Position numbers and translations under genes: made by a program. From the NCBI RefSeq assembly GCF_000585335.1, contig NZ_KK073872.1, positions 909,317 through 973,316 on the forward strand: a DNA stretch of 64,000 bases. The letters are read 5' to 3'. This stretch comes from Cloacibacillus evryensis DSM 19522. GTDB lineage: Bacteria; Synergistota; Synergistia; Synergistales; Synergistaceae. The notes under the pieces were generated by a model, which ran no database searches, had not been told where the DNA came from, and saw only the letters and a list, made by a program, of their open reading frames with translations. Positions 1 through 64,000 of the stretch are shown here, one piece after another. Numbering within the stretch: the stretch's first letter is position 1; every line of letters begins with the position of its first letter.

Positions 1-31
1 CTTCACAAAACGAAAGGAGAGTTGCTTTATT

Positions 32-1579
32 ATGGAACAGGTCAAGGAACCGAAAATACCATCGTTGGGTTTATCTATTCTGGTTTTTCTCGCAGTTGCG
101 GTTATGATTGCGGCGGCTGTTCTGGTATGGGAGACTGATATTCATATCGTTCTCATCTTCGGCGCGCTTCTCGCCGGTCTTGTCGGAGTATTTTATCTCG
201 GAAATCCCTATTCAAAGATCGAGAAGGGAATCATTGACGGCATCATGGTCGGCATGCAGGCCTGCCTTATCCTTTATACGGTCGGCCCGCTCGTCGGTAC
301 CTGGATCTGCAGCGGCGTCGTGCCGAGCATGATCTACTACGGGCTGTCGATACTCTCGCCGTCGATCTTCCTTCTCGCGACGCTCATCATTTGCTCCATC
401 GTCTCGCTTGCCACAGGAACCTCGTGGGGCACGGCGGGAACGGTAGGCATCGCCCTTCTCGGCATTGCTCTCGGCCTCGGAGTCCCGGCGCCGCTGACGG
501 TCGGCATCATCATTTCCGGCGGTTATTTCGGCGACAAGATGTCCCCCCTCTCCGACACGACGAACCTCGCCCCGGGCGTGGCCGGCACCGACCTCTTCCA
601 GCATATCCGCGCGATGTGCTGGACCTCGGGCCCGACATACGCCATCGTCGTCTGCATCACGCTCTTCCTCGGGTTCCAGTATTCGCAGGGAGATTTGGAT
701 TATACGAAGATCGAGGCGCTTAAAACCATCCTCGCCAGTGAATTCTGGATCAGCCCGATATCGCTGATCGCCCCGCTCGCGGTCATCGTCCTCTCGGCGA
801 TGCGCAAGCCCGCCCTGCCCGCACTCTGGGTCGGCGTTTTCATCGCCGTCGTTTTTGCCCTTGTACAGGGAACGAACTTCGGCGATATCCTCAATATCAT
901 GCAGAACGGCTATGTCCCGATGCTCTCGGCGGAGATCGCCGGGACCGGCGAAGACGCTGCGGCGCTTGCGAAGATACTCGCCGACAACAGCATCAGCCTT
1001 GACCCGAAGATCGCCCTCGAGGCGGCCAACGACATCGTCTCCCTTATGGAACGCGGCGGCCTCCAGTCGATGAACTGGACGATCTCCCTCATCCTCTGCG
1101 CCTTCACCTTCGGTTCGACGATGGATGTCTGCGGATTCCTCAAGGTCATGCTCCAGGCGATCATGAAGCCGATCAAGTCCGTCGGCGGAATGATCACGGC
1201 GGTCATCCTCTCCTGCTTCGTCTGCGACATCTTCCTCGGCGACCAGTACCTTGCGATCGCGATGCCGGGAACGATGTTCAAGAGTGAATTCGATAAATCC
1301 GGACTTCACCCGAGGATGCTCTCCCGCTCGCTCGAAGACGCCGGCACGCTCCTCTCCGTCCTCGTTCCGTGGAACACCTGCGGAGCCTACCACGCCGGAG
1401 TTCTCGGAGTGCCGACCTTTGAATATCTGCCTTACGCTTTCTTCAACTACCTGAACCCGATCGTGGCCATCGTGATGACCTTCATGGGCATAGGCATCTT
1501 CTGGCGCGGCAAGAACGGCGAACCTGTGAAGGGCGGAAAGACGCGTCCCGCGGAGCTTGGCCCGAAGGTCGATCTTTAG
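32..1579 (+). CDS. nhaC: Na+/H+ antiporter, NhaC family
   Basis: This 515-residue inner-membrane protein has about a dozen hydrophobic segments spread over its whole length. It resembles the NhaC branch of the ion transporter superfamily, which exchanges Na+ for H+ or related organic ions. The stretch around residues 120-185 (SLATGTSWGTAGTVG, then GGYFGDKMSPLSDTTNLA) is the conserved NhaC core, with Asp and Asn/Thr residues in mid-membrane. An AAAGGAG ribosome site lies upstream of the ATG. Only 31 bases precede it, so promoter and operon partners on the left are unknown. Next to a Na+-pumping decarboxylase and Na+ symporters it fits a sodium cycle. Exchange of organic anions cannot be excluded. 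Confidence 0.88.
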   Translation: MEQVKEPKIPSLGLSILVFLAVAVMIAAAVLVWETDIHIVLIFGALLAGLVGVFYLGNPYSKIEKGIIDGIMVGMQACLILYTVGPLVGTWICSGVVPSMIYYGLSILSPSIFLLATLIICSIVSLATGTSWGTAGTVGIALLGIALGLGVPAPLTVGIIISGGYFGDKMSPLSDTTNLAPGVAGTDLFQHIRAMCWTSGPTYAIVVCITLFLGFQYSQGDLDYTKIEALKTILASEFWISPISLIAPLAVIVLSAMRKPALPALWVGVFIAVVFALVQGTNFGDILNIMQNGYVPMLSAEIAGTGEDAAALAKILADNSISLDPKIALEAANDIVSLMERGGLQSMNWTISLILCAFTFGSTMDVCGFLKVMLQAIMKPIKSVGGMITAVILSCFVCDIFLGDQYLAIAMPGTMFKSEFDKSGLHPRMLSRSLEDAGTLLSVLVPWNTCGAYHAGVLGVPTFEYLPYAFFNYLNPIVAIVMTFMGIGIFWRGKNGEPVKGGKTRPAELGPKVDL

Positions 1580-1627
1580 TATAATATCCGTATGATCCGT
1601 CGATATTAGATTGAAAGAAGAATGTAA

Positions 1628-2092
1628 TTGGCAGAAAAACTGGCACCTTTAGAGAGCCTTCTGGTCTCGGCCTCCGGCAGAGAGGCGGGAAAATGGAAAT
1701 CGATCACCTTCGCGATGATCGCCGCCTATTTGTTGCTTACGGCTGTGTGGCAATTTTCGCACGAAGAAGTGACCCAGAGGGCTCTGCTCAACCTTTTTCT
1801 CGGCTGCTGCAGCGTGGTGGTGATCAAGTACGAGAAGCTGATCTATGTCTCTCCGCTCGGTTTTGTGAAGGAGACGCATACTTGGGTATCGCACCATCGT
1901 GAACTCCTCCCCTGGAACGAGGTGAAGTATGTCACCCTGACCACGAGGGGCAGCCGCCTGATGGCTCTTATTGAGAAGGATGAAATAGGCTGGAAGCTCT
2001 TCTTTAAGAAGGATGACCTGCCGGAGCTCAAGGAGATCCTCAAGAAGCACGCGCCCAAGGTTCCCGTTAACGATATAAGCCCCAGGTTCTGA
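1628..2092 (+). CDS. Small membrane protein of unknown function
   Basis: The product has 154 residues. The start is a TTG preceded by a GAAAGAAG purine stretch, 48 bases after nhaC, so the two may be co-transcribed. Residues about 25-65 form two hydrophobic segments. The soluble C-terminal half has a beta-rich pattern (PWNEVKYVTLTTRGSRLMAL, then a Phe-Lys-rich stretch) that recalls the PH-like fold of YcxB/PH-domain membrane proteins. That resemblance is weak. No catalytic motif is visible and I assign no function. A strong hairpin terminator follows. Confidence 0.65.
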   Translation: MAEKLAPLESLLVSASGREAGKWKSITFAMIAAYLLLTAVWQFSHEEVTQRALLNLFLGCCSVVVIKYEKLIYVSPLGFVKETHTWVSHHRELLPWNEVKYVTLTTRGSRLMALIEKDEIGWKLFFKKDDLPELKEILKKHAPKVPVNDISPRF

Positions 2093-2124
2093 AGAGGCCC
2101 GGAAGCTTAAAAACACATAAAAAT

Positions 2125-2161
2125 GGCTGCCGTTCCGGTGAACCGGAGGGCAGCCGTTTTT
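2125..2161. terminator. Bidirectional Rho-independent terminator
   Basis: GGCTGCC pairs with GGCAGCC around an inner TTCCGG/CCGGA stem. It is followed by a T-run on the plus strand and preceded by AAAAA, so it can serve both converging genes (1628-2092 plus and 2190-2909 minus). Confidence 0.85.
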
Positions 2162-2189
2162 ATATCCGGTCGACGGAATGGGCCCGGAT

Positions 2190-2909
2190 CTATTTTGCGA
2201 GATAGGGCCCGACGACCTTTCGCGGCAGCTCAAACTCCGGGCTGCCCGCGGCTCCCGGGGCGACCTCGTATTTATCGAAGCAGATGACGATGTTGCCCTT
2301 GTCGTTTATGAAAAAGTTCTGCTTAGGCTTTATCGAGCGGAACCCCTGTTCGTCCTGCGGCGCTATCCAGAAGATGCCCTTTTCCTTTTTGTTGCGGCGG
2401 CGCATCTCGCCGATGATATAGTTGTTGATCACCTTTGTGTAATCGGCTTTGCCGTTGAAAAGTTCGCCGAGCTCGATCAGCTTGCCGCTCCTCTTGTCGA
2501 AGTTGTAAAAGGAATGCACCGTAGATGATGAACCGGCGATATTCATCTCATAGAGATCGACCGCGAGCACTTTCCCGTTGTCCGTGCGGACTTTGTAGTC
2601 GAGCACGACGCCCATGTGTCCCTGAAACTCTGGGTCGTCCTTCATCATCTCGCCGACGTCATTCTCGTAATCGGCTGTCAGCTTGCGGGCCCGCTGCATG
2701 AAGGAATCGTTCAGCTCGTTCTGTACGGCGGAGACGGCCAGGCCTGTGACGACGGGAGTGACGATCTTTGCCTCAAACCCGCGAAATTCGGAGCTGTAGG
2801 TGCTCAGCGTCTCGAAACGCACATCGGCCTCCTTGGCGGAGGCCGTCATGGCCGCTCCCAGCAGAAGCGCCGCCGCAAACGCCGCCGCGGTCCCTCTGAG
2901 ATATTTCAT
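2190..2909 (-). CDS. Secreted DUF3298 (RsiV-like) domain protein
   Basis: The product has 239 residues from the ATG at 2909. An AGGTGG site five bases upstream favours this ATG over a GTG three codons earlier. Residues 1-25 (MKYLRG, then an Ala/Leu-rich core ending TASA) are a typical signal peptide, so the protein is exported. The mature part contains VVLDYKVRTDNGKVLAVDLYE and the closing region with FFINDKGNIVICFDKYEVAPGAAG. That tail is characteristic of DUF3298, the extracellular domain seen in anti-sigma factor RsiV and in lysozyme-sensing proteins. No transmembrane anchor or anti-sigma domain is present. It begins ten bases after fprA on the same strand. Function unknown. Confidence 0.75.
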   Translation of the reverse strand: MKYLRGTAAAFAAALLLGAAMTASAKEADVRFETLSTYSSEFRGFEAKIVTPVVTGLAVSAVQNELNDSFMQRARKLTADYENDVGEMMKDDPEFQGHMGVVLDYKVRTDNGKVLAVDLYEMNIAGSSSTVHSFYNFDKRSGKLIELGELFNGKADYTKVINNYIIGEMRRRNKKEKGIFWIAPQDEQGFRSIKPKQNFFINDKGNIVICFDKYEVAPGAAGSPEFELPRKVVGPYLAK

Positions 2910-2918
2910 GCCCGCCAC

Positions 2919-4130
2919 CTATTTAGCCTCGGCGGCTTTTACGGCCTCGGCCATATTCCTGCCGAGCTCGCGGCAGAGTTCGAGATCGGCCTCGGTCGGG
3001 GAGGATTTGACCTCTATCGTCGGTTCTACGAGTTTCCAGTCGCCGCCCTGTTCCGCAAAGACCTGCAGCTCGGCGAGGGCCCCCTTGCTCCAACTGTAGG
3101 AACCGCAGATGCCGAGAACGCGGTTTTTCATCATCTTGTTTTTCAGCGCGCGGCAGAGCGTCGCCATCGGCGGGTAGAGCTCTGTGTTGTATGTGCAGCT
3201 GCCGAGGACGAGGCCGCGGTATTTCCAGATGTCGCGCACGATATACGAGAGGTTGGAGCGCGAGGCGTCGTGTACGATGACGTCCTTCACTCCGGCCTCG
3301 CAGGCGGCGCGCGCGATGGTGTCCGTCATGAATTTCGTATTGCCGTACATCGAACCGTATACGACGACGATGCCCTCGTCGGTATTGTGGCTGCTCCACT
3401 TGTCGTAGAGATCGACGATGTGCCTAGGGTTCGAGCGGAGGATCGGGCCGTGCGCCGGGCATATTATTTTCAGGTCGAGCGCGCGGACCTTCGCGATCGC
3501 CTTCTGCGCCGGACCGGAGTAGCGGCCGACGATGTTTGCGAAGTAGCGCAGCGTCTCGTCCTCGTAGAGCGCCATATCGAGCTCGTCGTCGAAGATGCCG
3601 CCCTCAAGCGCGCAGAAGCCGCCGAAAGCGTCGGTGGAAAAGAGCACCTTTTCCGTCGTCTCATAGGCCACCATGCTCTCCGGCCAGTGGACCATCGGTA
3701 TCATCGCGAAGGTCAGCTTATGGCGTCCGAGGTCGATAACGTCGCCCTCTTTTACCTCCACCAGCCCCTCTGTGATGCCGTAAAAGGCGCCTATCATCTC
3801 AAGTGTCTTTTTGTTGCCGAGGATCTTCATCTCCGGATAGAGCTTGCGGAGGATGCTGATCGATCCGGAATGGTCGGGCTCCATGTGGTTGACGACGAGG
3901 TAGTCGATGGAACGCCCCTCCGGCATGATCGAGACGAGCCGCTCCATATAGGCGGAGAGCTTGTCGGCCTTGATCGTGTCGATGATCGCGCACTTTTCGT
4001 CGTTGATGAAATAGGCGTTGTAAGCCACGCCTCTGGGAAGTTCCCAAAGCCCCTCGAAGAGGTCGGTCTCGCGGTCGTTGCCGCCTATCCAATATATAGA
4101 ATCCGTTACCTTGATTGCCTGCTGCATCAT
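2919..4130 (-). CDS. fprA: FprA-family A-type flavoprotein (flavodiiron protein)
   Basis: This cytoplasmic 403-residue enzyme would reduce O2 to water (or NO to N2O) and protects anaerobes from oxygen. The N-terminal metallo-beta-lactamase-like domain carries the diiron motif HMEPDHSGS. The C-terminal flavodoxin domain (from about residue 250) begins VVVYGSMYGNTKFM, which is the FMN phosphate loop. The ATG at 4130 is preferred over an upstream in-frame ATG because AAGGAGG lies 11 bases before it. A TATAAT-like -10 at 4173-4178 on the minus strand may be its promoter. There is no C-terminal rubredoxin or flavin reductase fusion. The downstream secreted DUF3298 gene is probably co-transcribed. 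Confidence 0.9.
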   Translation of the reverse strand: MMQQAIKVTDSIYWIGGNDRETDLFEGLWELPRGVAYNAYFINDEKCAIIDTIKADKLSAYMERLVSIMPEGRSIDYLVVNHMEPDHSGSISILRKLYPEMKILGNKKTLEMIGAFYGITEGLVEVKEGDVIDLGRHKLTFAMIPMVHWPESMVAYETTEKVLFSTDAFGGFCALEGGIFDDELDMALYEDETLRYFANIVGRYSGPAQKAIAKVRALDLKIICPAHGPILRSNPRHIVDLYDKWSSHNTDEGIVVVYGSMYGNTKFMTDTIARAACEAGVKDVIVHDASRSNLSYIVRDIWKYRGLVLGSCTYNTELYPPMATLCRALKNKMMKNRVLGICGSYSWSKGALAELQVFAEQGGDWKLVEPTIEVKSSPTEADLELCRELGRNMAEAVKAAEAK

Positions 4131-4293
4131 TTTTACGGTTACCTCCTTAATGATATTGCCTATGCGTCTCATATTATATAACAATGAGTTCAGTCTGCAT
4201 GATGTAAAATCATCTCAAGATTTGAGTAAACGAAGCTTGATAACTTTGATAAAAATAGAATGGATTGACTTGTCTGAAATTAACGGTCAAATG

Positions 4294-4322
4294 TTGCAAT
4301 TTCGGCGGAGTTGGGCAATAAT
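4294..4322 (+). promoter_or_regulatory. Candidate promoter of the mutase/decarboxylase cluster
   Basis: TTGCAA at 4294-4299 and AATAAT at 4317-4322 are separated by 17 bases, leaving a leader of about 85 bases before the mutase gene. The match is moderate and the only support is position. Confidence 0.45.
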
Positions 4323-4410
4323 ATTACGGTGTGGTTTTTTGTAATATCTACTAGTGTGCTGACGGTCATTCATACGATGACCTCATATGTTTCGCAAGGA
4401 GGCGGAGTAA

Positions 4411-6090
<1,680 letters not shown>

Positions 6091-6122
6091 AATCGCGTGT
6101 GCTTTTTAAGGAGGAAGAAAAA

Positions 6123-6536
6123 ATGGACCGTAAAATTCGCGTAGTTGTTGCGAAACCCGGACTTGACGGCCACGATCGTGGCGCGAAGGTCATAGCAAGA
6201 GCATTCAGAGACGCCGGCATGGAGGTCATTTACACCGGACTCCGCCAGACGCCGGAACAGATAGTTGCCACAGCGATCCAGGAAGACGCTGACGCGATCG
6301 GCATCAGCATCCTTTCGGGAGCGCATGAGTACTGCTTTAAAGCCATCATCGATCTTCTCAAAGAGAAGAACGCGGAAGACATCATCGTCTTCGGCGGCGG
6401 AGTCATCCCCGAGACCGACTATCCTACGCTTCTCGGCTTCGGCGCGGGCGCGATCTTCGGCCCCGGAACGCCGACCTCGGAGACGATCGAGTGGCTCGAA
6501 AAGGCAGTAGCCGAAAAGAGAGCGAAAGAGGCGTAA
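6123..6536 (+). CDS. mcmB: Methylmalonyl-CoA mutase, B12-binding small subunit
   Basis: The product has 137 residues from the ATG at 6123, eight bases after AAGGAGG. It is the Rossmann-like cobalamin domain, with the three diagnostic elements in order: DGHDRG (DxHxxG, whose His ligates cobalt), SILSG, and GGGVIP (nucleotide tail loop). It pairs with the large subunit 32 bases upstream to form adenosylcobalamin-dependent mutase. A PduO-type cobalamin adenosyltransferase at 56561-57067 could supply the cofactor. Confidence 0.93.
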
Positions 6537-6543
6537 ATAAACT

Positions 6544-6948
6544 ATGGAAATCAAAAACGTAGACCATATCGGAGTCGCCGTAAAGAGTATCGACGAAGCC
6601 CTTAAATTCTGGGAAGATACTCTCGGCGTGAAGTGCCACGGAATAGAGGAAGTCGCCGAACAGAGAGTCAAGACGGCCTTCCTGCCCATCGACGACACGG
6701 AGTTCGAGCTCCTTGAGGGGACGACCGAGGACAGCCCGGTATCAAAATTCATCGAAAAGAACGGACAGGGCATCCAGCATGTCGCGGTCAGAGTCGCCGA
6801 TATCGAAGCGGCGCTCGCCGAGCTCAAGGAAAAGGGCGTCCGCCTCATCGATGAAAAACCGCGTATCGGCGCGGGCGGCGCGAAGATCGCCTTCGTTCAC
6901 CCGAAGGCCAGCGGCGGAGTGCTTCTCGAACTCTGCCAGCGCGATTAA
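6544..6948 (+). CDS. mce: Methylmalonyl-CoA epimerase
   Basis: This 134-residue protein of the glyoxalase/VOC fold converts (R)- to (S)-methylmalonyl-CoA, linking the mutase to the decarboxylase. Metal-binding His/Glu residues are visible in [19 protein letters not shown] and VLLELCQ. The start is seven bases after the small mutase subunit, so translation is probably coupled. Confidence 0.93.
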
Positions 6949-6957
6949 CTAAGGAAA

Positions 6958-7067
6958 AAGGCTCCCGTGCCAGGGCGGCACGGGACGCCTTATACCATAG
7001 CACTGCAAGTGGGACAGAATCCTGACGGCGTTTTCCCGAGGCAGGGCGCCGAGGGAAGGCAGTCAGG
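6958..7067 (+). promoter_or_regulatory. Structured intercistronic leader with three hairpins
   Basis: Between mce and mmdA lie three consecutive inverted repeats. The first is AAGGC+TCCCGTGCC pairing with GGCACGGGA+C+GCCTT (6958-6991). The second is a small CACT/AGTG hairpin near 7000. The third has outer CCTGAC/GTCAGG (7021-7026, 7062-7067) and inner TTCCC/GGGAA stems. No T-run follows, so simple termination is unlikely. An RNA-processing or regulatory element is inferred. Confidence 0.5.
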
Positions 7068-7103
7068 CGTTCCATCTGAGAGATTATGAGGAGGTAAGAA
7101 GTA

Positions 7104-8663
7104 ATGGCGGACAAAACGATCGACGAACTGTGCGCTGCTCTGGTTGCCAAACGCGAAAAAGCGGCTCTTGGCGGCGGAGAAAAGGCCATCGCCAAACAGC
7201 ACGACAAAGGTAAGATGACCGCACGCGAGCGCATCGACGCAGTTCTTGACCCCGGCAGCTTCGTGGAAATCGATGAATTTGTTGAGCACCGCTGCACCAA
7301 CTTCGGGCTCGAAAAAACAACATTCCTCGGCGACGGCGTTGTAACCGGCTACGGCACGATAGACGGACGCATAGTCTACGTATTCAGCCAGGATTTCACG
7401 GTAATGGGCGGTTCGCTTGGCGAAATGCACGCCAAGAAGATATGCAAAGTTCTTGACCTTGCCCTTACGAACGGCGCTCCCTGCATCGGCATCAACGATT
7501 CGGGCGGAGCACGTATTCAGGAGGCGGTCGACGCCCTTTCAGGTTACGGACAGATATTCTTCCGCAACGTCAAAGCCAGCGGCGTCATCCCGCAGTTTTC
7601 AATAATCGCCGGCCCCTGCGCGGGCGGAGCCGTTTACAGCCCCGCGCTGACAGACTTTATCTTCATGGTCGACAAGGTCGGCATCATGCACATCACCGGC
7701 CCCGCCGTCATCAAGTCCGTGACCGGCGAAGACGTGACCTCCGAGCAGATCGGCGGAGCCCGCGCCCACAACGCGACCTCCGGCTGCGCCCATTTCTTCG
7801 CGGCCAGCGAAGCCGAATGCTACGCTCAGGCCCGCAAAGTGATGAGCTACCTCCCCAGCAACAACATGGAAGAGCCTCCCTTTATGGAGACCGGCGACGA
7901 TCCTTCGCGCACGGAAGCCGAGCTTCGCGAAATAGTCCCGACAAACCCGAACAAAGGCTACGACGTCCGCGACGTCATCAAGAAGGTCGTTGACAACGGA
8001 GACTTCTGCGAGGTACAGGAACTCTATGCCAAGAACATCGTCACCGGCTTCGCGAGAGTCGGCGGACGCGTCATCGGCATCATCGCGAATCAGGCGAAGT
8101 TCATGGCCGGATGCCTCGATATCGACGCCTCCGACAAGGCGAGCCGCCATATCCGCATCTGCGATGCCTTCAACATCCCCATCGTAACATTTGAAGACGT
8201 GCCCGGATACCTCCCCGGACTCAACCAGGAGATGGGCGGCATCATCCGCCACGGCGCGAAACTCCTCTACGCCTACAGCGAAGCGACCGCTCCGAAGATC
8301 ACCATCGTCATGCGCAAAGCATACGGCGGATCATACCTCGGCATGTGCAGCAAAGACCTTGGCGCGGACGTAGTCCTTGCCTGGCCGCAGGCTCAGATCG
8401 CGGTCATGGGCGCCGAGGGCGCGGCGAACATCATCTTCCGCAAGGAGATCGACGCCGCCGAGGATAAGGTAGCCAAGCGCGCCGAAAAGATAGAGGAATA
8501 CAAAGAGTCATTTGCGAACCCCTACCGCGCGGCGCAGCGCGGATTCGTCGACCGCGTCATCCTCCCCGAGGAGACGCGTCCAGCCCTCTATCAGGCGCTT
8601 CTTATGACAGAGAGCAAGAGCGAACTTCGTCCGAAGCGCAAGCATGGCATTCTGCCCAACTAA
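7104..8663 (+). CDS. mmdA: Methylmalonyl-CoA decarboxylase, alpha (carboxyltransferase) subunit
   Basis: This 519-residue carboxyltransferase has two crotonase-type halves. The N-terminal half contains GGARIQEAVDALSGYG and GPCAGGAVYSPAL, and the C-terminal half contains a second oxyanion-hole region near KAYGGSYLGM. The family also includes propionyl-CoA carboxylase beta subunits. The adjacent biotin carrier, delta and beta subunits make the Na+-translocating methylmalonyl-CoA decarboxylase assignment much stronger. It transfers CO2 from (S)-methylmalonyl-CoA to carrier-bound biotin, releasing propionyl-CoA. The ATG follows GAGGAGGT. Confidence 0.93.
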   Translation: MADKTIDELCAALVAKREKAALGGGEKAIAKQHDKGKMTARERIDAVLDPGSFVEIDEFVEHRCTNFGLEKTTFLGDGVVTGYGTIDGRIVYVFSQDFTVMGGSLGEMHAKKICKVLDLALTNGAPCIGINDSGGARIQEAVDALSGYGQIFFRNVKASGVIPQFSIIAGPCAGGAVYSPALTDFIFMVDKVGIMHITGPAVIKSVTGEDVTSEQIGGARAHNATSGCAHFFAASEAECYAQARKVMSYLPSNNMEEPPFMETGDDPSRTEAELREIVPTNPNKGYDVRDVIKKVVDNGDFCEVQELYAKNIVTGFARVGGRVIGIIANQAKFMAGCLDIDASDKASRHIRICDAFNIPIVTFEDVPGYLPGLNQEMGGIIRHGAKLLYAYSEATAPKITIVMRKAYGGSYLGMCSKDLGADVVLAWPQAQIAVMGAEGAANIIFRKEIDAAEDKVAKRAEKIEEYKESFANPYRAAQRGFVDRVILPEETRPALYQALLMTESKSELRPKRKHGILPN

Positions 8664-8681
8664 GGCAGGGGGAAGCCAATT

Positions 8682-9074
8682 ATGACAACAGGATCGATCA
8701 GCTCATACTTTGTCGGCGTCCCTGGCGGGCTCATAATGTCCTTCATCGCCTTCAGCATCGTCTTCATCGTCATCGTCGGGCTTATGCTCGTAATGATGGG
8801 GATGAAGCACGTCTGCTCCGCGATAGACAACATGAACAAGCCGAAGCCGGCCGCTCCGGCGCAGTCCTCCGCAGCTCCGGCGTCTGCGCCCTCCGCACCG
8901 GCGGCTCCCGCCGCGGCGGTCTCCGCCGACGACGAACTGCTCGCCGTAATATCGGCCGCCATCATGGCAGCTTGCGGATCAACAGCGCGCGTAGTTGCCT
9001 TCAGTCCGGTAAAAGCCCCCGCATCCTCCGCATGGAAAAATGTGGGCAGGCTCCAGAACACAGAAGGCTACTAA
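8682..9074 (+). CDS. mmdD: Methylmalonyl-CoA decarboxylase, delta/gamma-type membrane subunit
   Basis: The product has 130 residues. One transmembrane helix (residues about 15-43, GLIMSFIAFSIVFIVIVG and following) is joined by an Ala/Pro-rich linker (about 53-77) to a C-terminal tail. This is the architecture of the small gamma/delta subunit of oxaloacetate and methylmalonyl-CoA decarboxylases, which anchors and assembles the complex. The coding region starts 18 bases after mmdA with a GGGGG purine site. Confidence 0.88.
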   Translation: MTTGSISSYFVGVPGGLIMSFIAFSIVFIVIVGLMLVMMGMKHVCSAIDNMNKPKPAAPAQSSAAPASAPSAPAAPAAAVSADDELLAVISAAIMAACGSTARVVAFSPVKAPASSAWKNVGRLQNTEGY

Positions 9075-9112
9075 GCCTCTGATAACAACAAAACTTTAGG
9101 AGGTTTTTTCTG

Positions 9113-9505
9113 ATGTCACGCAAATACAGAGTCACCGTTAACGGAAAAGCATACGACGTAGATGTTGAAGAGATGGGTGCAGGCGCAGCTCCTGCTCCCG
9201 TAGCCGCCCCCGCCCCCGTGGCGGCGCCTGCCCCTGTGGCGGCTCCCGCTCCCGCCCCTGCGGCGGCCCCGGCACCCGCGGTTCCCGCCGGCGCCGGTTC
9301 GATCACCGCTCCGATGCCCGGCAAGGTCCTCAAGATACTTGTCGCCCAGGGCGCGGCGGTAACGGCAGGGCAGCTCGTCATCATCCTCGAAGCTATGAAG
9401 ATGGAAAACGAGATCTTCACAACCGTAGCGGGCTCGGTATCACAGATCTGCTGCAAAGAAGGAGATACAGTCAGCACTGGCGACACACTCCTGGTCGTAG
9501 CGTAG
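9113..9505 (+). CDS. mmdC: Biotin carboxyl carrier subunit of methylmalonyl-CoA decarboxylase
   Basis: The product has 130 residues: a short N-terminal segment, a highly repetitive Ala-Pro-Val linker (residues about 23-62), and a lipoyl/biotinyl domain with the biotinylation motif EAMKMEN, whose Lys is the biotin attachment site. It shuttles CO2 from the alpha subunit to the membrane beta subunit. The AGGAGG site is strong. The linker is encoded by near-repeated GC-rich codons and may vary in length between strains. Confidence 0.94.
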   Translation: MSRKYRVTVNGKAYDVDVEEMGAGAAPAPVAAPAPVAAPAPVAAPAPAPAAAPAPAVPAGAGSITAPMPGKVLKILVAQGAAVTAGQLVIILEAMKMENEIFTTVAGSVSQICCKEGDTVSTGDTLLVVA

Positions 9506-9544
9506 TCTGCGTTCGTGCAGTCTTTTCCTAGGGAGGAAAACTGA

Positions 9545-10669
9545 ATGGAACTTTATATGACCGCGCTAAGGGGTGTGGTGGAGCAGTCGGGATTTGTGGC
9601 GCTGAACGGGCCGACGCTCGTGATGCTTCTCGTCTCCTTCATCCTGCTCTACCTCGCCATCGCGAAGGGCTTCGAGCCTTTGCTCCTCATGCCCATCGCC
9701 TTTGGATGCCTTCTCGTCAACCTGCCGCTTTCAGGCATAGTTGATCCGGGCGGCTTCCTTTACTTTGTAAAAATCGGTATAGACCATGAGCTCTACCCCG
9801 TCATCATCTTCATGGGGATCGGCGCTCTGACGGACTTTGGACCGCTGCTTGCGAACCCCATCACCTTCCTTCTCGGTGCGGCGGCGCAGATAGGCGTATT
9901 CTTCGCCGTCATCGGCGCGATGTTCATGGGCTTCACGATCCAGGAAGCGGCCGGTATCGGAATCATCGGCGGCGCTGACGGCCCGACGGCCATTTACCTC
10001 TGCGCGAAGCTTGCCAAGGGCATCCTTCCCGCCGTCGCCGTCGCCGCCTACAGCTACATGTCGCTCGTTCCGCTCATCCAGCCGCCCGTCATCAAGCTTC
10101 TGACGACGAAAAAGGACCGTTCGATCAAGATGGAACAGCTCCGCCCCGTCACGCGCACAGAGCGCATCCTCTTCCCGATCGTTTCGACGATCGCCTGCGG
10201 ACTCGTTCTGCCCGCCTCCGTTCCCCTCGTGGGAATGCTGATGTTCGGGAACCTCATGCGCGAGTGCGGCTGCACAGAGCGTCTTTCGCTCGCGGCGCAG
10301 AATGAAGTGCTCAACGCGACGACGATCTTCCTCGGCATCTCTGTCGGTGCTACGATGAGCGCCGACTCGTTCCTCACCGTGGCGACGATCAAGATCATTG
10401 CCCTCGGGCTTATCGCCTTCGTCTTCAGCACGGCCGGCGGCGTATGCTTCGGTCAGATCATGAAGGTCGTCTCCGGCGGCAAGATCAACCCGATCATCGG
10501 CGCGGCCGGCGTATCCGCCGTCCCGATGGCGGCGCGCGTCTGCCAGAAAGTGGTATCGAAGGAGTTCCCGGGAAGCTATATCCTGATGCACGCGATGGGC
10601 CCGAACGTAGCCGGCGTTATCGGCACGGCCGTCGCGGCGGGGGCTATGCTCACCCTCCTCTCCAAATAG
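9545..10669 (+). CDS. mmdB: Methylmalonyl-CoA decarboxylase, beta subunit (Na+ pump)
   Basis: This 374-residue polytopic membrane protein of the OadB/MmdB family decarboxylates carboxybiotin and uses the energy to export Na+. The hallmark GIIGGADGPTAIYL (about residues 139-152) carries the Asp essential for Na+ translocation. A second conserved region lies near NPIIGAAGVSAVPMAARV. It completes a four-gene decarboxylase set and ends the rightward cluster. The stop codon abuts the left arm of a palindromic repeat at 10670. Confidence 0.95.
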   Translation: MELYMTALRGVVEQSGFVALNGPTLVMLLVSFILLYLAIAKGFEPLLLMPIAFGCLLVNLPLSGIVDPGGFLYFVKIGIDHELYPVIIFMGIGALTDFGPLLANPITFLLGAAAQIGVFFAVIGAMFMGFTIQEAAGIGIIGGADGPTAIYLCAKLAKGILPAVAVAAYSYMSLVPLIQPPVIKLLTTKKDRSIKMEQLRPVTRTERILFPIVSTIACGLVLPASVPLVGMLMFGNLMRECGCTERLSLAAQNEVLNATTIFLGISVGATMSADSFLTVATIKIIALGLIAFVFSTAGGVCFGQIMKVVSGGKINPIIGAAGVSAVPMAARVCQKVVSKEFPGSYILMHAMGPNVAGVIGTAVAAGAMLTLLSK

Positions 10670-10799
10670 GTAAATCGGCGTTTATACGCACGACTAACTT
10701 CATAACCGAGGGCCTGCCAATGCTCACCGCACACTAGTGCGCCTCCGCTTGGCAGGCCCTCGGTTATTTCGTTATTCGCACGTCTAAACGCCGATTTAC
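10670..10799. repeat. Nested palindrome 1 (outer arms shared with 10985-11115)
   Basis: The outer arms are GTAAATCGGCGTTTA at 10670-10684 and its exact complement at 10785-10799. Inside is a different 16-bp perfect inverted repeat (10704-10719 with 10750-10765, AACCGAGGGCCTGCCA). The inner stem, followed by TTATTTCGTT, could terminate mmdB transcription. The shared outer arms mark it as a repeat family. Confidence 0.85.
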
Positions 10800-10810
10800 G
10801 CGATTGCGAG

Positions 10811-10968
10811 GGAAAAGATAAATAGCAATTTAGCGCCCTTCCGTCGCTCCGGCCTCCGAGCCGGAGCCGAGTGGCGTTGGTTTTTGCTTTACAATCGATG
10901 TTGGAACAAACCTGAAGCCACTGGATGCCGGGTCAAGCCCGGCATGACAAGATAAATCGCAGTTTACC
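10811..10968 (+). repeat. Composite intergenic repeat, copy A
   Basis: It contains a 29-base core (10838-10866, starting CTTCCGTCGCTCC), a GGGTCAAGCCCGG palindrome (10930-10942), CATGACAAG, and a closing arm ending GTTTACC. The same blocks occur in the same order, on the opposite strand, at 51699-51876. No coding potential is evident. Confidence 0.8.
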
Positions 10969-10984
10969 GTTCACTTCCAATCGC

Positions 10985-11115
10985 GTAAATCGGCGTTTAG
11001 AAGTGCCGGATGCTAAATAACTTGCCCTCTGAGTACCGGAGCCGTATTGGTCATACGGCGAGGACACTCAGGGGGCAAGTTATGACGCAGACGGCGCGTA
11101 TAAACGCCGATTTAC
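10985..11115. repeat. Nested palindrome 2 (outer arms shared with 10670-10799)
   Basis: The outer arms are GTAAATCGGCGTTTA at 10985-10999 and its complement at 11101-11115. The inner stems are ATAACTTGCCC/GGGCAAGTTAT, CTGAGT/ACTCAG and GCCGTAT/ATACGGC with a five-base loop. The inner sequence is unrelated to palindrome 1. The element overlaps the 3' end of the acetyltransferase gene. Confidence 0.85.
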
Positions 11116-11619
11116 AGGGAGGTTGTATCGGCCCATCACCAGCAGGTCCTCGTACTTGCCGTCCTTCATGAAGGCGTATTTCAGGCGGCCTTCGTGCTGA
11201 AAGCCGAGAGATTCATAGAGGTGGATCGCCCCTTCGTTGCAGGCGGCCACTTCGAGTTCGACGCGGACCAGCATCAGCCATTTGTCGGCGATCTCCAGCA
11301 GCTGCGAGAGGATCGCGCGGCCGACTCCCATGTTGTGATAACCGGCGTGGACGATGAGCGCGACGGAGGCGGTGTGGCGCAGCCTGGCCTTTTCCGTGAG
11401 CCTCAGCACGCCGTTGCCGATGACCTTTTCGCCCTCCGGCGTATCGATGACTGCCGAGAGCGCCGGGTCATTTGGCCCGACAGACTTCATCACCTTTTCC
11501 GTGAATGCGACGCTCTCCGAAAAAAGCGTCGGGATCGTCTCCATAACTCCGCGCATGGAACGTATCTCATTGATGTCAGCGATATCGCTGTCCCTGAATG
11601 GTCTGATCCTGAATTCCAT
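11080..11619 (-). CDS. GNAT-family N-acetyltransferase
   Basis: The product has 179 residues. The acetyl-CoA binding core is visible as VALIVHAGYHNMGVGRAILSQLLE, with NEGAIHLYESLGF as the following motif, typical of GNAT enzymes that acetylate small amines, aminoglycosides or protein N-termini. The acceptor is unknown. The ATG follows GGAGAG. The last 11 residues (VNRRLYAPSAS) and the stop codon are encoded by the right arm and inner stem of palindrome 2, so the natural C-terminus has been altered by the repeat. A strong hairpin separates it from proC upstream. Confidence 0.82.
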   Translation of the reverse strand: MEFRIRPFRDSDIADINEIRSMRGVMETIPTLFSESVAFTEKVMKSVGPNDPALSAVIDTPEGEKVIGNGVLRLTEKARLRHTASVALIVHAGYHNMGVGRAILSQLLEIADKWLMLVRVELEVAACNEGAIHLYESLGFQHEGRLKYAFMKDGKYEDLLVMGRYNLPVNRRLYAPSAS

Positions 11620-11751
11620 CTCTCCGCCCCCTCTTACTCTATCGCATAGTATAGTTCATGCGTGCAGGTTAGTCTTTACCGTGCCCGCAAAAAGCGCGGA
11701 TTCCGCGGCGGATGGCGATTCACGTTTCGGGAGTTTCGCTGCGCATACGGC

Positions 11752-11801
11752 AAAGCGGCCCCGCTCGCTTCGCCGTGGAGGCGAAGGAGCGGGGCCGCTT
11801 T
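11752..11801. terminator. Very stable hairpin, probable terminator after proC
   Basis: AAAGCGGCCCCGCTC (11752-11766) pairs perfectly with its complement (11787-11801), and CTTCGCC/GGCGAAG pairs inside it. T-runs are only three bases long, so termination is inferred from stem strength and position. Confidence 0.7.
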
Positions 11802-11819
11802 CTGTGATTTCTGCGTGCC

Positions 11820-12638
11820 TTAATCCCTGTTAAGCATCTCCAATATCCCGTCGCTGTAAGCCTTTGTGCGCAGGTATCCTTCTTCATAGCACTCTTTTAC
11901 CGTGGCCTTGAAGGCGTTCTGTTCGAGGTTATAGAGCTGGCGCACAGAAATGCCTCCCGGCGTGCTGGTCTCGGCGAGCAGGCCGCCGATGTTGTCGATG
12001 TTGTTCTCCCAGACTTTGAGGCAGCCCTCAACGGTGCCGAAGGCCATCTTCGCCGCCGTTTTATGGTCGATGCCGAGCAGCAGCGCCGATTCCACGATTC
12101 CCTGGAAGAAGGCGTAGACCGGGGCGGGACCGGTGAGCGAGGTGATCGCGTTGATCTTTTCCTCTCCGAGGGCGAGGCAGGTGCCCATCGCGCCGAATAT
12201 CTTCATCAGGTCGGCCTTCTGCGGTTCGCTTACCCTTGAGTTGAAGGCGACGGCGATGACGCCGTGGCCGATCCTGCTCGGAGGGTTGGGGAGGGCGCGC
12301 GCCACGGCCGCGCCGGGAACGTTGTTTTCATAGAGCGCCATCGGGATGCCGGAAGATATCGAGACGATAGTTTTGCTCGTGAAATCGTAGGCATTGAGCG
12401 TCTTCGCCATATCGATGGCGTTGTCCGAGCGCACGCACATAAAGACGTAGTCGGCGGCGGCGATCATATCTTTAGGCTCGCCGCAGATGGAGAGTCCGTA
12501 TTTTTCGTTCATATAGGCGAGGCGTTCCACGCTTACGTCATAGATGAAAATGTCCGACGGTTTGGCGGTACCGCTTGCCGTTATTTTCTGGCTCAATATC
12601 TCCGCGATCGCACCGGAACCCATAAATCCTATTTTCAT
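11820..12638 (-). CDS. proC: Pyrroline-5-carboxylate reductase family protein (ProC-like)
   Basis: The product has 272 residues. The N-terminal Rossmann fold starts MKIGFMGSGAIAE, and ALPNPPSRIGHGV corresponds to the conserved RxMPN region. The C-terminal dimerisation signature is FFQGIVESALLLGI, then LLAETSTPGG. The family reduces pyrroline-5-carboxylate to proline, and several members also reduce the six-membered analogue piperideine-6-carboxylate to pipecolate. It is the last gene of a leftward set and starts three bases after the MFS gene. The first gene of that set resembles lysine 6-dehydrogenase, so either ring size is possible. It has KTAAKMAFGTV where many ProC proteins differ slightly, so strict proline synthesis is not certain. 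Confidence 0.85.
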   Translation of the reverse strand: MKIGFMGSGAIAEILSQKITASGTAKPSDIFIYDVSVERLAYMNEKYGLSICGEPKDMIAAADYVFMCVRSDNAIDMAKTLNAYDFTSKTIVSISSGIPMALYENNVPGAAVARALPNPPSRIGHGVIAVAFNSRVSEPQKADLMKIFGAMGTCLALGEEKINAITSLTGPAPVYAFFQGIVESALLLGIDHKTAAKMAFGTVEGCLKVWENNIDNIGGLLAETSTPGGISVRQLYNLEQNAFKATVKECYEEGYLRTKAYSDGILEMLNRD

Positions 12639-12641
12639 TGT

Positions 12642-13847
12642 CTACCACTCCTGTATCGTATTAGTTTTTCTATATACTTTAGCGCTCGCCGGCACAATGA
12701 CGGCGGTCGCCAATAATACACTTCCGTAAATTATCCTGTAAGCCAGCGCGGCGCTTCCGGTAATGCCGATAAAAAATTCCATGATGACCGGCGTCAGGAA
12801 AAAGAAGCCAGAATATATCAGGCCGAAGACCACCGCGAGGCGTGTGACGTACCTTTTGCCTCCAAGGTCCAGTATGAGGCACATAAAGGCGGGGTAGCCG
12901 AAGCCCATGCCGATGCCGAAGAGGAAGCCGCAGAGCATGAGCGCCAAAGGCGAAGAGACGGCGGTCATCGTCAGCATCATCGCCGCCGTAACGGAGGTCG
13001 CTCCCGCGGCGCAGATCTTGCGGGGCAGAAGGTCTATGAGTTTTCCGCACAGGATGCGGAATAGCAGCGCGGTGGCGGCGGATACGCTGAAAAAGTACGA
13101 GGCGGCCAGGCCGAGCTCTCCCGCGAGCTGTACGAAGGTAAGCTGTCCCGCGTCCGTCAGTGCGAAGAGCGCTGCCGATGCGGCGAAGAGTATGATCTGC
13201 GGCTTTTTGAGCAGCGCCGTATATGAGAGGCGCGCGTCATCTTTTTCTTCCGCCTCCGCGTTTTCCCCGACGCCGGCCTTCGGCAGCCTGCGAATGGCTA
13301 TCGTGCCCAAAGCGATCAGCAGGGGGAAGAAAAATATATAGCAGCGGTAAAGCTCTCTCGTGATGAGAAACTCCATCGCGGGGACGATTATCAGCGAGGG
13401 AAGGCTGTAAGCGGTAGTTATCAGCGCGATGCTGCGCCCCCTGATCTTTTCAGGGATGAACCTCCGCTCGTAGGCGGTGAGGGATACTCCCACCATACTC
13501 AATCCCAGGCCGGATATGCCCCGCCAGACGATGATAGAGCCGATCGCATCCGAAAAGAGCGCCAGGCCTGCCGCGCTCATAAAGAAGCAGGCGTAGCCTC
13601 CCCAAAGCATCTTATCGTCGCCAAAGCGCTGCTCGAAGAGAGGGACGAACGGGCGGATAAAAAATGACACGCCGTAGCATATCCCCATCGCGACGCCGCC
13701 GAGCGCCCCGATAGCGACGCCGCGCCCCTCCAGATATGGCAGCAAAAAGTAATAGCCGCTCTCCATAGAGGCGCTGATGAAGGTGATGGAAAAGAATATG
13801 AAGATATAGCCGAGTTCCGGGCTCAATATCCTCTTAGTTTCGTTCAT
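12642..13847 (-). CDS. MFS transporter
   Basis: This 401-residue protein has about 12 hydrophobic helices arranged as two halves, split by a charged loop near residue 200 (VGENAEAEEKDDARLS). This is the major facilitator fold. The loop RRFIPEKIRGRSIALIT between helices 4 and 5 is a typical MFS charged loop. The substrate cannot be read. The ATG overlaps the stop of the M20 peptidase gene by four bases (ATGA), indicating translational coupling, so it may export or import an amino acid or dipeptide-derived product. Confidence 0.8.
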   Translation of the reverse strand: MNETKRILSPELGYIFIFFSITFISASMESGYYFLLPYLEGRGVAIGALGGVAMGICYGVSFFIRPFVPLFEQRFGDDKMLWGGYACFFMSAAGLALFSDAIGSIIVWRGISGLGLSMVGVSLTAYERRFIPEKIRGRSIALITTAYSLPSLIIVPAMEFLITRELYRCYIFFFPLLIALGTIAIRRLPKAGVGENAEAEEKDDARLSYTALLKKPQIILFAASAALFALTDAGQLTFVQLAGELGLAASYFFSVSAATALLFRILCGKLIDLLPRKICAAGATSVTAAMMLTMTAVSSPLALMLCGFLFGIGMGFGYPAFMCLILDLGGKRYVTRLAVVFGLIYSGFFFLTPVIMEFFIGITGSAALAYRIIYGSVLLATAVIVPASAKVYRKTNTIQEW

Positions 13848-15250
13848 TTCGCCATCTCTAATATCGCATACGCCATCAGTCTCGTGCTCTCCATGAGGTT
13901 GGTAATGAGAAGCCGCTCGTTCGCGCCGTGCGCCCGGTCGTCTTCATTCTCGAAGGTAGCGCCGTAAGGCACCATGTTTGGCATTCTTTTTGAATATGTA
14001 CCGCCGCACATGCTGACTAAGTAGGGCTCTTTCCCGGTGGCGCCGCGGTAACCGCGCTGCAGTGTCTTTATCAGCGGGTGATCGGGGGCGTAGAACAGCG
14101 GCGCCGTTTTCGCGAATGGCTCAAAGCTGCCGCCAGCCTCGCGGAAACCGCGTTCGAGCGTGCCGCAGACCTCGTCGAAGGATATCGTCTCGGCGGGGAT
14201 GTATATGCCGCAGGTGACGGTTATGGAATGTTCGTCGCCCTCGATCATCGCCATATTTACGGTGAGCGCCCCGCAGTGCCCGTGCGAAGCCTTTATCCCG
14301 AGCGAAGCCCCGTCCGCCTCCACCCCGATCTTATCCGCGAGGAATCCTGCAAACTTTCCCGCTCTTCCCGATATGCCGGCGGCGCGGATAAGGATCAGAA
14401 GCCTTCCCACGGCGTTCTCGCCAAGCTCCGGCAAGGTAGCGTGGGCCGCCTTGCCGTAAGCGGTGAGCGTTAATTGGTCGCTGCCGAGGTTTATTTTGAT
14501 CTTCCAGCCGTTCCTGCTGGCCGTTTCGACGATCGCGTTCGAGGCCCTTTCCAGGTCGGCCCTTTTTCCTTTGAGCACGGCCTCCGCCTTTGCGGGTACC
14601 GAACCGACGCTCTCTCCGCCGGAAATTTTTGCCAGGGAGAGTTCTTCGGCGGACCTTTTTTCTAAGATGGCGGTGGAGGTAAATTTTATCGTTCCCTTCT
14701 CCGTATTGACCACCGGATAAGCTCCGTCAGGAGTAAAGGCGTATAGCGGCGGCCGCTCGCTCTTAAGATAGGCTTCAACGTCGCGCATTTTGCCGCTCTC
14801 CTCATCCATGCCGAAGATTATCCGCACCCTTTTTGAGAGAGGAAGGCCGAGATCGGCCACGGCCCTCAAAGCATAGAGCGAGCTGAATAGCGGCCCCTTG
14901 TCGTCCTGCGTGCCGCGTCCCAGGATAGCCCCGTTTTTAACGCTGCCGCAAAACGGTTCGAAATCCCAGCCTTCGCCCGGCGATACCACGTCGAGATGGC
15001 CCATTACCGCCACCGTCTCGTCGCCGCTGCCGTATTCGGCCCAGCATACCTTGCCGTCCAGATCGACGACTTTGAAATCAAGCTGCCTGGCGCAGGCCAT
15101 CGCGTGATCGGCGGCGCGGGCTATCTCAAGTCCGTAGGGAAAGCCGCTGGCATCTTCCGTATAGAGGCTGGGGATGCGCACGCTCTCGCATACGCTCTGT
15201 ACCAGCCTCGGAAGATATGACTTTACGATCCTGTCGAGCTTTTCATTCAT
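13844..15250 (-). CDS. M20-family dipeptidase (PepV/Sapep-like)
   Basis: The product has 468 residues. Metal-binding motifs are in the expected order: MGHLDVVSPG, GRGTQDDKGP and FGMDEESGKMRD, followed by a lid domain and a C-terminal GGTYSKRMPN region characteristic of PepV-type dipeptidases. These Zn enzymes cleave unmodified dipeptides, often with broad specificity. It sits between ppnP (nine bases away) and the MFS gene (four-base overlap). In a set with an amino acid symporter and dehydrogenase it would release free amino acids from imported dipeptides. Confidence 0.87.
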   Translation of the reverse strand: MNEKLDRIVKSYLPRLVQSVCESVRIPSLYTEDASGFPYGLEIARAADHAMACARQLDFKVVDLDGKVCWAEYGSGDETVAVMGHLDVVSPGEGWDFEPFCGSVKNGAILGRGTQDDKGPLFSSLYALRAVADLGLPLSKRVRIIFGMDEESGKMRDVEAYLKSERPPLYAFTPDGAYPVVNTEKGTIKFTSTAILEKRSAEELSLAKISGGESVGSVPAKAEAVLKGKRADLERASNAIVETASRNGWKIKINLGSDQLTLTAYGKAAHATLPELGENAVGRLLILIRAAGISGRAGKFAGFLADKIGVEADGASLGIKASHGHCGALTVNMAMIEGDEHSITVTCGIYIPAETISFDEVCGTLERGFREAGGSFEPFAKTAPLFYAPDHPLIKTLQRGYRGATGKEPYLVSMCGGTYSKRMPNMVPYGATFENEDDRAHGANERLLITNLMESTRLMAYAILEMAK

Positions 15251-15259
15251 TACGAGATC

Positions 15260-15574
15260 CTACAGGAAATCGCAGATATATTCCGAGATCACGCCGCAGC
15301 GGACTTTGAACATGGTATCGGCCGGCACGTCGTAGCATTCGCCGGTCTCAACGCGCCGCCAGTCGTTGTCTTCAGGGAACAAAACTTCCACCGCGCCCGC
15401 CGTCATTATTACCTTCTCCGGCCCCTCCGAGTGGAATTCAAACTCTCCGGGCAGATATACTCCGAGCGTCTGCAGCTTCCCGTCAGGATAACGGAGGGTG
15501 CGGCTCTGCACCTTGCCGTCACAGTAAATATTCACGAGTGTTTTTACGTCGACTGAATTTATGAAATCTGCCAT
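15260..15574 (-). CDS. ppnP: Pyrimidine/purine nucleoside phosphorylase (PpnP, cupin)
   Basis: This 104-residue single cupin domain is of the DUF1255/PpnP family. GVYLPGEFEFHSEGPEKVIMTAG and EVLFPEDNDWRRVETGECYDVP match the E. coli PpnP (YaiE) pattern. The family phosphorolyses several nucleosides to base and ribose-1-phosphate. Its presence between an amino acid symporter and a dipeptidase is unexpected. A 10-bp hairpin (15595-15624) lies just upstream. Confidence 0.85.
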   Translation of the reverse strand: MADFINSVDVKTLVNIYCDGKVQSRTLRYPDGKLQTLGVYLPGEFEFHSEGPEKVIMTAGAVEVLFPEDNDWRRVETGECYDVPADTMFKVRCGVISEYICDFL

Positions 15575-15594
15575 TATGATTTGCTCCTTAATTT

Positions 15595-15624
15595 ATGTGG
15601 GAGGGGGTCTTCCTCCTCCCACAT
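15595..15624 (-). promoter_or_regulatory. Intra-operon hairpin between AGCS and ppnP
   Basis: ATGTGGGAGG pairs with CCTCCCACAT, a perfect 10-bp stem, with no following T-run on the minus strand. It may stabilise mRNA ends or cause partial polarity. Confidence 0.5.
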
Positions 15625-15643
15625 CTTCAGATTGATTTTTTAT

Positions 15644-17146
15644 CTATTTTACAGCGTCTTCTTCCGCAGTGTTCTTTGCCTTATTGAGCGCCAATGCCTT
15701 TCTCGCCGCCTTTTCGGGATCGAGGAATTTATCCTCGAACTCCCTGACCAGCTTGAATATCACCGGTGAGAGCAGCGTCAGCGCGATGACGTTGACGTAC
15801 ACCGGCAGGGCCGATTGTATGTCGAGCATCATCCAGACGATCGAGGGGACGGTGCCGTGATAGAAGAAGAACATCGATACGCAGAGCGGGACCATCGGGC
15901 CTGTGTAGCGGACGAACTTGACATATTTCATGCGCTGTTCGTGCGTCTTATCGGATACACAGTAGACGATGATCGATTCAAGGTACGAGAACCAGCCTGT
16001 AGTCGTCGTCAGCGAGAAGATTATCATGAAGAAGGCCAGCGCGTGCGGGGCATATCCGCCGAACACTATCCCCAAAGCCTCGCCGACGGAGCCGGCGCCG
16101 CCGCGCCCGGTCTGCCACGCGCCGGTGATGATGACCATCAATCCGGTGATCGTGCAGACTACCATCGTGTCCATAAAGACCTCCATCGCTCCCCAAAGTC
16201 CCTGGCGTCCGGGGTGATCGACATCGACCGCGGCGTGGATGATCGGCGAGCTTCCCCAACCGGCTTCATTGCTGTAAACGCTTCTCGCGACTCCGACCTG
16301 GACGACCTTCATCACGGTGACGCCGGCAAAGCCGCCGACCGCCGCATAGGGCTGGAATGCGTAGTAGAATATTGATTTTATCGCCGCGGCGGTCGCGGGG
16401 ATGTCTTTGATGATGATAAAGATACCGGCCGCGAGGTAGCAGAGGACCATCGTCGGGACCGCTCTCTCGGCAAACTTAACGATACGCGGAATACCGCCGA
16501 GAACGATCACATAACACACTCCCGTGTAGGCGACGGCGCACATGATCGCCACCGAGCCGGGGAGTTTGAAAGCGCTTTGCAGAGCTTCGACAATTGTGTA
16601 CGGTCCGGGCGCAAAGTAGAATGATCCGATCATCGTCACTGTGAACAGCATTGAAAGTATCTTGCACCACTTCCACCCCTTGCCCTCCACGAGCGCTTTG
16701 TGGATATAGAAGGCTGCGCTTCCGTAGGAGGTCCCGTCCTCATAGCGCTGCTTGTACTGCTGCGCGAGTACGATTTCGCTCATCTTAGTGATCATCCCGA
16801 CGATAGCGGCCATCCACATCCAGAAGAGGGCCCCGGGGCCGCCGATCGCTATCGCGCTCGCGACTCCCGCGATGTTTCCGTTGCCGACCGTTCCGCCTAA
16901 CGCCGTGGCGAAAGCTCCGAATGAAGTTACTTTACTGTCTGGTACGTTGGGACCCTTTTTGCGGAAGAGCCCGCCAAGCGTGTTATAAAAAATGTCCCCA
17001 AAACGGCGGAACTGAAAGAATCTGGTGCCGATGGTGAGATAGAGTCCGAGAAGAAGGAACATGACCGCGAAATATTTATTCCAGAGAACTGTCCATGCTA
17101 TATATTCGAGTGCTGCTTCAACCTGTTTTGCTACTGTTGCCTCCAT
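15644..17146 (-). CDS. Alanine/glycine:cation symporter (AGCS family), copy 1
   Basis: This 500-residue inner-membrane symporter has about 11 helices. Family motifs include TVGNGNIAGVASAIAIGGPG (about residues 84-103) and the later YSNEAGWGSSPIIHAAVDVDHP. AGCS proteins import small neutral amino acids with Na+ (or H+). GGAGG lies seven bases before the ATG. It follows the lysine-dehydrogenase-like gene (172-base gap with two hairpins) and has a close paralogue in the same gene pair at 60873-62351. The amino acid carried is unknown. Context suggests lysine- or proline-type compounds rather than alanine, but that is inference. Confidence 0.92.
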   Translation of the reverse strand: MEATVAKQVEAALEYIAWTVLWNKYFAVMFLLLGLYLTIGTRFFQFRRFGDIFYNTLGGLFRKKGPNVPDSKVTSFGAFATALGGTVGNGNIAGVASAIAIGGPGALFWMWMAAIVGMITKMSEIVLAQQYKQRYEDGTSYGSAAFYIHKALVEGKGWKWCKILSMLFTVTMIGSFYFAPGPYTIVEALQSAFKLPGSVAIMCAVAYTGVCYVIVLGGIPRIVKFAERAVPTMVLCYLAAGIFIIIKDIPATAAAIKSIFYYAFQPYAAVGGFAGVTVMKVVQVGVARSVYSNEAGWGSSPIIHAAVDVDHPGRQGLWGAMEVFMDTMVVCTITGLMVIITGAWQTGRGGAGSVGEALGIVFGGYAPHALAFFMIIFSLTTTTGWFSYLESIIVYCVSDKTHEQRMKYVKFVRYTGPMVPLCVSMFFFYHGTVPSIVWMMLDIQSALPVYVNVIALTLLSPVIFKLVREFEDKFLDPEKAARKALALNKAKNTAEEDAVK

Positions 17147-17240
17147 GCTGATACCTCCGTAATTTGTATAATCAATAAATAAGTGTTATTATTAAATGAA
17201 AGGTGTTCAAGGGCAGTAGAGCTATATATTTGCCGGAACT

Positions 17241-17300
17241 CTGACAGATCCGTCTGTCAGTTATTACGTGAACAGGCAGGAAGGGACAACTTCCTGCCTG
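17241..17300 (-). promoter_or_regulatory. Two hairpins between dehydrogenase and AGCS genes
   Basis: CTGACAGA/TCTGTCAG (17241-17260) and CAGGCAGGAAG/CTTCCTGCCTG (17273-17300) are perfect stems with short loops. Neither is followed by a T-run on the minus strand, so mRNA processing or protection is more likely than termination. Confidence 0.5.
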
Positions 17301-17318
17301 CATTTATTACCTATAAAC

Positions 17319-18497
17319 TTATTTTTCCCAGAGATTTACGTTCTTCTCAACTTCTACCTTTTCTTTGTAGAAAATGCCGCGCTTTGCCTGTTCGGCCATT
17401 ACCCAGTTGTAGAAATCGTCGTCCTTAGCGAGCTTTTCCGCGGCCAGCATCCCCTTGCCGGTGAGCATTCCGTTCGTCATCGCGCGCGCGAAAATACCGC
17501 AGGTACAGGCCGTCGTCCAGGCCATTGAGGTGTATCCGGTCCCCGGGATCTCTTTCTGTGCGATCTCCCACGTATATGTCACTCGATCGCTGCCCTTGAT
17601 GCCCTTGACGACGATCTTGAGCACAGACATATCGACCTCTCCCGGGAGCCTCTCGTACTTCTTTGAGAAGATGTCGATGAGGATGTCGCGCGGGACCTGC
17701 TTTACCTTGCCGAGCATCCTCTCTTCCTTATCGAATAGGTCAAGCTCGTTGAGGAAGCGCATCTGAGCGGCGAGGCCGGGCCAGCGAACGGTGAAAGCTG
17801 CCATCTCCGGCACGTCCTTGAAGCTGCGGAAAAGGCCGCCGAGGCCGTTGCTGGTGAAGCATTCGAGATTTTTGAATTCCTCTATCTCAAAGTGCATGAC
17901 CTCGCTGAGCGCCGGGATGACCATTTCTTTGCCGCCGCGGACGACCGTAGTCGGCTGGTTGAACTGATTGATATTGTCCGATATTGACCAGGTCGTAAAA
18001 TAATTGAAGGGAGGACGCGGATTCACGGGGAGGCCGCCGCCGACATAGACGTACATCTCTTCGCACTTGTCGAGCTTATAGTAGCCGCGTCCGCCGAAGA
18101 AGTTGCTCATGCCGGGTTCAAAGCCGATCATCGAGATGCCGAGGCCGCCGGTCTCCTGTCCGATCTTGTCATAGGGTTCATCGGAACGGCCGTGCATACT
18201 GGAGACGTTGGATATCTTTTTGCCGAGCTCCATCGCGATCTGAGTTACCAGATATCCGACCGTGCCGGGCATCGCCGCCGTGATAATGTCACAGTCCGCG
18301 GAAAGCTTCGCAATAAGGTCTTTGTCGGTTGCCGATCCGATCACCGTTTCCACGCTTGGATAGAGGCGTTTGGTCTCGGCGAGGTTCTCTTCGCTCATGT
18401 CGAGCACGACAAAATCAAAATCACTGATCATGTCATGCACTATGCAACGGCCAACCATGCCCGCTCCGATTTGTAGAGCCTTTTTCTTTGTTGCCAT
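17319..18497 (-). CDS. Lysine 6-dehydrogenase-like (saccharopine dehydrogenase family) oxidoreductase, copy 1
   Basis: The product has 392 residues. The NAD(P) site is ALQIGAGMVGRCIVHD near the N-terminus. The catalytic domain has GFEPGMSNFFGGRGYYKLD and YVGGGLPVNPRPPFNY, which recall bacterial L-lysine 6-dehydrogenase (compare its conserved GM-N, YVGG-PV-P-PP pattern) more than true saccharopine reductases. Lysine 6-dehydrogenase oxidatively deaminates the epsilon amine, and the product cyclises to piperideine-6-carboxylate. Carboxynorspermidine dehydrogenase is another relative. AGGAGG lies seven bases before the ATG. It is the first gene after a promoter with a TGGTA-N-TACCA operator, and the paralogue at 62681-63862 has the same AGCS neighbour. 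Confidence 0.75.
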   Translation of the reverse strand: MATKKKALQIGAGMVGRCIVHDMISDFDFVVLDMSEENLAETKRLYPSVETVIGSATDKDLIAKLSADCDIITAAMPGTVGYLVTQIAMELGKKISNVSSMHGRSDEPYDKIGQETGGLGISMIGFEPGMSNFFGGRGYYKLDKCEEMYVYVGGGLPVNPRPPFNYFTTWSISDNINQFNQPTTVVRGGKEMVIPALSEVMHFEIEEFKNLECFTSNGLGGLFRSFKDVPEMAAFTVRWPGLAAQMRFLNELDLFDKEERMLGKVKQVPRDILIDIFSKKYERLPGEVDMSVLKIVVKGIKGSDRVTYTWEIAQKEIPGTGYTSMAWTTACTCGIFARAMTNGMLTGKGMLAAEKLAKDDDFYNWVMAEQAKRGIFYKEKVEVEKNVNLWEK

Positions 18498-18560
18498 CTT
18501 CGTTCCTCCTAATTAATATGAATTTGTTTGGTAAACAATAAAAATTAAGAACATTATGGA

Positions 18561-18651
18561 TACGCTGTATACCCTAAACCTAGTGTTGGTACTACCATAG
18601 GTTCATCCACCAGTACAATGTGAATATATCATGTCTTTAATATATCGTCAA
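18561..18651 (-). promoter_or_regulatory. Promoter and FadR-type operator of the dehydrogenase/AGCS operon
   Basis: On the minus strand, TTGACG (18646-18651) and TATATT (18623-18628) are spaced by 17 bases. Downstream lie the perfect palindrome TGGTA-G-TACCA (18587-18597) and GTATACAGCGTA (18561-18572). The same arrangement occurs at 25094-25178. The palindrome matches the FadR-subfamily GntR consensus. Confidence 0.8.
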
Positions 18652-18908
18652 GCACCGATTTTGCGTGGCGTTTACACGACAAGACGACTTACAGCCTTTA
18701 AAAAATATCTATGCGGGGCGTTGTTTTGTTAATGAACGGCAGGAAAACAGGCGGCAGCGCCGATGTCCTGCATATGGCAAACCTGAGATCGAATTGCCTC
18801 AAAACTTCTATTTATGACGTGACATCGCATGAAGCTTAACGGATACAGACGCCGCGCGCATAGGTAAGCACGCGGCGCCTGTATATGGTTTCAATTTAGG
18901 TATTTGTG
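18652..18908. other. Intergenic region with one hairpin
   Basis: No coding region is seen. ATACAG/CTGTAT (18843-18848, 18879-18884) encloses GCCGCG/CGCGGC, forming a stem that may end the substrate-binding-protein transcript. It lacks a T-run. Confidence 0.5.
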
Positions 18909-20591
18909 TTAGCGCACCATTTCGGCGTCCCAGAATTTATATTCTCCGACTTTGTTCATCCATACGTCGCGTACCTTGTCCTGATTGACCAGGTAACAAA
19001 AGTTGCCATAGTAGAGCGGGGATACAGGGGCAGCGTCCATGAGTATTTTTTCCGCGTTCTTTAGGTGTTCGTCCCGCGTTTTGCCTGATGTTTTCTGTGC
19101 CATCAAGATTTCCTGTTCAAACGCCTTATGTTCGGGGTTGAGGACGGTGTCGTTGGGCGCCACCTTTGACCTCTTCCACCTCCACTGGCATTCGTTCCAG
19201 CTGCTGTCGACTGCATATGCGTCAAAGAAGGTCATCGGGTCGGCATAATCTCCGGTCCAGTTGCCGCCGCTGATTATAAAATCTCCTCTTTTTCTCTTGT
19301 CCACGAGTACCTGCCATTCCATATTGTCAAGCTCAACTTTAATATTAAGATTGTTTTTCAGCATTTCCTGGATGGCTTCGGACATCTTTTTGAGGGATTC
19401 TCTTGTTACATAGGTGTAGGTTACCTTTGGGAACCCTTTCCCATTGGGGTATCCGGCCTCGGCAAGTAATTTCTGTGCCTCTTTCACGCGCGCCGCATTT
19501 GGATCGATACCGTATTCCGCCGCGGGTTTGCCATTTTTGCCGAGCGTCCTGAAGCTTTCTCCGGTCGAGAGCGAAAGCACGGGAGGAACTACTCCCGTCG
19601 CGGGAGTCTCGCCGCCCTTAAGGGCAGACTCGCAGATCGCCTTCCTGTTCAGCGCGAGAGCGAAGGCTTTCCTGACGCGCACGTCATTGAAGGGAGGTTT
19701 ATCTACGTTGAAAATGATATACGCGGTCTGCATTCTCGGAGTGAATACGAGGTTTGGTTCTTCGGCGATGAGCCTTGGGATCTCTGCCGGCGGTATCTCC
19801 GGGTTCACGTGGATATCTCCTGCGTTAAAGGCGTTGAGCGCGGTGGTCTGATCGGATACGAATACCATTTTTACCTTGTCTATCTTTACATTCTTACTGC
19901 CATAATATTTCGGGTTTTTGGCAATGGTGAGGTTGTCTCCTATTTTATAGGATTCCAGTACGAACGGTCCGTTAGAGATACAGGTCTTTGGGTTCTTTTC
20001 CCATCCGTCGCCGTGTTTTTCCACTATATCTTTCCTTACCGGCATGAAGGAGAAGAACGTCGTAAGGTTGAGGAAGTATGGTACCTTTGATTCCAGGATG
20101 ACCTGAAACGTCTTTTCATCCAAGGCCTTTACGCCGACTTTGTCTGCCGTTGCCTTTCCGTCAAAGAATGCTTTCGCATTTTTTATATATGAAGTTCCCA
20201 TATATGAATACTCTGAACCGGCTTTGGGGTCAAGCAGTCTCAGCCAGGCATATTCAAAGTCTTTAGCTGTGACGGGTTTTCCGTCAGACCAGGTGATATT
20301 CGGCTTCAGATAGAAGGTATAGGTAAGCCCGTCCGGGGAAATGGTATACTTCTCAGCCTGTCCGGGGACCAGCTTGCCGTCTTTTGTGTCCTTCATCAGG
20401 CCCTCAAATATATTTCCTATCACAAAGCTTCCGCCGGAATCGTCTATCGAGGGATCCCAGGCCTTGATTTCCTTGCCGTGGTTGAAGACGAGCACTTTGG
20501 GCGCCGCGTATGACCCGGCCGCCTGTGAGAATAACGCTGCGATTGCAAGTACGATAACTACTATTGACCTGACGCTTTTTTTGATTGACAT
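18909..20591 (-). CDS. Peptide ABC transporter substrate-binding protein (family 5, OppA/DppA-like)
   Basis: The product has 560 residues from the ATG at 20591, seven bases after AAAGGAG. An ATG further upstream lacks a site. Residues 1-30 are a signal peptide ending near AAGSYAAPK, with no lipobox Cys. The mature part shows the family-5 pattern: KVLVFNHGKEIKAWDPS at the start, GLTYTFYLKPNITWSDGKPVTAKDFEYAW, and FNVDKPPFNDVRVRKAFALALNR. These proteins bind di- or oligopeptides in the periplasm. It is downstream of and co-oriented with the permease and ATPase genes (130-base gap). Confidence 0.9.
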   Translation of the reverse strand: MSIKKSVRSIVVIVLAIAALFSQAAGSYAAPKVLVFNHGKEIKAWDPSIDDSGGSFVIGNIFEGLMKDTKDGKLVPGQAEKYTISPDGLTYTFYLKPNITWSDGKPVTAKDFEYAWLRLLDPKAGSEYSYMGTSYIKNAKAFFDGKATADKVGVKALDEKTFQVILESKVPYFLNLTTFFSFMPVRKDIVEKHGDGWEKNPKTCISNGPFVLESYKIGDNLTIAKNPKYYGSKNVKIDKVKMVFVSDQTTALNAFNAGDIHVNPEIPPAEIPRLIAEEPNLVFTPRMQTAYIIFNVDKPPFNDVRVRKAFALALNRKAICESALKGGETPATGVVPPVLSLSTGESFRTLGKNGKPAAEYGIDPNAARVKEAQKLLAEAGYPNGKGFPKVTYTYVTRESLKKMSEAIQEMLKNNLNIKVELDNMEWQVLVDKRKRGDFIISGGNWTGDYADPMTFFDAYAVDSSWNECQWRWKRSKVAPNDTVLNPEHKAFEQEILMAQKTSGKTRDEHLKNAEKILMDAAPVSPLYYGNFCYLVNQDKVRDVWMNKVGEYKFWDAEMVR

Positions 20592-20721
20592 GATGATGCT
20601 CCTTTCGACTAACTCCGGTAATGCCGGTTCCATGCATTATAGGGACAACTGTTTTCCGCCTGTGTCTCAGAGTTATTTTGTGTCGTCGTTTGCACGGCAT
20701 TTCTCCTCTCTGTTTACGCCG

Positions 20722-21690
20722 TTAAAAGAGGTGGCAGGCTACGTAATGTTCCGAGCCTAAATTTTTAAATTCAGGAGCCGCTTCCGAGCAAATCTTTTTG
20801 GCATAGCGGCAGCGTGTGCGGAATCTGCATCCTGACGGCGGGTTGAGCGGACTTGGCACGTCTCCCTCAAGGATGATATTATTTTTCTCCGCCCTCGGGT
20901 TGGGTATCGGAATCGACGAGAGCAGCGCTATCGTGTACGGATGCTGCGGATTATTGTATAGTTCGTCCGCGGTAGTTACCTCCATAAGGCCTCCAAGGTA
21001 CATAACGCCGACACGATTTGAGATATGCCGGACCATGGAGAGGTCGTGTGCGATAAAAAGATAGGTGAGGCCGATCTCCTGCTGCAGGTCTTCCAGCATG
21101 TTTACTATCTGCGCCTGCACCGAGACATCAAGCGCCGATATCGGCTCGTCGCATATTATGAATTCAGGCATGACAGAGAGCGCTCTGGCGATTCCTATCC
21201 GCTGCCTCTGCCCGCCGGAAAATTCATGAGGATATCTGTTCGCGTGGTTCTTGCGCAGGCCGACCCTTTTTAGCAGCTCAAAGATTCGTTCCTGGCGTTC
21301 TTTGCCCGAGGCGATCCTGTGGATGTCAAGCGGTTCGCCGATGATGTCGGCAACGGTCATCCGGGGATCGAGTGAGGCGTAAGGGTCTTGAAAGATCATC
21401 TGTATCTTCTTACGGTAAGGCATGAAGGATCTGGCGGGGAGTTTTGCGACGTCGATGCCGTCGTAATATATCTCGCCGGCAGTCGGTTCGTATAGGCGCA
21501 TGACAGTCCGGCCGACGGTCGTCTTTCCGCATCCGGATTCACCGACAAGCCCAAGCGTCTCTCCCTTTCTGATATAAAAGCTGACGTTGTCAACGGCTTT
21601 TATCTCTTGTATTTTTTTTGAGATCAATCCTTCATCTTTATAGAAGTATTTTCTAAGGTTTCTGACGTCAAGAAGAATATTATCGTTCAA
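20722..21690 (-). CDS. Peptide ABC transporter ATP-binding protein (OppF/DppF-like)
   Basis: This 322-residue ATPase has Walker [13 protein letters not shown], signature [14 protein letters not shown], and Walker [13 protein letters not shown]. Its C-terminal oligopeptide/dipeptide extension carries the Cys cluster [14 protein letters not shown] typical of OppD/F proteins, probably an iron-sulfur site. It overlaps the OppD-like gene by 11 bases, so the two are translationally coupled and form the heterodimeric motor. Confidence 0.93.
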
Positions 21691-22717
21691 TAGAGCTGAT
21701 GCCTCCCTTCATCGCATCGTAGCGGCCGCAGCGCGGCGCATGTTCGTCAAGCAGCCAGCAGGCGGCCTTATGTCCCTCTCCGACCTGGTAGTACCCGGGA
21801 CAGTGTCTCGTACATATATTCATCGTGAAGCTGCATCTGGGCGAGAATGGACAGCCTTGCGGCGGATTTAGGAGATCAGGAGGCGTTCCCGGTATCGGAA
21901 TGAGCCTATGACGCGCACCTGTGGCCACATTGGGTATCGATCTCAGCAATCCCATCGTATACGGATGCGCGGGATTGAAGAAGACATCGTCGGTTTTCCC
22001 CTCCTCCATAACCAATCCGGCGTACATGACGTCTATTCGGGAACAGATGTCCGCCACTACGCCCAGATCGTGCGTAATCAGGATCGTAGAGGTCCCTGTG
22101 CTTTGTCCAAGTTCTTTTATGAGCCGGATGATCTGCGCCTGTATCGTTACGTCAAGCGCCGTCGTCGGCTCGTCGGCGATAAGAAGCTCCGGACGGCAGG
22201 AAAGCGCCATCGCTATCATCGCGCGCTGCCTCATTCCGCCTGAAAACTCATGAGGGTAACAGGCGGCGCGCCTCTTGGCATCGGGAATGCCGACTGTCTC
22301 CAGCATTTCGATAGCTTTTACCGCGGCCTCCTTTTTTGTGAGGCGCTGGTGCTGCAACAGTGCTTCCTCGATCTGAAAACCGACCCGCAGCACAGGGTTA
22401 AGGGAGGTCATGGGGTCTTGAAAGATCATGGCGATGTTGTTCCCGCGTATTTTTGTCATTTCGTGCTCCGCTTTTTTCAGAAGGTCTTCACCTTTGAAGA
22501 GGATCTCTCCTTTCACGACCCGTCCCGGGTGCAGCAGAAGACGCATTACGGAAAGAGACGTGACGCTTTTCCCGCTTCCAGACTCCCCGACAATGCCGAG
22601 AGTTTCCCCGCTGCCTATGCGGAGGTCGATGCCACGTATTGCCTTTACCTCGCCGAGGTGTGTGAAGAAAGAGGTATGCAGATCCCGTATTTCAAGTACG
22701 CTTTTATTCTCAGCCAT
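21680..22717 (-). CDS. Peptide ABC transporter ATP-binding protein (OppD/DppD-like)
   Basis: This 345-residue ATPase has Walker [12 protein letters not shown], signature [14 protein letters not shown] and Walker [13 protein letters not shown]. The C-terminal extension has [20 protein letters not shown], the OppD-type Cys cluster. It is the partner of the OppF-like protein. It starts eight bases after the OppC-like permease gene. Confidence 0.93.
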
Positions 22718-22725
22718 GATCCAAC

Positions 22726-24009
22726 CTACTTTCTCAACTTGGGGTCAAGCGCATCTCTCATTCCGTCGCCAAGCAGATTGAATGTGAGTATCGTAAGAGA
22801 GATAGCGGCCGCGGGGAAGAGCAGTTGCTGCGGATAGGTATATAATCCCTCAAGGGCGTCGTTGCAAAGCGTCCCCCATGAGGCTACGGGGGCGGAGACG
22901 CCGAGCCCTACGAAGCTCAAAAAAGCTTCGGTAAAAATCGCGTTGGGAATCATCATTGTGATGGTGACCATGATCGGTCCCATTATATTTGGCAGTAGGT
23001 GGCGTAAAAGTATATACCCGGTCGGCGCGCCCAATGATTTGGCGGCGAGGACGAACTCCTGTTTTTTCAGAGAAAGCACTTCTCCGCGTACCAGCCTTGC
23101 CATGCTCACCCAATAGGTAAGCCCGATCGTCAAAATTATCGTGAAAAGGCCGCCGCTGTCGAAGAGAACGCGAAGCAGGATCACATAAAGCAGCGTCGGG
23201 ATAGTATTTATTATATCGACGACTCTCATCATCGCATCATCCACCCTTCCTCCGCAATAGCCGGAGACGCCTCCAAACAACACCCCGATCACGAAACACA
23301 CGAGAGCCGTTGCAAACCCGACGGCGAGCGATATGCGCGCGCCGTATACAATCCTGATAAAGATGTCTCTGCCGAGCGCGTCGTTGCCAAAGATATGACT
23401 CTTATTCCATACCCGAAGCGAGGGCTCCACCTCTTTACCGTCTACGGTGACAATGTATCTCTTCATATTTTCAAAAGCGCGCTCTTCTGAGGGCAGATCG
23501 ACGTCATCACCGCGTTCGGCGGATCTCCTCAACGAATAGAGTTTTTTCTTGGCGGCAAAATATTGGCTGTAATCCACCTTTATATCCTTGCCGTCAAGTA
23601 CGAAGCTTTTCTGACGCGCCATTAGATCGTCGCCGGTGTTTTCCGCCATTTTCCCAAGAGTGCCGTTACGTGACACCTGAAGGACGTTGTAATCGTTAGT
23701 GACATAAAAAGATACGCCTGTGCCAGGTATCTCGTATAGTTCAAGCCGGCAGGGAACGTTGGAGTATTCCAGATTCTGGTCTGAATAGGTATATTTCCAA
23801 AAATATGGAAGGAATATCGCCGTGATAGTCAGAAGCACAATAAAGACGAGAGAGAACATCGCCGTCTTATTTTCCCGGAATCGCCTCCAGACGTCCTGAT
23901 AGAAGGTGAGGCTTTTGCGCTTGATATCCTCGGATTTTGTAAAATCATGTTCCGTTTCTTTCCATAGATCGATGTCATTGAGATCCAGTCTTTCTTCTAT
24001 ATTTGCCAT
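22726..24009 (-). CDS. Peptide ABC transporter permease (OppC/DppC-like) with enlarged periplasmic loop
   Basis: The product has about 427 residues from the ATG at 24009 (a GTG immediately precedes it). The N-terminal OppC domain with TM1 is at about residues 50-72. The transport core carries the EAA-type loop EFVLAAKSLGAPTGYILLRHLLPN. Between TM1 and TM2 is an insertion of about 130 residues (roughly 75-205), longer than in E. coli OppC. It is predicted periplasmic and could contact the binding protein. The gene is 11 bases from the OppB-like permease. Confidence 0.9.
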   Translation of the reverse strand: MANIEERLDLNDIDLWKETEHDFTKSEDIKRKSLTFYQDVWRRFRENKTAMFSLVFIVLLTITAIFLPYFWKYTYSDQNLEYSNVPCRLELYEIPGTGVSFYVTNDYNVLQVSRNGTLGKMAENTGDDLMARQKSFVLDGKDIKVDYSQYFAAKKKLYSLRRSAERGDDVDLPSEERAFENMKRYIVTVDGKEVEPSLRVWNKSHIFGNDALGRDIFIRIVYGARISLAVGFATALVCFVIGVLFGGVSGYCGGRVDDAMMRVVDIINTIPTLLYVILLRVLFDSGGLFTIILTIGLTYWVSMARLVRGEVLSLKKQEFVLAAKSLGAPTGYILLRHLLPNIMGPIMVTITMMIPNAIFTEAFLSFVGLGVSAPVASWGTLCNDALEGLYTYPQQLLFPAAAISLTILTFNLLGDGMRDALDPKLRK

Positions 24010-24023
24010 CACGTTTCCCCCTC

Positions 24024-24941
24024 TTAGTCAAATTTGATCCTGGGGTCAATAAGGACATAAAGGATATCGACCAAAAGGACCATCAGAACAAGGAGTACGC
24101 CATAAAATACTGTGACCCCAAGTATCAGGGAATAATCGCGGTTAAGGATGCTTGTCGTGAAAAGACAACCTATGCCCGGTATGCCGAAAACCTTTTCGAC
24201 GACGAATGATCCGGTGACGATGCTTGCCACACAGGGGCCCATATAAGTGGCTACGGGGATCAGCGCGTTGCGCAGCGCATGGCGCGTCATAACGACAAAA
24301 CTGGTGAGCCCCTTGGCTTTGGCGGTACGAATGTAATCCTGCTGGAGCACTTCGAGCATCGACGTACGTGTGAGGCGGGTTATAAATGCGATGGAGAAAG
24401 CTCCTATCGCAAAGGCCGGGCCGATGTAGTCTTTGAAGTTCTCCGCTCCGTAGGACGGCACGAGCCCCAGCTTTTTATTGAAGACATAAAGATATAGTGT
24501 CGCAACGACAAAACTCGGTATCGTAGTCCCGAGTGTCGCCAGCAGCATCGACACCCTGTCCGACATTCTGTTATGCCTCAGTGCCGCGTAGACGCCGAAA
24601 AATATGCCGAAGGCAAGGATAAAAGCGACGGCAAGCAGGCCGATCTTTGCCGAGTATGGGAAACCGCTCTCAATAATGGCGCGTGTAGTTACGCCTCTTT
24701 TATGATAGGAGACGCCGAAATCTCCTTTGACGAAATTTAACAGGTAAGTGAGGTACTGGACTCCCAATGGTTTGTCAAGTCCGTATTTTGCTTCAAGCGC
24801 AGCCCGCGTCTCATCCGGCAGTCCCCGCGCGCTTGTAAAAGGGCTTCCAGGCAGATTATGCATTATCAAAAACGTAATGGTAATAACGAACCAAATGGTA
24901 ATAACCGCGGATATAATGCGCCTTAGAGTATATTTCAGCAT
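24024..24941 (-). CDS. Peptide ABC transporter permease (OppB/DppB-like)
   Basis: This 305-residue permease has six helices. The N-terminal OppB signature (LKYTLRRIISAVITIWFVITITFLI in part, then HNLPGSPF) and the cytoplasmic coupling loop QQDYIRTAKAKGLTSFVVMTRHALRN are visible. It is the first gene of the five-gene importer unit (B, C, D, F, binding protein) and lies downstream of a promoter with a FadR-type operator. Confidence 0.93.
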   Translation of the reverse strand: MLKYTLRRIISAVITIWFVITITFLIMHNLPGSPFTSARGLPDETRAALEAKYGLDKPLGVQYLTYLLNFVKGDFGVSYHKRGVTTRAIIESGFPYSAKIGLLAVAFILAFGIFFGVYAALRHNRMSDRVSMLLATLGTTIPSFVVATLYLYVFNKKLGLVPSYGAENFKDYIGPAFAIGAFSIAFITRLTRTSMLEVLQQDYIRTAKAKGLTSFVVMTRHALRNALIPVATYMGPCVASIVTGSFVVEKVFGIPGIGCLFTTSILNRDYSLILGVTVFYGVLLVLMVLLVDILYVLIDPRIKFD

Positions 24942-25093
24942 CTCTGCACATCCTTTGTATTAAGAGTATCTATGTGTTCTCTTATAAGGAGGCCATTCCA
25001 TTTCGTATGGAAAAACCCTCTCTTTGCGCCGTGCTTTAGATACCTCCCATCTCCGTTTACAGAGCCTGCATGGGATCATAGGAATACGTTAAA

Positions 25094-25178
25094 TACGCTG
25101 TATACATTAAAATCTGGTAATACCACTGGTCCTTTTACGAGCTGCGATAAATATATCATGTATAAATATCCACGTCAA
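25094..25178 (-). promoter_or_regulatory. Promoter and FadR-type operator of the peptide ABC operon
   Basis: On the minus strand, TTGACG (25173-25178) and TATATT (25150-25155) are spaced by 17 bases. Next come the perfect palindrome TGGTA-T-TACCA (25115-25125) and GTATACAGCGTA (25094-25105). Boxes, spacing and order duplicate those at 18561-18651. Confidence 0.82.
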
Positions 25179-25396
25179 GTAAATTAAAGTTAAGGAAATG
25201 CTTAGATTTATTTATAAAAAAGGAAAATTATGAATCTGCCGCAAGAAACAGATCAACCGTGCAGAAGCTCTGTGTGATCTTCTTTTAAATATAGTTCGGA
25301 CCGTTTTGAGATAGTTTTACAGCAGGAGCGGCATGGCCCGTGAACGGATCATGCCGCTTATGTAAGCTTTTCGGGGCTTGAGGTTACTGCCGCATT
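25179..25396. other. Intergenic region with terminator-like hairpin
   Basis: AGCGGCATG pairs with CATGCCGCT (25328-25359) just after the end of the minus-strand regulator gene. T-runs are absent. The rest is AT-rich with no gene. Confidence 0.5.
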
Positions 25397-26167
25397 TTAA
25401 TTATTCATCTTCCAGTACGGGGACGGTATGTCGGTGATCAATTCGGGGTGCGTTCTGCGCATGACTTCCGCGGTTTCGAGCAGGTGAGTCTTCAGCGTTT
25501 CGCCGGCCTCCTCGGGATTTTTTTCTTCGATGGCCCGGATAATTGCCGCATGCCGTGATTTAATGAGTTCGATCCATCCCTTTTCCATCAGCATGTCGGG
25601 GTGGACGAGGATGTTGTTGCGTTCGACAAGGCTGTTGATGCTCTCATTCAACCTTGAAAGTATCGGGTTGTGCGCAGATTCCGTCACGAGATGGTGCAGG
25701 AGCGCCTCCCATTTCCCATTCTGGGCCTGCTCTTCCGGCGTTACATAGGGGCAGGCGATAAAGCTTTCATAACATTCGCGGAGCTTTCTGATGTCGTTAT
25801 CCGTCCGGCGCATCGCGGCGATCTTTGCCGCCGGCACCTCGATAATGAGGCGTACCTCTAATTGGTATGACACGAAATCCGCCGGGAGCATCTGCAGGCT
25901 TTTCAGGGAGTCGTGCATCCCAAAGCTGTCAAGGCTTTTTATAAAGGTGCCCTGGCGTTCGCGCACCTCGAGAGATCCCTCGGCCACCATCGATATTACC
26001 GCCTCACGCAGGACGTTTCTGCTGACGTCGAGCATCTGCGCCAACTCCCGTTCGGAAGGGAGCTTGTCTCCCTCGTTGAAGGGGCCGGACGACACCAGCT
26101 CTCTGAGTTTATCCTGGACTATTTTTTTCTTGCTCTCCTTTTTTTCAAAAGGTATGCCGATTTTCAT
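25397..26167 (-). CDS. GntR-family transcriptional regulator, FadR subfamily (FCD domain)
   Basis: The product has 256 residues. The winged helix-turn-helix at about residues 15-80 contains EGDKLPSERELAQMLDVSRNVLREAVISM and VRERQGTFIKS, the canonical GntR DNA-binding pattern. The remainder is an all-helical FCD ligand domain with spaced His residues (LLHHLVTESAHNP, SRHAAIIRAI) that bind a metal and a carboxylate effector. FadR-subfamily proteins recognise TGGT-N3-ACCA palindromes. Three perfect sites of that type lie at neighbouring promoters (18587, 25115, 27285). I infer that this protein controls them, repressing until a carboxylate or amino acid ligand binds. Confidence 0.9.
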   Translation of the reverse strand: MKIGIPFEKKESKKKIVQDKLRELVSSGPFNEGDKLPSERELAQMLDVSRNVLREAVISMVAEGSLEVRERQGTFIKSLDSFGMHDSLKSLQMLPADFVSYQLEVRLIIEVPAAKIAAMRRTDNDIRKLRECYESFIACPYVTPEEQAQNGKWEALLHHLVTESAHNPILSRLNESINSLVERNNILVHPDMLMEKGWIELIKSRHAAIIRAIEEKNPEEAGETLKTHLLETAEVMRRTHPELITDIPSPYWKMNN

Positions 26168-26313
26168 GAGGGTTCCTCCAGCGCGAAAAATTTTTATTTA
26201 CCCTTCTGAGCGTTAATGTGGTAAAGGTCTCCATAGGCAACAGCACTAGGTAGTATAATACCAACTATAGACCAGAGGCAATACCAGGAATTTTACCTAA
26301 CGGGAGAAACTTG

Positions 26314-27174
26314 ATGAACTCACGAAACAGAGGTTTGATGAATATACACATCGCGGTATTGTTGTTCGGCCTTACCGCTCTTTTTGGCAGGTATGTTAGT
26401 TTGCCGGCTCCATATATCGTACTGGGACGTGTTTTTTTCGCCTCATTGTCTATGGGGATCTATTTTTTGATAAAGGGGCATAATATCTGCCTGTCCAAAA
26501 AGGCTGATTATATCGTCATTTGCTCGATCGGAGCTCTGCTGGCGTTTCACTGGACGGCCTTTTATACTTCCGTGCAGGTCTCTACGGTGGCGATCGCGCT
26601 GATTACCTTTTCCGCCTATCCGATCTTCGTAACTTTTTTTGAGCCGCTGATGTTTCGCGAAAGGCTGAAAAAAGCCGACGCGTTTTTTGCCCTCATTATG
26701 TTTATGGGCGTGCTTATTATAGTGCCCGAACTTAACATTGAAAATAATTTGACCGTCGGGTTGTTGTGGGGACTGGCGGGCAGCGTCAGCTTTGCCGTGA
26801 TGTCGCTGCTGAACCGCAAGTTTGCCTCCAGTTACGACGGCAGCGTGATCGCCTTTTACGAGCAGGGCGTCGCGGCGCTGGTGCTGATGCCGATGATCTT
26901 CTTTCACCGCCCTGCCGTTGACGCGCGGGACTGGGGGCTTCTCATCCTCTTGGGCGTTGTCTTTACCGGAGTCGCCCATTCTCTGTTCATCGGGGGGATG
27001 AAGCATATACGCGCGCAGACAGCCGGAGTGATCGCGAGCCTTGAGACGGTCTACGGCATACTCTCGGCCGCGCTGGTCCTTGGAGAGGTCCCGTCTGCCC
27101 GCGAACTTGCCGGCGGCGCGCTCATTCTCGGCATGGCGGTATGTTCTACCCTTAAATCGTCAAAAGAGGGATAA
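26314..27174 (+). CDS. EamA/DMT-family transporter
   Basis: This roughly 286-residue protein has ten hydrophobic segments in two EamA repeats (about residues 6-138 and 148-280). The second half contains GVAHSLFIGGMKHIRAQTAGVIASLETVYGIL, which is typical of drug/metabolite exporters. The ATG at 26314 is seven bases after GGAG. Members export amino acids and metabolites. It lies between the FadR-type regulator (divergent) and the glycyl-radical operon. Its upstream region has only partial matches to the TGGTA-N-TACCA operator. Confidence 0.87.
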   Translation: MNSRNRGLMNIHIAVLLFGLTALFGRYVSLPAPYIVLGRVFFASLSMGIYFLIKGHNICLSKKADYIVICSIGALLAFHWTAFYTSVQVSTVAIALITFSAYPIFVTFFEPLMFRERLKKADAFFALIMFMGVLIIVPELNIENNLTVGLLWGLAGSVSFAVMSLLNRKFASSYDGSVIAFYEQGVAALVLMPMIFFHRPAVDARDWGLLILLGVVFTGVAHSLFIGGMKHIRAQTAGVIASLETVYGILSAALVLGEVPSARELAGGALILGMAVCSTLKSSKEG

Positions 27175-27228
27175 GGACGGCGGCGGCGCGCGCCCTGCGC
27201 AGAAGATAATTTCATATATTTCCGCTTC

Positions 27229-27295
27229 TTGACAATACCTTTGATTGCCTTATAATTTTTATTATAAAATACTGGTTGGTCCTCTGGTATTACCA
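27229..27295 (+). promoter_or_regulatory. Promoter and FadR-type operator of the glycyl-radical operon
   Basis: TTGACA (27229-27234) and TATAAT (27252-27257) are both perfect consensus with a 17-base spacer. The perfect palindrome TGGTA-T-TACCA (27285-27295) lies 27 bases after the -10 box and 17 bases before the ATG. A protein bound there would block elongation or initiation. Confidence 0.88.
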
Positions 27296-27312
27296 AAAAA
27301 TTGGGTGATCAT

Positions 27313-28074
27313 ATGGCGGTCAAGGGGAGAATCTTCAATATAGCGCATTACGCGGTGCATGACGGTCCGGGGATACGGACGACGGTATTCCTCAAAGGTT
27401 GTCCGGCGCGCTGTCTGTGGTGCTGCAGCCCTCAGTCGCAGAGTTTTGAGATAGAGCGCTCTGCCGGCGGAGAAAAGATATTCGGCCGCGACGTTACAGC
27501 CGCGGAGCTTTTTGCGGAGGTACGGCGCGACGCGCCGTTCTGGCGGCGCTCAGGCGGCGGCGTCACGCTCTCTGGCGGCGAGGTGATGGCCCAGCCTGAT
27601 TTTGCCGTGGAGTTCCTCGACATTTGCCGCGCCCATAATGTTCACACGGCGATCGAAAGCTGCCTCTTAGCCTCTTATGATGCGGCGATGCGTATTGCGG
27701 AGAGGACTGACTTCATACAGTTCGACCTCAAGGCTATGGATACTAAACTGCATAAGCGGCTGACCTCGCGGGGAAATGAGGATATTCTCGAAAACGCCAT
27801 GGCCGTCCTGCGCGGCGGCATACCGGTGCTGGTCAGGTTCCCGCTCGTCCCGGGGCTGAATGACGCGGAGGAAAATATCCGAGCCATGGGGTCTTTTCTT
27901 GAAAGTGGTAGAGAGGGCGTCTCCCTTGAGGTATTGAGGTATCACAGAATGGGCGTCGGCCTCTACGAGGAACTGGGCCGAAGTTATCCGCTGGAGGATG
28001 TCGATCCGCCAACAGACGAAGAATACGCGAGGGTCAAAGAAATTTTAAACAATTATAGGATCAGAGTTTTATAA
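27313..28074 (+). CDS. Glycyl-radical enzyme activase (radical SAM), short form
   Basis: This 253-residue radical SAM protein begins at the ATG at 27313. The SAM cluster motif is CPARCLWC (CxxxCxxC) preceded by HDGPGIRTTVFLKG, the signature of PflA-type activases. Unlike the second activase of this operon it lacks the ferredoxin-like insert with two extra 4Fe-4S clusters. It would abstract hydrogen from the Gly of a glycyl-radical enzyme, presumably the adjacent one 19 bases downstream. Confidence 0.9.
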   Translation: MAVKGRIFNIAHYAVHDGPGIRTTVFLKGCPARCLWCCSPQSQSFEIERSAGGEKIFGRDVTAAELFAEVRRDAPFWRRSGGGVTLSGGEVMAQPDFAVEFLDICRAHNVHTAIESCLLASYDAAMRIAERTDFIQFDLKAMDTKLHKRLTSRGNEDILENAMAVLRGGIPVLVRFPLVPGLNDAEENIRAMGSFLESGREGVSLEVLRYHRMGVGLYEELGRSYPLEDVDPPTDEEYARVKEILNNYRIRVL

Positions 28075-28093
28075 AAACGGAGGATGGATCACG

Positions 28094-30466
28094 ATGGTCA
28101 GAGAAGAGAGCTTGAAGCGTATCAACGGAATGAAGGAGCGCATGATAACAAATTGTCCGACGGAGCTTCTGCCGGAGCGCGCGCTGCTCGTCACCGAGGC
28201 CTACAAACGCTACGCGTCCGAGCCGCCCGTCCTTAAACGGGCCTACGCGCTGAAGCATATTCTGGAAAACATGACGCTTTTCATTGACGACGAGGAGCTT
28301 TTCGTCGGTCATAATTCGCCCAGGCCGCGTTCGCCGATCGCCTGCCCGGAACTCGGCGCGCGCTGGATACTCTCGGATCTGGATAATTTCGCGACGCGCC
28401 CCGCCGACGCGATAGGCGTTACCGAAGAAAATAAGCGTATACTGCGCGAGTGCCTGGAAGGCTGGCAGGATGCGTCGCTTGACTCGGTGACCGCGGCCCT
28501 CGTTCCCGCCGAGGCGAAAGAGGCGATCGCCGAGGCGATGATCACCGTCGGGGCGCAGGGGACGGCGCACGGCAATATCGCGGTGAATAACAAGAAGCTG
28601 CTTGAAAAGGGGCTTCGCGGCATCATATATGAGATAGAGGCCAAGCTTGCCTCGTTTAAGCCGCAGTGCGCGGCCGACGGCAATAAGGTCGCTTTCTGGC
28701 GCGCGGCAAAGATCTCCTGCGAAGCGGTGATCGCTTTTGCCCGCCGCTATTCCGGCGAGGCTCTGAAACGTGCTGCGGAATGTCCTGATCCCGCGCGCCG
28801 CGAGGAATTGTATCGGATCGCGGAGACGCTCAAGAGGGTCCCTGAATTTCCCGCCTCAAACTTCCGCGAGGCGCTTCAGTCCGTCTGGCTGATCTACGTG
28901 GCGACCCAGATCGAGGCCGATCCCCACGCGATGCTGCTCGGGCGCTTCGACCAGTACATGTATCCGTACTATAAGAAAGATATCGCGGATGGGCGGCTCA
29001 CCGATGAAGAGGCCGTGGAACTGCTGGCCCACATCTGGATAAAGTGTACCGCGATCATCAAGCTGATGGATTCGGTGACGACCCGTACCTTCGCCGGCTT
29101 CCCGCTCTTCCAGAATATAACGCTCGGCGGGCAGGGGCCGCGCGGCGAGGACGCCTGCAACGAGCTGACGACTCTGATAATGGAGGCCGCGGCGATCGCG
29201 CGCGTGCCTCAGCCGTCGCTCTCCTTCCGTTATCACAACAAGGTCGATCCCGACGCGCTGCTGAAAGCCTGCGAGACGGTCAAGCTGGGACTCGGCTATC
29301 CCGCGGTCATGAACGACAACTGCATCATACCAAAGCATCTGATACGCGGCGCGACGCTCGAAGAGGCGCGCGGCTACTGCATGAACTGTGTTGAATCAGA
29401 CATCGAGGGGGCCTGTGATTCACGCTCCAACGGCGGTTACGTCAATCTGCCGAAGGCATTTCTGCTCGCGCTGAACGACGGCGCCGATCCGGCGACGGGA
29501 CGGCAGGTCGGGCCGCATACCGGCAAGCTCGCCGGCTTCGCGAACTTTGGCGGGCTGATGCGCGCCTTTGAGTCGCAGGTCGCCTATTTTGTCGAACTCA
29601 TCGTCCGTTCTTACGACCTCATTGACGGCGCGCACGCCGTGCACGCGCCGGAGCCGTTCACCTCCGCGCTGCTCGACGACTGCGTCGAAACGGGGCTTAC
29701 GCGGCAGGAGGGCGGCGTGCGCTACAACTTCTCCGGTATCTTCGGCGTCGGCCTGGCTTCGACCGCGGACGCGATGGCCGCCGTCAGGCGCGTAGTCTTC
29801 GACGACAAGAGCGCCACGCCGGAGGAATTGCTCTCCGCCATCAAAAACGACTTCGCCGGCGCGGCCAAACTTAAAAAGCTATGCGAAGAGGCGCCGAAGT
29901 TTGGCAACGATGATGATTACGCCGATCTTATCGCGCGCGAGACGTCGCATATATTCTGTAAAGAGGTGGTGCAGTATCCCTGCATGCGCGGCGGCTTCTA
30001 CATCCCGGAACTGCATTCGGTCTCTACGCACGTCTACTTTGGCGAGCTGACGGGGGCCACTCCCGACGGACGCCCCGCGGGCACGCCGTTTTCGGACGGA
30101 GCCTCGCCGGTCGGCGGCCGCGACAGAAATGGGCCGACCGCCGCGGTCCGCTCGATGAGCAAACTCGATCACATGGAGGTCCTGCAAGGGGTGCTCTACA
30201 ACCAGAAATTCTCCCCCTCAGTTCTCAGCGCGCCCAATTCGGCGGCGCTGCTCGCCGATTATGTCCGCGCCTGGTGCGACCTCGGGGGACATCACATACA
30301 GTTCAATATCGTATCTTCGGATGACCTAAAGGAGGCGCAGCGCCGTCCGGACGACTACCGCGACCTCATCGTGCGCGTCGCGGGCTACAGCGCCTACTTC
30401 GCGGAATTAAACGCCAACACGCAGAACGAAATAATCGCGCGAACAGAATATGAAGAGATGAATTAA
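28094..30466 (+). CDS. Glycyl-radical enzyme 1, PFL/dehydratase superfamily, substrate unknown
   Basis: The product has 790 residues. The C-terminal glycyl radical motif is RVAGYSAYF with Gly near residue 764. The active-site thiyl residue is Cys432 in MNCVESDIEG, followed two residues later by Glu434, the Cys-x-Glu arrangement of eliminating enzymes (glycerol, propanediol and hydroxyproline dehydratases, choline lyase) rather than pyruvate formate-lyase (Cys-Cys). A His in GTAHGNIAVNNKKLLEKG lies where dehydratases keep a general base. The CVES sequence differs from the CVEP of diol dehydratases and the CVET of hydroxyproline dehydratase, so I do not name the substrate. It is cytoplasmic and oxygen-sensitive. 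No microcompartment genes are nearby. Confidence 0.9.
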   Translation: MVREESLKRINGMKERMITNCPTELLPERALLVTEAYKRYASEPPVLKRAYALKHILENMTLFIDDEELFVGHNSPRPRSPIACPELGARWILSDLDNFATRPADAIGVTEENKRILRECLEGWQDASLDSVTAALVPAEAKEAIAEAMITVGAQGTAHGNIAVNNKKLLEKGLRGIIYEIEAKLASFKPQCAADGNKVAFWRAAKISCEAVIAFARRYSGEALKRAAECPDPARREELYRIAETLKRVPEFPASNFREALQSVWLIYVATQIEADPHAMLLGRFDQYMYPYYKKDIADGRLTDEEAVELLAHIWIKCTAIIKLMDSVTTRTFAGFPLFQNITLGGQGPRGEDACNELTTLIMEAAAIARVPQPSLSFRYHNKVDPDALLKACETVKLGLGYPAVMNDNCIIPKHLIRGATLEEARGYCMNCVESDIEGACDSRSNGGYVNLPKAFLLALNDGADPATGRQVGPHTGKLAGFANFGGLMRAFESQVAYFVELIVRSYDLIDGAHAVHAPEPFTSALLDDCVETGLTRQEGGVRYNFSGIFGVGLASTADAMAAVRRVVFDDKSATPEELLSAIKNDFAGAAKLKKLCEEAPKFGNDDDYADLIARETSHIFCKEVVQYPCMRGGFYIPELHSVSTHVYFGELTGATPDGRPAGTPFSDGASPVGGRDRNGPTAAVRSMSKLDHMEVLQGVLYNQKFSPSVLSAPNSAALLADYVRAWCDLGGHHIQFNIVSSDDLKEAQRRPDDYRDLIVRVAGYSAYFAELNANTQNEIIARTEYEEMN

Positions 30467-30479
30467 GGAGGAGACAGGC

Positions 30480-32873
30480 ATGGAAAGACATCCGCAATAC
30501 CTGGATCGTATCGACAGACTGAAAGAAAAAGTGTTCGAGACCTACCCGGAGATAGATTTGGAAGACGCGAAGCTGCTCACCCAGAGCTTTCTTGAGACCC
30601 AGGGGGAGGCGCTGGTGACGCGCAAAGCAAAGGCCTTCCTCAAACAGTGCCGTGAAAAGAGCGTCAAAATATGGGACGACGAACTCATCGTCGGCAACGC
30701 TGGCAGCAAAATACGCGGGGGCATCCTCTCCGCCGACGTCTGCTGGTCCGTCCTCGACCGCGAGCTTGAGACCATCAACACGCGCAAATACGACAAATTC
30801 AGGCTGCCGCCCGAAGACAAGAAAGATTTTGAAGAGATCATCCGCCCCTACTGGAAGGGACGCTCCAACTACGAAGAATGGCTCGCGCGCATCCCTGAAG
30901 ACGTAGCGGCGCTTCGCGACAACGGCGCGCTCTACATCGACAAAAAAGCCGTCCGCGGCTGGGGCGAAGTCACCGCCGGCTACGAATGGTTCATCAAAAA
31001 CGGCATAGAGGGGCTGCGCGAAAAAATACTCGAACGCAAATCCCAGCTCGACGCGACAGTCCCCGGAGACTACGAAAAAGAAGTCTACCTCGACGCCCTG
31101 CTCATAGTCTGCGAAGGCATGGAGACCTTGGCCGCGCGCTACGCGGCGGAGGCCGACCGCCTGGCGGCGCTGGAGAAAAAGGCCGAACGCGCCGCCGAAC
31201 TGCGCGAAATAGCCGAAACCTGCCGCCGCGTCCCCGCGCATCCGGCGCGCACCTTCCGCGAAGCCATGCAGTCATTCTACTTCTACCAGATCTGCATCTT
31301 CATGGAACAAAACGCCGCCGCCTACAATCCCGGACGCATGGACCAATACCTCTACCCCTACTACAAAGCCGACCTCGAAGCGGGACGCCTCACGCCAGAA
31401 GAGGCGCAGGAACTATTCGACTGCCTGTGGGTCAAATTCTCCGAACCCTGCCTCTTCCAGGACGAAAAATCGGCGGAATACTCCTCAGGCTACCCCATGT
31501 TCCAGAACCTCTGCGCCGGCGGCGTCGACAAAATGGGGCGCGACGCCGTAAACGACCTCTCCTACATGATAATCCAGGCCACCATGGACACGAAACTCTA
31601 CCAGCCCTCGCTCTCCGTGCGCTACAACATGGCGAAAAACCCCAACTCCTTCCTGCGCAAAATCGTTGAACTGATGGCGATGGGCACCGGATTCCCCGCC
31701 TTCCACAACGACGAAGTCGGCATCCGTATGCTCATGAACAAAGGCATCCCCCTGCGCGAAGCGCTCGACTGGAACCCCGGCGGCTGCGTCGAGACCAACC
31801 TGGCCGGCAAACTGCGCGCCTACTCCGCCCTGGCCGACATCAACCTCGGCAGCGTAATGGAATTCGTCCTCCTCAACGGCAAATGCCGCAAAACGGGAAA
31901 ACTCGCGGGAGCGCAGACCGGCGATCCCCTGACATTCGCGTCCTTCGACGACCTCCTGAACGCCGTCAAACAACAGCTCCGTTACGTCATAAAAGTCGTC
32001 GTCAAAGCCAGCCACATCATCGACGACATCTGCCTAGAACGCCCGGTGCCAGCCCTCTCCCTCAGCTTTGAAGAATGCGTCGAAAACGCCAAAGACTACG
32101 CCTGGGGAGGCGCCAAATACAACACCGGCAACGGCATAATCTGCATCGGCGTCTCCGACCTCATAAACAGCGTCGCCGCCGTCAAACACCTCGTATATGA
32201 CACAAAAAGCGTCACCATGAAACAGCTCCTCGACGCCCTCGCCGGTGACTTCCAGGACGCGCCGGAAATACACAAAGCCTGCAAAGAGGCCCCCAAATAC
32301 GGCAACGACGATCCCCGCGCAGACGGCCTCGCGGCGGAACTCTTCGCCTACATCGCCGACGAGATCGAAAGCTACCGCAGCAAATTCGGAGTCATGACCC
32401 CCGGCATCCTGCCCGTCTCCGGCAACACCCCCTTCGGCGTCGAAGTGGGAGCCCTGCCATCGGGCCGCCGCGCGGGAAAACCTCTGGCCGACGGCGTCAG
32501 CCCCAACGGCGGCACAGACACCAACGGTCCGACCGCGGTACTCAAATCCGTCGCCAACATCCCGCACGACCGCTTCGTCCAGGGTACACTCCTCAACATG
32601 AAACTCGACCCGCAGATGATAAACAGCGAAAACGGCATCAACCAGATCATGGCGCTCCTCAAAAGCCTCTGCACCCTCGGAGTCTACCACGTACAATTCA
32701 ACGTCGTAGACCAGAAAAAACTTATAGAGGCCCAGGCGCACCCGGAAGACTACCGCAGCCTGCTCGTGCGGGTCGCGGGCTACACCGCCTTCTTCGTCGA
32801 ACTCGGCAAAGAAGTGCAGGACGACATCATCGCGCGCACCGTACAGACAGAAAACGGCGTCTCCTGCGGCTAA
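30480..32873 (+). CDS. Glycyl-radical enzyme 2, PFL/dehydratase superfamily, substrate unknown
   Basis: The product has 797 residues. The glycyl radical motif is RVAGYTAFF with Gly near 767. The active-site Cys436 lies in NPGGCVETNLAG with Glu438, similar in this short motif to trans-4-hydroxyproline dehydratase. The region that carries a catalytic His in that enzyme reads GWGEVTAGYEWFIKNG here, with no His, so a different chemistry or substrate is likely. AGGAGG precedes the ATG, 13 bases after enzyme 1. The two enzymes are clearly paralogous but diverged. Codon choice shifts toward AAA/GAA for Lys/Glu, unlike enzyme 1. Confidence 0.9.
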   Translation: MERHPQYLDRIDRLKEKVFETYPEIDLEDAKLLTQSFLETQGEALVTRKAKAFLKQCREKSVKIWDDELIVGNAGSKIRGGILSADVCWSVLDRELETINTRKYDKFRLPPEDKKDFEEIIRPYWKGRSNYEEWLARIPEDVAALRDNGALYIDKKAVRGWGEVTAGYEWFIKNGIEGLREKILERKSQLDATVPGDYEKEVYLDALLIVCEGMETLAARYAAEADRLAALEKKAERAAELREIAETCRRVPAHPARTFREAMQSFYFYQICIFMEQNAAAYNPGRMDQYLYPYYKADLEAGRLTPEEAQELFDCLWVKFSEPCLFQDEKSAEYSSGYPMFQNLCAGGVDKMGRDAVNDLSYMIIQATMDTKLYQPSLSVRYNMAKNPNSFLRKIVELMAMGTGFPAFHNDEVGIRMLMNKGIPLREALDWNPGGCVETNLAGKLRAYSALADINLGSVMEFVLLNGKCRKTGKLAGAQTGDPLTFASFDDLLNAVKQQLRYVIKVVVKASHIIDDICLERPVPALSLSFEECVENAKDYAWGGAKYNTGNGIICIGVSDLINSVAAVKHLVYDTKSVTMKQLLDALAGDFQDAPEIHKACKEAPKYGNDDPRADGLAAELFAYIADEIESYRSKFGVMTPGILPVSGNTPFGVEVGALPSGRRAGKPLADGVSPNGGTDTNGPTAVLKSVANIPHDRFVQGTLLNMKLDPQMINSENGINQIMALLKSLCTLGVYHVQFNVVDQKKLIEAQAHPEDYRSLLVRVAGYTAFFVELGKEVQDDIIARTVQTENGVSCG

Positions 32874-32877
32874 AACA

Positions 32878-33816
32878 ATGGAAAAAGGAAACGTGGCCGG
32901 AACCGTCCTGCGCATAGAAAAAAGCTCCATCCACGACGGAGACGGACTGAGGACCGTACTCTTCCTCAAAGGCTGCCCCCTGCGCTGCCTCTGGTGCTCC
33001 ACGCCGGAATCGCAGCGCGGGGCCCCCGAACGGGGCCTCGCGCGCGAAAAATGCACCCTTTGCGGGCGCTGCGTACAAGCGTGCCCGCACGGAGCGCTGA
33101 GCAAAAAAGACAATAAAATAACCCATGCCAGAGACAAATGCGCCGGCTGCCTCAAATGCGCCGCCATCTGTCCCGAATCGGCCATAACCCCCTACGGAAA
33201 AACCATGACGGCGGCGGAGGCGGTCAAAGAAATCGCCAAAGATGAAATATTCTACTTTCACTCCGGAGGGGGCCTCACCGTCAGCGGGGGAGAGCCGCTC
33301 GAACAAAGCGGCTTCGTCCTGGAGATACTTCGCGGCTGCCGCGAACGCGGCATAGACTGCGCCCTTGAAACAAGCTTCTTCGCGGCGTGGGAAAAAATAG
33401 AGCCGCTGCTGCCTTACATCAGCCTGCTCCATGTGGACATAAAACACCCCGACGCGGAAAAACACAAAAAACTGATCGGAGTCGACAACCGGCTGATACT
33501 GGAAAACATCGGACGCGCCGACGCCTTCCCGCACAACTTCGGCATCGTCGTGCGCACGCCGCTCGTCCCCGGCATAAACGACGCGGACGAAGACATAGCC
33601 AAACTCGCGGGAATAGTGAAAAGGCTCAAAAAGCTGCGATTCATGGAATTCCTCGCCTATCACCGCTTGGGAACGGAGACTTACAAAAGACTGGAGATAC
33701 CTTATCCGCTTGCGGAGATAAACACGCCCGACGATTCTTATATGCGGCGCAAGGCCGCGATATTCAAAACCGCCGCGGGCGTTGAGGTGAGGATAAATGG
33801 CAGGATATTCGAATAA
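32878..33816 (+). CDS. Glycyl-radical enzyme activase (radical SAM) with ferredoxin insert
   Basis: The product has 312 residues. The radical SAM motif is CPLRCLWC after HDGDGLRTVLFLKG. A two-cluster ferredoxin insert follows, with CTLCGRCVQACP and CAGCLKCAAICP, as in activases of glycerol dehydratase and related enzymes. It starts four bases after glycyl-radical enzyme 2 and shares its AAA/GAA-rich codon style, so these two genes probably form a functional and evolutionary pair. Confidence 0.93.
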   Translation: MEKGNVAGTVLRIEKSSIHDGDGLRTVLFLKGCPLRCLWCSTPESQRGAPERGLAREKCTLCGRCVQACPHGALSKKDNKITHARDKCAGCLKCAAICPESAITPYGKTMTAAEAVKEIAKDEIFYFHSGGGLTVSGGEPLEQSGFVLEILRGCRERGIDCALETSFFAAWEKIEPLLPYISLLHVDIKHPDAEKHKKLIGVDNRLILENIGRADAFPHNFGIVVRTPLVPGINDADEDIAKLAGIVKRLKKLRFMEFLAYHRLGTETYKRLEIPYPLAEINTPDDSYMRRKAAIFKTAAGVEVRINGRIFE

Positions 33817-33820
33817 AGCA

Positions 33821-33854
33821 GATGCCCGCCTCGGTGTGAAGGCGGGCATCTTTT
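33821..33854. terminator. Terminator of the glycyl-radical operon
   Basis: GATGCCCGCC pairs with GGCGGGCATC across a ten-base loop and is followed by TTTT. It lies between converging genes. Confidence 0.88.
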
Positions 33855-33879
33855 GACATACATGTAATCGTACTGAATC

Positions 33880-35049
33880 CTATTTATCCATGCGCAGCCT
33901 TTCGACGAAGCGCGCGATGCGTGCCATCGCCTCTTTCAGCTCTTCGATGGAATAGGCGTAGGATATCCTTACGTGCCTGTCGCCGCAGGCTCCGAAGGCC
34001 GAGCCGGGAACGACGGCGACATTTTCCGCTTCCAGCAGCTTTGTGCAGAACTCTTCCGAGCCCATGCCGAACTCGGAGATGTCGGGAAAGACGTAAAAGG
34101 CCCCGTAGGGTTCGAAGCAGGGGAGTCCCATCTCGCGGAAGGCCTCCATGAGGAAGCGGCGGCGCTGATTGTATGATTCCGCCATCGTGCAGATGTCCCT
34201 GTCTCCGTTTTTGAGCGCCGATATCGCGGCGTACTGGCTCATCGTCGGCGCGGACATGATGCCGAACTGGTGTATTTTCAGCATATATTCCATGATATGC
34301 GCCGGGCCGCAGGCAAAGCCCAAACGCCAGCCCGTCATCGCGTATGACTTGGAGAAGCCGTTGATCACGATCGTGCGTTCGAGCATTCCCGGCAGCGAGG
34401 CGATGCTGACGTGCCGGTCTTTGTATGAGAGTTCGCTGTATATCTCGTCGGAGATGACGAGCAGGTCGTGCTTGACGATGATCGGCACGAGCTTTTCAAG
34501 ATCTTCCCGCTCCATGATCGCTCCCGTGGGATTGTTCGGGTAGGAGATGAGCAGAGCCTTGGTCTTCGGCGTGATTGCCGCTTCGAGCTGTTCCGGCTGG
34601 AGGCGGAACTCCGTTGCGGCCGAGAGTTCGATCGAAACAGGCACTCCGTCGGAGAGCAGGATGCAGGGTTCGTAGGAGACGAAGCAGGGTTCCGGATAAA
34701 TGACCTCGTCGCCGGGGTTCAGTATCGCGCGCAGCGCGATGTCGATCGCTTCGCTGCCGCCGACTGTGAGGATCATCTCGTGTTTTGGGTCGTATGTCAG
34801 GTCGTACTTGCGCTTCATGAAGCGGCCTATCTCTTCGCGCAGCTCGATGAGTCCGGCGTTCGAGGTATAGAAGGTCCGCCCCTTGTGCAGCGAATAGATG
34901 CCCTCTTCGCGGATATGCCAGGGCGTGTCGAAGTCAGGTTCGCCGACGCCGAGCGAGATGACGTCCGGTATCTCGTTGGCGATGTCGAACAGGCGGCGGA
35001 TGCCGGAGGGCTTGATTTTCTTTATTTTGTCGCAGATGAAATCTCTCAC
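33880..35049 (-). CDS. PLP-dependent class I/II aminotransferase
   Basis: The product has 389 residues of fold type I. The PLP lysine is in NGFSKSYAMTGWRLGF, with substrate- and cofactor-binding motifs GVGEPDFDTP, SYPNNPTGA and the C-terminal RISYAYS Arg that binds the alpha-carboxylate. The family covers aspartate, aromatic and alanine-type aminotransferases. The donor cannot be read. Its ATG overlaps the stop of the Lrp-type regulator gene by four bases, so the regulator probably senses an amino acid handled by this enzyme. Confidence 0.9.
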   Translation of the reverse strand: MRDFICDKIKKIKPSGIRRLFDIANEIPDVISLGVGEPDFDTPWHIREEGIYSLHKGRTFYTSNAGLIELREEIGRFMKRKYDLTYDPKHEMILTVGGSEAIDIALRAILNPGDEVIYPEPCFVSYEPCILLSDGVPVSIELSAATEFRLQPEQLEAAITPKTKALLISYPNNPTGAIMEREDLEKLVPIIVKHDLLVISDEIYSELSYKDRHVSIASLPGMLERTIVINGFSKSYAMTGWRLGFACGPAHIMEYMLKIHQFGIMSAPTMSQYAAISALKNGDRDICTMAESYNQRRRFLMEAFREMGLPCFEPYGAFYVFPDISEFGMGSEEFCTKLLEAENVAVVPGSAFGACGDRHVRISYAYSIEELKEAMARIARFVERLRMDK

Positions 35050-35540
35050 GGCGTGACCACCATCCTCATATCTTTTTTCGGAGCCGCGAGCAGTATCCCG
35101 TGGTCCTTGTAGCGTACGAGCACGATGTGCGTCGCCGTGCTCTGCACCTCTTCGATCACCGCCAGGCGTGACGATACGAAGTTGGCGATCTCCTTCATCG
35201 TCGCCTTTTTGAGGATCACCGAGAAGTCATAGCCGCCCGACATGAGGTAGAGGGACTCGACCTCCGGGTACTGATATATTTTCTCGGCGATGCGGTCAAA
35301 GCCCTCGCCGCGCTGCGGTGTAACTTTAAGTTCGATCAGGGCGGAGATCTTATCGTCGTCGGTCTTGTCCCAGTCGACGAGCGCGTGATAGCCGCAGATG
35401 GTGCGCTCCCTCTCCATTATTTCGATCTCGTTCTTTACCTCTATCACATCCATGCCGAGCATGACGGCGATATCCTTCGCCGTGTATCTGGCGTTCTGCT
35501 CAAGAAGCCGAAGTATCTCTTCCCTATGCCTGCTGTCCAT
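35046..35540 (-). CDS. Lrp/AsnC-family transcriptional regulator
   Basis: The product has 164 residues. The N-terminal helix-turn-helix (ILRLLEQNARYTAKDIAVMLGM) is followed by the RAM/AsnC ligand-binding domain (IALIELKVTPQRG in part, VESLYLMSGGYDF). It is translationally coupled to the downstream aminotransferase. The C-terminus is slightly longer than usual and ends DHGILLAAPKKDMRMVVTP. Confidence 0.9.
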   Translation of the reverse strand: MDSRHREEILRLLEQNARYTAKDIAVMLGMDVIEVKNEIEIMERERTICGYHALVDWDKTDDDKISALIELKVTPQRGEGFDRIAEKIYQYPEVESLYLMSGGYDFSVILKKATMKEIANFVSSRLAVIEEVQSTATHIVLVRYKDHGILLAAPKKDMRMVVTP

Positions 35541-35736
35541 CCCAAAATCCTCCGAAAATAAAATTTAACAAAAGCAACAGCGAGGTATCGCCATGAAAGG
35601 CCGAAGTCCGGGCTGCGCCTGCGTGCGATATGGATGGCGGCTTTGTTTTTGCCTCTCCAAACTACGCAATATAAGAGATAATTTTGAGTCTTTTGGCCGT
35701 AAGAGTCAAGCGCGGATTTAAAAAACCGCGCCGCCG

Positions 35737-37041
35737 TCAATTATCAAGAACGGCTGGCGTTCCGCCCGTGCCGTTGAGCAGCGTCGCGCTGTTTAACAAC
35801 ACCTCGAGGGCGATCGGCATCGCCTCTTCGTCGAAGTCGAAGCGGTTGTTGTGGTGTCCCGCGGCGGTCGACGCGCCGATCCCCACGTAGGCGGCGAGGC
35901 CGCCGTGTTCCTGGACGCGCCGCATGAGCCAGCAGGCGTCGTCGCTTCCGGCCATCGATCTGTATTCCTCCCGCAGAGTTACGCCCTCGGCTCCTTCCGC
36001 GGCACTCATTATCAGCGCGGCGAGCTTCCGGTCGCTCTCGGCCGTTATCGTCTCACCCTGTTTGGAGATGGAGACGTCGACGTCGTACATCTGGGCGGCG
36101 CCGTAGATCACCTCTTTAGCCTTCGCGTAGACATAGGCCGCCAGCTCCGCGCTCTCTCCGCGCGTCTCTATCTTCATGTGGGCGTTGGGCGGAACGACGT
36201 TGCGTCCCTCGCCGGCGTTGAGGACGCCGACATTGACGCGCGTGGCGCCGCCGGAATGGGGCGATATGGCGTGCATGTTGACCGCCGCGGCCGCGGCCGC
36301 GAGCAGCGCGTTTTTCCCGCGCTCCGGTTCTCCCCCCGCGTGGGCGCCGACGCCGCGGAAGTCTGCGTCGAACTTGGTGGAGCAGAGGAAGCCTCCCGTG
36401 CCGCCGGAGACGCTGCCGGTGGGCTTTCCAAGGCCGAGGTGCATGGCGATAAAGTAATCCGCGTCGTCGGCGACGCCCGCCATGGCCATCGCGTAACCGC
36501 CCCGCACCCCTTCCTCCGCCGGCTGGAAGAGGAGCCGTATCTTTCCGCGCAGGCCGTCTTTTTTCCGCATAAGCATCTCCGCGAGGGCAAGCCCAACCGC
36601 GGCGTGTCCGTCGTGCCCGCAGGCGTGCATCCAGCCGGGGTTCACGGATGAGAAGCCCTCACGCTCGGGAAGGTGCTCCGCGTCGTGCGCCTCTTCAGTC
36701 TCGACGCAGTCTATGTCGAACCGGAAGACTGTGACGGGGCCCTTTCTGCCGGTGTCGAGCGTGGCCGCGAGTCCGGTGTAAGCTCCGATTTTGGCCAATG
36801 TCTTCTTGTCCGCACCCTGCGAAATGGCGCGCGTCCGCTCCTTTTGGGGAACGACGTTATAACCCATGACCTCGTCAGGATCGATAAAATCTTTAGCGAA
36901 GCGCACCTTCCATCCGATCTTTTCAAGGATCTCCGCCGCTATCGCGGTCGTTCTGAATTCCGCCCAGCCGCTTTCGGGATATTTGTGGAAGTCGCGGCGG
37001 CGCGCCCTCATTTCGTCTTTTATATTCTGCGGTATTGCCAT
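35737..37041 (-). CDS. M20 amidohydrolase (AbgA / aminobenzoyl-glutamate hydrolase-like)
   Basis: The product has 434 residues. The metal site is visible in MHACGHDGHAAVGLALAE and FQPAEEGVRGGYAMA, and in the late GIGASTAAGHHNNRFDFDEE, with the dimerisation domain between. The insertion VVPQKERTRAISQGAD near residue 65 and the overall length match AbgA-type amidases, which cleave acyl- or aroyl-amino acids. The natural substrate is unknown. The gene starts seven bases downstream of the ArsC-like gene. Confidence 0.87.
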   Translation of the reverse strand: MAIPQNIKDEMRARRRDFHKYPESGWAEFRTTAIAAEILEKIGWKVRFAKDFIDPDEVMGYNVVPQKERTRAISQGADKKTLAKIGAYTGLAATLDTGRKGPVTVFRFDIDCVETEEAHDAEHLPEREGFSSVNPGWMHACGHDGHAAVGLALAEMLMRKKDGLRGKIRLLFQPAEEGVRGGYAMAMAGVADDADYFIAMHLGLGKPTGSVSGGTGGFLCSTKFDADFRGVGAHAGGEPERGKNALLAAAAAAVNMHAISPHSGGATRVNVGVLNAGEGRNVVPPNAHMKIETRGESAELAAYVYAKAKEVIYGAAQMYDVDVSISKQGETITAESDRKLAALIMSAAEGAEGVTLREEYRSMAGSDDACWLMRRVQEHGGLAAYVGIGASTAAGHHNNRFDFDEEAMPIALEVLLNSATLLNGTGGTPAVLDN

Positions 37042-37048
37042 TGTGTCT

Positions 37049-37402
37049 CTACCGTGCGAGCTCCTTTTCCCATTCTTCCGCTTTGAAGCCGATCAGCACT
37101 TTATCCTCCGTGACGGCGATCGGACGTTTGACGAGCATGCCGTCCGCCGCCAGCAGCGTTATCTGTTCGTCTTCGGACAATTCCGGCAGCCTCTTGCTGA
37201 GGCCGAGCTCTTTATAGGAGCTGCCGCTGGTATTGAAGAATTTTTTCAGCGCCTGCGCCGAAAGCTTCCGCCAGCTATTTATCTCCCCGGCGGAAGGGTT
37301 TTCGGTCTTGATGTTGCGTTCCGTGTATTCGACGCCGTGCTCCTCGAGCCAGTTTTTGGCTTTCCGGCAGGTCGTGCACTGCGGATAACAGAGTAATAGC
37401 AT
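37049..37402 (-). CDS. ArsC/Spx-family thioredoxin-fold protein
   Basis: The product has 117 residues. The N-terminal LLCYPQCTTCRKAKNWLEEHG has the CxxC and surrounding pattern of the ArsC/Spx/YffB family. LVKRPIAVTEDKVLIGF holds the conserved Arg-Pro segment. True arsenate reductases of this group have further catalytic residues that cannot be confirmed here, and no arsenic genes are adjacent. A general thiol reductase or Spx-like role is equally possible. Confidence 0.8.
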   Translation of the reverse strand: MLLLCYPQCTTCRKAKNWLEEHGVEYTERNIKTENPSAGEINSWRKLSAQALKKFFNTSGSSYKELGLSKRLPELSEDEQITLLAADGMLVKRPIAVTEDKVLIGFKAEEWEKELAR

Positions 37403-37517
37403 GAGATCATCTCCAATTGTTCATAATATTTAAATTATAATATAACCCGGCTGTTTTTTTGATCGAGACGCAGCGTTTCGTAGGCGATTTTGCCGATATG
37501 TGCTGCCCGCGGATGGC

Positions 37518-37544
37518 AAAAAGAGGCTCCCATAGGGGAGCCCC
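37518..37544 (-). terminator. Rho-independent terminator of the Mrp gene
   Basis: GGCTCCC (37525-37531) pairs with GGGAGCC (37536-37542). On the minus strand a T-run follows (37518-37522). Confidence 0.82.
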
Positions 37545-37570
37545 TGGAAGTTTTTAAAGAAGGATGCCGT

Positions 37571-38401
37571 CTATTTGAGAGACTCGAGCTTTGCCGCCGC
37601 CCTGTCGAGGCAGGCGTCCGAGAAATATTCGATGTTTCCCGCGTCGCACAGCGCCGCGATCTCAGGGGCGAGCGGTATCTCGCCCAGAAAATCTATCCCG
37701 TATTTTGCCGCCGTCTCGGCGGTCCTGCCCTCTCCGAATATCTTTATCTTTTTGCCGCAGTCGGGGCATTCGATGTAGCTCATGTTCTCAATGATGCCGA
37801 GGATGGGGATATCCATCTCTTTCGCCATGCGCAGCGCTTTTTCCACGATCATCGAGACCAGTTCCTGCGGTGATGAGACGATGATTATCCCGTCCACGGG
37901 CAATGACTGGAATACTGTAAGCGGCACGTCGCCCGTTCCCGGAGGCATGTCCACAAAGAGAAAATCTTCGTAACTCCAGATGACGTCGCTCCAGAACTGC
38001 TTGACGACGCCGGCGATGGCCGGGCCGCGCCAGATGACCGGCGTAGCCTTATCCTCAACGAGAAGGTTGACCGACATCATGTCGATGCCGCCCTTTGACT
38101 GCTGCGGCAGTAGCCCCGATTCGTTGGCGGAGGCAAGCGTTTCCACGCCAAACATCTTAGGTATCGAGGGCCCCGTTATGTCCGCGTCGAGTATGCCGCA
38201 CTGATTGCCCCTCTTCTGCATCGCGGAAGCCAGAAGCGAAGTGACGAGCGATTTCCCGACTCCGCCTTTGCCGCTGACGATGCCGATCACCCTTCTGACA
38301 TTGCTCAGCGGGTTTGCCGGCACGCTGAAATCCGGTTTCTCCGCCTCCGCACACTTCTGCTCGCAGCTGCCGCAGTCGTGTGAACAGCTTTCCTGAGTCA
38401 T
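37571..38401 (-). CDS. Mrp/NBP35-type Fe-S cluster carrier ATPase
   Basis: The product has 276 residues from the ATG at 38401, chosen because AAGGAG abuts the upstream ATG but lies nine bases before this one. The P-loop is SGKGGVGKS (deviant Walker A), with DMPPGTGD and YIECPDCGKKIKIFG further on, the latter holding the CxxC that bridges a 4Fe-4S cluster in the dimer. The N-terminus has an extra Cys-rich segment (CSHDCGSCEQKC) as in NBP35-like members. It transfers Fe-S clusters to apoproteins. Confidence 0.92.
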   Translation of the reverse strand: MTQESCSHDCGSCEQKCAEAEKPDFSVPANPLSNVRRVIGIVSGKGGVGKSLVTSLLASAMQKRGNQCGILDADITGPSIPKMFGVETLASANESGLLPQQSKGGIDMMSVNLLVEDKATPVIWRGPAIAGVVKQFWSDVIWSYEDFLFVDMPPGTGDVPLTVFQSLPVDGIIIVSSPQELVSMIVEKALRMAKEMDIPILGIIENMSYIECPDCGKKIKIFGEGRTAETAAKYGIDFLGEIPLAPEIAALCDAGNIEYFSDACLDRAAAKLESLK

Positions 38402-38587
38402 ATTGCGCATCTCCTTTAGCGATTTTTGGAAGAGCCGCCACCGTCCCGCATCTTCCAGCGAGGGAGGCCGCCTCTTTTTTCTACTGAATATTAGTGATAA
38501 ACGGGAAAAATGTCAAATATAGTCAGAAAACGGAGAAGGCAGCCGCGCCTATTTACCGGGCCGCTCTAAAAGGGGCTCCTTTGAACG

Positions 38588-38617
38588 ACAAAAAAGCGCG
38601 GCTTTGCGCCGCGCTTT
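38588..38617 (-). terminator. Rho-independent terminator of the Mop gene
   Basis: AAAGCGCGGC pairs with GCCGCGCTTT and is followed on the minus strand by a run of about six T. Confidence 0.88.
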
Positions 38618-38648
38618 CATGGTAATGATTATCTTTGCCGGGGTACGG

Positions 38649-39077
38649 TTACTCTTTGACGCCTACCATTACGTCCGATGCCTTCACAATGGCGGACACG
38701 GCCTTGCCGGGCGCGAGCGCGAGCTTCTTCGCGCTGGCCATGGTGATGATCGAGGTGACCTCTTCGCCGCCCTCGAGCGTAACTTCGACTTCACAGTTGA
38801 CGGCTCCTTCGATCACGGCTTTAACTACGCCCTTGAGCTGGTTGCGGGCCGAGAGTCTGAGTCCGCCGCCGCATTCGCCGATCATGACGTTTGAAGCCTT
38901 AATGACCGCGTAGGCCTCGCCGCCCTCTTTGAGGCCGAGGTTCTCGCAGCTGGTGCTTGTTATGATCGAAGTCAGCATCGTGCCCTTTTCGAGGCGAAGC
39001 GAAACTTCGTTATTGACCGCGCCCTGCTTGACGGATGCCACGGTCGCCTTTAATTGATTGCGTGCACTTAAGAACAT
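38649..39077 (-). CDS. Tandem Mop-domain molybdate/tungstate-binding protein
   Basis: The product has 142 residues from the ATG at 39077, eight bases after AAGGAGG. It consists of two TOBE/Mop repeats, each opening LSARNQLKATV or LSARNQLKGVV followed by VKASxVMIGE or VMVG. Such di-Mop proteins (ModG-like) store molybdate or tungstate as oligomers. No molybdate transporter or molybdopterin gene is in the window. Confidence 0.88.
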   Translation of the reverse strand: MFLSARNQLKATVASVKQGAVNNEVSLRLEKGTMLTSIITSTSCENLGLKEGGEAYAVIKASNVMIGECGGGLRLSARNQLKGVVKAVIEGAVNCEVEVTLEGGEEVTSIITMASAKKLALAPGKAVSAIVKASDVMVGVKE

Positions 39078-39164
39078 TTGTTGTTCCTCCTTGTCGTTAT
39101 ATCGAATCATATCGATATTATTATATCGGAAAACTGCTTTTGTGCAACATTTTGTTTTAGAAAA

Positions 39165-41207
39165 TTATTTTATCCGGGTGGCTCTCGTCGAGTTGAGGAT
39201 CGCGAGCAGCGCGACGCCGACGTCGGCGAAAACAGCCTCCCATAGCCCCGCGAGCCCGGCGACGCCGAATATGAGGAATATCCCCTTCACGCCGAGAGCC
39301 ATAACGACATTTTCCCAGACGATGGCGCGCGTCTTCTTCGCGATGCGCAGGAGGTCGGCCACCTTTGCCGGAGAGTCGTCCAGTATAACGGCGTCGGCTA
39401 CCTCTACGGCCACCTGAGATCCGAAGCCTCCCATCGCGATGCCGGTTTCCGAGGTTACGAGCACGGGGCCGTCGTTGACGCCGTCTCCGACGTAGATCGT
39501 CTTCTTTGTGTCGCCGCGGCAGATATCCTTCAGCGCGTCGACCTTGTCGCCTGGCAGCAGATCTGCCTTGTATCCGTCGAGTTTTAGCTCCTTCGCTACG
39601 CTCTCCGCCGTATCCTCGCGGTCGCCCGTCAGCATATAGACGCCCTTGATGCCGAGCCTGCGCAGCTCCGCAACGGTCGCGGCCGCCTCCGGGCGGATGG
39701 AGTCGGCCACGGCCATCGAACCCATGTATCTGCCGTTTTTCATTACGTGCACTATGGTGCCGTGTTCGTCTATCTCCGGTACGGCAACGCCGAAATCTTC
39801 AAGCAGCGCGGCGTTGCCGGAGGCGACCGTATCCTCTCCGAGGCGGCAGACCATTCCCTTGCCGGGTATCTGCGTGATCGAAGCCCCCGGGGGAACGGCC
39901 CGTTCGCCGGCGGCGGCCATGATCGACTTCGCCACGGGGTGAGTGGAGCCGTTTTCCGCCAGCGCCGCCGTCTCTAGCAGCTCCGTTTCGCTCACACCTG
40001 GGGCCGGCAGGATCTTTGCGAGCTTGAAGCGCCCGTATGTGAGCGTGCCGGTCTTGTCAAATATGGCGATGTCGACGCTGCCGACGGCGTCAAATACATT
40101 GGCTCCTTTTACAAGAATGCCGTTTTTGGAGGCCGCGCCGATGCCCCCGAAGTAGCCCAGCGGTATCGAAATGACGAGCGCGCAGGGGCAGGAGATGACG
40201 AGCAGGACGAGCCCGCGGTAGATCCATTCATGCCACGTGCCGTATCCCGTGAGCGGGGGCAGCGTCATCACCGCGGCGGCGAGAAAGAATACCGCGGGGG
40301 TGTACCATTTGGAGAACCTTGTGATGAAGCGCTCAGTCGGCGATTTGCGCTCCACGGCGTTCTGCACCATCTCAAGCATCCGCGCGATCGTAGAATCCTC
40401 GAACGGCCCCGCCGCCTCGACGAGCAGCAGCCCGTCAAGCGACAATGTGCCTCCGTGCACCTCGCCGCCCGGGGATGCCGTGGTGGGCATCGATTCCCCG
40501 GTGATCGCCGAGGCGTCTATCTGCGAGACGCCGCTTATCACATGGCCGTCTATCGGGATTATTTCTCCGGGAAGCACCTGCACGACGTCTCCCTTTACGA
40601 TTTCCTTAGGGTCCCGTTCAACGATCCTGCCGCCCGCGACGATGCGCGCCGTCAGCGGTTTTTGCGCGAGCAGGGCCTTTATCGAGCGGCGGGAGTTGGA
40701 GGAGGCGCGTTCCTGAAAGGCCTCGCCGAGCCGGTAAAAGAGCATCACCCCGACCGCCTCCGACATTTCGCCGATGGCGACGGCGGCGAGCGTCGCGCCT
40801 CCCATCAACGTGAACTCGTTGAAGACGTCTCCCTTGAAGAGGGCTTTGAGGGCTGTTTTCAGAACGGGAACGCCGGTCGCGAGATAGAGGGCGATAAAGA
40901 CGGCGCTGAAAAGCCATTCCGGCATTATCTCCGGCGCGAGCTCCTCCAGCACGAGCGCGGCCAGAAATATCGCTCCCGCCGCGGCGAGGAATGTTATCTC
41001 GCGGCGGAACGACGCCCGCTGTTCCCTCTCATCAACCTCGTTCTCGCTGAATATGTCGTCAAGCGCATGGCATGAGGCGCAGCCGCAGCCGCTGTCGTGC
41101 CCGTGGACATGATGGGCCGTGTTTTCATGGCGGCCGCCGCACTCAGGGTCCCGGCAGTCATGCCCGCAGCATTCGTGGTCGTGTTCGTGATGATGTTCGT
41201 GGTTCAT
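39165..41207 (-). CDS. Heavy-metal P1B-type ATPase (Zn2+/Cd2+/Pb2+ exporter, ZntA/CadA-like)
   Basis: The product has about 680 residues from the ATG at 41207. The His/Cys-rich N-terminus (MNHEHHHEHDHECCGHDC) replaces a folded HMA domain. Core motifs are SCPCALVIS (CPC metal site in the membrane), DKTGTLTYG (phosphorylated Asp), STHPVAKS and GDGVNDGP. The CPC plus His-rich tail points to Zn/Cd/Pb efflux rather than Cu. The upstream-extended reading frame lacks a ribosome site. A terminator separates it from the MOSC gene. Confidence 0.9.
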   Translation of the reverse strand: MNHEHHHEHDHECCGHDCRDPECGGRHENTAHHVHGHDSGCGCASCHALDDIFSENEVDEREQRASFRREITFLAAAGAIFLAALVLEELAPEIMPEWLFSAVFIALYLATGVPVLKTALKALFKGDVFNEFTLMGGATLAAVAIGEMSEAVGVMLFYRLGEAFQERASSNSRRSIKALLAQKPLTARIVAGGRIVERDPKEIVKGDVVQVLPGEIIPIDGHVISGVSQIDASAITGESMPTTASPGGEVHGGTLSLDGLLLVEAAGPFEDSTIARMLEMVQNAVERKSPTERFITRFSKWYTPAVFFLAAAVMTLPPLTGYGTWHEWIYRGLVLLVISCPCALVISIPLGYFGGIGAASKNGILVKGANVFDAVGSVDIAIFDKTGTLTYGRFKLAKILPAPGVSETELLETAALAENGSTHPVAKSIMAAAGERAVPPGASITQIPGKGMVCRLGEDTVASGNAALLEDFGVAVPEIDEHGTIVHVMKNGRYMGSMAVADSIRPEAAATVAELRRLGIKGVYMLTGDREDTAESVAKELKLDGYKADLLPGDKVDALKDICRGDTKKTIYVGDGVNDGPVLVTSETGIAMGGFGSQVAVEVADAVILDDSPAKVADLLRIAKKTRAIVWENVVMALGVKGIFLIFGVAGLAGLWEAVFADVGVALLAILNSTRATRIK

Positions 41208-41228
41208 ACTCTGTCCCCGTCTCCTGTG

Positions 41229-41252
41229 AAAAGGGCCGCCTCCCGGCGGCCC
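41229..41252 (-). terminator. Terminator of the Fe-S/MOSC operon
   Basis: GGGCCGCC pairs with GGCGGCCC around a four-base loop, with TTTT following on the minus strand. Confidence 0.82.
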
Positions 41253-41260
41253 CGCGGATT

Positions 41261-41704
41261 TTATGCAAATTCTATCGTATCTCCGGCCTTGACCTTGCCG
41301 CCTTTTATCACCTTGGTGAAGATGCCCTTTTTCGGCATTATGCACTCGCCGGTCTGCTTGAAGACTTCGCAGTGAGAGTGGCATTCCTTGCCGATCTGCG
41401 ATACCTCGAGCAGCGTCTCGCCGACCTTGAGCATATCGCCGATCTTGAGCTGTCCCAGGTCGAAGCCCTCGGTGGTAAGGTTCTCGGCGAAGCTGCCCGG
41501 CACGAGATTCGGCAGCTTTGCCATCATCGTGCGGATATCTTCCATCGAGATCAGGCTCACCTGGCGGTGCATGAAGCCCGCGTGGGCGTCGCCCTCCAGG
41601 CCGATCCCCTCGATGAGTCTGCCTTCGCCGATCTCATGCTTTATCATGCCCTTTTGCGGGGCGCTGCATACCGCGATTATCCTGCCTTTTTTATTCTGCA
41701 ACAC
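41261..41704 (-). CDS. MOSC domain protein
   Basis: This 147-residue single MOSC domain (VCSAPQKGMIKHEIGEGRL, SFAENLTTEGFDL, and the Cys in GKECHSHCEVFKQTGECIM) is related to the C-terminal domain of molybdenum cofactor sulfurases. It overlaps nifU by 14 bases, so it is coupled to sulfur mobilisation by NifS. The likely role is sulfur transfer, perhaps to molybdenum or tungsten cofactor. Exact substrate unknown. Confidence 0.88.
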   Translation of the reverse strand: MLQNKKGRIIAVCSAPQKGMIKHEIGEGRLIEGIGLEGDAHAGFMHRQVSLISMEDIRTMMAKLPNLVPGSFAENLTTEGFDLGQLKIGDMLKVGETLLEVSQIGKECHSHCEVFKQTGECIMPKKGIFTKVIKGGKVKAGDTIEFA

Positions 41705-42185
41705 GGTGATCCTCGCCTACAAAACGCTCTTCTTCCTCTTCCTCGTGTCCGCCGCAGGCGCCGCCGCAAGCCGTGCAGTTGCCCGGGAACGAGAGCCCCT
41801 CGGGCAGCTTTCCGTCCCGGCGCAGATAATAGTCGGCCACCGCCGCCTGGATGCCTTCCTGCGCGAGCAGGGAACAGTGAAGCTTGACGGGAGGCAGTCC
41901 GCCGAGAGCCTCCGCGACGTCTTTGTTGTTTATCTTCAGGGCCTCGGCGATCGTCTTGCCCTTCGCGAGTTCCGTCACCATCGAGCTGGTGGCGATCGCC
42001 GCCGCGCAGCCGAAGGTCTCGAACCTGATATCCTCTATCACCTCGGTCCCGGGGTCGATCTTCAGATAAATCTTCATTACGTCTCCGCAGGTGGGATTGC
42101 CGACCTCGCCGATCGCGTTCGCGTCGTCTAGTTTGCCTGCGTTGCGCGGATTCATGAAATAATCTACCACTTTCTGGTTGTACAT
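41691..42185 (-). CDS. nifU: NifU/IscU-type Fe-S cluster scaffold
   Basis: The product has 164 residues. The three cluster-ligating Cys positions are in NPTCGD, FGCAA and LHCSL, as in IscU/NifU N-terminal domains. The C-terminal tail adds NCTACGGACGGHEEEEEE, an extra Cys-rich and acidic segment of unknown role, not a full NifU C-terminal domain. It lies 20 bases after nifS, its sulfur donor. Confidence 0.92.
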   Translation of the reverse strand: MYNQKVVDYFMNPRNAGKLDDANAIGEVGNPTCGDVMKIYLKIDPGTEVIEDIRFETFGCAAAIATSSMVTELAKGKTIAEALKINNKDVAEALGGLPPVKLHCSLLAQEGIQAAVADYYLRRDGKLPEGLSFPGNCTACGGACGGHEEEEEERFVGEDHRVAE

Positions 42186-42205
42186 GACCTCATCTCCTAT
42201 CCGGG

Positions 42206-43384
42206 TTACTTTTTATAAAAGGGAGACATCGCGCGGAGCTTCTCCACGATCGCGGGGAATTTCTCAAGCACATAGTCGATATCTTCTTTTGTAGTATCAT
42301 GGCTCATCGTCAGGCGTACCGAACCGTGGGCCGTGGTGTGGTCAAGCCCCAGCGCGAGCAGCACGTAGCTCGGCTCAAGGCTGCCGGAGGTGCAGGCGGA
42401 ACCGCTTGAGGCGGCGATCCCAGCCGCGTCGAGCAGCAGCAGCATCCCCTCGCCCTCGATATACTTGATCGTAAAACTGGTATGGAAGGGCAGCCTGTCG
42501 TCGCCCACAGCCCCCGTAAGATGTGACTCCGGTATCCTCGAAAGGACGCCGTCGATGAAATAATCGCGCAGCCGCGCAAGCTTCTTGTCGTCGCCGCGCG
42601 CGAGGCGCTCCTTTGCGATCTCCGCCGCCACGCCGAAGCCGACGATCCCCGGAACGTTTTCCGTGCCGGAGCGGAGGCCGAACTCCTGGCCGCCGCCGTG
42701 GAGGGTCGGTATCAGCTTGATGCCTTTGCGGACATAGAGAGCGCCGAGCCCCTTAGGGCCGTACATCTTATGCGCCGCCATCGTCATCATGTCGACCGGA
42801 AGCTGCTGGATGTCGATCATGATATGTCCCGCCGCCTGTACGCCGTCGACGTGGAACATCACGCCGCGGCGGCGGCATACCTCGCCGAGCTCTTTTACCG
42901 GCTGGATCGTGCCGATCTCGTTGTTGGCGAACATGATCGTCGCCAGTATCGTCTCGGGGCGGATCGCCGCTTCCAGGTCGGCGGGGGAGACCATCCCTTT
43001 ATCGTCGACGGGGAGTATCGTATATTCAAAGCCCATCTTTCCCAGCCATTTAACGGTGTCGAGGATGGCGTGATGCTCGACGGCGCTGGTTATGATATGG
43101 TTTCCCCGCCCCTTTTCCTTCAGCGCCCAGGCCGCGCCTTTGATAGCCAGGTTGTCGGCTTCGCTGCCCGCGCCGGTGAAAATGATATCGGAGGGCTTCG
43201 CGTTGATCAGCGCCGCCACCTGCGCGCGCGCGTTATCCACCGCCGCGCGTGCCTCGCGTCCGAACTTGTGAAGGCTGTTGGGGTTGCCGTATTTCTCCGA
43301 GAAGTAGGGGAGCATCGCCTCCGTTACTCTTGGGTCCACCTTTGTCGTTGCCGAATTGTCGAGATATACTTCGCGTGGTGCCAT
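42206..43384 (-). CDS. nifS: Cysteine desulfurase (NifS/IscS-like)
   Basis: This 392-residue PLP enzyme carries the PLP lysine in TMAAHKMYGPKG and the mobile catalytic Cys in ASSGSACTSGSLEPS, the longer loop of NifS/IscS class I enzymes. It releases sulfur from cysteine for cluster assembly on NifU. It is second in the IscR-NifS-NifU-MOSC operon, 20 bases after the regulator gene. Confidence 0.94.
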   Translation of the reverse strand: MAPREVYLDNSATTKVDPRVTEAMLPYFSEKYGNPNSLHKFGREARAAVDNARAQVAALINAKPSDIIFTGAGSEADNLAIKGAAWALKEKGRGNHIITSAVEHHAILDTVKWLGKMGFEYTILPVDDKGMVSPADLEAAIRPETILATIMFANNEIGTIQPVKELGEVCRRRGVMFHVDGVQAAGHIMIDIQQLPVDMMTMAAHKMYGPKGLGALYVRKGIKLIPTLHGGGQEFGLRSGTENVPGIVGFGVAAEIAKERLARGDDKKLARLRDYFIDGVLSRIPESHLTGAVGDDRLPFHTSFTIKYIEGEGMLLLLDAAGIAASSGSACTSGSLEPSYVLLALGLDHTTAHGSVRLTMSHDTTKEDIDYVLEKFPAIVEKLRAMSPFYKK

Positions 43385-43404
43385 GCCTGTTCACCTCATA
43401 AAGT

Positions 43405-43863
43405 TTAATTTTTAATTCTCTTGCCGCACCAGCAGTCGGGCCGGTGGCAGCTATTGTCTGACTGATTGACAAGGTCCTGAAAGGTCGTACCGTCATAGAC
43501 GACCTCAAGGGCCTCCCTTGCCTTGTCCCAGAGCGGCCGGAAGACGCAGTCCTCATAAAGCGAGCAGTCGTCCTCCATGCGCGTTCCGCACTCCACCGGG
43601 CCCAGCGGCCCCTGAATGAAGCGTATCACCTCGCCCACCGTGATCGCATCGGCAGGCTTCGCAAGAAAATATCCGCCGTCCTTGCCGCGCGCGGAATCGA
43701 CGACGCCGGCGCTCTTCAGGCTGCTCAGAATATTCTCGAGAAAGCGGACGGGGATATTCTGAGCCTCGGCGACCGCGCCGATCTTGCACGGCCCCTCCTG
43801 CTGCCGTCGCGCGAGCTCGTATATCGCTCTCAAAGCGTATTGACATTTTTGTGTGATCGCCAT
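43405..43863 (-). CDS. iscR: Rrf2-family regulator (IscR-like)
   Basis: The product has 152 residues from the ATG at 43863, which follows AAGGTGAGG. The winged helix contains YALRAIYELARRQ and IPVRFLENILSSLKSAGVV, the Rrf2 signature. Three Cys in the pattern C-x7-C-x5-C (CGTRMEDDCSLYEDC) could bind a 2Fe-2S cluster. IscR has C-x5-C-x5-C, so the spacing is slightly longer. It probably represses its own operon when clusters are sufficient. Confidence 0.88.
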   Translation of the reverse strand: MAITQKCQYALRAIYELARRQQEGPCKIGAVAEAQNIPVRFLENILSSLKSAGVVDSARGKDGGYFLAKPADAITVGEVIRFIQGPLGPVECGTRMEDDCSLYEDCVFRPLWDKAREALEVVYDGTTFQDLVNQSDNSCHRPDCWCGKRIKN

Positions 43864-43881
43864 AATCCTCACCTTCTCTAC

Positions 43882-43921
43882 CAACTTAGTGTAGATTACA
43901 GCGCGCCGATATATTTGTCAA
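43882..43921 (-). promoter_or_regulatory. Promoter of the iscR-nifS-nifU operon
   Basis: On the minus strand, TTGACA (43916-43921) and TAATCT (43893-43898) are spaced by exactly 17 bases. The region from the -10 to the ribosome site reads CTACACTAAGTTGGTAG, a candidate Rrf2-type operator. Confidence 0.75.
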
Positions 43922-44098
43922 GAGAGGTCGGCAAGATTTTGTAAAAGTTTGCGGATAAAATAGTATTCCTCCGGCGGGCGTCAAGCGCAGCGCCGGGAAA
44001 AACCCATGCAATGAGAGAGGGATAATCCGGCGGAGGCTGCCGCCGTAATGCCGCTATGCCTTATAATAATGGCTATAACTTTTGAAGGGGCTGTTTCA

Positions 44099-44374
44099 AT
44101 GAAACTTGTAACGATCAGGAGCAGGGGGACGGAAGCCGCCGCGGTGATGATCGAACGCGGTTTTGTGAGGATAGATACTCTCAACGAGGAAAAACGTTCC
44201 AGCTGGCCGGAGACGCTGGGGGAGCTTGTCGGAAGCGGGCAGGCGGAGCTGCTGAACCGCTGGTATCTCGCGGGCGGCAGGACGGTCCTTGAGAATATGA
44301 GCCGCAGGCTGATAGTGACGCCAGATGAGGCGGAGATCACAGGCGAGGTCTATCAGACGGCGGACGAGGAGTAG
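44099..44374 (+). CDS. Small protein resembling the N-terminal domain of FAH-family hydrolases
   Basis: The product has 91 residues from the ATG at 44099 after GAAGGGG. The sequence MKLVTIRSRGTEAAAVMIERG and a following LGELVGSGQAE recall the small N-terminal domain of fumarylacetoacetate-hydrolase family proteins, but the catalytic domain is missing. It is followed by a good terminator, so it appears to be a complete small gene rather than a broken one. Function unknown and resemblance weak. Confidence 0.55.
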   Translation: MKLVTIRSRGTEAAAVMIERGFVRIDTLNEEKRSSWPETLGELVGSGQAELLNRWYLAGGRTVLENMSRRLIVTPDEAEITGEVYQTADEE

Positions 44375-44405
44375 GGCGGGGGATAGGCCCGCCCGCCGCA
44401 TAAAG

Positions 44406-44443
44406 AACGGGAGGCCCGCCGTCCGGCAGGGGCCTCCCGTTTT
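44406..44443. terminator. Rho-independent terminator, probably bidirectional
   Basis: AACGGGAGGCC pairs with GGCCTCCCGTT and is followed by TTTT. It separates the small gene (plus) from glgC (minus). Confidence 0.82.
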
Positions 44444-44462
44444 AATTTTGACCGGCGGCTTC

Positions 44463-45764
44463 CTAGAACCCGGCGCCGTCGGCGGTGAACATGTTTTCGT
44501 ATGCGCCGGGGATCTGAAGTTTCTTACGCAGCTGTATCTTCGGCATTCCTACGACGACGAGGCCGGAGGACGGGTCCACATGATACCGCTCGGTGTCGGC
44601 TACGGGGTCGAAGCCTATCGAGGTGCCGTTGGGGATGACGTTGTGCGCGTCAACGATCACGCGGCGCAGGCGGCAGTTTTCCCCGATATGGACGTTCTGC
44701 CCGATGATCGTCTCTTCGATGACGGAGCCGGAGTTGATCACGCAGTTGCGCGACAGCACGCTTTTGCGTACGTACGCGCCGAGCACGCGGCTCGCTTCGG
44801 CGCGCAGGCAGCCGTCGACGGAGCAGGAGTGATCGTTAGCCGGGTAGGTGAATCCGGGCGGATCGGAGTAGGAGACGGTCCTGATGGGCCATTGCTGGTT
44901 GTAGAGCGAGAGCGCCGATGGGTGGCGCAGCAGGTCCATGTGGGCCTCCCAGTAGGCTTTGATGCTTCCCACGTCTTTCCAGTAGGGGCGGTCGTCGCCG
45001 GGCAGCTTGTTGGTCGAGAAATCATAGGCCATCAGTTTGTAGCCCTTGAAGAGCATCGGCAGGATGTCCCGTCCGAAATCATGGCTGCTGTCCTTGCGCT
45101 CGTTGTCCGAGAGCACCGATTCTTCGAGTATCTCGCGCTCAAAGATGTAGTTTCCCATAGAGACGAAGCTGTAGCCGGGACGTCCGGGAATCTCCGGCGG
45201 GACGGCCGGTTTTTCTACGAAATCTATGATGCGCCCCTCCGCGTCGGTGGCGATGCAGCCGAACTGACTTGCCTCCGATGAGGGGACGACATAGGCCGCC
45301 ACCGTAATGTCGGCGTTATTATCCATGTGATAGGCCAGCATCTGTTCCACATCCATCTTGTAGACGTGGTCCGCCGCGAAGATGCAGACGCGGTCGGCGT
45401 CGAAGAGCGTCACAAGGTGCATGTTCTGGAAGATGGCGTCCGCCGTGCCCTCGTACCAGCGTTCGCCGTCCCACATCTGGGCGGGGACGACGTTGACGAA
45501 GAAGTCGCGTCCGCGCAGCGCGCTGCCGAACTGCCACCCTTTGCCGATGTGTTCATGGAGGGACTGGCTCTTGAACTGTATGAGGCAATATATCGAAAAG
45601 AGCCCGCTGTTCACCATGTTTGAAAGTGCGAAATCTATTATGCGGTATTTTGCGGCGAAGGGTACGGCGGGCTTCGCCCTGTACCTCGTCAGAGGCATCA
45701 GTCGTTCTCCCTTTCCTCCCGCAAGGACCATTCCGAGTACGCGTCCGTATTTTCCGTGAATCAT
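44463..45764 (-). CDS. glgC: Glucose-1-phosphate adenylyltransferase
   Basis: The product has 433 residues from the ATG at 45764, preceded by AAGGAGG. The nucleotidyltransferase motif GMVLAGGKGERLMPLT is near the N-terminus, and a C-terminal left-handed beta-helix has hexapeptide-like repeats (SVIEETIIGQNVHIGENCRL). It makes ADP-glucose for glycogen. It is the last of three leftward glycogen genes, about 105 bases after glgA. Confidence 0.93.
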   Translation of the reverse strand: MIHGKYGRVLGMVLAGGKGERLMPLTRYRAKPAVPFAAKYRIIDFALSNMVNSGLFSIYCLIQFKSQSLHEHIGKGWQFGSALRGRDFFVNVVPAQMWDGERWYEGTADAIFQNMHLVTLFDADRVCIFAADHVYKMDVEQMLAYHMDNNADITVAAYVVPSSEASQFGCIATDAEGRIIDFVEKPAVPPEIPGRPGYSFVSMGNYIFEREILEESVLSDNERKDSSHDFGRDILPMLFKGYKLMAYDFSTNKLPGDDRPYWKDVGSIKAYWEAHMDLLRHPSALSLYNQQWPIRTVSYSDPPGFTYPANDHSCSVDGCLRAEASRVLGAYVRKSVLSRNCVINSGSVIEETIIGQNVHIGENCRLRRVIVDAHNVIPNGTSIGFDPVADTERYHVDPSSGLVVVGMPKIQLRKKLQIPGAYENMFTADGAGF

Positions 45765-45869
45765 TGAAGAAGGCCTCCTTTTCAAAGGATTACTGCTATG
45801 AAACTGGGTTTTGCCGTTAACGCTTACCTTATTGCCTGTTATTATAGACTATTTAAATGTAAACGTCTA

Positions 45870-47351
45870 TTAATCAGAACTGATGATATTCCTGTACAGC
45901 GCCGCGTATTCCTTCGCCGACGAGTTCCAGGAAAAGTCCTCCTTCATCGCGTTTCTTACGATCCTGCTCCACCGTTCGGGCTCATCTTTCGCCGCGAGGG
46001 CGCGATTCAGCGCCTCCTCGAGCTCCGCGATGCTGTAGTCGGTAAAGAGGAAGCCGGTGCCGTCCGGCGAACTGTCCGCGTCGATGACGGTGTCTGCGAG
46101 GCCGCCGGTGGCGCGCGCGACCGGGATGGTGCCGTAGGCGAAGGCGATGAGCTGCGAAAGGCCGCAGGGCTCGAATAGCGACGGCATCAGCAGGATGTCT
46201 CCGGCGGCGTACGCGAGGTGGGCGCTCTCTTCGCTGAAGGCGGTCACCGTTCGCACCGAAGAGGAATGGCTGGTCTCGAAGTCGGAGAGCTTCCTGTTGT
46301 AGAATTCGTTGCCCGAGCCGATGATGAGGGCGAATATTTTATCGGGCATAAAACGCTCCAATGCCTCAAGCATGATGTCGACGCCCTTCTGTTCCGTGAG
46401 GCGTCCGACGAAGATGATCAGCGGCCGTCCGTCGTCCTCCCAGCCGAAGCCCTCCATCAGCGCGCGGCGGCAGCTTTTCTTGCCGTCCCGGTGGCTGACG
46501 TCGTAATGCGCCGGCAGCAGCGGGTCCGTGTGAGGATTCCAGACGTCGTAGTCGATGCCGTTCAGTATCCCGCGCAGCTTGCTCTTGTTCGTCGACATCA
46601 CGCCGTCGAGGCCGAAGCCGCCGTCATGCGTCTGGATGTCCCATGAATAGCTGGGGCTCACCGTCGTCACCGCCTCCGAGGTGTTTATCGCCCCCTTCAT
46701 AAGGTTGACGAGCCCGTAGAACTCAAGCGACGCCGGGTCAAGCGCCGAGAAAGAGTCTGGAAGGAATCCCCACCCGTTGAGGCATTCCTGCTGGAAGAGG
46801 CCCTGATGCGCCATGTTGTGTATCGTGTAGACGCTGTCGAAGTCGCCGGCCATGGAAGAGTAGTGCCGGTGCCAGCGCAGGGCACTGGGGATTATCGCCG
46901 TCGGCCAGTCATGGGCGTGGATGATCTGCGGTTTCCAGCGCGCGGCGCGGGAGAGTTCAAAGGCCGCGTAGGAGAGGAAGATCATCGGCTCGGCGGTGGC
47001 CGCGCTCATCTCTTCAGGATAGATGTTTTCGTTCGCGAACAGCTCGTCGTTTTCCAGAATGTAAATGGGAAGCCCGTCGATAGAGGCGCGCCAGAGCTTT
47101 GCGGAGAGGGAGCGCCAGTTAAGGGCCGCGGAGACGGTCCCCAGCGGGCGGCTGGGCAGCGCGGAGAGCTCCCGTGCCCTGTCCAGCACGCCGGGCCAGG
47201 CCGGCATCAGCACGCGCGCGTCGATATCGTTTTTACGAAGCGCCTTTGGCAGCGCTCCGGCCACGTCGCCGAGCCCGCCCTTTTTTGCGAGGGGGGCGCA
47301 CTCGGGCGACACGTGCAGGATCTTTAGTACAAATTCATGTTCCTTTTCCAT
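45870..47351 (-). CDS. glgA: Glycogen synthase (GT5)
   Basis: The product has about 493 residues. The N-terminal KILHVSPECAPLAKKGGLGDVAGALPKAL holds the ADP-glucose-binding KxGGL motif, and the C-terminal half contains MPSLFEPCGLSQLIAFAYG, the second glycosyltransferase signature. The ATG at 47351 follows the stop of the upstream gene by one base. A longer start overlapping that gene lacks a ribosome site. Confidence 0.93.
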   Translation of the reverse strand: MEKEHEFVLKILHVSPECAPLAKKGGLGDVAGALPKALRKNDIDARVLMPAWPGVLDRARELSALPSRPLGTVSAALNWRSLSAKLWRASIDGLPIYILENDELFANENIYPEEMSAATAEPMIFLSYAAFELSRAARWKPQIIHAHDWPTAIIPSALRWHRHYSSMAGDFDSVYTIHNMAHQGLFQQECLNGWGFLPDSFSALDPASLEFYGLVNLMKGAINTSEAVTTVSPSYSWDIQTHDGGFGLDGVMSTNKSKLRGILNGIDYDVWNPHTDPLLPAHYDVSHRDGKKSCRRALMEGFGWEDDGRPLIIFVGRLTEQKGVDIMLEALERFMPDKIFALIIGSGNEFYNRKLSDFETSHSSSVRTVTAFSEESAHLAYAAGDILLMPSLFEPCGLSQLIAFAYGTIPVARATGGLADTVIDADSSPDGTGFLFTDYSIAELEEALNRALAAKDEPERWSRIVRNAMKEDFSWNSSAKEYAALYRNIISSD

Positions 47352-47352
47352 T

Positions 47353-50300
47353 TTAATGTCCGCGGAATACGGTACCATAAGCCTTTTCACAATATTCGTG
47401 CACCACCCTATGCGTATTAAAGTAGCTTGCGTTCACAGCTATTGCGAATTTCATCATGCCTATCCACCGTTTGCGGTCGGTGTAATAGGCGGGAATGATC
47501 TTCTCTTCCAGCTTATTATAGAGGTCCACGGCGTCTTCCGCCTCATTATACTCCACCATTCCGTTCTCCGTAGGCTCCGGCCCGATCGCCCATCCGGTCC
47601 TGCCCTCGATGCAGCCCTCTATCCACCAGCCGTCGAGGACGGAGAAGTTCATGACGCCGTTATGGACGCACTTCATGCCGCTCGTGCCGGAGGCTTCGCG
47701 CGGACGTATCGGTGTGTTGAGCCAGATGTCGACGCCGGAGGTGATGAACTTCGCGGGGCCCATGTTGTAATTTTCGATGAAGACCACCGGAAGCTCCGCG
47801 CCGAGCTCCTTCGCGATCCTGTTTATCTTTTGAAGGATGTCCTTTCCCGGTTCGTCGTGCGGATGCGCCTTGCCGGAGAAGACGAACTGCACCTTGCCCT
47901 TGCCGATCTCCACCAAACGCCGGATATCGCTGAATACGAGGTCAGCCCTTTTGTAGGTCGCGGCGCGGCGCGCGAAGCCGATCGTCAGCACGTCGGGGTC
48001 GAGCTGCTGTCCCGTCTCTTCGAGCACGAAAGCAAGCAGCTTCATCTTTGCCGCCTGATGGGCCTTCCATATCTCCTCATCCGGGATATGCAGGGCCTGC
48101 ATCAGCCGCGAGGGGTCGTTTCGCCAGCCGGGGATGCGGGCGTCATAAAGGTTTGCGAAACTCGGCGAGGTCCAGGTCGTCGAGTGGACGCCGTTGGTTA
48201 TCCAGTCGATCGACTCGTTGCCGAACATCGCGCGGCTGACGAGCGCATGTTTGTGCGACACGCCGTTGACATAGCGGGAGAGCTTGAGCGCGAGATCCGT
48301 CATCGAAAGGCCGTTGCCGCCGATGTGCTGGCGCAGTATCTGGGCCACGTCGCCGTCCATCACCTCGTCTATGAGGTCGTAGGAGAAGAAATCGTGCCCG
48401 GCCGCCACCGGCGTATGCGTGGTGAATATGACCTGGTTCCTCACCTTTTCGATGTCGCCGTAGCCCTGTTCGCGCAGAAGTTCGAGCGTGAGGAAGCCGG
48501 CGTGCCCCTCGTTGAGGTGGAAGGTCGAAATATTACGGTAACCCATGTCGCGCAGCAGGCGCAGACCGCAGATGCCGAGTATCAGCTCCTGGCAGAGGCG
48601 GTATTTGTTGTCGCCGCCGTATAGCTCCGCCGTCAGCAGGCGGTCTTCCGGAAGGTTCTCCGGCAGGTCCGTGTCGAGGAAATAGATCGGCAGCGGGTGC
48701 TCCGTCTGCCCTATCAGCATATAGCACCAGGCGCCCACAGTAACCGGACGCCCGTTCATCGTGATCGTCACGCGGTTCGGCAGCTGCGTCATGAAGTCAC
48801 GCGGATTCCACTCGACCGGATATTCGGTCTGCCGTCCCTCCCGGTTGATCTTCTGGGCGAAATAACCCTTTTTGTAAAGCAGCGTCATCGCCACCATCGG
48901 CACCCCGAGGTCCGAGGCGCTCTTTAAAATATCGCCCGCGAGCACGCCGAGCCCGCCCGAATAGGTCGGTATCTCCGGCATGAGCGCGATCTCCATCGAG
49001 AAATAGGCTGTATTCCTGAAAGCCGGGTCGTGTTCAAGCGTCGCCAGCAGCGAGTTTGCAAGGTTCGTTCCGTAATTCATTCCGTTCATCTTCTCCGATC
49101 CGTCTGTATTCTGTTCGCCTTTTGTTTTCATGTCCGACTGTTCCCTCATGCGCGGCATGATGTCGCGTATCGCTACCGCCGCGGCGGTGGGGCGTTCCCT
49201 CGTGTTGCCGCGCGCCTTTCTGAGGTCTTCGAGCAGCGGCCTGATGAAATCCCTGCCCGAGGATTCCTCCGCGATCTGAGCGGCGCGGAGGGCGTATGAT
49301 ATGACCTGCCTCGTTTCGACGCCGGCGACGTCGTTGAAGAACCAGGCGCACGAGGTGTAGGCGAACATGCGCATACGTTCCATCTCGATCAGGCCGGCGA
49401 TCCTCTCCGATACCTTTTCCGACAGATCGCCGAATCTCTCCGTGACGAAGGCCCTCCTTCGTTCCGCCCTCTCCTCCGCGCTGGGCGCGAGCCCGCATTT
49501 ATAGAGGTCGACGGCCTCGTTGCGCAGCTTCCAGGGATCGCCGTAGACTGAGATCTTTTCCTCAAAAAGTTCGTCGGTTTTGGCGGCGAGGTTGTCGAAC
49601 GCCTCCCGCAGCGGTCCCCGCCATTTCTGGTTCCAGCCCGGTTCTCCTCCCGTGTGGCAGCCGCAGTCGCTCTGCCACCGTTCGACGCCATGCGCGCAGG
49701 ACCAGGAGGTATTTTCTTCGATTATGCAGCTCGCCGTGGGCGGATGTTCGGCGAGGAATCCTTCTATAGATGGCAGGTTTATCCTCTCGTCCAGCTCCAT
49801 CTGTTCGAACATTCGCGCGAGGGCCATCTCTCCGAATTTGTGATGATGCCCGTAACTCTCTCCGTCGGTCGCCGTCACGAGCAGGCGGTCCTCGCCCTCC
49901 GCCGCGGAGCGCACGGCGGCGTCTTTGAAAAGGTCACCGTTGTTCAGCAGCCCGCCGAAGGCGATGCCCTGCGCCAATCCGGCGTGATAGAAAATTATCG
50001 TGATAGAGCGGCCGGAGGGCAATTCACAGCGGTACGGGCGCGTGACGTCGAGGTTTGCCCCTCGCGAGGTCAGTATGGGGCTGCCGTCGACGATCACCGC
50101 CTTGCACTGGTGCGGGGCGAGTATCGTAAACTCCACGCCGCAGGCCGCAAGCGTCTCCAGCGTGGGAATATCGACGGCCGTCTCCGGCAGCCACATGCCC
50201 TTTGGCGCGCGCCCGAAACGGTATTTGAAATCCTCGGTTCCCCAGACCGTCTGCGTCAGCCGGTCACGCTCCGAGGCGAGCGGCATTATTACATGGTTGT

Positions 50301-50610
50301 AGGCCTGGGCGATCGCCCTTGATTGTGATTCTATCAGTGTCTTATTGAGAGACGGAGAATGTGCCTCTATCCATCGGTGAAGCGTGGGGCCAAAATTGAA
50401 GCTCAGTTTTGCGTAATTGTTGATCTCCGTTTTTATGCGTCCGTCCGTTCCAAGTATCCTTGCGCAGCTGTTTGGCAGATAGCACTCGGAACAGACGCGT
50501 TCGTTCCAATCGTGCGCCGGACTGGCGGTTGGGTCCCGCGGGATCGTTCCCGTCCATGGGTCTTCACGCGGAGGCTGATAAAAATGTCCGTGAATCGCGA
50601 TGTTTATCAA
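47353..50610 (-). CDS. GH57-family glycoside hydrolase / alpha-glucan phosphorylase (GT35) fusion
   Basis: This is a single 1085-residue open frame. Residues 1 to about 490 are a GH57/DUF3536-type domain starting MINIAIHGHFYQPPREDPW with KGMWLPETAVDIPTLETL, typical of GH57 amylases or branching enzymes. Residues about 510-1085 form a short-type alpha-glucan phosphorylase, with SMEIALMPEIPTYSGGLGVLAGD at its start and the PLP-binding EASGTSGMK near residue 960. A hydrophilic linker rich in Lys/Gly/Asn joins them. The combination could debranch or cut glycogen and phosphorolyse the chains in one polypeptide. The start is a TTG seven bases after GGAGG. Stop and glgA start are nearly contiguous. 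Confidence 0.87.
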   Translation of the reverse strand: MINIAIHGHFYQPPREDPWTGTIPRDPTASPAHDWNERVCSECYLPNSCARILGTDGRIKTEINNYAKLSFNFGPTLHRWIEAHSPSLNKTLIESQSRAIAQAYNHVIMPLASERDRLTQTVWGTEDFKYRFGRAPKGMWLPETAVDIPTLETLAACGVEFTILAPHQCKAVIVDGSPILTSRGANLDVTRPYRCELPSGRSITIIFYHAGLAQGIAFGGLLNNGDLFKDAAVRSAAEGEDRLLVTATDGESYGHHHKFGEMALARMFEQMELDERINLPSIEGFLAEHPPTASCIIEENTSWSCAHGVERWQSDCGCHTGGEPGWNQKWRGPLREAFDNLAAKTDELFEEKISVYGDPWKLRNEAVDLYKCGLAPSAEERAERRRAFVTERFGDLSEKVSERIAGLIEMERMRMFAYTSCAWFFNDVAGVETRQVISYALRAAQIAEESSGRDFIRPLLEDLRKARGNTRERPTAAAVAIRDIMPRMREQSDMKTKGEQNTDGSEKMNGMNYGTNLANSLLATLEHDPAFRNTAYFSMEIALMPEIPTYSGGLGVLAGDILKSASDLGVPMVAMTLLYKKGYFAQKINREGRQTEYPVEWNPRDFMTQLPNRVTITMNGRPVTVGAWCYMLIGQTEHPLPIYFLDTDLPENLPEDRLLTAELYGGDNKYRLCQELILGICGLRLLRDMGYRNISTFHLNEGHAGFLTLELLREQGYGDIEKVRNQVIFTTHTPVAAGHDFFSYDLIDEVMDGDVAQILRQHIGGNGLSMTDLALKLSRYVNGVSHKHALVSRAMFGNESIDWITNGVHSTTWTSPSFANLYDARIPGWRNDPSRLMQALHIPDEEIWKAHQAAKMKLLAFVLEETGQQLDPDVLTIGFARRAATYKRADLVFSDIRRLVEIGKGKVQFVFSGKAHPHDEPGKDILQKINRIAKELGAELPVVFIENYNMGPAKFITSGVDIWLNTPIRPREASGTSGMKCVHNGVMNFSVLDGWWIEGCIEGRTGWAIGPEPTENGMVEYNEAEDAVDLYNKLEEKIIPAYYTDRKRWIGMMKFAIAVNASYFNTHRVVHEYCEKAYGTVFRGH

Positions 50611-50738
50611 ATGCGAGCCTCCTCAAAAAATTTAATTGCCATAAAGCCATGGCATGATATGATTATACTATCAAGAGCTGGAATTAGTCATAAGCGAATG
50701 TAAATAGACTAAAACTATCTAAAAGAGGAGGAAGCCAG

Positions 50739-51290
50739 ATGCTTGAAGATCTTTCTGCGCACGTACTGGACATTTCCGAAAACAGCACGATGGCCGGAGC
50801 CGACGAGGTGGAAATAACCATAAACGAAGATGAAAGAGAAGATCTGCTCCTCTTTTCGGTAAAAGACAACGGACGCGGCATGAGTCCGGAGTTTGTCGCG
50901 AAGGTGACCGACCCGTTCACGACGACGCGGACGACGCGGCGCGTCGGCATGGGGCTGCCCTTTCTGCGCCAGTCCGCGGAGCTCTGCGGCGGGGCGCTGG
51001 TGATCGACTCCGCCGTCGGCGTGGGGACGACCATCACCGCGACGTTCCGTTACGGCAGCGTCGACCGCCCTCCGCTCGGAGATATGCCGGCGACGGTCAT
51101 GACCCTCGTCATGGGTTCGCCGAACGTCCATTGGAAATACAGGCACATCATTAACGGGCGCGAATTCCTGCTGGACACCGATGAAATAATCGAAGCGCTG
51201 GATGGCGACCGTGAGATGCTCGCGTCGCCGGATGTCGGCCTCTGGCTGCGCGACAACATCCGCGAAGAGCTCGCGGCGCTGAGGGGCTGA
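50739..51290 (+). CDS. HATPase_c ATP-binding protein (histidine-kinase-like ATPase without kinase domain)
   Basis: The product has 183 residues. GHKL motifs are present: N-box DISENSTMAGA, G1 DNGRGMSPEF, and G2 GMGLPFL followed by GVGTTITATF. No His phosphoacceptor or sensor domain exists. Such stand-alone ATPases occur next to hydrogenase or stress genes in fermentative anaerobes, but no such partner is here. The ATG follows GAGGAGG. It is transcribed divergently from the GH57-phosphorylase gene. A TATAAT box for the latter lies at 50662-50667 on the minus strand. Confidence 0.85.
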   Translation: MLEDLSAHVLDISENSTMAGADEVEITINEDEREDLLLFSVKDNGRGMSPEFVAKVTDPFTTTRTTRRVGMGLPFLRQSAELCGGALVIDSAVGVGTTITATFRYGSVDRPPLGDMPATVMTLVMGSPNVHWKYRHIINGREFLLDTDEIIEALDGDREMLASPDVGLWLRDNIREELAALRG

Positions 51291-51352
51291 GACAAAACCG
51301 GCGGAAAAATAGGGCGCTGCGCTTAATTCGTTATCATTTTCCGCCGTACCAC

Positions 51353-51380
51353 TTGTTTTTTTCTATTTCGGGGTTATAAT
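51353..51380 (+). promoter_or_regulatory. Promoter of the putative 6S RNA
   Basis: TTGTTT (51353-51358) and a perfect TATAAT (51375-51380) are separated by 16 bases, with no start codon following. Confidence 0.75.
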
Positions 51381-51386
51381 TTTAAT

Positions 51387-51589
51387 CAAGAAATAACAGC
51401 AATCCCATTTACCCTGCTGGGTTCGTGTGATGTGGGTTGAGTCTTGAGCCAACAACTAAACCCGTTTGGATCGTCTTCCGAAGGCGGCGGAGATACGCAA
51501 GTATCGACCAGGTTAAGCGGATACGGTCCTATATCCTTGATTAGGATCGGGTCAAGACCTCCCATACACGGCCACGCGGGGTCTTTTTT
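51387..51589 (+). ncRNA. ssrS: Probable 6S RNA (ssrS-like)
   Basis: The RNA of about 203 bases runs from a strong promoter to a T-run. It folds as one long rod. Closing stems are CCCTGC/GCGGGG, CGTGT/ACACG, GTGGG/CCCAT and GTCTTGA/TCAAGAC (51412-51447 with 51552-51581). A large central internal loop follows, with a small hairpin ATCCT/AGGAT (51533-51547) on its 3' side. An apical arm includes GATAC-GCAA-GTATC (51492-51505). Closing stem, open bubble and 3'-side hairpin are the hallmarks of 6S RNA, which mimics an open promoter and binds RNA polymerase. SRP RNA, tmRNA and RNase P motifs are absent. There is no sequence alignment behind this call. Confidence 0.65.
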
Positions 51590-51698
51590 ATCATCCGGCG
51601 CGTCCGCGCAAGAAAATATATTTGCAGCATCCGAAGGCCGGTGTCGTGCAGGGCGGCCTGCCCGGCAAAGCAAGCGCGTCAACAAAGGCCGGGGAAAG

Positions 51699-51876
51699 GG
51701 TAAACGGCGGTTTAGCTTGTCATGCCGGGCCTGGTACTCCGTCGCCCCGGGCTTGACCCGGGGCCTAGTGTCTTGATGTTTTTGCTCCACCGGCGCATGT
51801 AAAACCAACGCCCATGGACTCCGGCTCGGAGGCCGGAGCGACGGAAGAGCATAACACAAAACCGCAATTCATTTCC
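51699..51876 (-). repeat. Composite intergenic repeat, copy B
   Basis: This is the reverse-oriented counterpart of 10811-10968. The identical 29-base core is at 51819-51847, the GGGTCAAGCCCGG palindrome at 51747-51759, and CATGACAAG at 51716-51724, with the closing arm at 51699-51716. It lies between the 6S RNA terminator and the IS left end. Confidence 0.8.
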
Positions 51877-51990
51877 TATTTTGCTGTTGACGCGTTTGCC
51901 TGTGTGTGGTAAATGAGGGCGCGGCGTGTTATAACCCGACTTTTACAGAAAATCTAGAAGTCCACAAATCGACCCATCAATAAACCCAGT

Positions 51991-52026
51991 CCCGGAGCGG
52001 AAAATTACAATTCTGTTTCGGGTTTT
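51991..52026 (+). terminator. Hairpin inside the IS left end
   Basis: CCCG (51991) pairs with CGGG (52019-52022) with partial inner pairing, followed by TTTTC. It may block read-through into the transposase gene, as IS elements often do. Confidence 0.4.
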
Positions 52027-52113
52027 CTTTATTCTATTTACGTTATGCTATTGTTGTGCTATACTATATTTGTATTGTTCTTCATTCTTTTTCTGGAGAA
52101 GAGGCGATTTGTC

Positions 52114-53904
52114 ATGATCCGCAAGGACAGCAGAGTATATAAGAGCGGCGCAGTCAAAACTCAGGTTCGCGTGGTCGAGGGCTACAGACCTGGGCCAGGA
52201 TGTCCTCCAAAGCAGCGTACTCTAAAGAATTTTGGCTATTTGGAGGATCAGGAGGATCCTGTGGCTTTTATGGCTATGGTTCGCGAGTATGACGAAAACT
52301 GCAAGAATGAGCCGGTGACACGGCTTGAGGTTCCTTCTACGCTTAAGATGTATTCACTGTCCAACCGCGTAAGGAATTATGGCTGCAGGTTCCTCGAGGC
52401 ACTATATAACAGTCTTGAGATTGACGGCTTTATTGAACGGTATGCTGCATACTCTGGATATAAGGGCAATATTCCTTTGGCTGAGATATTTAAGTTTTTT
52501 GTGTTGACTCGCATTTTGGCTCCTGATTCCAAAAGGGGAAGCTGTCAGATGAAGGAGGAATTCTACGGCCTGTCATGCGATTTTTCTTTGCAGGACGCAT
52601 ACCGAGCTCTCGACGTGTTCGGAGATATGTCGCAGGATCTCCAACTTTGGCTGAATAATGAGGTGAAGCGCAGCATAGGGCGCGATATGTCTTATGCCTT
52701 TTATGATGTTACCAATTTCTTTTTCGATATAGATTTCCCTGACGATGAAGGAGGATACCGCAGGCGCGGGGTTTCTAAGGAACATAGGGTGGATCCTATA
52801 ATCCAGATGGGGCTATTTCTTGATGAGAAGGGTCTGCCTGCATGTATGTCTTTGTTTCCGGGGAATAGGAGCGACTGTATGACGCTTAAGCCTGTGATGG
52901 CAGAGGTGCGCGGGAACTATGGTCTGAAGAGGCTTGTCGTTGTCGCAGATAAGGGATTGAACACTTCAAAGAATATCGACATGATCTGCAATAACGGCGA
53001 CGGTTATGTCGTGTCTCAGGTGCTGCGCGGCAAGAAGGGCAGCCGCTACCATGAAGCGATGTTCGATGACGGCGGATATATACAGAATGCAGACGGCAGT
53101 TACCGTTACAAACTCTTTACAGAGGAGTACACAGGCAAGGACAACGACGGACACTCAGTTGAAAGATGCCGCAAGGTTCTTATTTACTGGAGTCGGGCAG
53201 ATGCAGAAATGGCTCGCCGCAAGCGTGTGGAAAAATTGCTGCGTGCTGAGAACGCAACAAAAAATAACGCTTATTCTATTCAGCACGGATGCCTCGAATA
53301 TACAAAAGAAGAGATTCGCGACGGTCACGACGGGCATATAGTAAAAAACGTCAGAAAGAGACTCAAACTGGACGAAGAAAAGGCCGAGGCAGATTCCCGT
53401 TTCGACGGTTATTTCTGCATCATCACAAGCGAGATGGAATATGATGCCTCAAAGATACGCGAGGTCTACGGCGGTCTTTGGCGCATCGAGCAGTCTTTTA
53501 GGGTAATGAAGTCAGGTCTCGAAGCAAGGCCAGTCTTTGTAAGCACGCAGAAGCATATCCTGGCTCATTTCACTATCTGTTTTACAGCTCTGCTGATAGT
53601 GAGGCTGCTGCAGCTAAAAATGGGGGAAGACGCCATCTCCGCCGAACGAATAGCGGCGGCACTTGGAGCGGCGAATTGCCAGGTCCTGCGCGGAGGCATT
53701 GTGCATCTTCTGGATGTAGGCGGCAGCATGGCGTTTAAAAAGCGTATAGGGCGCAATGGTAAACAGGTCGACACACTTGCTTTTTCCTGCGAAGACGAGA
53801 TTGCGCTTGATTATGCCAAGATACAAAAGGCATTTTGCGTTGATTTCTACGATGCTTATCCAAAGCAGGAAGTCTTTAACAGATTTCTTAAGGGGATAAA
53901 ATAG
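52114..53904 (+). CDS. Transposase, IS1634 family (IS4-type DDE)
   Basis: The product has 596 residues from the ATG at 52114, with GAGAAGAGG upstream. The N-terminal region KTQVRVVEGYRPGPGCPPKQRTLKNFGYLED is typical of IS1634 transposases. The catalytic core has YDVTNFFFDIDF (first Asp region), VVVADKGLNTSKNI (second Asp) and YGGLWRIEQSFRVMKSGLEARPVF (Glu in the YREK-like helix). It appears intact. AT-richer codon use than the neighbours agrees with recent arrival. Confidence 0.93.
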   Translation: MIRKDSRVYKSGAVKTQVRVVEGYRPGPGCPPKQRTLKNFGYLEDQEDPVAFMAMVREYDENCKNEPVTRLEVPSTLKMYSLSNRVRNYGCRFLEALYNSLEIDGFIERYAAYSGYKGNIPLAEIFKFFVLTRILAPDSKRGSCQMKEEFYGLSCDFSLQDAYRALDVFGDMSQDLQLWLNNEVKRSIGRDMSYAFYDVTNFFFDIDFPDDEGGYRRRGVSKEHRVDPIIQMGLFLDEKGLPACMSLFPGNRSDCMTLKPVMAEVRGNYGLKRLVVVADKGLNTSKNIDMICNNGDGYVVSQVLRGKKGSRYHEAMFDDGGYIQNADGSYRYKLFTEEYTGKDNDGHSVERCRKVLIYWSRADAEMARRKRVEKLLRAENATKNNAYSIQHGCLEYTKEEIRDGHDGHIVKNVRKRLKLDEEKAEADSRFDGYFCIITSEMEYDASKIREVYGGLWRIEQSFRVMKSGLEARPVFVSTQKHILAHFTICFTALLIVRLLQLKMGEDAISAERIAAALGAANCQVLRGGIVHLLDVGGSMAFKKRIGRNGKQVDTLAFSCEDEIALDYAKIQKAFCVDFYDAYPKQEVFNRFLKGIK

Positions 53905-54156
53905 CATAACAGAGCCTTTTGCTCAGATAAGAGAAAAATATCGGTTGTAGCAACGGCTCGGATGGTTTTGACTCTGGTGTGATGTAAAAGTCGGGTCGAA
54001 ACTGTTGATTCGTCTGCCCTGTCGCCTCGCGGGCAAAAATAAAAAAAATTGCGGGCGATTGGGTTATAATATATCTATGTCTGATTCTGTCCATTGGCGG
54101 AAGAGATAACGGCCGATATCTTTGGGAATTTATCGTATAGAGTTTAGGAGGACGAC

Positions 54157-55140
54157 ATGTGCATAAAGGAGCCTTTTTGGAGCCCCGCCGGGGCTTCAGG
54201 ATTTTTATTGGATTGGGACGGCGTAATCGCCGAGACTAAGCTTGATTTTTCCGGCATCCGTGAGAAATATTACGGCGGCCGGCGCGCGATGCTGCTTGAG
54301 GAGGCCTTTACTCTGGAGCCGGAGGCGCGCGAGGCGATGTTCAAAGAGCTGGCTGAACTTGAGATGGCCGGAGCCGAAGGCGCTGTACCCGTTCCGGGAG
54401 CCTTCGAGCTGATAGAGTGGCTGAATAAAAACAACGTCCCCTACTGTATTCTTTCGCGCAACCTCACGGAGGTGATCCGGCGCGGGGCGGAGGTGATCGG
54501 CCTCGACCTGCCGCCGCGGACCTGGGGAAGGGACAACATGGAGTGGGTCAAGCCCGACCCGCGCGCCCTGCTCGCGGCTGCCGGCGCGATCGGCGCGGAC
54601 CCGCGCCGTTGCGTTTACGTGGGCGATTTCCTATATGACCTTCAGGGGGCGCGGCGCGCCGGAATGCGCGCGGTGCTGGTACAGCGGGACGAGCCGCGGT
54701 GGAGCTGCTGGGCCGATGTGGTCTACCCGCTGCTGACCGGACTCGTCGAGGCGCTGCATTCGCCGGAGCCGGTAGTGCCGTGGGAATATCGGGAGATATA
54801 CGCCAAAAAGGGCGAACGCTGGCTCCACAACGCCGCCTCCTTCATATTTTCCGTGCCCGGCGACCCCTCGCCGACGACCGACTGTTGGCTCGCCCGCGCC
54901 GCCTCGCTGGGGGTGGGAGGGTTTTACGTCGACCCGGAAAAGATCTTTACGCCGGACGATTGGAAAAAGAATCCCTCCTTCGACACCTCGGCGATGGGGC
55001 TGAAATGGTCAGAAGTCGTAAGCGGCTTCCTGGCGCCGCGTTATCCTCTGGCAAGGGTCGTCACGGAGTGCGAAGCGCCGCTTAACGCGCCGAAGAACTC
55101 GCTCGACATAATGCGTTTCATCGAACGTAAAAAGATATAA
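54157..55140 (+). CDS. HAD-superfamily hydrolase with C-terminal extension
   Basis: The product has 327 residues. Motif I is FLLDWDGVIAE (nucleophile Asp in LDWDG), motif II LSRN, and motif III/IV KPDPRALL and YVGDFLYDLQGARRAG, the phosphoglycolate-phosphatase-like arrangement in residues 15-195. Residues from about 205 to the end form an extra domain with no recognisable motif. The substrate is unknown. The stop lies two bases before the rarA start, so the genes are coupled. Confidence 0.8.
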   Translation: MCIKEPFWSPAGASGFLLDWDGVIAETKLDFSGIREKYYGGRRAMLLEEAFTLEPEAREAMFKELAELEMAGAEGAVPVPGAFELIEWLNKNNVPYCILSRNLTEVIRRGAEVIGLDLPPRTWGRDNMEWVKPDPRALLAAAGAIGADPRRCVYVGDFLYDLQGARRAGMRAVLVQRDEPRWSCWADVVYPLLTGLVEALHSPEPVVPWEYREIYAKKGERWLHNAASFIFSVPGDPSPTTDCWLARAASLGVGGFYVDPEKIFTPDDWKKNPSFDTSAMGLKWSEVVSGFLAPRYPLARVVTECEAPLNAPKNSLDIMRFIERKKI

Positions 55141-55142
55141 CG

Positions 55143-56465
55143 ATGGCGGAGACCAGCCTTTTCGAAACCGGCGGAGAGGAAAATATCAGCTTTGAGGTGC
55201 CTCTTGCAGAGCGTATGAGGCCGCGCACCCTCGACGAATACGCGGGGCAGGGGCACATACTGGCTCCGGGAAGGGCCCTGCGCAGTATGCTTGACGGAGG
55301 CAAAGCCCCCAGCTGCATACTCTACGGGCCGCCGGGAGTGGGAAAGACCACGCTGGTCCGCCTCATCGCCCGCGTCACCGGGAGGACGCTGCTTGAGATA
55401 AACGCCGTCAGCGCGAAGGTGGAGACGCTGCGCGACCTGCTTGAGCGCGCGCGGGGAGAAAAAAAGCTCTCCGGACGCTCCGCGATCGCCTTCGTCGATG
55501 AAATATATCACTTTAACAGCAAACAGCAGAACGTTCTGCTCCCGGCCGTCGAGACCGGCGATCTCATCCTTATCGGCACGACGACGGAAAACCCCTGGTT
55601 CGAGATAAACAAGACGCTGCTCTCACGAATGGTCGTCTATACCCTTGAACCGTTAAAGAACGAGGATATCTGCGGGCTGCTCAGGCGCGCGCTGGACGAT
55701 ACGGAACGCGGCCTCGGCCGCTTCGGCGTGCGCGCTGAGACGGAAACAATCGAACGGATCGCCGCGCTCGCCGGAGGCGACGCGCGGCAGGCGCTGACTC
55801 GGCTGGAGGCCTCCGTAACGGCGGCGGCGATGGGCGGCGGCTCGCTGCTTACCGACGAGATCGTCGCCGAGAGCACCGGCGCCGCCACGCAGCGTTACGA
55901 CAGAAATTCCAACGATCACTACGCCGTCATCTCCGCGCTGATAAAGAGCATGCGTGGCTCCGACCCCGACGCCGCGCTTTATTGGCTCGCGCGGATGCTT
56001 GAGGGCGGCGATGATGTCCGTTTCATCACGCGCCGCCTCTGCATATTCGCCGCGGAGGACGTCGGCCTCGCGGACCCGATGGCGCTTGTCGTCACGCAGA
56101 ACGCCGCCGCCGCCGTCGACCGCGTCGGCATGCCTGAGGCGAACCTGATCCTCGGCGAGGCCGTCATCTATCTCGCCTCCGCGCCGAAGAGCAACAGCGC
56201 CTACCTCGCGATCAAAGCGGCGCAGCAGAATGTCCGCGAGGGGAAAATAATGGAGGTCCCGAGCCACCTGCGCAACGACGGTGAGGGATATGTCTATCCG
56301 CATGACAGCCCGAACCACTGGGTGCCGCAGGCCTACATGCCGGAGGTGCGCCGCTTCTACTTCCCCGGCAAACTGGGCGCGGAGGCCAGGATAGAGGATC
56401 GCCTTAAACGCCTGTGGAAGCGCTTCTCAACGGAGGCGGAGGAAAAGCAGGATAAAGAGAAATAG
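55143..56465 (+). CDS. rarA: Replication-associated recombination protein A (AAA+ ATPase)
   Basis: The product has 440 residues. Walker A is YGPPGVGKTTLVRLIA, Walker B FVDEIYHFNSKQQNVLLP (DEVHRFN in E. coli), and sensor regions GTTTENPWFEIN and RFITRRLCIFAAEDVGLADP are typical of RarA/MgsA. It acts at stalled replication forks with single-strand-binding protein. The C-terminal tetramerisation domain is complete. Confidence 0.93.
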   Translation: MAETSLFETGGEENISFEVPLAERMRPRTLDEYAGQGHILAPGRALRSMLDGGKAPSCILYGPPGVGKTTLVRLIARVTGRTLLEINAVSAKVETLRDLLERARGEKKLSGRSAIAFVDEIYHFNSKQQNVLLPAVETGDLILIGTTTENPWFEINKTLLSRMVVYTLEPLKNEDICGLLRRALDDTERGLGRFGVRAETETIERIAALAGGDARQALTRLEASVTAAAMGGGSLLTDEIVAESTGAATQRYDRNSNDHYAVISALIKSMRGSDPDAALYWLARMLEGGDDVRFITRRLCIFAAEDVGLADPMALVVTQNAAAAVDRVGMPEANLILGEAVIYLASAPKSNSAYLAIKAAQQNVREGKIMEVPSHLRNDGEGYVYPHDSPNHWVPQAYMPEVRRFYFPGKLGAEARIEDRLKRLWKRFSTEAEEKQDKEK

Positions 56466-56501
56466 CCTGACGGAGACAGGCTGTCCCACAGCGACATAAA
56501 A

Positions 56502-56528
56502 CGCCCGCATCACACAAAGATGCGGGCG
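56502..56528. terminator. Terminator between rarA and the adenosyltransferase gene
   Basis: CGCCCGCATC pairs with GATGCGGGCG. The minus-strand side is followed by TTTT, and the plus side by GCAGCTTTTG. Confidence 0.78.
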
Positions 56529-56560
56529 CAGCTTTTGCACGGTATCGTTTAGCGGCGAAA

Positions 56561-57067
56561 TCATTTTTTCGCGTCGGCATCTACCTTTAGCGAGAGCAGG
56601 TATATGACGTCGGAGAGCCTGTTGAGAAACTGATACGCCTTTTCCTCTAGTTTGCCGTCGCGAAAGAGTGGGGTCGCTGTGCGCTCGGCGCGGCGCGCGA
56701 TAGTACGGGCCAGATGCAGCGCCGAGCCGCAGCGGGTGTCGCCGGGGCGCACGAAGGTCATGCCGCCCTCGGGCAGAGCCTCCGTAATGCGGGCCGCCAT
56801 GTTCTCTATGATCGCGGGGTCGGGGGCGGGGTAGTCGCATTTGGCGTAATATGCCATAGCCCCGAAAAGATAATCCTCGATAAAATAGATGTCCCGCGCC
56901 GTCTTCTCATCCTCGCAGAAGGCGCGCGCCATTCCCAGCGCCGCCTGGCACTCGTCGATCGTGCCGTAGAGCTCTACCACGCGGTCGTCCTTTGCGATCC
57001 GCTCGCCGTTCGCCAGCGAAGTCGTTCCCTTGTCTCCGCCCTTTGTAATAACGTTGAAGCGCGCCAT
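56561..57067 (-). CDS. Cob(I)alamin adenosyltransferase, PduO type
   Basis: This 168-residue helical bundle has the ATP-binding N-terminal motif TKGGDKGTTSLANGERI, the Arg-rich CGSALHLARTIARRAER and the C-terminal NRLSDVIYLLS, all diagnostic of PduO/MMAB-type adenosyltransferases. It makes adenosylcobalamin, the cofactor of the methylmalonyl-CoA mutase at 4.4 kb. It starts two bases after the stop of the Cys/His-rich gene. Confidence 0.92.
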   Translation of the reverse strand: MARFNVITKGGDKGTTSLANGERIAKDDRVVELYGTIDECQAALGMARAFCEDEKTARDIYFIEDYLFGAMAYYAKCDYPAPDPAIIENMAARITEALPEGGMTFVRPGDTRCGSALHLARTIARRAERTATPLFRDGKLEEKAYQFLNRLSDVIYLLSLKVDADAKK

Positions 57068-57069
57068 TT

Positions 57070-57603
57070 CTAATCCTTACCTCCGTTGTCGTGATGATGG
57101 CCGCCGCCGCAGTCGTCGGTACGGACGCCGGCCTCTTCGTCGCCGCAGCCGCTCGCGCAGGAGTCGCAGTCTCCGCAGTGACAGCCGCATTCATGCTGTG
57201 ATTTGAAGGCCACGCGCAGCGTCGCCTCCATGAAAAACTCCTCCGGCAGGGCCTGGCATACATCGCCGCCGAAACTGGTAAAGGTGCGGCAGGGGAATTC
57301 CTGTCCGCCCGGCGTTTTGCATTCAGCGCAGGGAGTAAAGTCAAGCTCGAGCATCAGCAGATTTTCTATGGGCGTTTCCGGCGTTCCCGCCTCTTCGCAT
57401 TCTATCGTCACCATGTTCGCAGTCATCAGGTTATCCTGTGTAAGCTCGTCCATGATGACCTTGCGCAGTTTGAGCTTGAAGCCGAGCGGAATCAGCTTCG
57501 GAGCCATGCGCGAGCCGAATTTAACCAAGTTGTCCCACGTTTCGGTCCACGGCGCGGGGTCAATATCTTTCATTGTATAATGTGCCAGAGTGATGGTCTT
57601 CAC
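57070..57603 (-). CDS. Cys/His-rich protein of unknown function
   Basis: The product has 177 residues from a GTG at 57603, seven bases after AGGAGG. The main domain has a CxxC (TPCAECKTPGGQEFPC). The tail is strikingly metal-ligand-rich: HECGCHCGDCDSCASGCGDE followed by GGGHHHD. It directly precedes and probably shares a transcript with the cobalamin adenosyltransferase gene. The tail suggests storage or delivery of a metal (zinc or cobalt are candidates), but no family is recognised and this is inference. Confidence 0.65.
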   Translation of the reverse strand: MKTITLAHYTMKDIDPAPWTETWDNLVKFGSRMAPKLIPLGFKLKLRKVIMDELTQDNLMTANMVTIECEEAGTPETPIENLLMLELDFTPCAECKTPGGQEFPCRTFTSFGGDVCQALPEEFFMEATLRVAFKSQHECGCHCGDCDSCASGCGDEEAGVRTDDCGGGHHHDNGGKD

Positions 57604-57785
57604 GTCAAGGCCTCCTGATTGCATATTTTCATATATTATATTATATTCCCGCCGCGCACGGATAAAAATATCTGTTTTTTACGTCTGCGGCGTGGCGGGA
57701 GGTTTGCGGTAAAAGTTTTAGCGCGTGCCGATTAAATTTCCGGTTGCCCTGAACGCCGTCATGTTATAAAATGACTGAGTCCTAA

Positions 57786-57871
57786 GCCGGAGTGGCGGAA
57801 TGGCAGACGCAGCGGACTCAAAATCCGCCGCTCGCAAGGGCGTAGGGGTTCGAGTCCCCTCTCCGGCACCA
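57786..57871 (+). tRNA. tRNA-Leu (CAA)
   Basis: The 86-base class II tRNA has acceptor GCCGGAG/CTCCGGC, anticodon arm with loop CTCAAAA (anticodon CAA), a long variable arm, T-arm GGTTCGAGTCC and encoded CCA. A TATAAA box at 57763-57768 is a probable -10. Confidence 0.97.
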
Positions 57872-57957
57872 GTACTATCAACGATTCCCGCGATACGTTG
57901 GCGTGAATCGTTTTTATTAAGCAGAGTACGTACTCTTTTGTCAGGAGGTGGATCCGC

Positions 57958-58605
57958 TTGAACGCAGGTTATCAGACAATGGGCTGCACCGCTGTAGATT
58001 GTATCTACTCGGGGATAAGGAAGAAAATTATTTCCAAGGAACTGCAAAAGGGGCAGCGGCTGGCGGAGACAGTCATTGCCAAAGAGTTCAACGTCAGCAG
58101 GACCCCCGTGCGGGAGGCAATACGCCGCTTGGCAAATGACGGGCTCGTAAACATAGTACCCGGCTGGGGGGCCCACCTTGTTTCGCCGACAAAGGAAGAG
58201 GTCATCGACACCAGCATGATGCGCCAGGTACTGGAAGAGATCGCTATCAGGAAAGCCGTCCAAGCCGTCACCCCCGTTTATATCTATAAGCTGCAGGAAC
58301 AGATCCTCCTTGAGCAGAAAGCGGCGGCGGAGTGCGACGTTGATGCGTACATCGCCGCAAACAACAATTTTCACTTGGTTATCGCGGAAGCTTCGGGGAG
58401 CAAAACGCTTTTTGAGCTGTTGGAGCATGTGCTTGCCAAAGTAGTAACACATTTACTCTTCTTTGACGATTCCCTGTTTAAATTTGATACTAACCCCACT
58501 CTTAACCAGCACAAGGAGATCGTGAGGGCATTGGAGTCCGGGGACGTGGATTTGTGTGTCAAATTAATAAAGCAGGATATCTATCCCTGGTCATCTGAAC
58601 TATAG
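57958..58605 (+). CDS. GntR-family transcriptional regulator with FCD domain
   Basis: The product has 215 residues from a TTG nine bases after AGGAGG. The winged helix contains AETVIAKEFNVSRTPVREAIRRLANDGLV, and the C-terminal FCD domain has NNFHLVIAEASGS with metal-binding His. It is distinct from the FadR-type regulator at 25.4 kb. A 29-bp element common to the promoters at 58926-58986 and 63919-63981 is its likely operator. A terminator follows at 58684. Confidence 0.9.
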   Translation: MNAGYQTMGCTAVDCIYSGIRKKIISKELQKGQRLAETVIAKEFNVSRTPVREAIRRLANDGLVNIVPGWGAHLVSPTKEEVIDTSMMRQVLEEIAIRKAVQAVTPVYIYKLQEQILLEQKAAAECDVDAYIAANNNFHLVIAEASGSKTLFELLEHVLAKVVTHLLFFDDSLFKFDTNPTLNQHKEIVRALESGDVDLCVKLIKQDIYPWSSEL

Positions 58606-58683
58606 ACATTTTTTGCCAGTCAGATCGATTATTCATAATCTCTTATTTATCACTTTCCCGCTTGAATAAATTTTGCTGTTTCT

Positions 58684-58715
58684 GGGTGTTCCCGCGGGGA
58701 ACATCCAAATTTTTT
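58684..58715 (+). terminator. Rho-independent terminator of the GntR gene
   Basis: GGGTGTTCCC pairs with GGGAACATCC over ten base pairs, three-base loop, then six T. Confidence 0.9.
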
Positions 58716-58925
58716 CCCCGTCATCAATACTGGGCCGTTTTTGTGCCCGCCTGACGGCGCTGTTTTTATCGCTTTCACAACGTTTGCCGTAAATTACCTT
58801 AGCGTTATCAAGAGAAATGCAGCGGTTCCCTCCGGCGGAGGTTTGCCGCGGGTTTCCAATGCCATGCGGAAATGAAAAACGGCGTCGCGCGTTAACGGGG
58901 GCCGCTCGCTGACCTTGCCAATATA
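58716..58925. other. Intergenic region without an intact gene
   Basis: On the minus strand, stop-interrupted stretches such as RDAVFHFRMALETRGKPPPEG have a protein-like composition and may be decayed coding sequence. No family is recognised. Confidence 0.35.
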
Positions 58926-58986
58926 TTGACAAGGACAGAAAAAAGGTATATAACAATTGTGTACTACATGATGAACACGTCCTACA
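58926..58986 (+). promoter_or_regulatory. Promoter and operator of the class III aminotransferase gene
   Basis: TTGACA (58926-58931) and TATAAC (58949-58954) are spaced by 17 bases. Immediately downstream, 58958-58986 is a 29-bp element whose reverse complement matches 21 of 29 positions at 63919-63947. TTGTGTA and TACACAA form its flanks. Confidence 0.78.
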
Positions 58987-59026
58987 CAATCGTATGTCGG
59001 AAATAGTATAGTTGGAGGAATGAAAA

Positions 59027-60379
59027 ATGTATGAATCGTTTGAAAAAAGAAGTGTAAAATCCAAGCAGCTTTTCGATCGGGCAATGAAAGTTTTTGTCGA
59101 AGGCGCCAATTCTCCCTCTCGTGGAATCGCCACCTGCAAACCTTACCCGATCTATGTCCGGGATGGAAAGGGGGGAAGGCTGTTTGACGCGGACGGAAAC
59201 TCATACATAGATCTGATGCTCGGCTTCAGCGCCAATATTATGGGGCATGGGCATCCTAAAATTGTCGAAGCCGTAACACGGGCGATTCAGGGCGGTTCAC
59301 ATTTTGCCGCCTGCACGGAAATCGAGGTGAAGTGCGGCGAGAAATTCCTCAGCATGATAAAGAACGCGGATAAAGTCCGCTTTGGCAATACCGGTACGGA
59401 AGCGGTCATGATGGCGGTCAGGCTCGCCCGCGCGGTAACTGGGAAGAAAAAGATCCTCAAGTTTGAAGGACAGTATCACGGCTGGTATGACGGCCTTTTG
59501 GCAAATTGCCACACTCGCCCGGTAGATACTATGGGGGCGAAGATGGACCCGGTGAAGATGGTCGAAGGGTCCGGTATTCCGCAGGAACACATCGAAAATC
59601 TTGTTATATGCCCGTGGAATGATCTTGAAATCCTTGAGAAAATGGTTAAATGTCACAAACACGAGCTTGCGGCGATAATTACGGAACCCATTATGGCAAA
59701 CGTAGGCGTCATCCTTCCCAAGAAGGGCTACCTGGAAGGGCTTCAGCGGATAGCGAAGGAAAACGATGTTTTATTCATATTGGACGAAGTCGTGACCGGC
59801 TTCCGCTATGGAAACGGCTGTTATCAGGATATGGCGGGTTTGAATCCTGACATTTCCACTTTCGGCAAGGCTCTCGGCGCCGGATTGCCTGTTTCGGCCA
59901 TTGCGGGAAGAGAGGGATACATGCAGGAGATGCAGTGGGGGAAGGCGCTCAGCTACGGCACCTTCAATTCAGCAAGGCTGCCGATGGAAGTATCCTACGT
60001 GAACATGACGGAAATGACAAAGGACGATTGCGCCGGATATAGACATATTCATGAACTGGGGGAAATGCTCATCAACGGTTCAAGGCAGATCATCAAGGAC
60101 CTAGGCATCCCGGTTATCGTACAGGGATACGGGCCTATGCTTCAGTATTATTTCACTGAAAAAGAGGCTATAAATGATGTCAGAGACTACGCCGAGTTTG
60201 CCGATAAGGAGAAGTACCAGACATTTGCCAGAAAGCTGCTTTGCAGGGGGCTTTATGTTACGTCGTCAAACGGATTGCACCACTGTCCCTGCCTGCAGCA
60301 CACGAAGGAAGATTTTGCGGAGGCTCTTAATATAATAGAAGATACGTTCAAGGAGATGAAATCGGAAGGGATTCTCTAG
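59027..60379 (+). CDS. Class III PLP aminotransferase/aminomutase (glutamate-1-semialdehyde aminomutase-like)
   Basis: The product has 450 residues. The fold-type I class III pattern is visible: GLFDADGNSYIDLMLGFSAN-type start (here RLFDADG), RFGNTGTEAVMMAVRLAR, HGWYDG, ILDEVVTGFR, and the PLP lysine in FGKALGAGLP. It resembles HemL-like proteins, but HemL itself would normally sit with haem genes, which are absent. A role in amino acid catabolism (omega-amine or beta-amino acid) is more likely. It has its own operator-bearing promoter and terminator next to a GntR regulator. Confidence 0.87.
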   Translation: MYESFEKRSVKSKQLFDRAMKVFVEGANSPSRGIATCKPYPIYVRDGKGGRLFDADGNSYIDLMLGFSANIMGHGHPKIVEAVTRAIQGGSHFAACTEIEVKCGEKFLSMIKNADKVRFGNTGTEAVMMAVRLARAVTGKKKILKFEGQYHGWYDGLLANCHTRPVDTMGAKMDPVKMVEGSGIPQEHIENLVICPWNDLEILEKMVKCHKHELAAIITEPIMANVGVILPKKGYLEGLQRIAKENDVLFILDEVVTGFRYGNGCYQDMAGLNPDISTFGKALGAGLPVSAIAGREGYMQEMQWGKALSYGTFNSARLPMEVSYVNMTEMTKDDCAGYRHIHELGEMLINGSRQIIKDLGIPVIVQGYGPMLQYYFTEKEAINDVRDYAEFADKEKYQTFARKLLCRGLYVTSSNGLHHCPCLQHTKEDFAEALNIIEDTFKEMKSEGIL

Positions 60380-60435
60380 CGGCTGAAACCAGCGCCGGTA
60401 CGCAGCCTTTTGAAAAATACCACATATCCCCCCGG

Positions 60436-60493
60436 GGAAGCGCAGATCATCAGGAAGCTATGCAGGGCTGAGATATATGCGCTTCCTTTTTTT
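60436..60493 (+). terminator. Rho-independent terminator of the aminotransferase gene
   Basis: GGAAGCGCA (60436-60444) pairs with TGCGCTTCC (60478-60486), followed by seven T. Confidence 0.82.
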
Positions 60494-60531
60494 ATGAGCC
60501 GGTGAAGTGATTCCAGTGCCGCCATTTTTAA

Positions 60532-60564
60532 GGCCTTCCGTTTGTCATGGAAGGCCCTCTTTTT
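60532..60564 (+). terminator. Second terminator-like hairpin
   Basis: GGCCTTCC pairs with GGAAGGCC, followed by CTCTTTTT. Confidence 0.75.
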
Positions 60565-60594
60565 GTTTGATGGAGACTCCGCCTTGCCGCGATA

Positions 60595-60669
60595 TCAGCC
60601 GTAATTCATCAGCATTGCCGAGGTGCCGCCGCCCAGAAGCAGCGCGGACTCAACAAGTCCCTGGAAGAA
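60595..60669 (-). pseudogene. Remnant of a proC-like gene
   Basis: The minus strand encodes FFQGLVESALLLGGGTSAML and four more residues before a stop. The first 13 residues match the C-terminal signature of the intact ProC-like protein at 11820-12638 (FFQGIVESALLLG) except for Leu/Ile. No further ProC sequence is readable on either side, so this is a 25-codon fragment. It lies downstream of the second AGCS gene, a position similar to that of the intact gene in module 1. Confidence 0.7.
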
Positions 60670-60789
60670 TGGTCCTCATGAAACCTGTCTTCATTGTGTT
60701 GCCGCTCCTACATTTTTAATTCTGTTGAGCGGCGCCGCTTCATCGAATGAATGAAAGGGTAAAGAATATATGGCTGTAAACTAAACAAA

Positions 60790-60811
60790 GGGAGAGACGA
60801 TCGCCTCTCCC
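60790..60811 (-). terminator. Terminator of the second dehydrogenase/AGCS operon
   Basis: GGGAGAG pairs with CTCTCCC. On the minus strand TTTGTTT follows. Confidence 0.75.
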
Positions 60812-60872
60812 TATTGCTGCTTTTATAACGCTTTTGCTGCCTCAAGCCGGGAATAGCGATATCAACGCCGTG

Positions 60873-62351
60873 TCACTCCTTAGCCAGCTTGCCTCTGGCT
60901 GCTTCGCGGGCCGCTTTTTCAGGATCGAGGAAATCTGTCTCGAACTCTCTGACCTTTTTGAAGATGACCGGCGAGAGCAGCGTCAAGGCGATGACGTTGA
61001 CATAGACCGGTATCGCGGACTGGATATCAAGGACCATCCAGGCAACTGCCGGGACCGTGCCGTGTGAAAAGAAAAACATCGTGGCGCCGAGCCCGAAGAG
61101 CGGGCCGGTGCAGGTGATGAATTTGACGATCTTCCTGCGGGTTTCGGCGGGCTTGTCTCGTACCATAAAGCCGACGAGAGCTTCAAGGTAGGCATACCAG
61201 CCTGTTGAAGTAGTAAGCGAGAAGATAAATATAAAGATTGCCAGAGCCATCCCGCCGACGGGCCCATATACATGACTGAGCGCTTTCCCGACGGAACCCG
61301 CACCGCCCTCGCCCGCCTGCCACACGCCTGTTATAACGACCATCAAACCGGTGATCGTGCAGACGATTATTGTATCTACGAACACCTCGAATGCGCCCCA
61401 AAGCCCCTGGCGCGCCGGATGGTCGACATCGGCGGCGGCGTGGATGATAGGGGCGCTGCCCCAACCGGCTTCATTGCTGTAAACGCTTCTGGCAACGCCG
61501 ACCTGTAATGTCATGATGATACTGGCTCCGGCAAACCCGCCGACCGCCGCCGTGGGATTGAAGGCATAGTAGAAAATGGATTTGAATGCCTCAATGGTGG
61601 CGGGGATGTCTTTCAGGATAAGGAAGAACGCCACGCCAAAATATGCCACGACCATAAACGGCACCGCGCTCTCGGCAAACTTGATTATACGCTTTATGCC
61701 GCCGAGAATGATGATGAACTGAAGTATCACGTAGATGAAGGAAAAAATGATCGCGCCCGTTGCGGAGAGGTTGAATCCGGCCTGGACGGATTCCGCTACC
61801 ACATAAGGCCCGGGAGTGAAGTAGAAAGCGGAGAGCATCGCCACCGTAAAGACGACGGAAAGGACCTTGCACCACTTCCAGCCCTTCTCTTCGACAAGGC
61901 CCTTCTGAATGTAATATGCAGCGCTCCCGCGCGAAATACCGGTATTGTCTTTCTGTTTATAGGTTTGAGTAAGGACGATCTCGCTCATTTTTGTCGCCAT
62001 GCCGACAAGAGCGCACATCCACATCCAGAATATGGCGCCTGGGCCGCCTATCGCGATGGCGCTGGCGACTCCGGCTATGTTGCCATTGCCGACGGTGCTT
62101 CCGAGAGCCGTGGCAAAAGCGCCGAAGGACGAGACGTTGTTGCTGCTCTCTTTTTTTACCGTATCTTTTTTACGGAAGAGAGTTCCGATCGTGTTGCGCA
62201 TAATATCCCCAAAACGGCGAAACTGGAAGAAACGAAGGCCGATGGTAAGATAGAGCCCCAACACAAGGAACATCACGGCAAAATACTTATTCCATAATAT
62301 CGTCCATGCCACGTATTCAAGCAGATGCTCTATTTGATCCCCGATATTCAT
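60873..62351 (-). CDS. Alanine/glycine:cation symporter (AGCS family), copy 2
   Basis: The product has 492 residues from the ATG at 62351, nine bases after AGGAGG. Motifs are TVGNGNIAGVASAIAIGGPG and YSNEAGWGSAPIIHAAADVDHP. It is a close paralogue of copy 1 (15644-17146) over its full length, including the closing VNVIALTLLSPVIFK and DPEKAAR. It follows the second lysine-dehydrogenase-like gene, repeating the gene order of module 1. Confidence 0.92.
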   Translation of the reverse strand: MNIGDQIEHLLEYVAWTILWNKYFAVMFLVLGLYLTIGLRFFQFRRFGDIMRNTIGTLFRKKDTVKKESSNNVSSFGAFATALGSTVGNGNIAGVASAIAIGGPGAIFWMWMCALVGMATKMSEIVLTQTYKQKDNTGISRGSAAYYIQKGLVEEKGWKWCKVLSVVFTVAMLSAFYFTPGPYVVAESVQAGFNLSATGAIIFSFIYVILQFIIILGGIKRIIKFAESAVPFMVVAYFGVAFFLILKDIPATIEAFKSIFYYAFNPTAAVGGFAGASIIMTLQVGVARSVYSNEAGWGSAPIIHAAADVDHPARQGLWGAFEVFVDTIIVCTITGLMVVITGVWQAGEGGAGSVGKALSHVYGPVGGMALAIFIFIFSLTTSTGWYAYLEALVGFMVRDKPAETRRKIVKFITCTGPLFGLGATMFFFSHGTVPAVAWMVLDIQSAIPVYVNVIALTLLSPVIFKKVREFETDFLDPEKAAREAARGKLAKE

Positions 62352-62680
62352 AAAAATACACCTCCTGATTATTTGTCGAACTGATGGAGCAAAAACAAAT
62401 AACACTGTGAAACAAACTAAATAGGAGCGGGTATGCCGTACCCGCTCCTGTTAAAGCGAGTATGTCAGGTAAGGGGGTATGTATCTGTATTTATGATTAT
62501 TGTAATTTGGTAAATTTTGTTGTTTGGCGGCGGGCCGAATGTGAAATGCCCGATAGGTTTCATTTATGTGCAAGGCTCCCATTCTATTATGCCGCTCAAG
62601 CCGTGGCGTTTATAGTCTCTATTTAGTCTCTTTAGGAAGCCTTGCACAGAATGTTTTAAACTTCAAAGGATCGTGAGGCG
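62352..62680 (-). other. Intergenic region with two inverted repeats
   Basis: AGGAGCGGGTA/TACCCGCTCCT (62426-62452) is a perfect 11-bp hairpin. TGTGCAAGGCT (62567-62577) and AGCCTTGCACA (62638-62648) form an 11-bp stem around about 60 bases. No gene is seen. Neither has a T-run on the minus strand. Confidence 0.55.
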
Positions 62681-63862
62681 TTATTTGTTCTCCCAGAGCT
62701 TTGCGTTCTTTTCGATTTCGACCTTCTCTTTATAGAATATGCCAAGTTTACGCTGCTCTTCCAAAACCCAATCGTAGAATTCGTCGTCCCTGGCGAGCTG
62801 CTCGCAGTTGAGGATGCCCTTGCCTGTAAGTTTGCCGTCAGCGATCGCGCGCGCGAAGATGGCGCATGTCGTGGCCGTCGTCCAGGCCATTGACGTGTAG
62901 CCTGTCTCAGGGATTTCCCTTTGGGCGATCTCAAATGTATAGGTCACTCGATCATTGCCCTTAATGCCTTTTGTAACGATCCTAAGGATGGACATGTCTT
63001 CTTCACCCGGCAGTCTCTGGTATTTCTTACCGAAGATATCCATGAGGATGTCGCGGGGGACCTGATCGACCTTACCGAGCCGGCGTTCTTCCTCGTCAAA
63101 GAGGTCGAGCTCATTGAGGAAGCGCATCTGAGCGGCAATCCCGGGCCAGCGGACAGTGTACGCAGCCATCTCAGGCACATCCTTGAAGCAGCGGAAAAGC
63201 CCGCCGAGTCCGTCGCTGGTGAAACACTCAAGGTCCTTATAGTCCTCGATCTCGAAAGGCATCACTTCGCTGAGGGCGGGTATGCGCTTTGCTTCGCCGC
63301 CGCGAACGACTGTCGCCGGCTGGTTGAACTGGTTGATATTGTCATAAAGCGACCATGTTGTGAAGTAATTGAAGGGAGGACGGGGATTTATGGGAAGGCC
63401 GCCGCCGACATAGAGGTACATTTCCTCGCACTTGTCCAGCCGATAATACCCCCGGCCGGCAAAAAAGCTGCTCATTCCGGGTTCAAAGCCAACCATAGAA
63501 ATGCCAAGCCCGCCTGTGCGGAGGCCTATCTCATGATAAGGAGCGTCGGAACGGCCGTTCATAGCGGAAACGCTGGCGATCTTTTTCCCAAGTTCTATAG
63601 CAAGTTTGGTCACTTTATAACCGATGGTTCCGGGCATAGCCGCGGTGATGATATCGCAGTCCTCAGAAGCCTTGCTTACAACTTCCTTATCGAGAGCAGA
63701 TCCCTTTACTACCTCAACGGAAGGATAAAGTTTTTTTGTTTCTTCCAGATTCTCGTCGCTCATGTCAAGCACGCGGACATCAAAATAAGGAAGCAGATTG
63801 TGAACTACGCAACGACCAACCATACCTGCGCCAATATGAAGTGCCTTTTTCTTTGCTGCCAT
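62681..63862 (-). CDS. Lysine 6-dehydrogenase-like (saccharopine dehydrogenase family) oxidoreductase, copy 2
   Basis: The product has 393 residues, strongly similar to copy 1 at 17319-18497 throughout: ALHIGAGMVGRCVVHN at the nucleotide site, GFEPGMSSFFAGRGYYRLD, and YVGGGLPINPRPPFNYFTTW. AGGAGG precedes the ATG. It is the first gene after a TTGACA/TATTAT promoter carrying a 29-bp element unlike the FadR-type site of copy 1, so the two copies are probably expressed under different conditions. Product and substrate as for copy 1, unproven. Confidence 0.75.
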   Translation of the reverse strand: MAAKKKALHIGAGMVGRCVVHNLLPYFDVRVLDMSDENLEETKKLYPSVEVVKGSALDKEVVSKASEDCDIITAAMPGTIGYKVTKLAIELGKKIASVSAMNGRSDAPYHEIGLRTGGLGISMVGFEPGMSSFFAGRGYYRLDKCEEMYLYVGGGLPINPRPPFNYFTTWSLYDNINQFNQPATVVRGGEAKRIPALSEVMPFEIEDYKDLECFTSDGLGGLFRCFKDVPEMAAYTVRWPGIAAQMRFLNELDLFDEEERRLGKVDQVPRDILMDIFGKKYQRLPGEEDMSILRIVTKGIKGNDRVTYTFEIAQREIPETGYTSMAWTTATTCAIFARAIADGKLTGKGILNCEQLARDDEFYDWVLEEQRKLGIFYKEKVEIEKNAKLWENK

Positions 63863-63918
63863 GTTTCTTCCTCCTCACAGATTTTTTAATAGCGTCAATC
63901 AATAAAAATATTGCTACC

Positions 63919-63981
63919 TGTAGTACATGTACTTCATGATCTACACGACCGTATAATACACACCATTCTTTTCCTTGTCAA
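63919..63981 (-). promoter_or_regulatory. Promoter and operator of the second dehydrogenase/AGCS operon
   Basis: On the minus strand TTGACA (63976-63981) and TATTAT (63953-63958) are spaced by 17 bases. The 29-bp element at 63919-63947 lies directly downstream and matches the reverse complement of 58958-58986 at 21 of 29 positions. Confidence 0.8.
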
Positions 63982-64000
63982 GCGGCTTCAATAATCTTGC

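Follow-up and report, generated by a model that had tools for sequence, protein, structure and literature searches.

Within the window (the whole 64-kb stretch of Cloacibacillus evryensis DNA analysed herein), a six-gene module that is conserved in Synergistota runs from a dehydrogenase of the saccharopine/lysine-dehydrogenase family (DH) to a ProC-like imine reductase, and it shares a putative operator with an oligopeptide importer (Opp) and a cassette of two glycyl radical enzymes (Table 1). In the reading that we prefer, and to which we give about an even chance, the module is a conserved catabolic operon under a GntR/FCD regulator, forming one small regulon with Opp and the cassette, in which DH and the ProC-like protein act as an NAD-linked redox pair in the anaerobic breakdown of an amino or imino compound, probably peptide-derived. 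This reading draws on the conserved gene order, the common operator, clade membership and altered pocket residues in three proteins. Members of the Synergistota ferment amino acids in animal guts and digesters, and much of what they use as substrate is unexplained; with its defined operator, the regulon makes the pathway testable, since identifying what induces one of its promoters would reveal the substrate.

Table 1 Features of the module and its putative regulon within the window.
Feature	Position	Strand	Remarks
ProC-like imine reductase, divergent clade	11820..12638	-	2-aa deletion in substrate loop; TIGR00112 144.3 bits, below cut-off 196.75
MFS transporter	12642..13847	-	PF07690; 4-bp overlap with PepV
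PepV/Sapep-like M20 dipeptidase	13844..15250	-	TIGR01887 354.6 bits, cut-off 207.95
PpnP/DUF1255-family small cupin	15260..15574	-	PF06865 87.5 bits
AGCS-family Na+:amino acid symporter, dehydrogenase-linked clade	15644..17146	-	TIGR00835 345.7 bits, cut-off 272.65
DH, saccharopine/lysine-dehydrogenase family, NAD-type (predicted)	17319..18497	-	392 aa; Sacchrp_dh_C 127.6 bits
Putative palindromic operator TGGTACTACCA	18587..18597	.	between promoter and DH start
Promoter of DH	18651-18623	-	TTGACG-17-TATATT
Oligopeptide ABC transporter (oppB, C, D, F and SBP family 5)	18909..24941	-	own operator copy
Putative operator copy	25115..25125	.	upstream of oppB
GntR/FCD regulator	25397..26167	-	PF00392 and PF07729
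Putative operator copy	27285..27295	.	upstream of glycyl radical enzyme activase
Glycyl radical cassette	27301..33816	+	four genes; probably co-regulated by shared operator
Activase, first in cassette	27301-28074	+	
Glycyl radical enzyme 1	28094-30466	+	
Glycyl radical enzyme 2	30480-32873	+	
Activase, last in cassette	32878-33816	+	
AGCS2, second symporter copy	60873..62405	-	68% identical to AGCS
DH2, second dehydrogenase copy	62681..63862	-	77% identical to DH

The first-pass annotation had correctly placed the genes that it named, all on the minus strand, and had overlooked both the PpnP-like cupin, which is the sixth gene of the module, and a second DH and AGCS pair (DH2 and AGCS2) in the same window. 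Transcription begins with DH and ends with the ProC-like gene. The order DH-AGCS-PpnP-PepV-MFS-ProC is identical in five Synergistota genomes spanning three genera and two families (G000, G137, G169, G031 and G032), which argues against a chance arrangement, and is reduced or rearranged in two others (G163 and G009). The neighbourhood check that had been proposed came out in favour of a functional module, as conservation extends to both gene order and regulation; the observation that this is no standard named operon also holds. In a pattern scan of 84,980 genomes (a close-relative scan with the window's own relatives left out), only two loci matched, both in Synergistota. Within the module, most neighbouring genes are separated by 2-83 bp or overlap by 4 bp; DH and AGCS lie further apart (172-256 bp), and the 69-bp AGCS-PpnP gap could mark a boundary between two transcripts. 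Neither a glycine nor any other riboswitch was matched by Rfam near DH and AGCS, and alignment of the DH-AGCS gap gave no conserved RNA element common across lineages.

Across the 3.49-Mb genome, exactly three copies of the palindrome TGGTANTACCA are found, clustered within 9 kb: one lies upstream of DH, one upstream of oppB and one upstream of the activase that opens the radical cassette. None appeared in 100 shuffles of the window. The GntR/FCD gene sits between the operator copies, and its product, which we infer to bind the palindrome, is the probable regulator of all three. At DH, the operator is kept with at most one mismatch in G137, G169 and G163; its placement in these genomes is as in the window, with the one-mismatch variant at DH in G163, and G166 carries it at the radical cassette only. 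Linked GntR/FCD orthologues were found in all four, and in the genomes with the module a GntR/FCD gene lies within or close to the locus. No copy of TGGTANTACCA was found in G031 or G032, where the operator and radical cassette are unlinked to the module, which indicates that the module does not depend on the radical enzymes in every genome. Both radical enzymes of the cassette share the glycyl radical family and the CVE and RVAGY catalytic motifs with trans-4-hydroxyproline dehydratase HypD, but both fall short of the 1100-bit cut-off for HypD (NF043068), at 589 and 617 bits, and were rejected as such; a true HypD (1136 bits) is encoded elsewhere in the genome. Gut-type Synergistota appear to co-induce the operon with two oxygen-sensitive radical enzymes in order to degrade a peptide-derived amino compound.

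The family-level naming of DH stands: its AF2 model (pLDDT 92.6) has as its first Foldseek match 3ABI (TM 0.84/0.93), the L-lysine 6-dehydrogenase (EC 1.4.1.18) PH1688 of Pyrococcus horikoshii, with which it shares the saccharopine-dehydrogenase-like fold, the NAD domain, domain order, an NAD-type glycine-rich motif and length. The two differ in that DH is only 30% identical to 3ABI (other paralogues from this genome or the phylum reach 36-39%), carries an extra residue and HGR in the SFM-PE segment, and has lost the EEY, RPA, DGLR and SMSR pocket residues. Judging from the alignment and the predicted model, its pocket is instead lined by N177, Q178, Q181, N217, G220, W327 and R104; apart from position 217, where DH2 keeps Asp, these are invariant in all nine DHs of the window type (group A), which form one clade (support 100/100). 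In these nine, DGLR has become (N/D)GLG and SM(S/G/A)R has become SMAW; 3ABI's acid pair and three Arg are missing throughout, whereas 3ABI and dehydrogenase groups B, C and D retain the acid at 178 and the Arg of both DGLR/DGSR and SM(S/G/A)R. The paralogue that clusters with 3ABI (group C) is a separate gene elsewhere in the genome. The substrate of DH is thus probably neither lysine nor ornithine, contrary to the first-pass assignment; the cofactor is predicted to be NAD because strand 2 ends in an acidic residue. Comparison with saccharopine reductase (1E5Q) covered fold and sequence score. Carboxyspermidine dehydrogenase (8DEB, 8H4Z, 4INA) has the superfamily fold in common with DH (TM about 0.8), but its His228-Glu229-Glu230 triad and its Glu188 (PMC10413350) correspond to Ser216-Asn217-Gly218 and Gln178. 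DH was therefore rejected as a carboxyspermidine/carboxynorspermidine dehydrogenase, and carboxynorspermidine, which had been named as an example of a substrate that would overturn the lysine assignment, is itself unlikely given the absent triad.

The ProC-like protein has the Rossmann and P5CR_dimer domains of ProC (TIGR00112; 2RCY, 3GT0) and a PGG loop with hydroxyl side chains, but stays below the proC equivalog cut-off, which is passed in 12 of 14 control genomes. At the substrate positions of E. coli ProC, Met119 is Leu, Gly173-Ser174 falls in a two-residue deletion that shortens the loop, and Val229, Ser231, Thr235 and Thr236 are Thr, Thr, Ile and Ser; the change at 235 alone would be tolerated, since Plasmodium 2RCY also has Ile there. 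As in DH, an acidic residue closes strand 2 and points to NAD as the cofactor. As no ProA scored above cut-off in the genome, the protein is not the last step of a glutamate-to-proline route, and housekeeping proline synthesis was rejected on this ground together with the divergent sequence.

AGCS symporters that accompany dehydrogenases of group A or group D fall together in a clade (100/100) that excludes three other AGCS proteins of the genome. The module AGCS shares its family with the sodium/alanine symporter AgcS (6CSE, 169 bits) but lies in a separate clade, and the GN(M)VQ(T/S)NS segment of MmAgcS and the genome's other AGCS proteins, typical of the alanine/glycine type (GN.VQ.NS), is replaced by APGPYT, three residues shorter. 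In Synergistota, the annotations lysine 6-dehydrogenase, ProC and alanine symporter may thus be wrong as a set. The dipeptidase belongs to the Sapep/PepV family, short of the PepV equivalog (NF005591, 368.6 of 435 bits), and the cupin matches its Pfam family with a score below the PpnP equivalog cut-off (NF007875, 53.6 bits against 143).

In the pathway that we propose, peptides would be imported via Opp and cleaved by the PepV-like dipeptidase, and the free compound would be moved by the dehydrogenase-linked symporter. DH would then oxidise an amine or imino carbon of this compound, and the ProC-like reductase would use the NADH to reduce a cyclic imino acid of the same pathway, supplied by DH or by a glycyl radical enzyme. 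That this is a previously undescribed route of anaerobic amino-compound degradation in Synergistota, in which one GntR regulon unites a glycyl radical enzyme pair with two respecialised proteins, a lysine-dehydrogenase-family enzyme that has its own AGCS clade and a ProC-like reductase, we hold to be possible, somewhat short of even.

The first-pass annotation had instead proposed that DH is a lysine 6-dehydrogenase (or an ornithine analogue) whose cyclic imine the ProC-like protein reduces to pipecolate (or proline). AGCS carriers are not known to transport cationic amino acids, and we consider this route very unlikely given the charged residues lost from the DH pocket in all nine orthologues, the low identity to 3ABI relative to other paralogues, and the remodelled, shortened loop of a ProC-like protein that falls below the equivalog cut-off. 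In its favour are the nearest fold, the NAD-type motifs of both enzymes, which would balance redox, and the finding that E. coli ProC is able to reduce piperideine-6-carboxylate and oxidise pipecolate (PMC12899673).

Cleavage by DH of a secondary amine (opine-like, e.g., N-carboxyalkyl amino acids such as carboxymethyllysine) to an amino acid and a semialdehyde, which would cyclise and be reduced by the ProC-like protein, is quite unlikely. Dehydrogenases for saccharopine and for carboxyspermidine, which have this fold, do use secondary amines (PMC10413350), but the nicotinamide-flanking acids of the carboxyspermidine enzyme are Gln/Asn in DH. Octopine-dehydrogenase-family, mu-crystallin-family and racemase genes adjoin the module in G009, and GcvPA/GcvPB, which would fit glycine release, lie upstream of DH in G031 and G032 (by identical sequences), although each neighbourhood is confined to one lineage. 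Carboxymethyllysine degradation has been reported for C. evryensis (review PMC12735817), but the products were carboxymethylated amines and acids rather than lysine-derived imines. It is also unlikely that the locus is a general amino-acid/peptide utilisation operon, with a common signal and no common pathway, in which DH and the ProC-like protein act on different compounds: its mixed contents (cupin, MFS, dipeptidase) and the ProC-like homologues found without DH would fit, as would the DH and AGCS pair standing alone in the second copy and with group D dehydrogenases, but the six-gene order is preserved across two families and the operator is confined to this locus. That AGCS symporters are also paired with a second group of dehydrogenases suggests that transporter and enzyme form a couple of a general kind.

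The gene set that the first-pass annotation had read as a possible lysine or ornithine cyclodeamination module, comprising a saccharopine/lysine-dehydrogenase-family enzyme (DH), an AGCS symporter, a PepV-like dipeptidase, an MFS transporter and a ProC-like reductase, is present on the minus strand, together with an overlooked sixth gene for a PpnP-family cupin. In the direction of transcription, from 18497 to 11820, the order is DH-AGCS-PpnP-PepV-MFS-ProC, and the proposed check of neighbourhood conservation bore out, as this order is identical in the C. evryensis genome (G000) and in G137, G169, G031 and G032. Window-type DHs (at least 62% identity) were found in seven of 188 Synergistota genomes, namely these five plus G163 and G009, with two copies each in G000 and G169. 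Two variants were observed: DH-AGCS-PepV-ProC followed by an ornithine-cyclodeaminase-family gene (G163), and DH-AGCS-PpnP-ProC-PepV, in which a GntR gene separates PpnP from ProC (G009). PepV and MFS overlap by 4 bp or are 2 bp apart, with 3–15 bp between MFS and ProC and 68–256 bp between DH and AGCS. The G009 module (L043 2732-18543) adjoins TRAP solute-binding, octopine-dehydrogenase-family, mu-crystallin-family, Orr-like racemase and serpin genes, and in G031 and G032 (L041 4017-8153; L042 10967-15098) GcvPA and GcvPB, a split glycine decarboxylase, and an ATP-NAD-kinase-family gene either sit immediately upstream of DH or are divergently oriented to it.

Upstream of DH, the palindrome TGGTAGTACCA comes after a promoter-like site (TTGACG-17-TATATT). 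In the entire 3.49-Mb, single-contig genome, the pattern TGGTANTACCA has only three copies, all at this locus and one of them upstream of a glycyl radical enzyme (GRE) cassette, and a second common element, GTATACAGCGTAT, comes after the palindrome at DH and oppB. Sites matching TGGTANTACCA were recovered at the equivalent loci of G137 (2/2), G169 (2/2), G163 (1/1) and G166 (1/1), with a one-mismatch variant of the palindrome at DH in G137 and G163; none was found in G031 and G032, where a different GntR/FCD gene lies near DH. FCD regulators of the PdhR/LldR kind are known to bind TGGT...ACCA palindromes.

Features of the locus and of the remainder of the window
Feature	Window position	Remark
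TGGTANTACCA site	18587	upstream of DH
TGGTANTACCA site	25115	upstream of oppB
TGGTANTACCA site	27285	upstream of glycyl radical cassette activase
GntR/FCD gene	25397-26167	between the operator sites
Activase-GRE1-GRE2-activase cassette	27301-33816	preceded by the operator also found at DH
Second DH+AGCS pair	63862-60873	
Second pair plus convergent class-III aminotransferase	59027-63862	aminotransferase hemL-like, below cut-off
IS1634-family transposase	52045-53904	
Propionate-route genes	4411-10669	

The cassette order is kept in 13 Synergistota genomes (GRE1 at least 64% identical), five of which have the module, and on G007 contig C10 and G009 contig C2 the cassette lies near ProC-like homologues with no window-type DH nearby. 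GRE2 is near structure 8ID1. Both GREs fall below the HypD cut-off and were rejected as HypD; a true trans-4-hydroxyproline dehydratase HypD (1136 bits) is encoded elsewhere in G000 (C1:499675-502023), and HypD scores above cut-off in 71 of the 188 genomes.

The proposed conversion of lysine to pipecolate by DH and the ProC-like enzyme draws on the fold of DH, which is predicted with good confidence (pLDDT 92.6) and whose closest solved structure is the L-lysine 6-dehydrogenase of P. horikoshii (3ABI), followed by carboxyspermidine dehydrogenases (CASDH). The likeness noted in the first-pass annotation thus holds for the fold, but the residues are not those of a canonical lysine 6-dehydrogenase. 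The nine window-type DHs (group A) form one clade (support 100/100), and 3ABI clusters with the paralogue group C, also present in G000 (97/94, both branches long). Whereas 3ABI and paralogue groups B, C and D retain the (E/N)EY acid together with the arginines in DGLR/DGSR and SM(S/G/A)R.TG, the group A counterparts are NQF, (N/D)GLG and SMAW.TA; the RPA Arg is Gln in group A (it is lost in group D too), and SFM-PE becomes S(S/A)M(H/N)GR. In alignment with the described CASDH active site (PMC10413350), Glu188 corresponds to Q178 of DH and His228-Glu229-Glu230 to S216-N217-G218. Because both the pocket motifs and the CASDH-aligned residues are changed, DH is by its residues neither a canonical lysine 6-dehydrogenase nor a CASDH, and we infer a preference for some other, less cationic substrate; D33, with which strand 2 ends, points to NAD as cofactor. 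Conserved order and a shared operator uphold the grouping of these genes, but the altered lysine-type pocket makes the lysine-to-pipecolate route improbable.

At 144 bits, the ProC-like protein falls short of the cut-off of 197. All aligned homologues of its phylum clade carry a two-residue deletion in the loop of E. coli Gly173-Ser174, and the window clade has Met119 replaced by Leu and Thr235 by Ile (E. coli numbering). Since no ProA scores above cut-off in the whole G000 genome, which has six ornithine-cyclodeaminase-family genes, the ProC-like protein was rejected as the final step of a glutamate-to-proline route.

The AGCS partners of group A and group D dehydrogenases (the latter from G146, G137, G128 and G170) form a single clade (100/100), apart from the three other AGCS of G000 and from the solved symporter MmAgcS, in both of which the GN.VQ.NS segment is neither substituted nor shortened as it is in this clade. 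This suggests a joint divergence of the dehydrogenase and its symporter. Group D dehydrogenases are likewise AGCS-paired (L110, L111, L112, L114), with a EutH-family gene alongside in two loci (G137, G170), and the trio of the window's second DH+AGCS pair and its aminotransferase recurs in G169 (L039), where a GntR/FCD gene accompanies it.

The module is a variant of known families arranged in a proposed regulon, and we favour a role for this regulon in using a peptide-derived amino or imino compound. Gene order, operator, clade membership and residue changes are direct observations, and all of the chemistry is inferred from them. The oligopeptide transporter Opp and PepV would deliver the compound, AGCS would transport its free form, an imine or semialdehyde would arise through the radical enzymes and DH, and the ProC-like reductase would consume the NADH. 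No description of the regulon was found in the open-licence literature searched, where absence is weak evidence.

Elsewhere in G000, L007 186-12552 (genome 3134185-3146551) holds two proline-racemase-family genes, an SSS transporter, an NhaC gene, dehydrogenases of groups B and C in tandem, and GrdG/GrdF-like subunits of sarcosine/glycine-reductase component B, the GrdF-like open frame stopping at the expected selenocysteine codon position; it is possibly an unstudied reductive pathway of proline or lysine type. Within the window, the propionate-route genes are those for a methylmalonyl-CoA mutase subunit and for proteins of Na+-pumping methylmalonyl-CoA decarboxylase type, and the transposase marks a low-G+C stretch (0.47 vs about 0.57).
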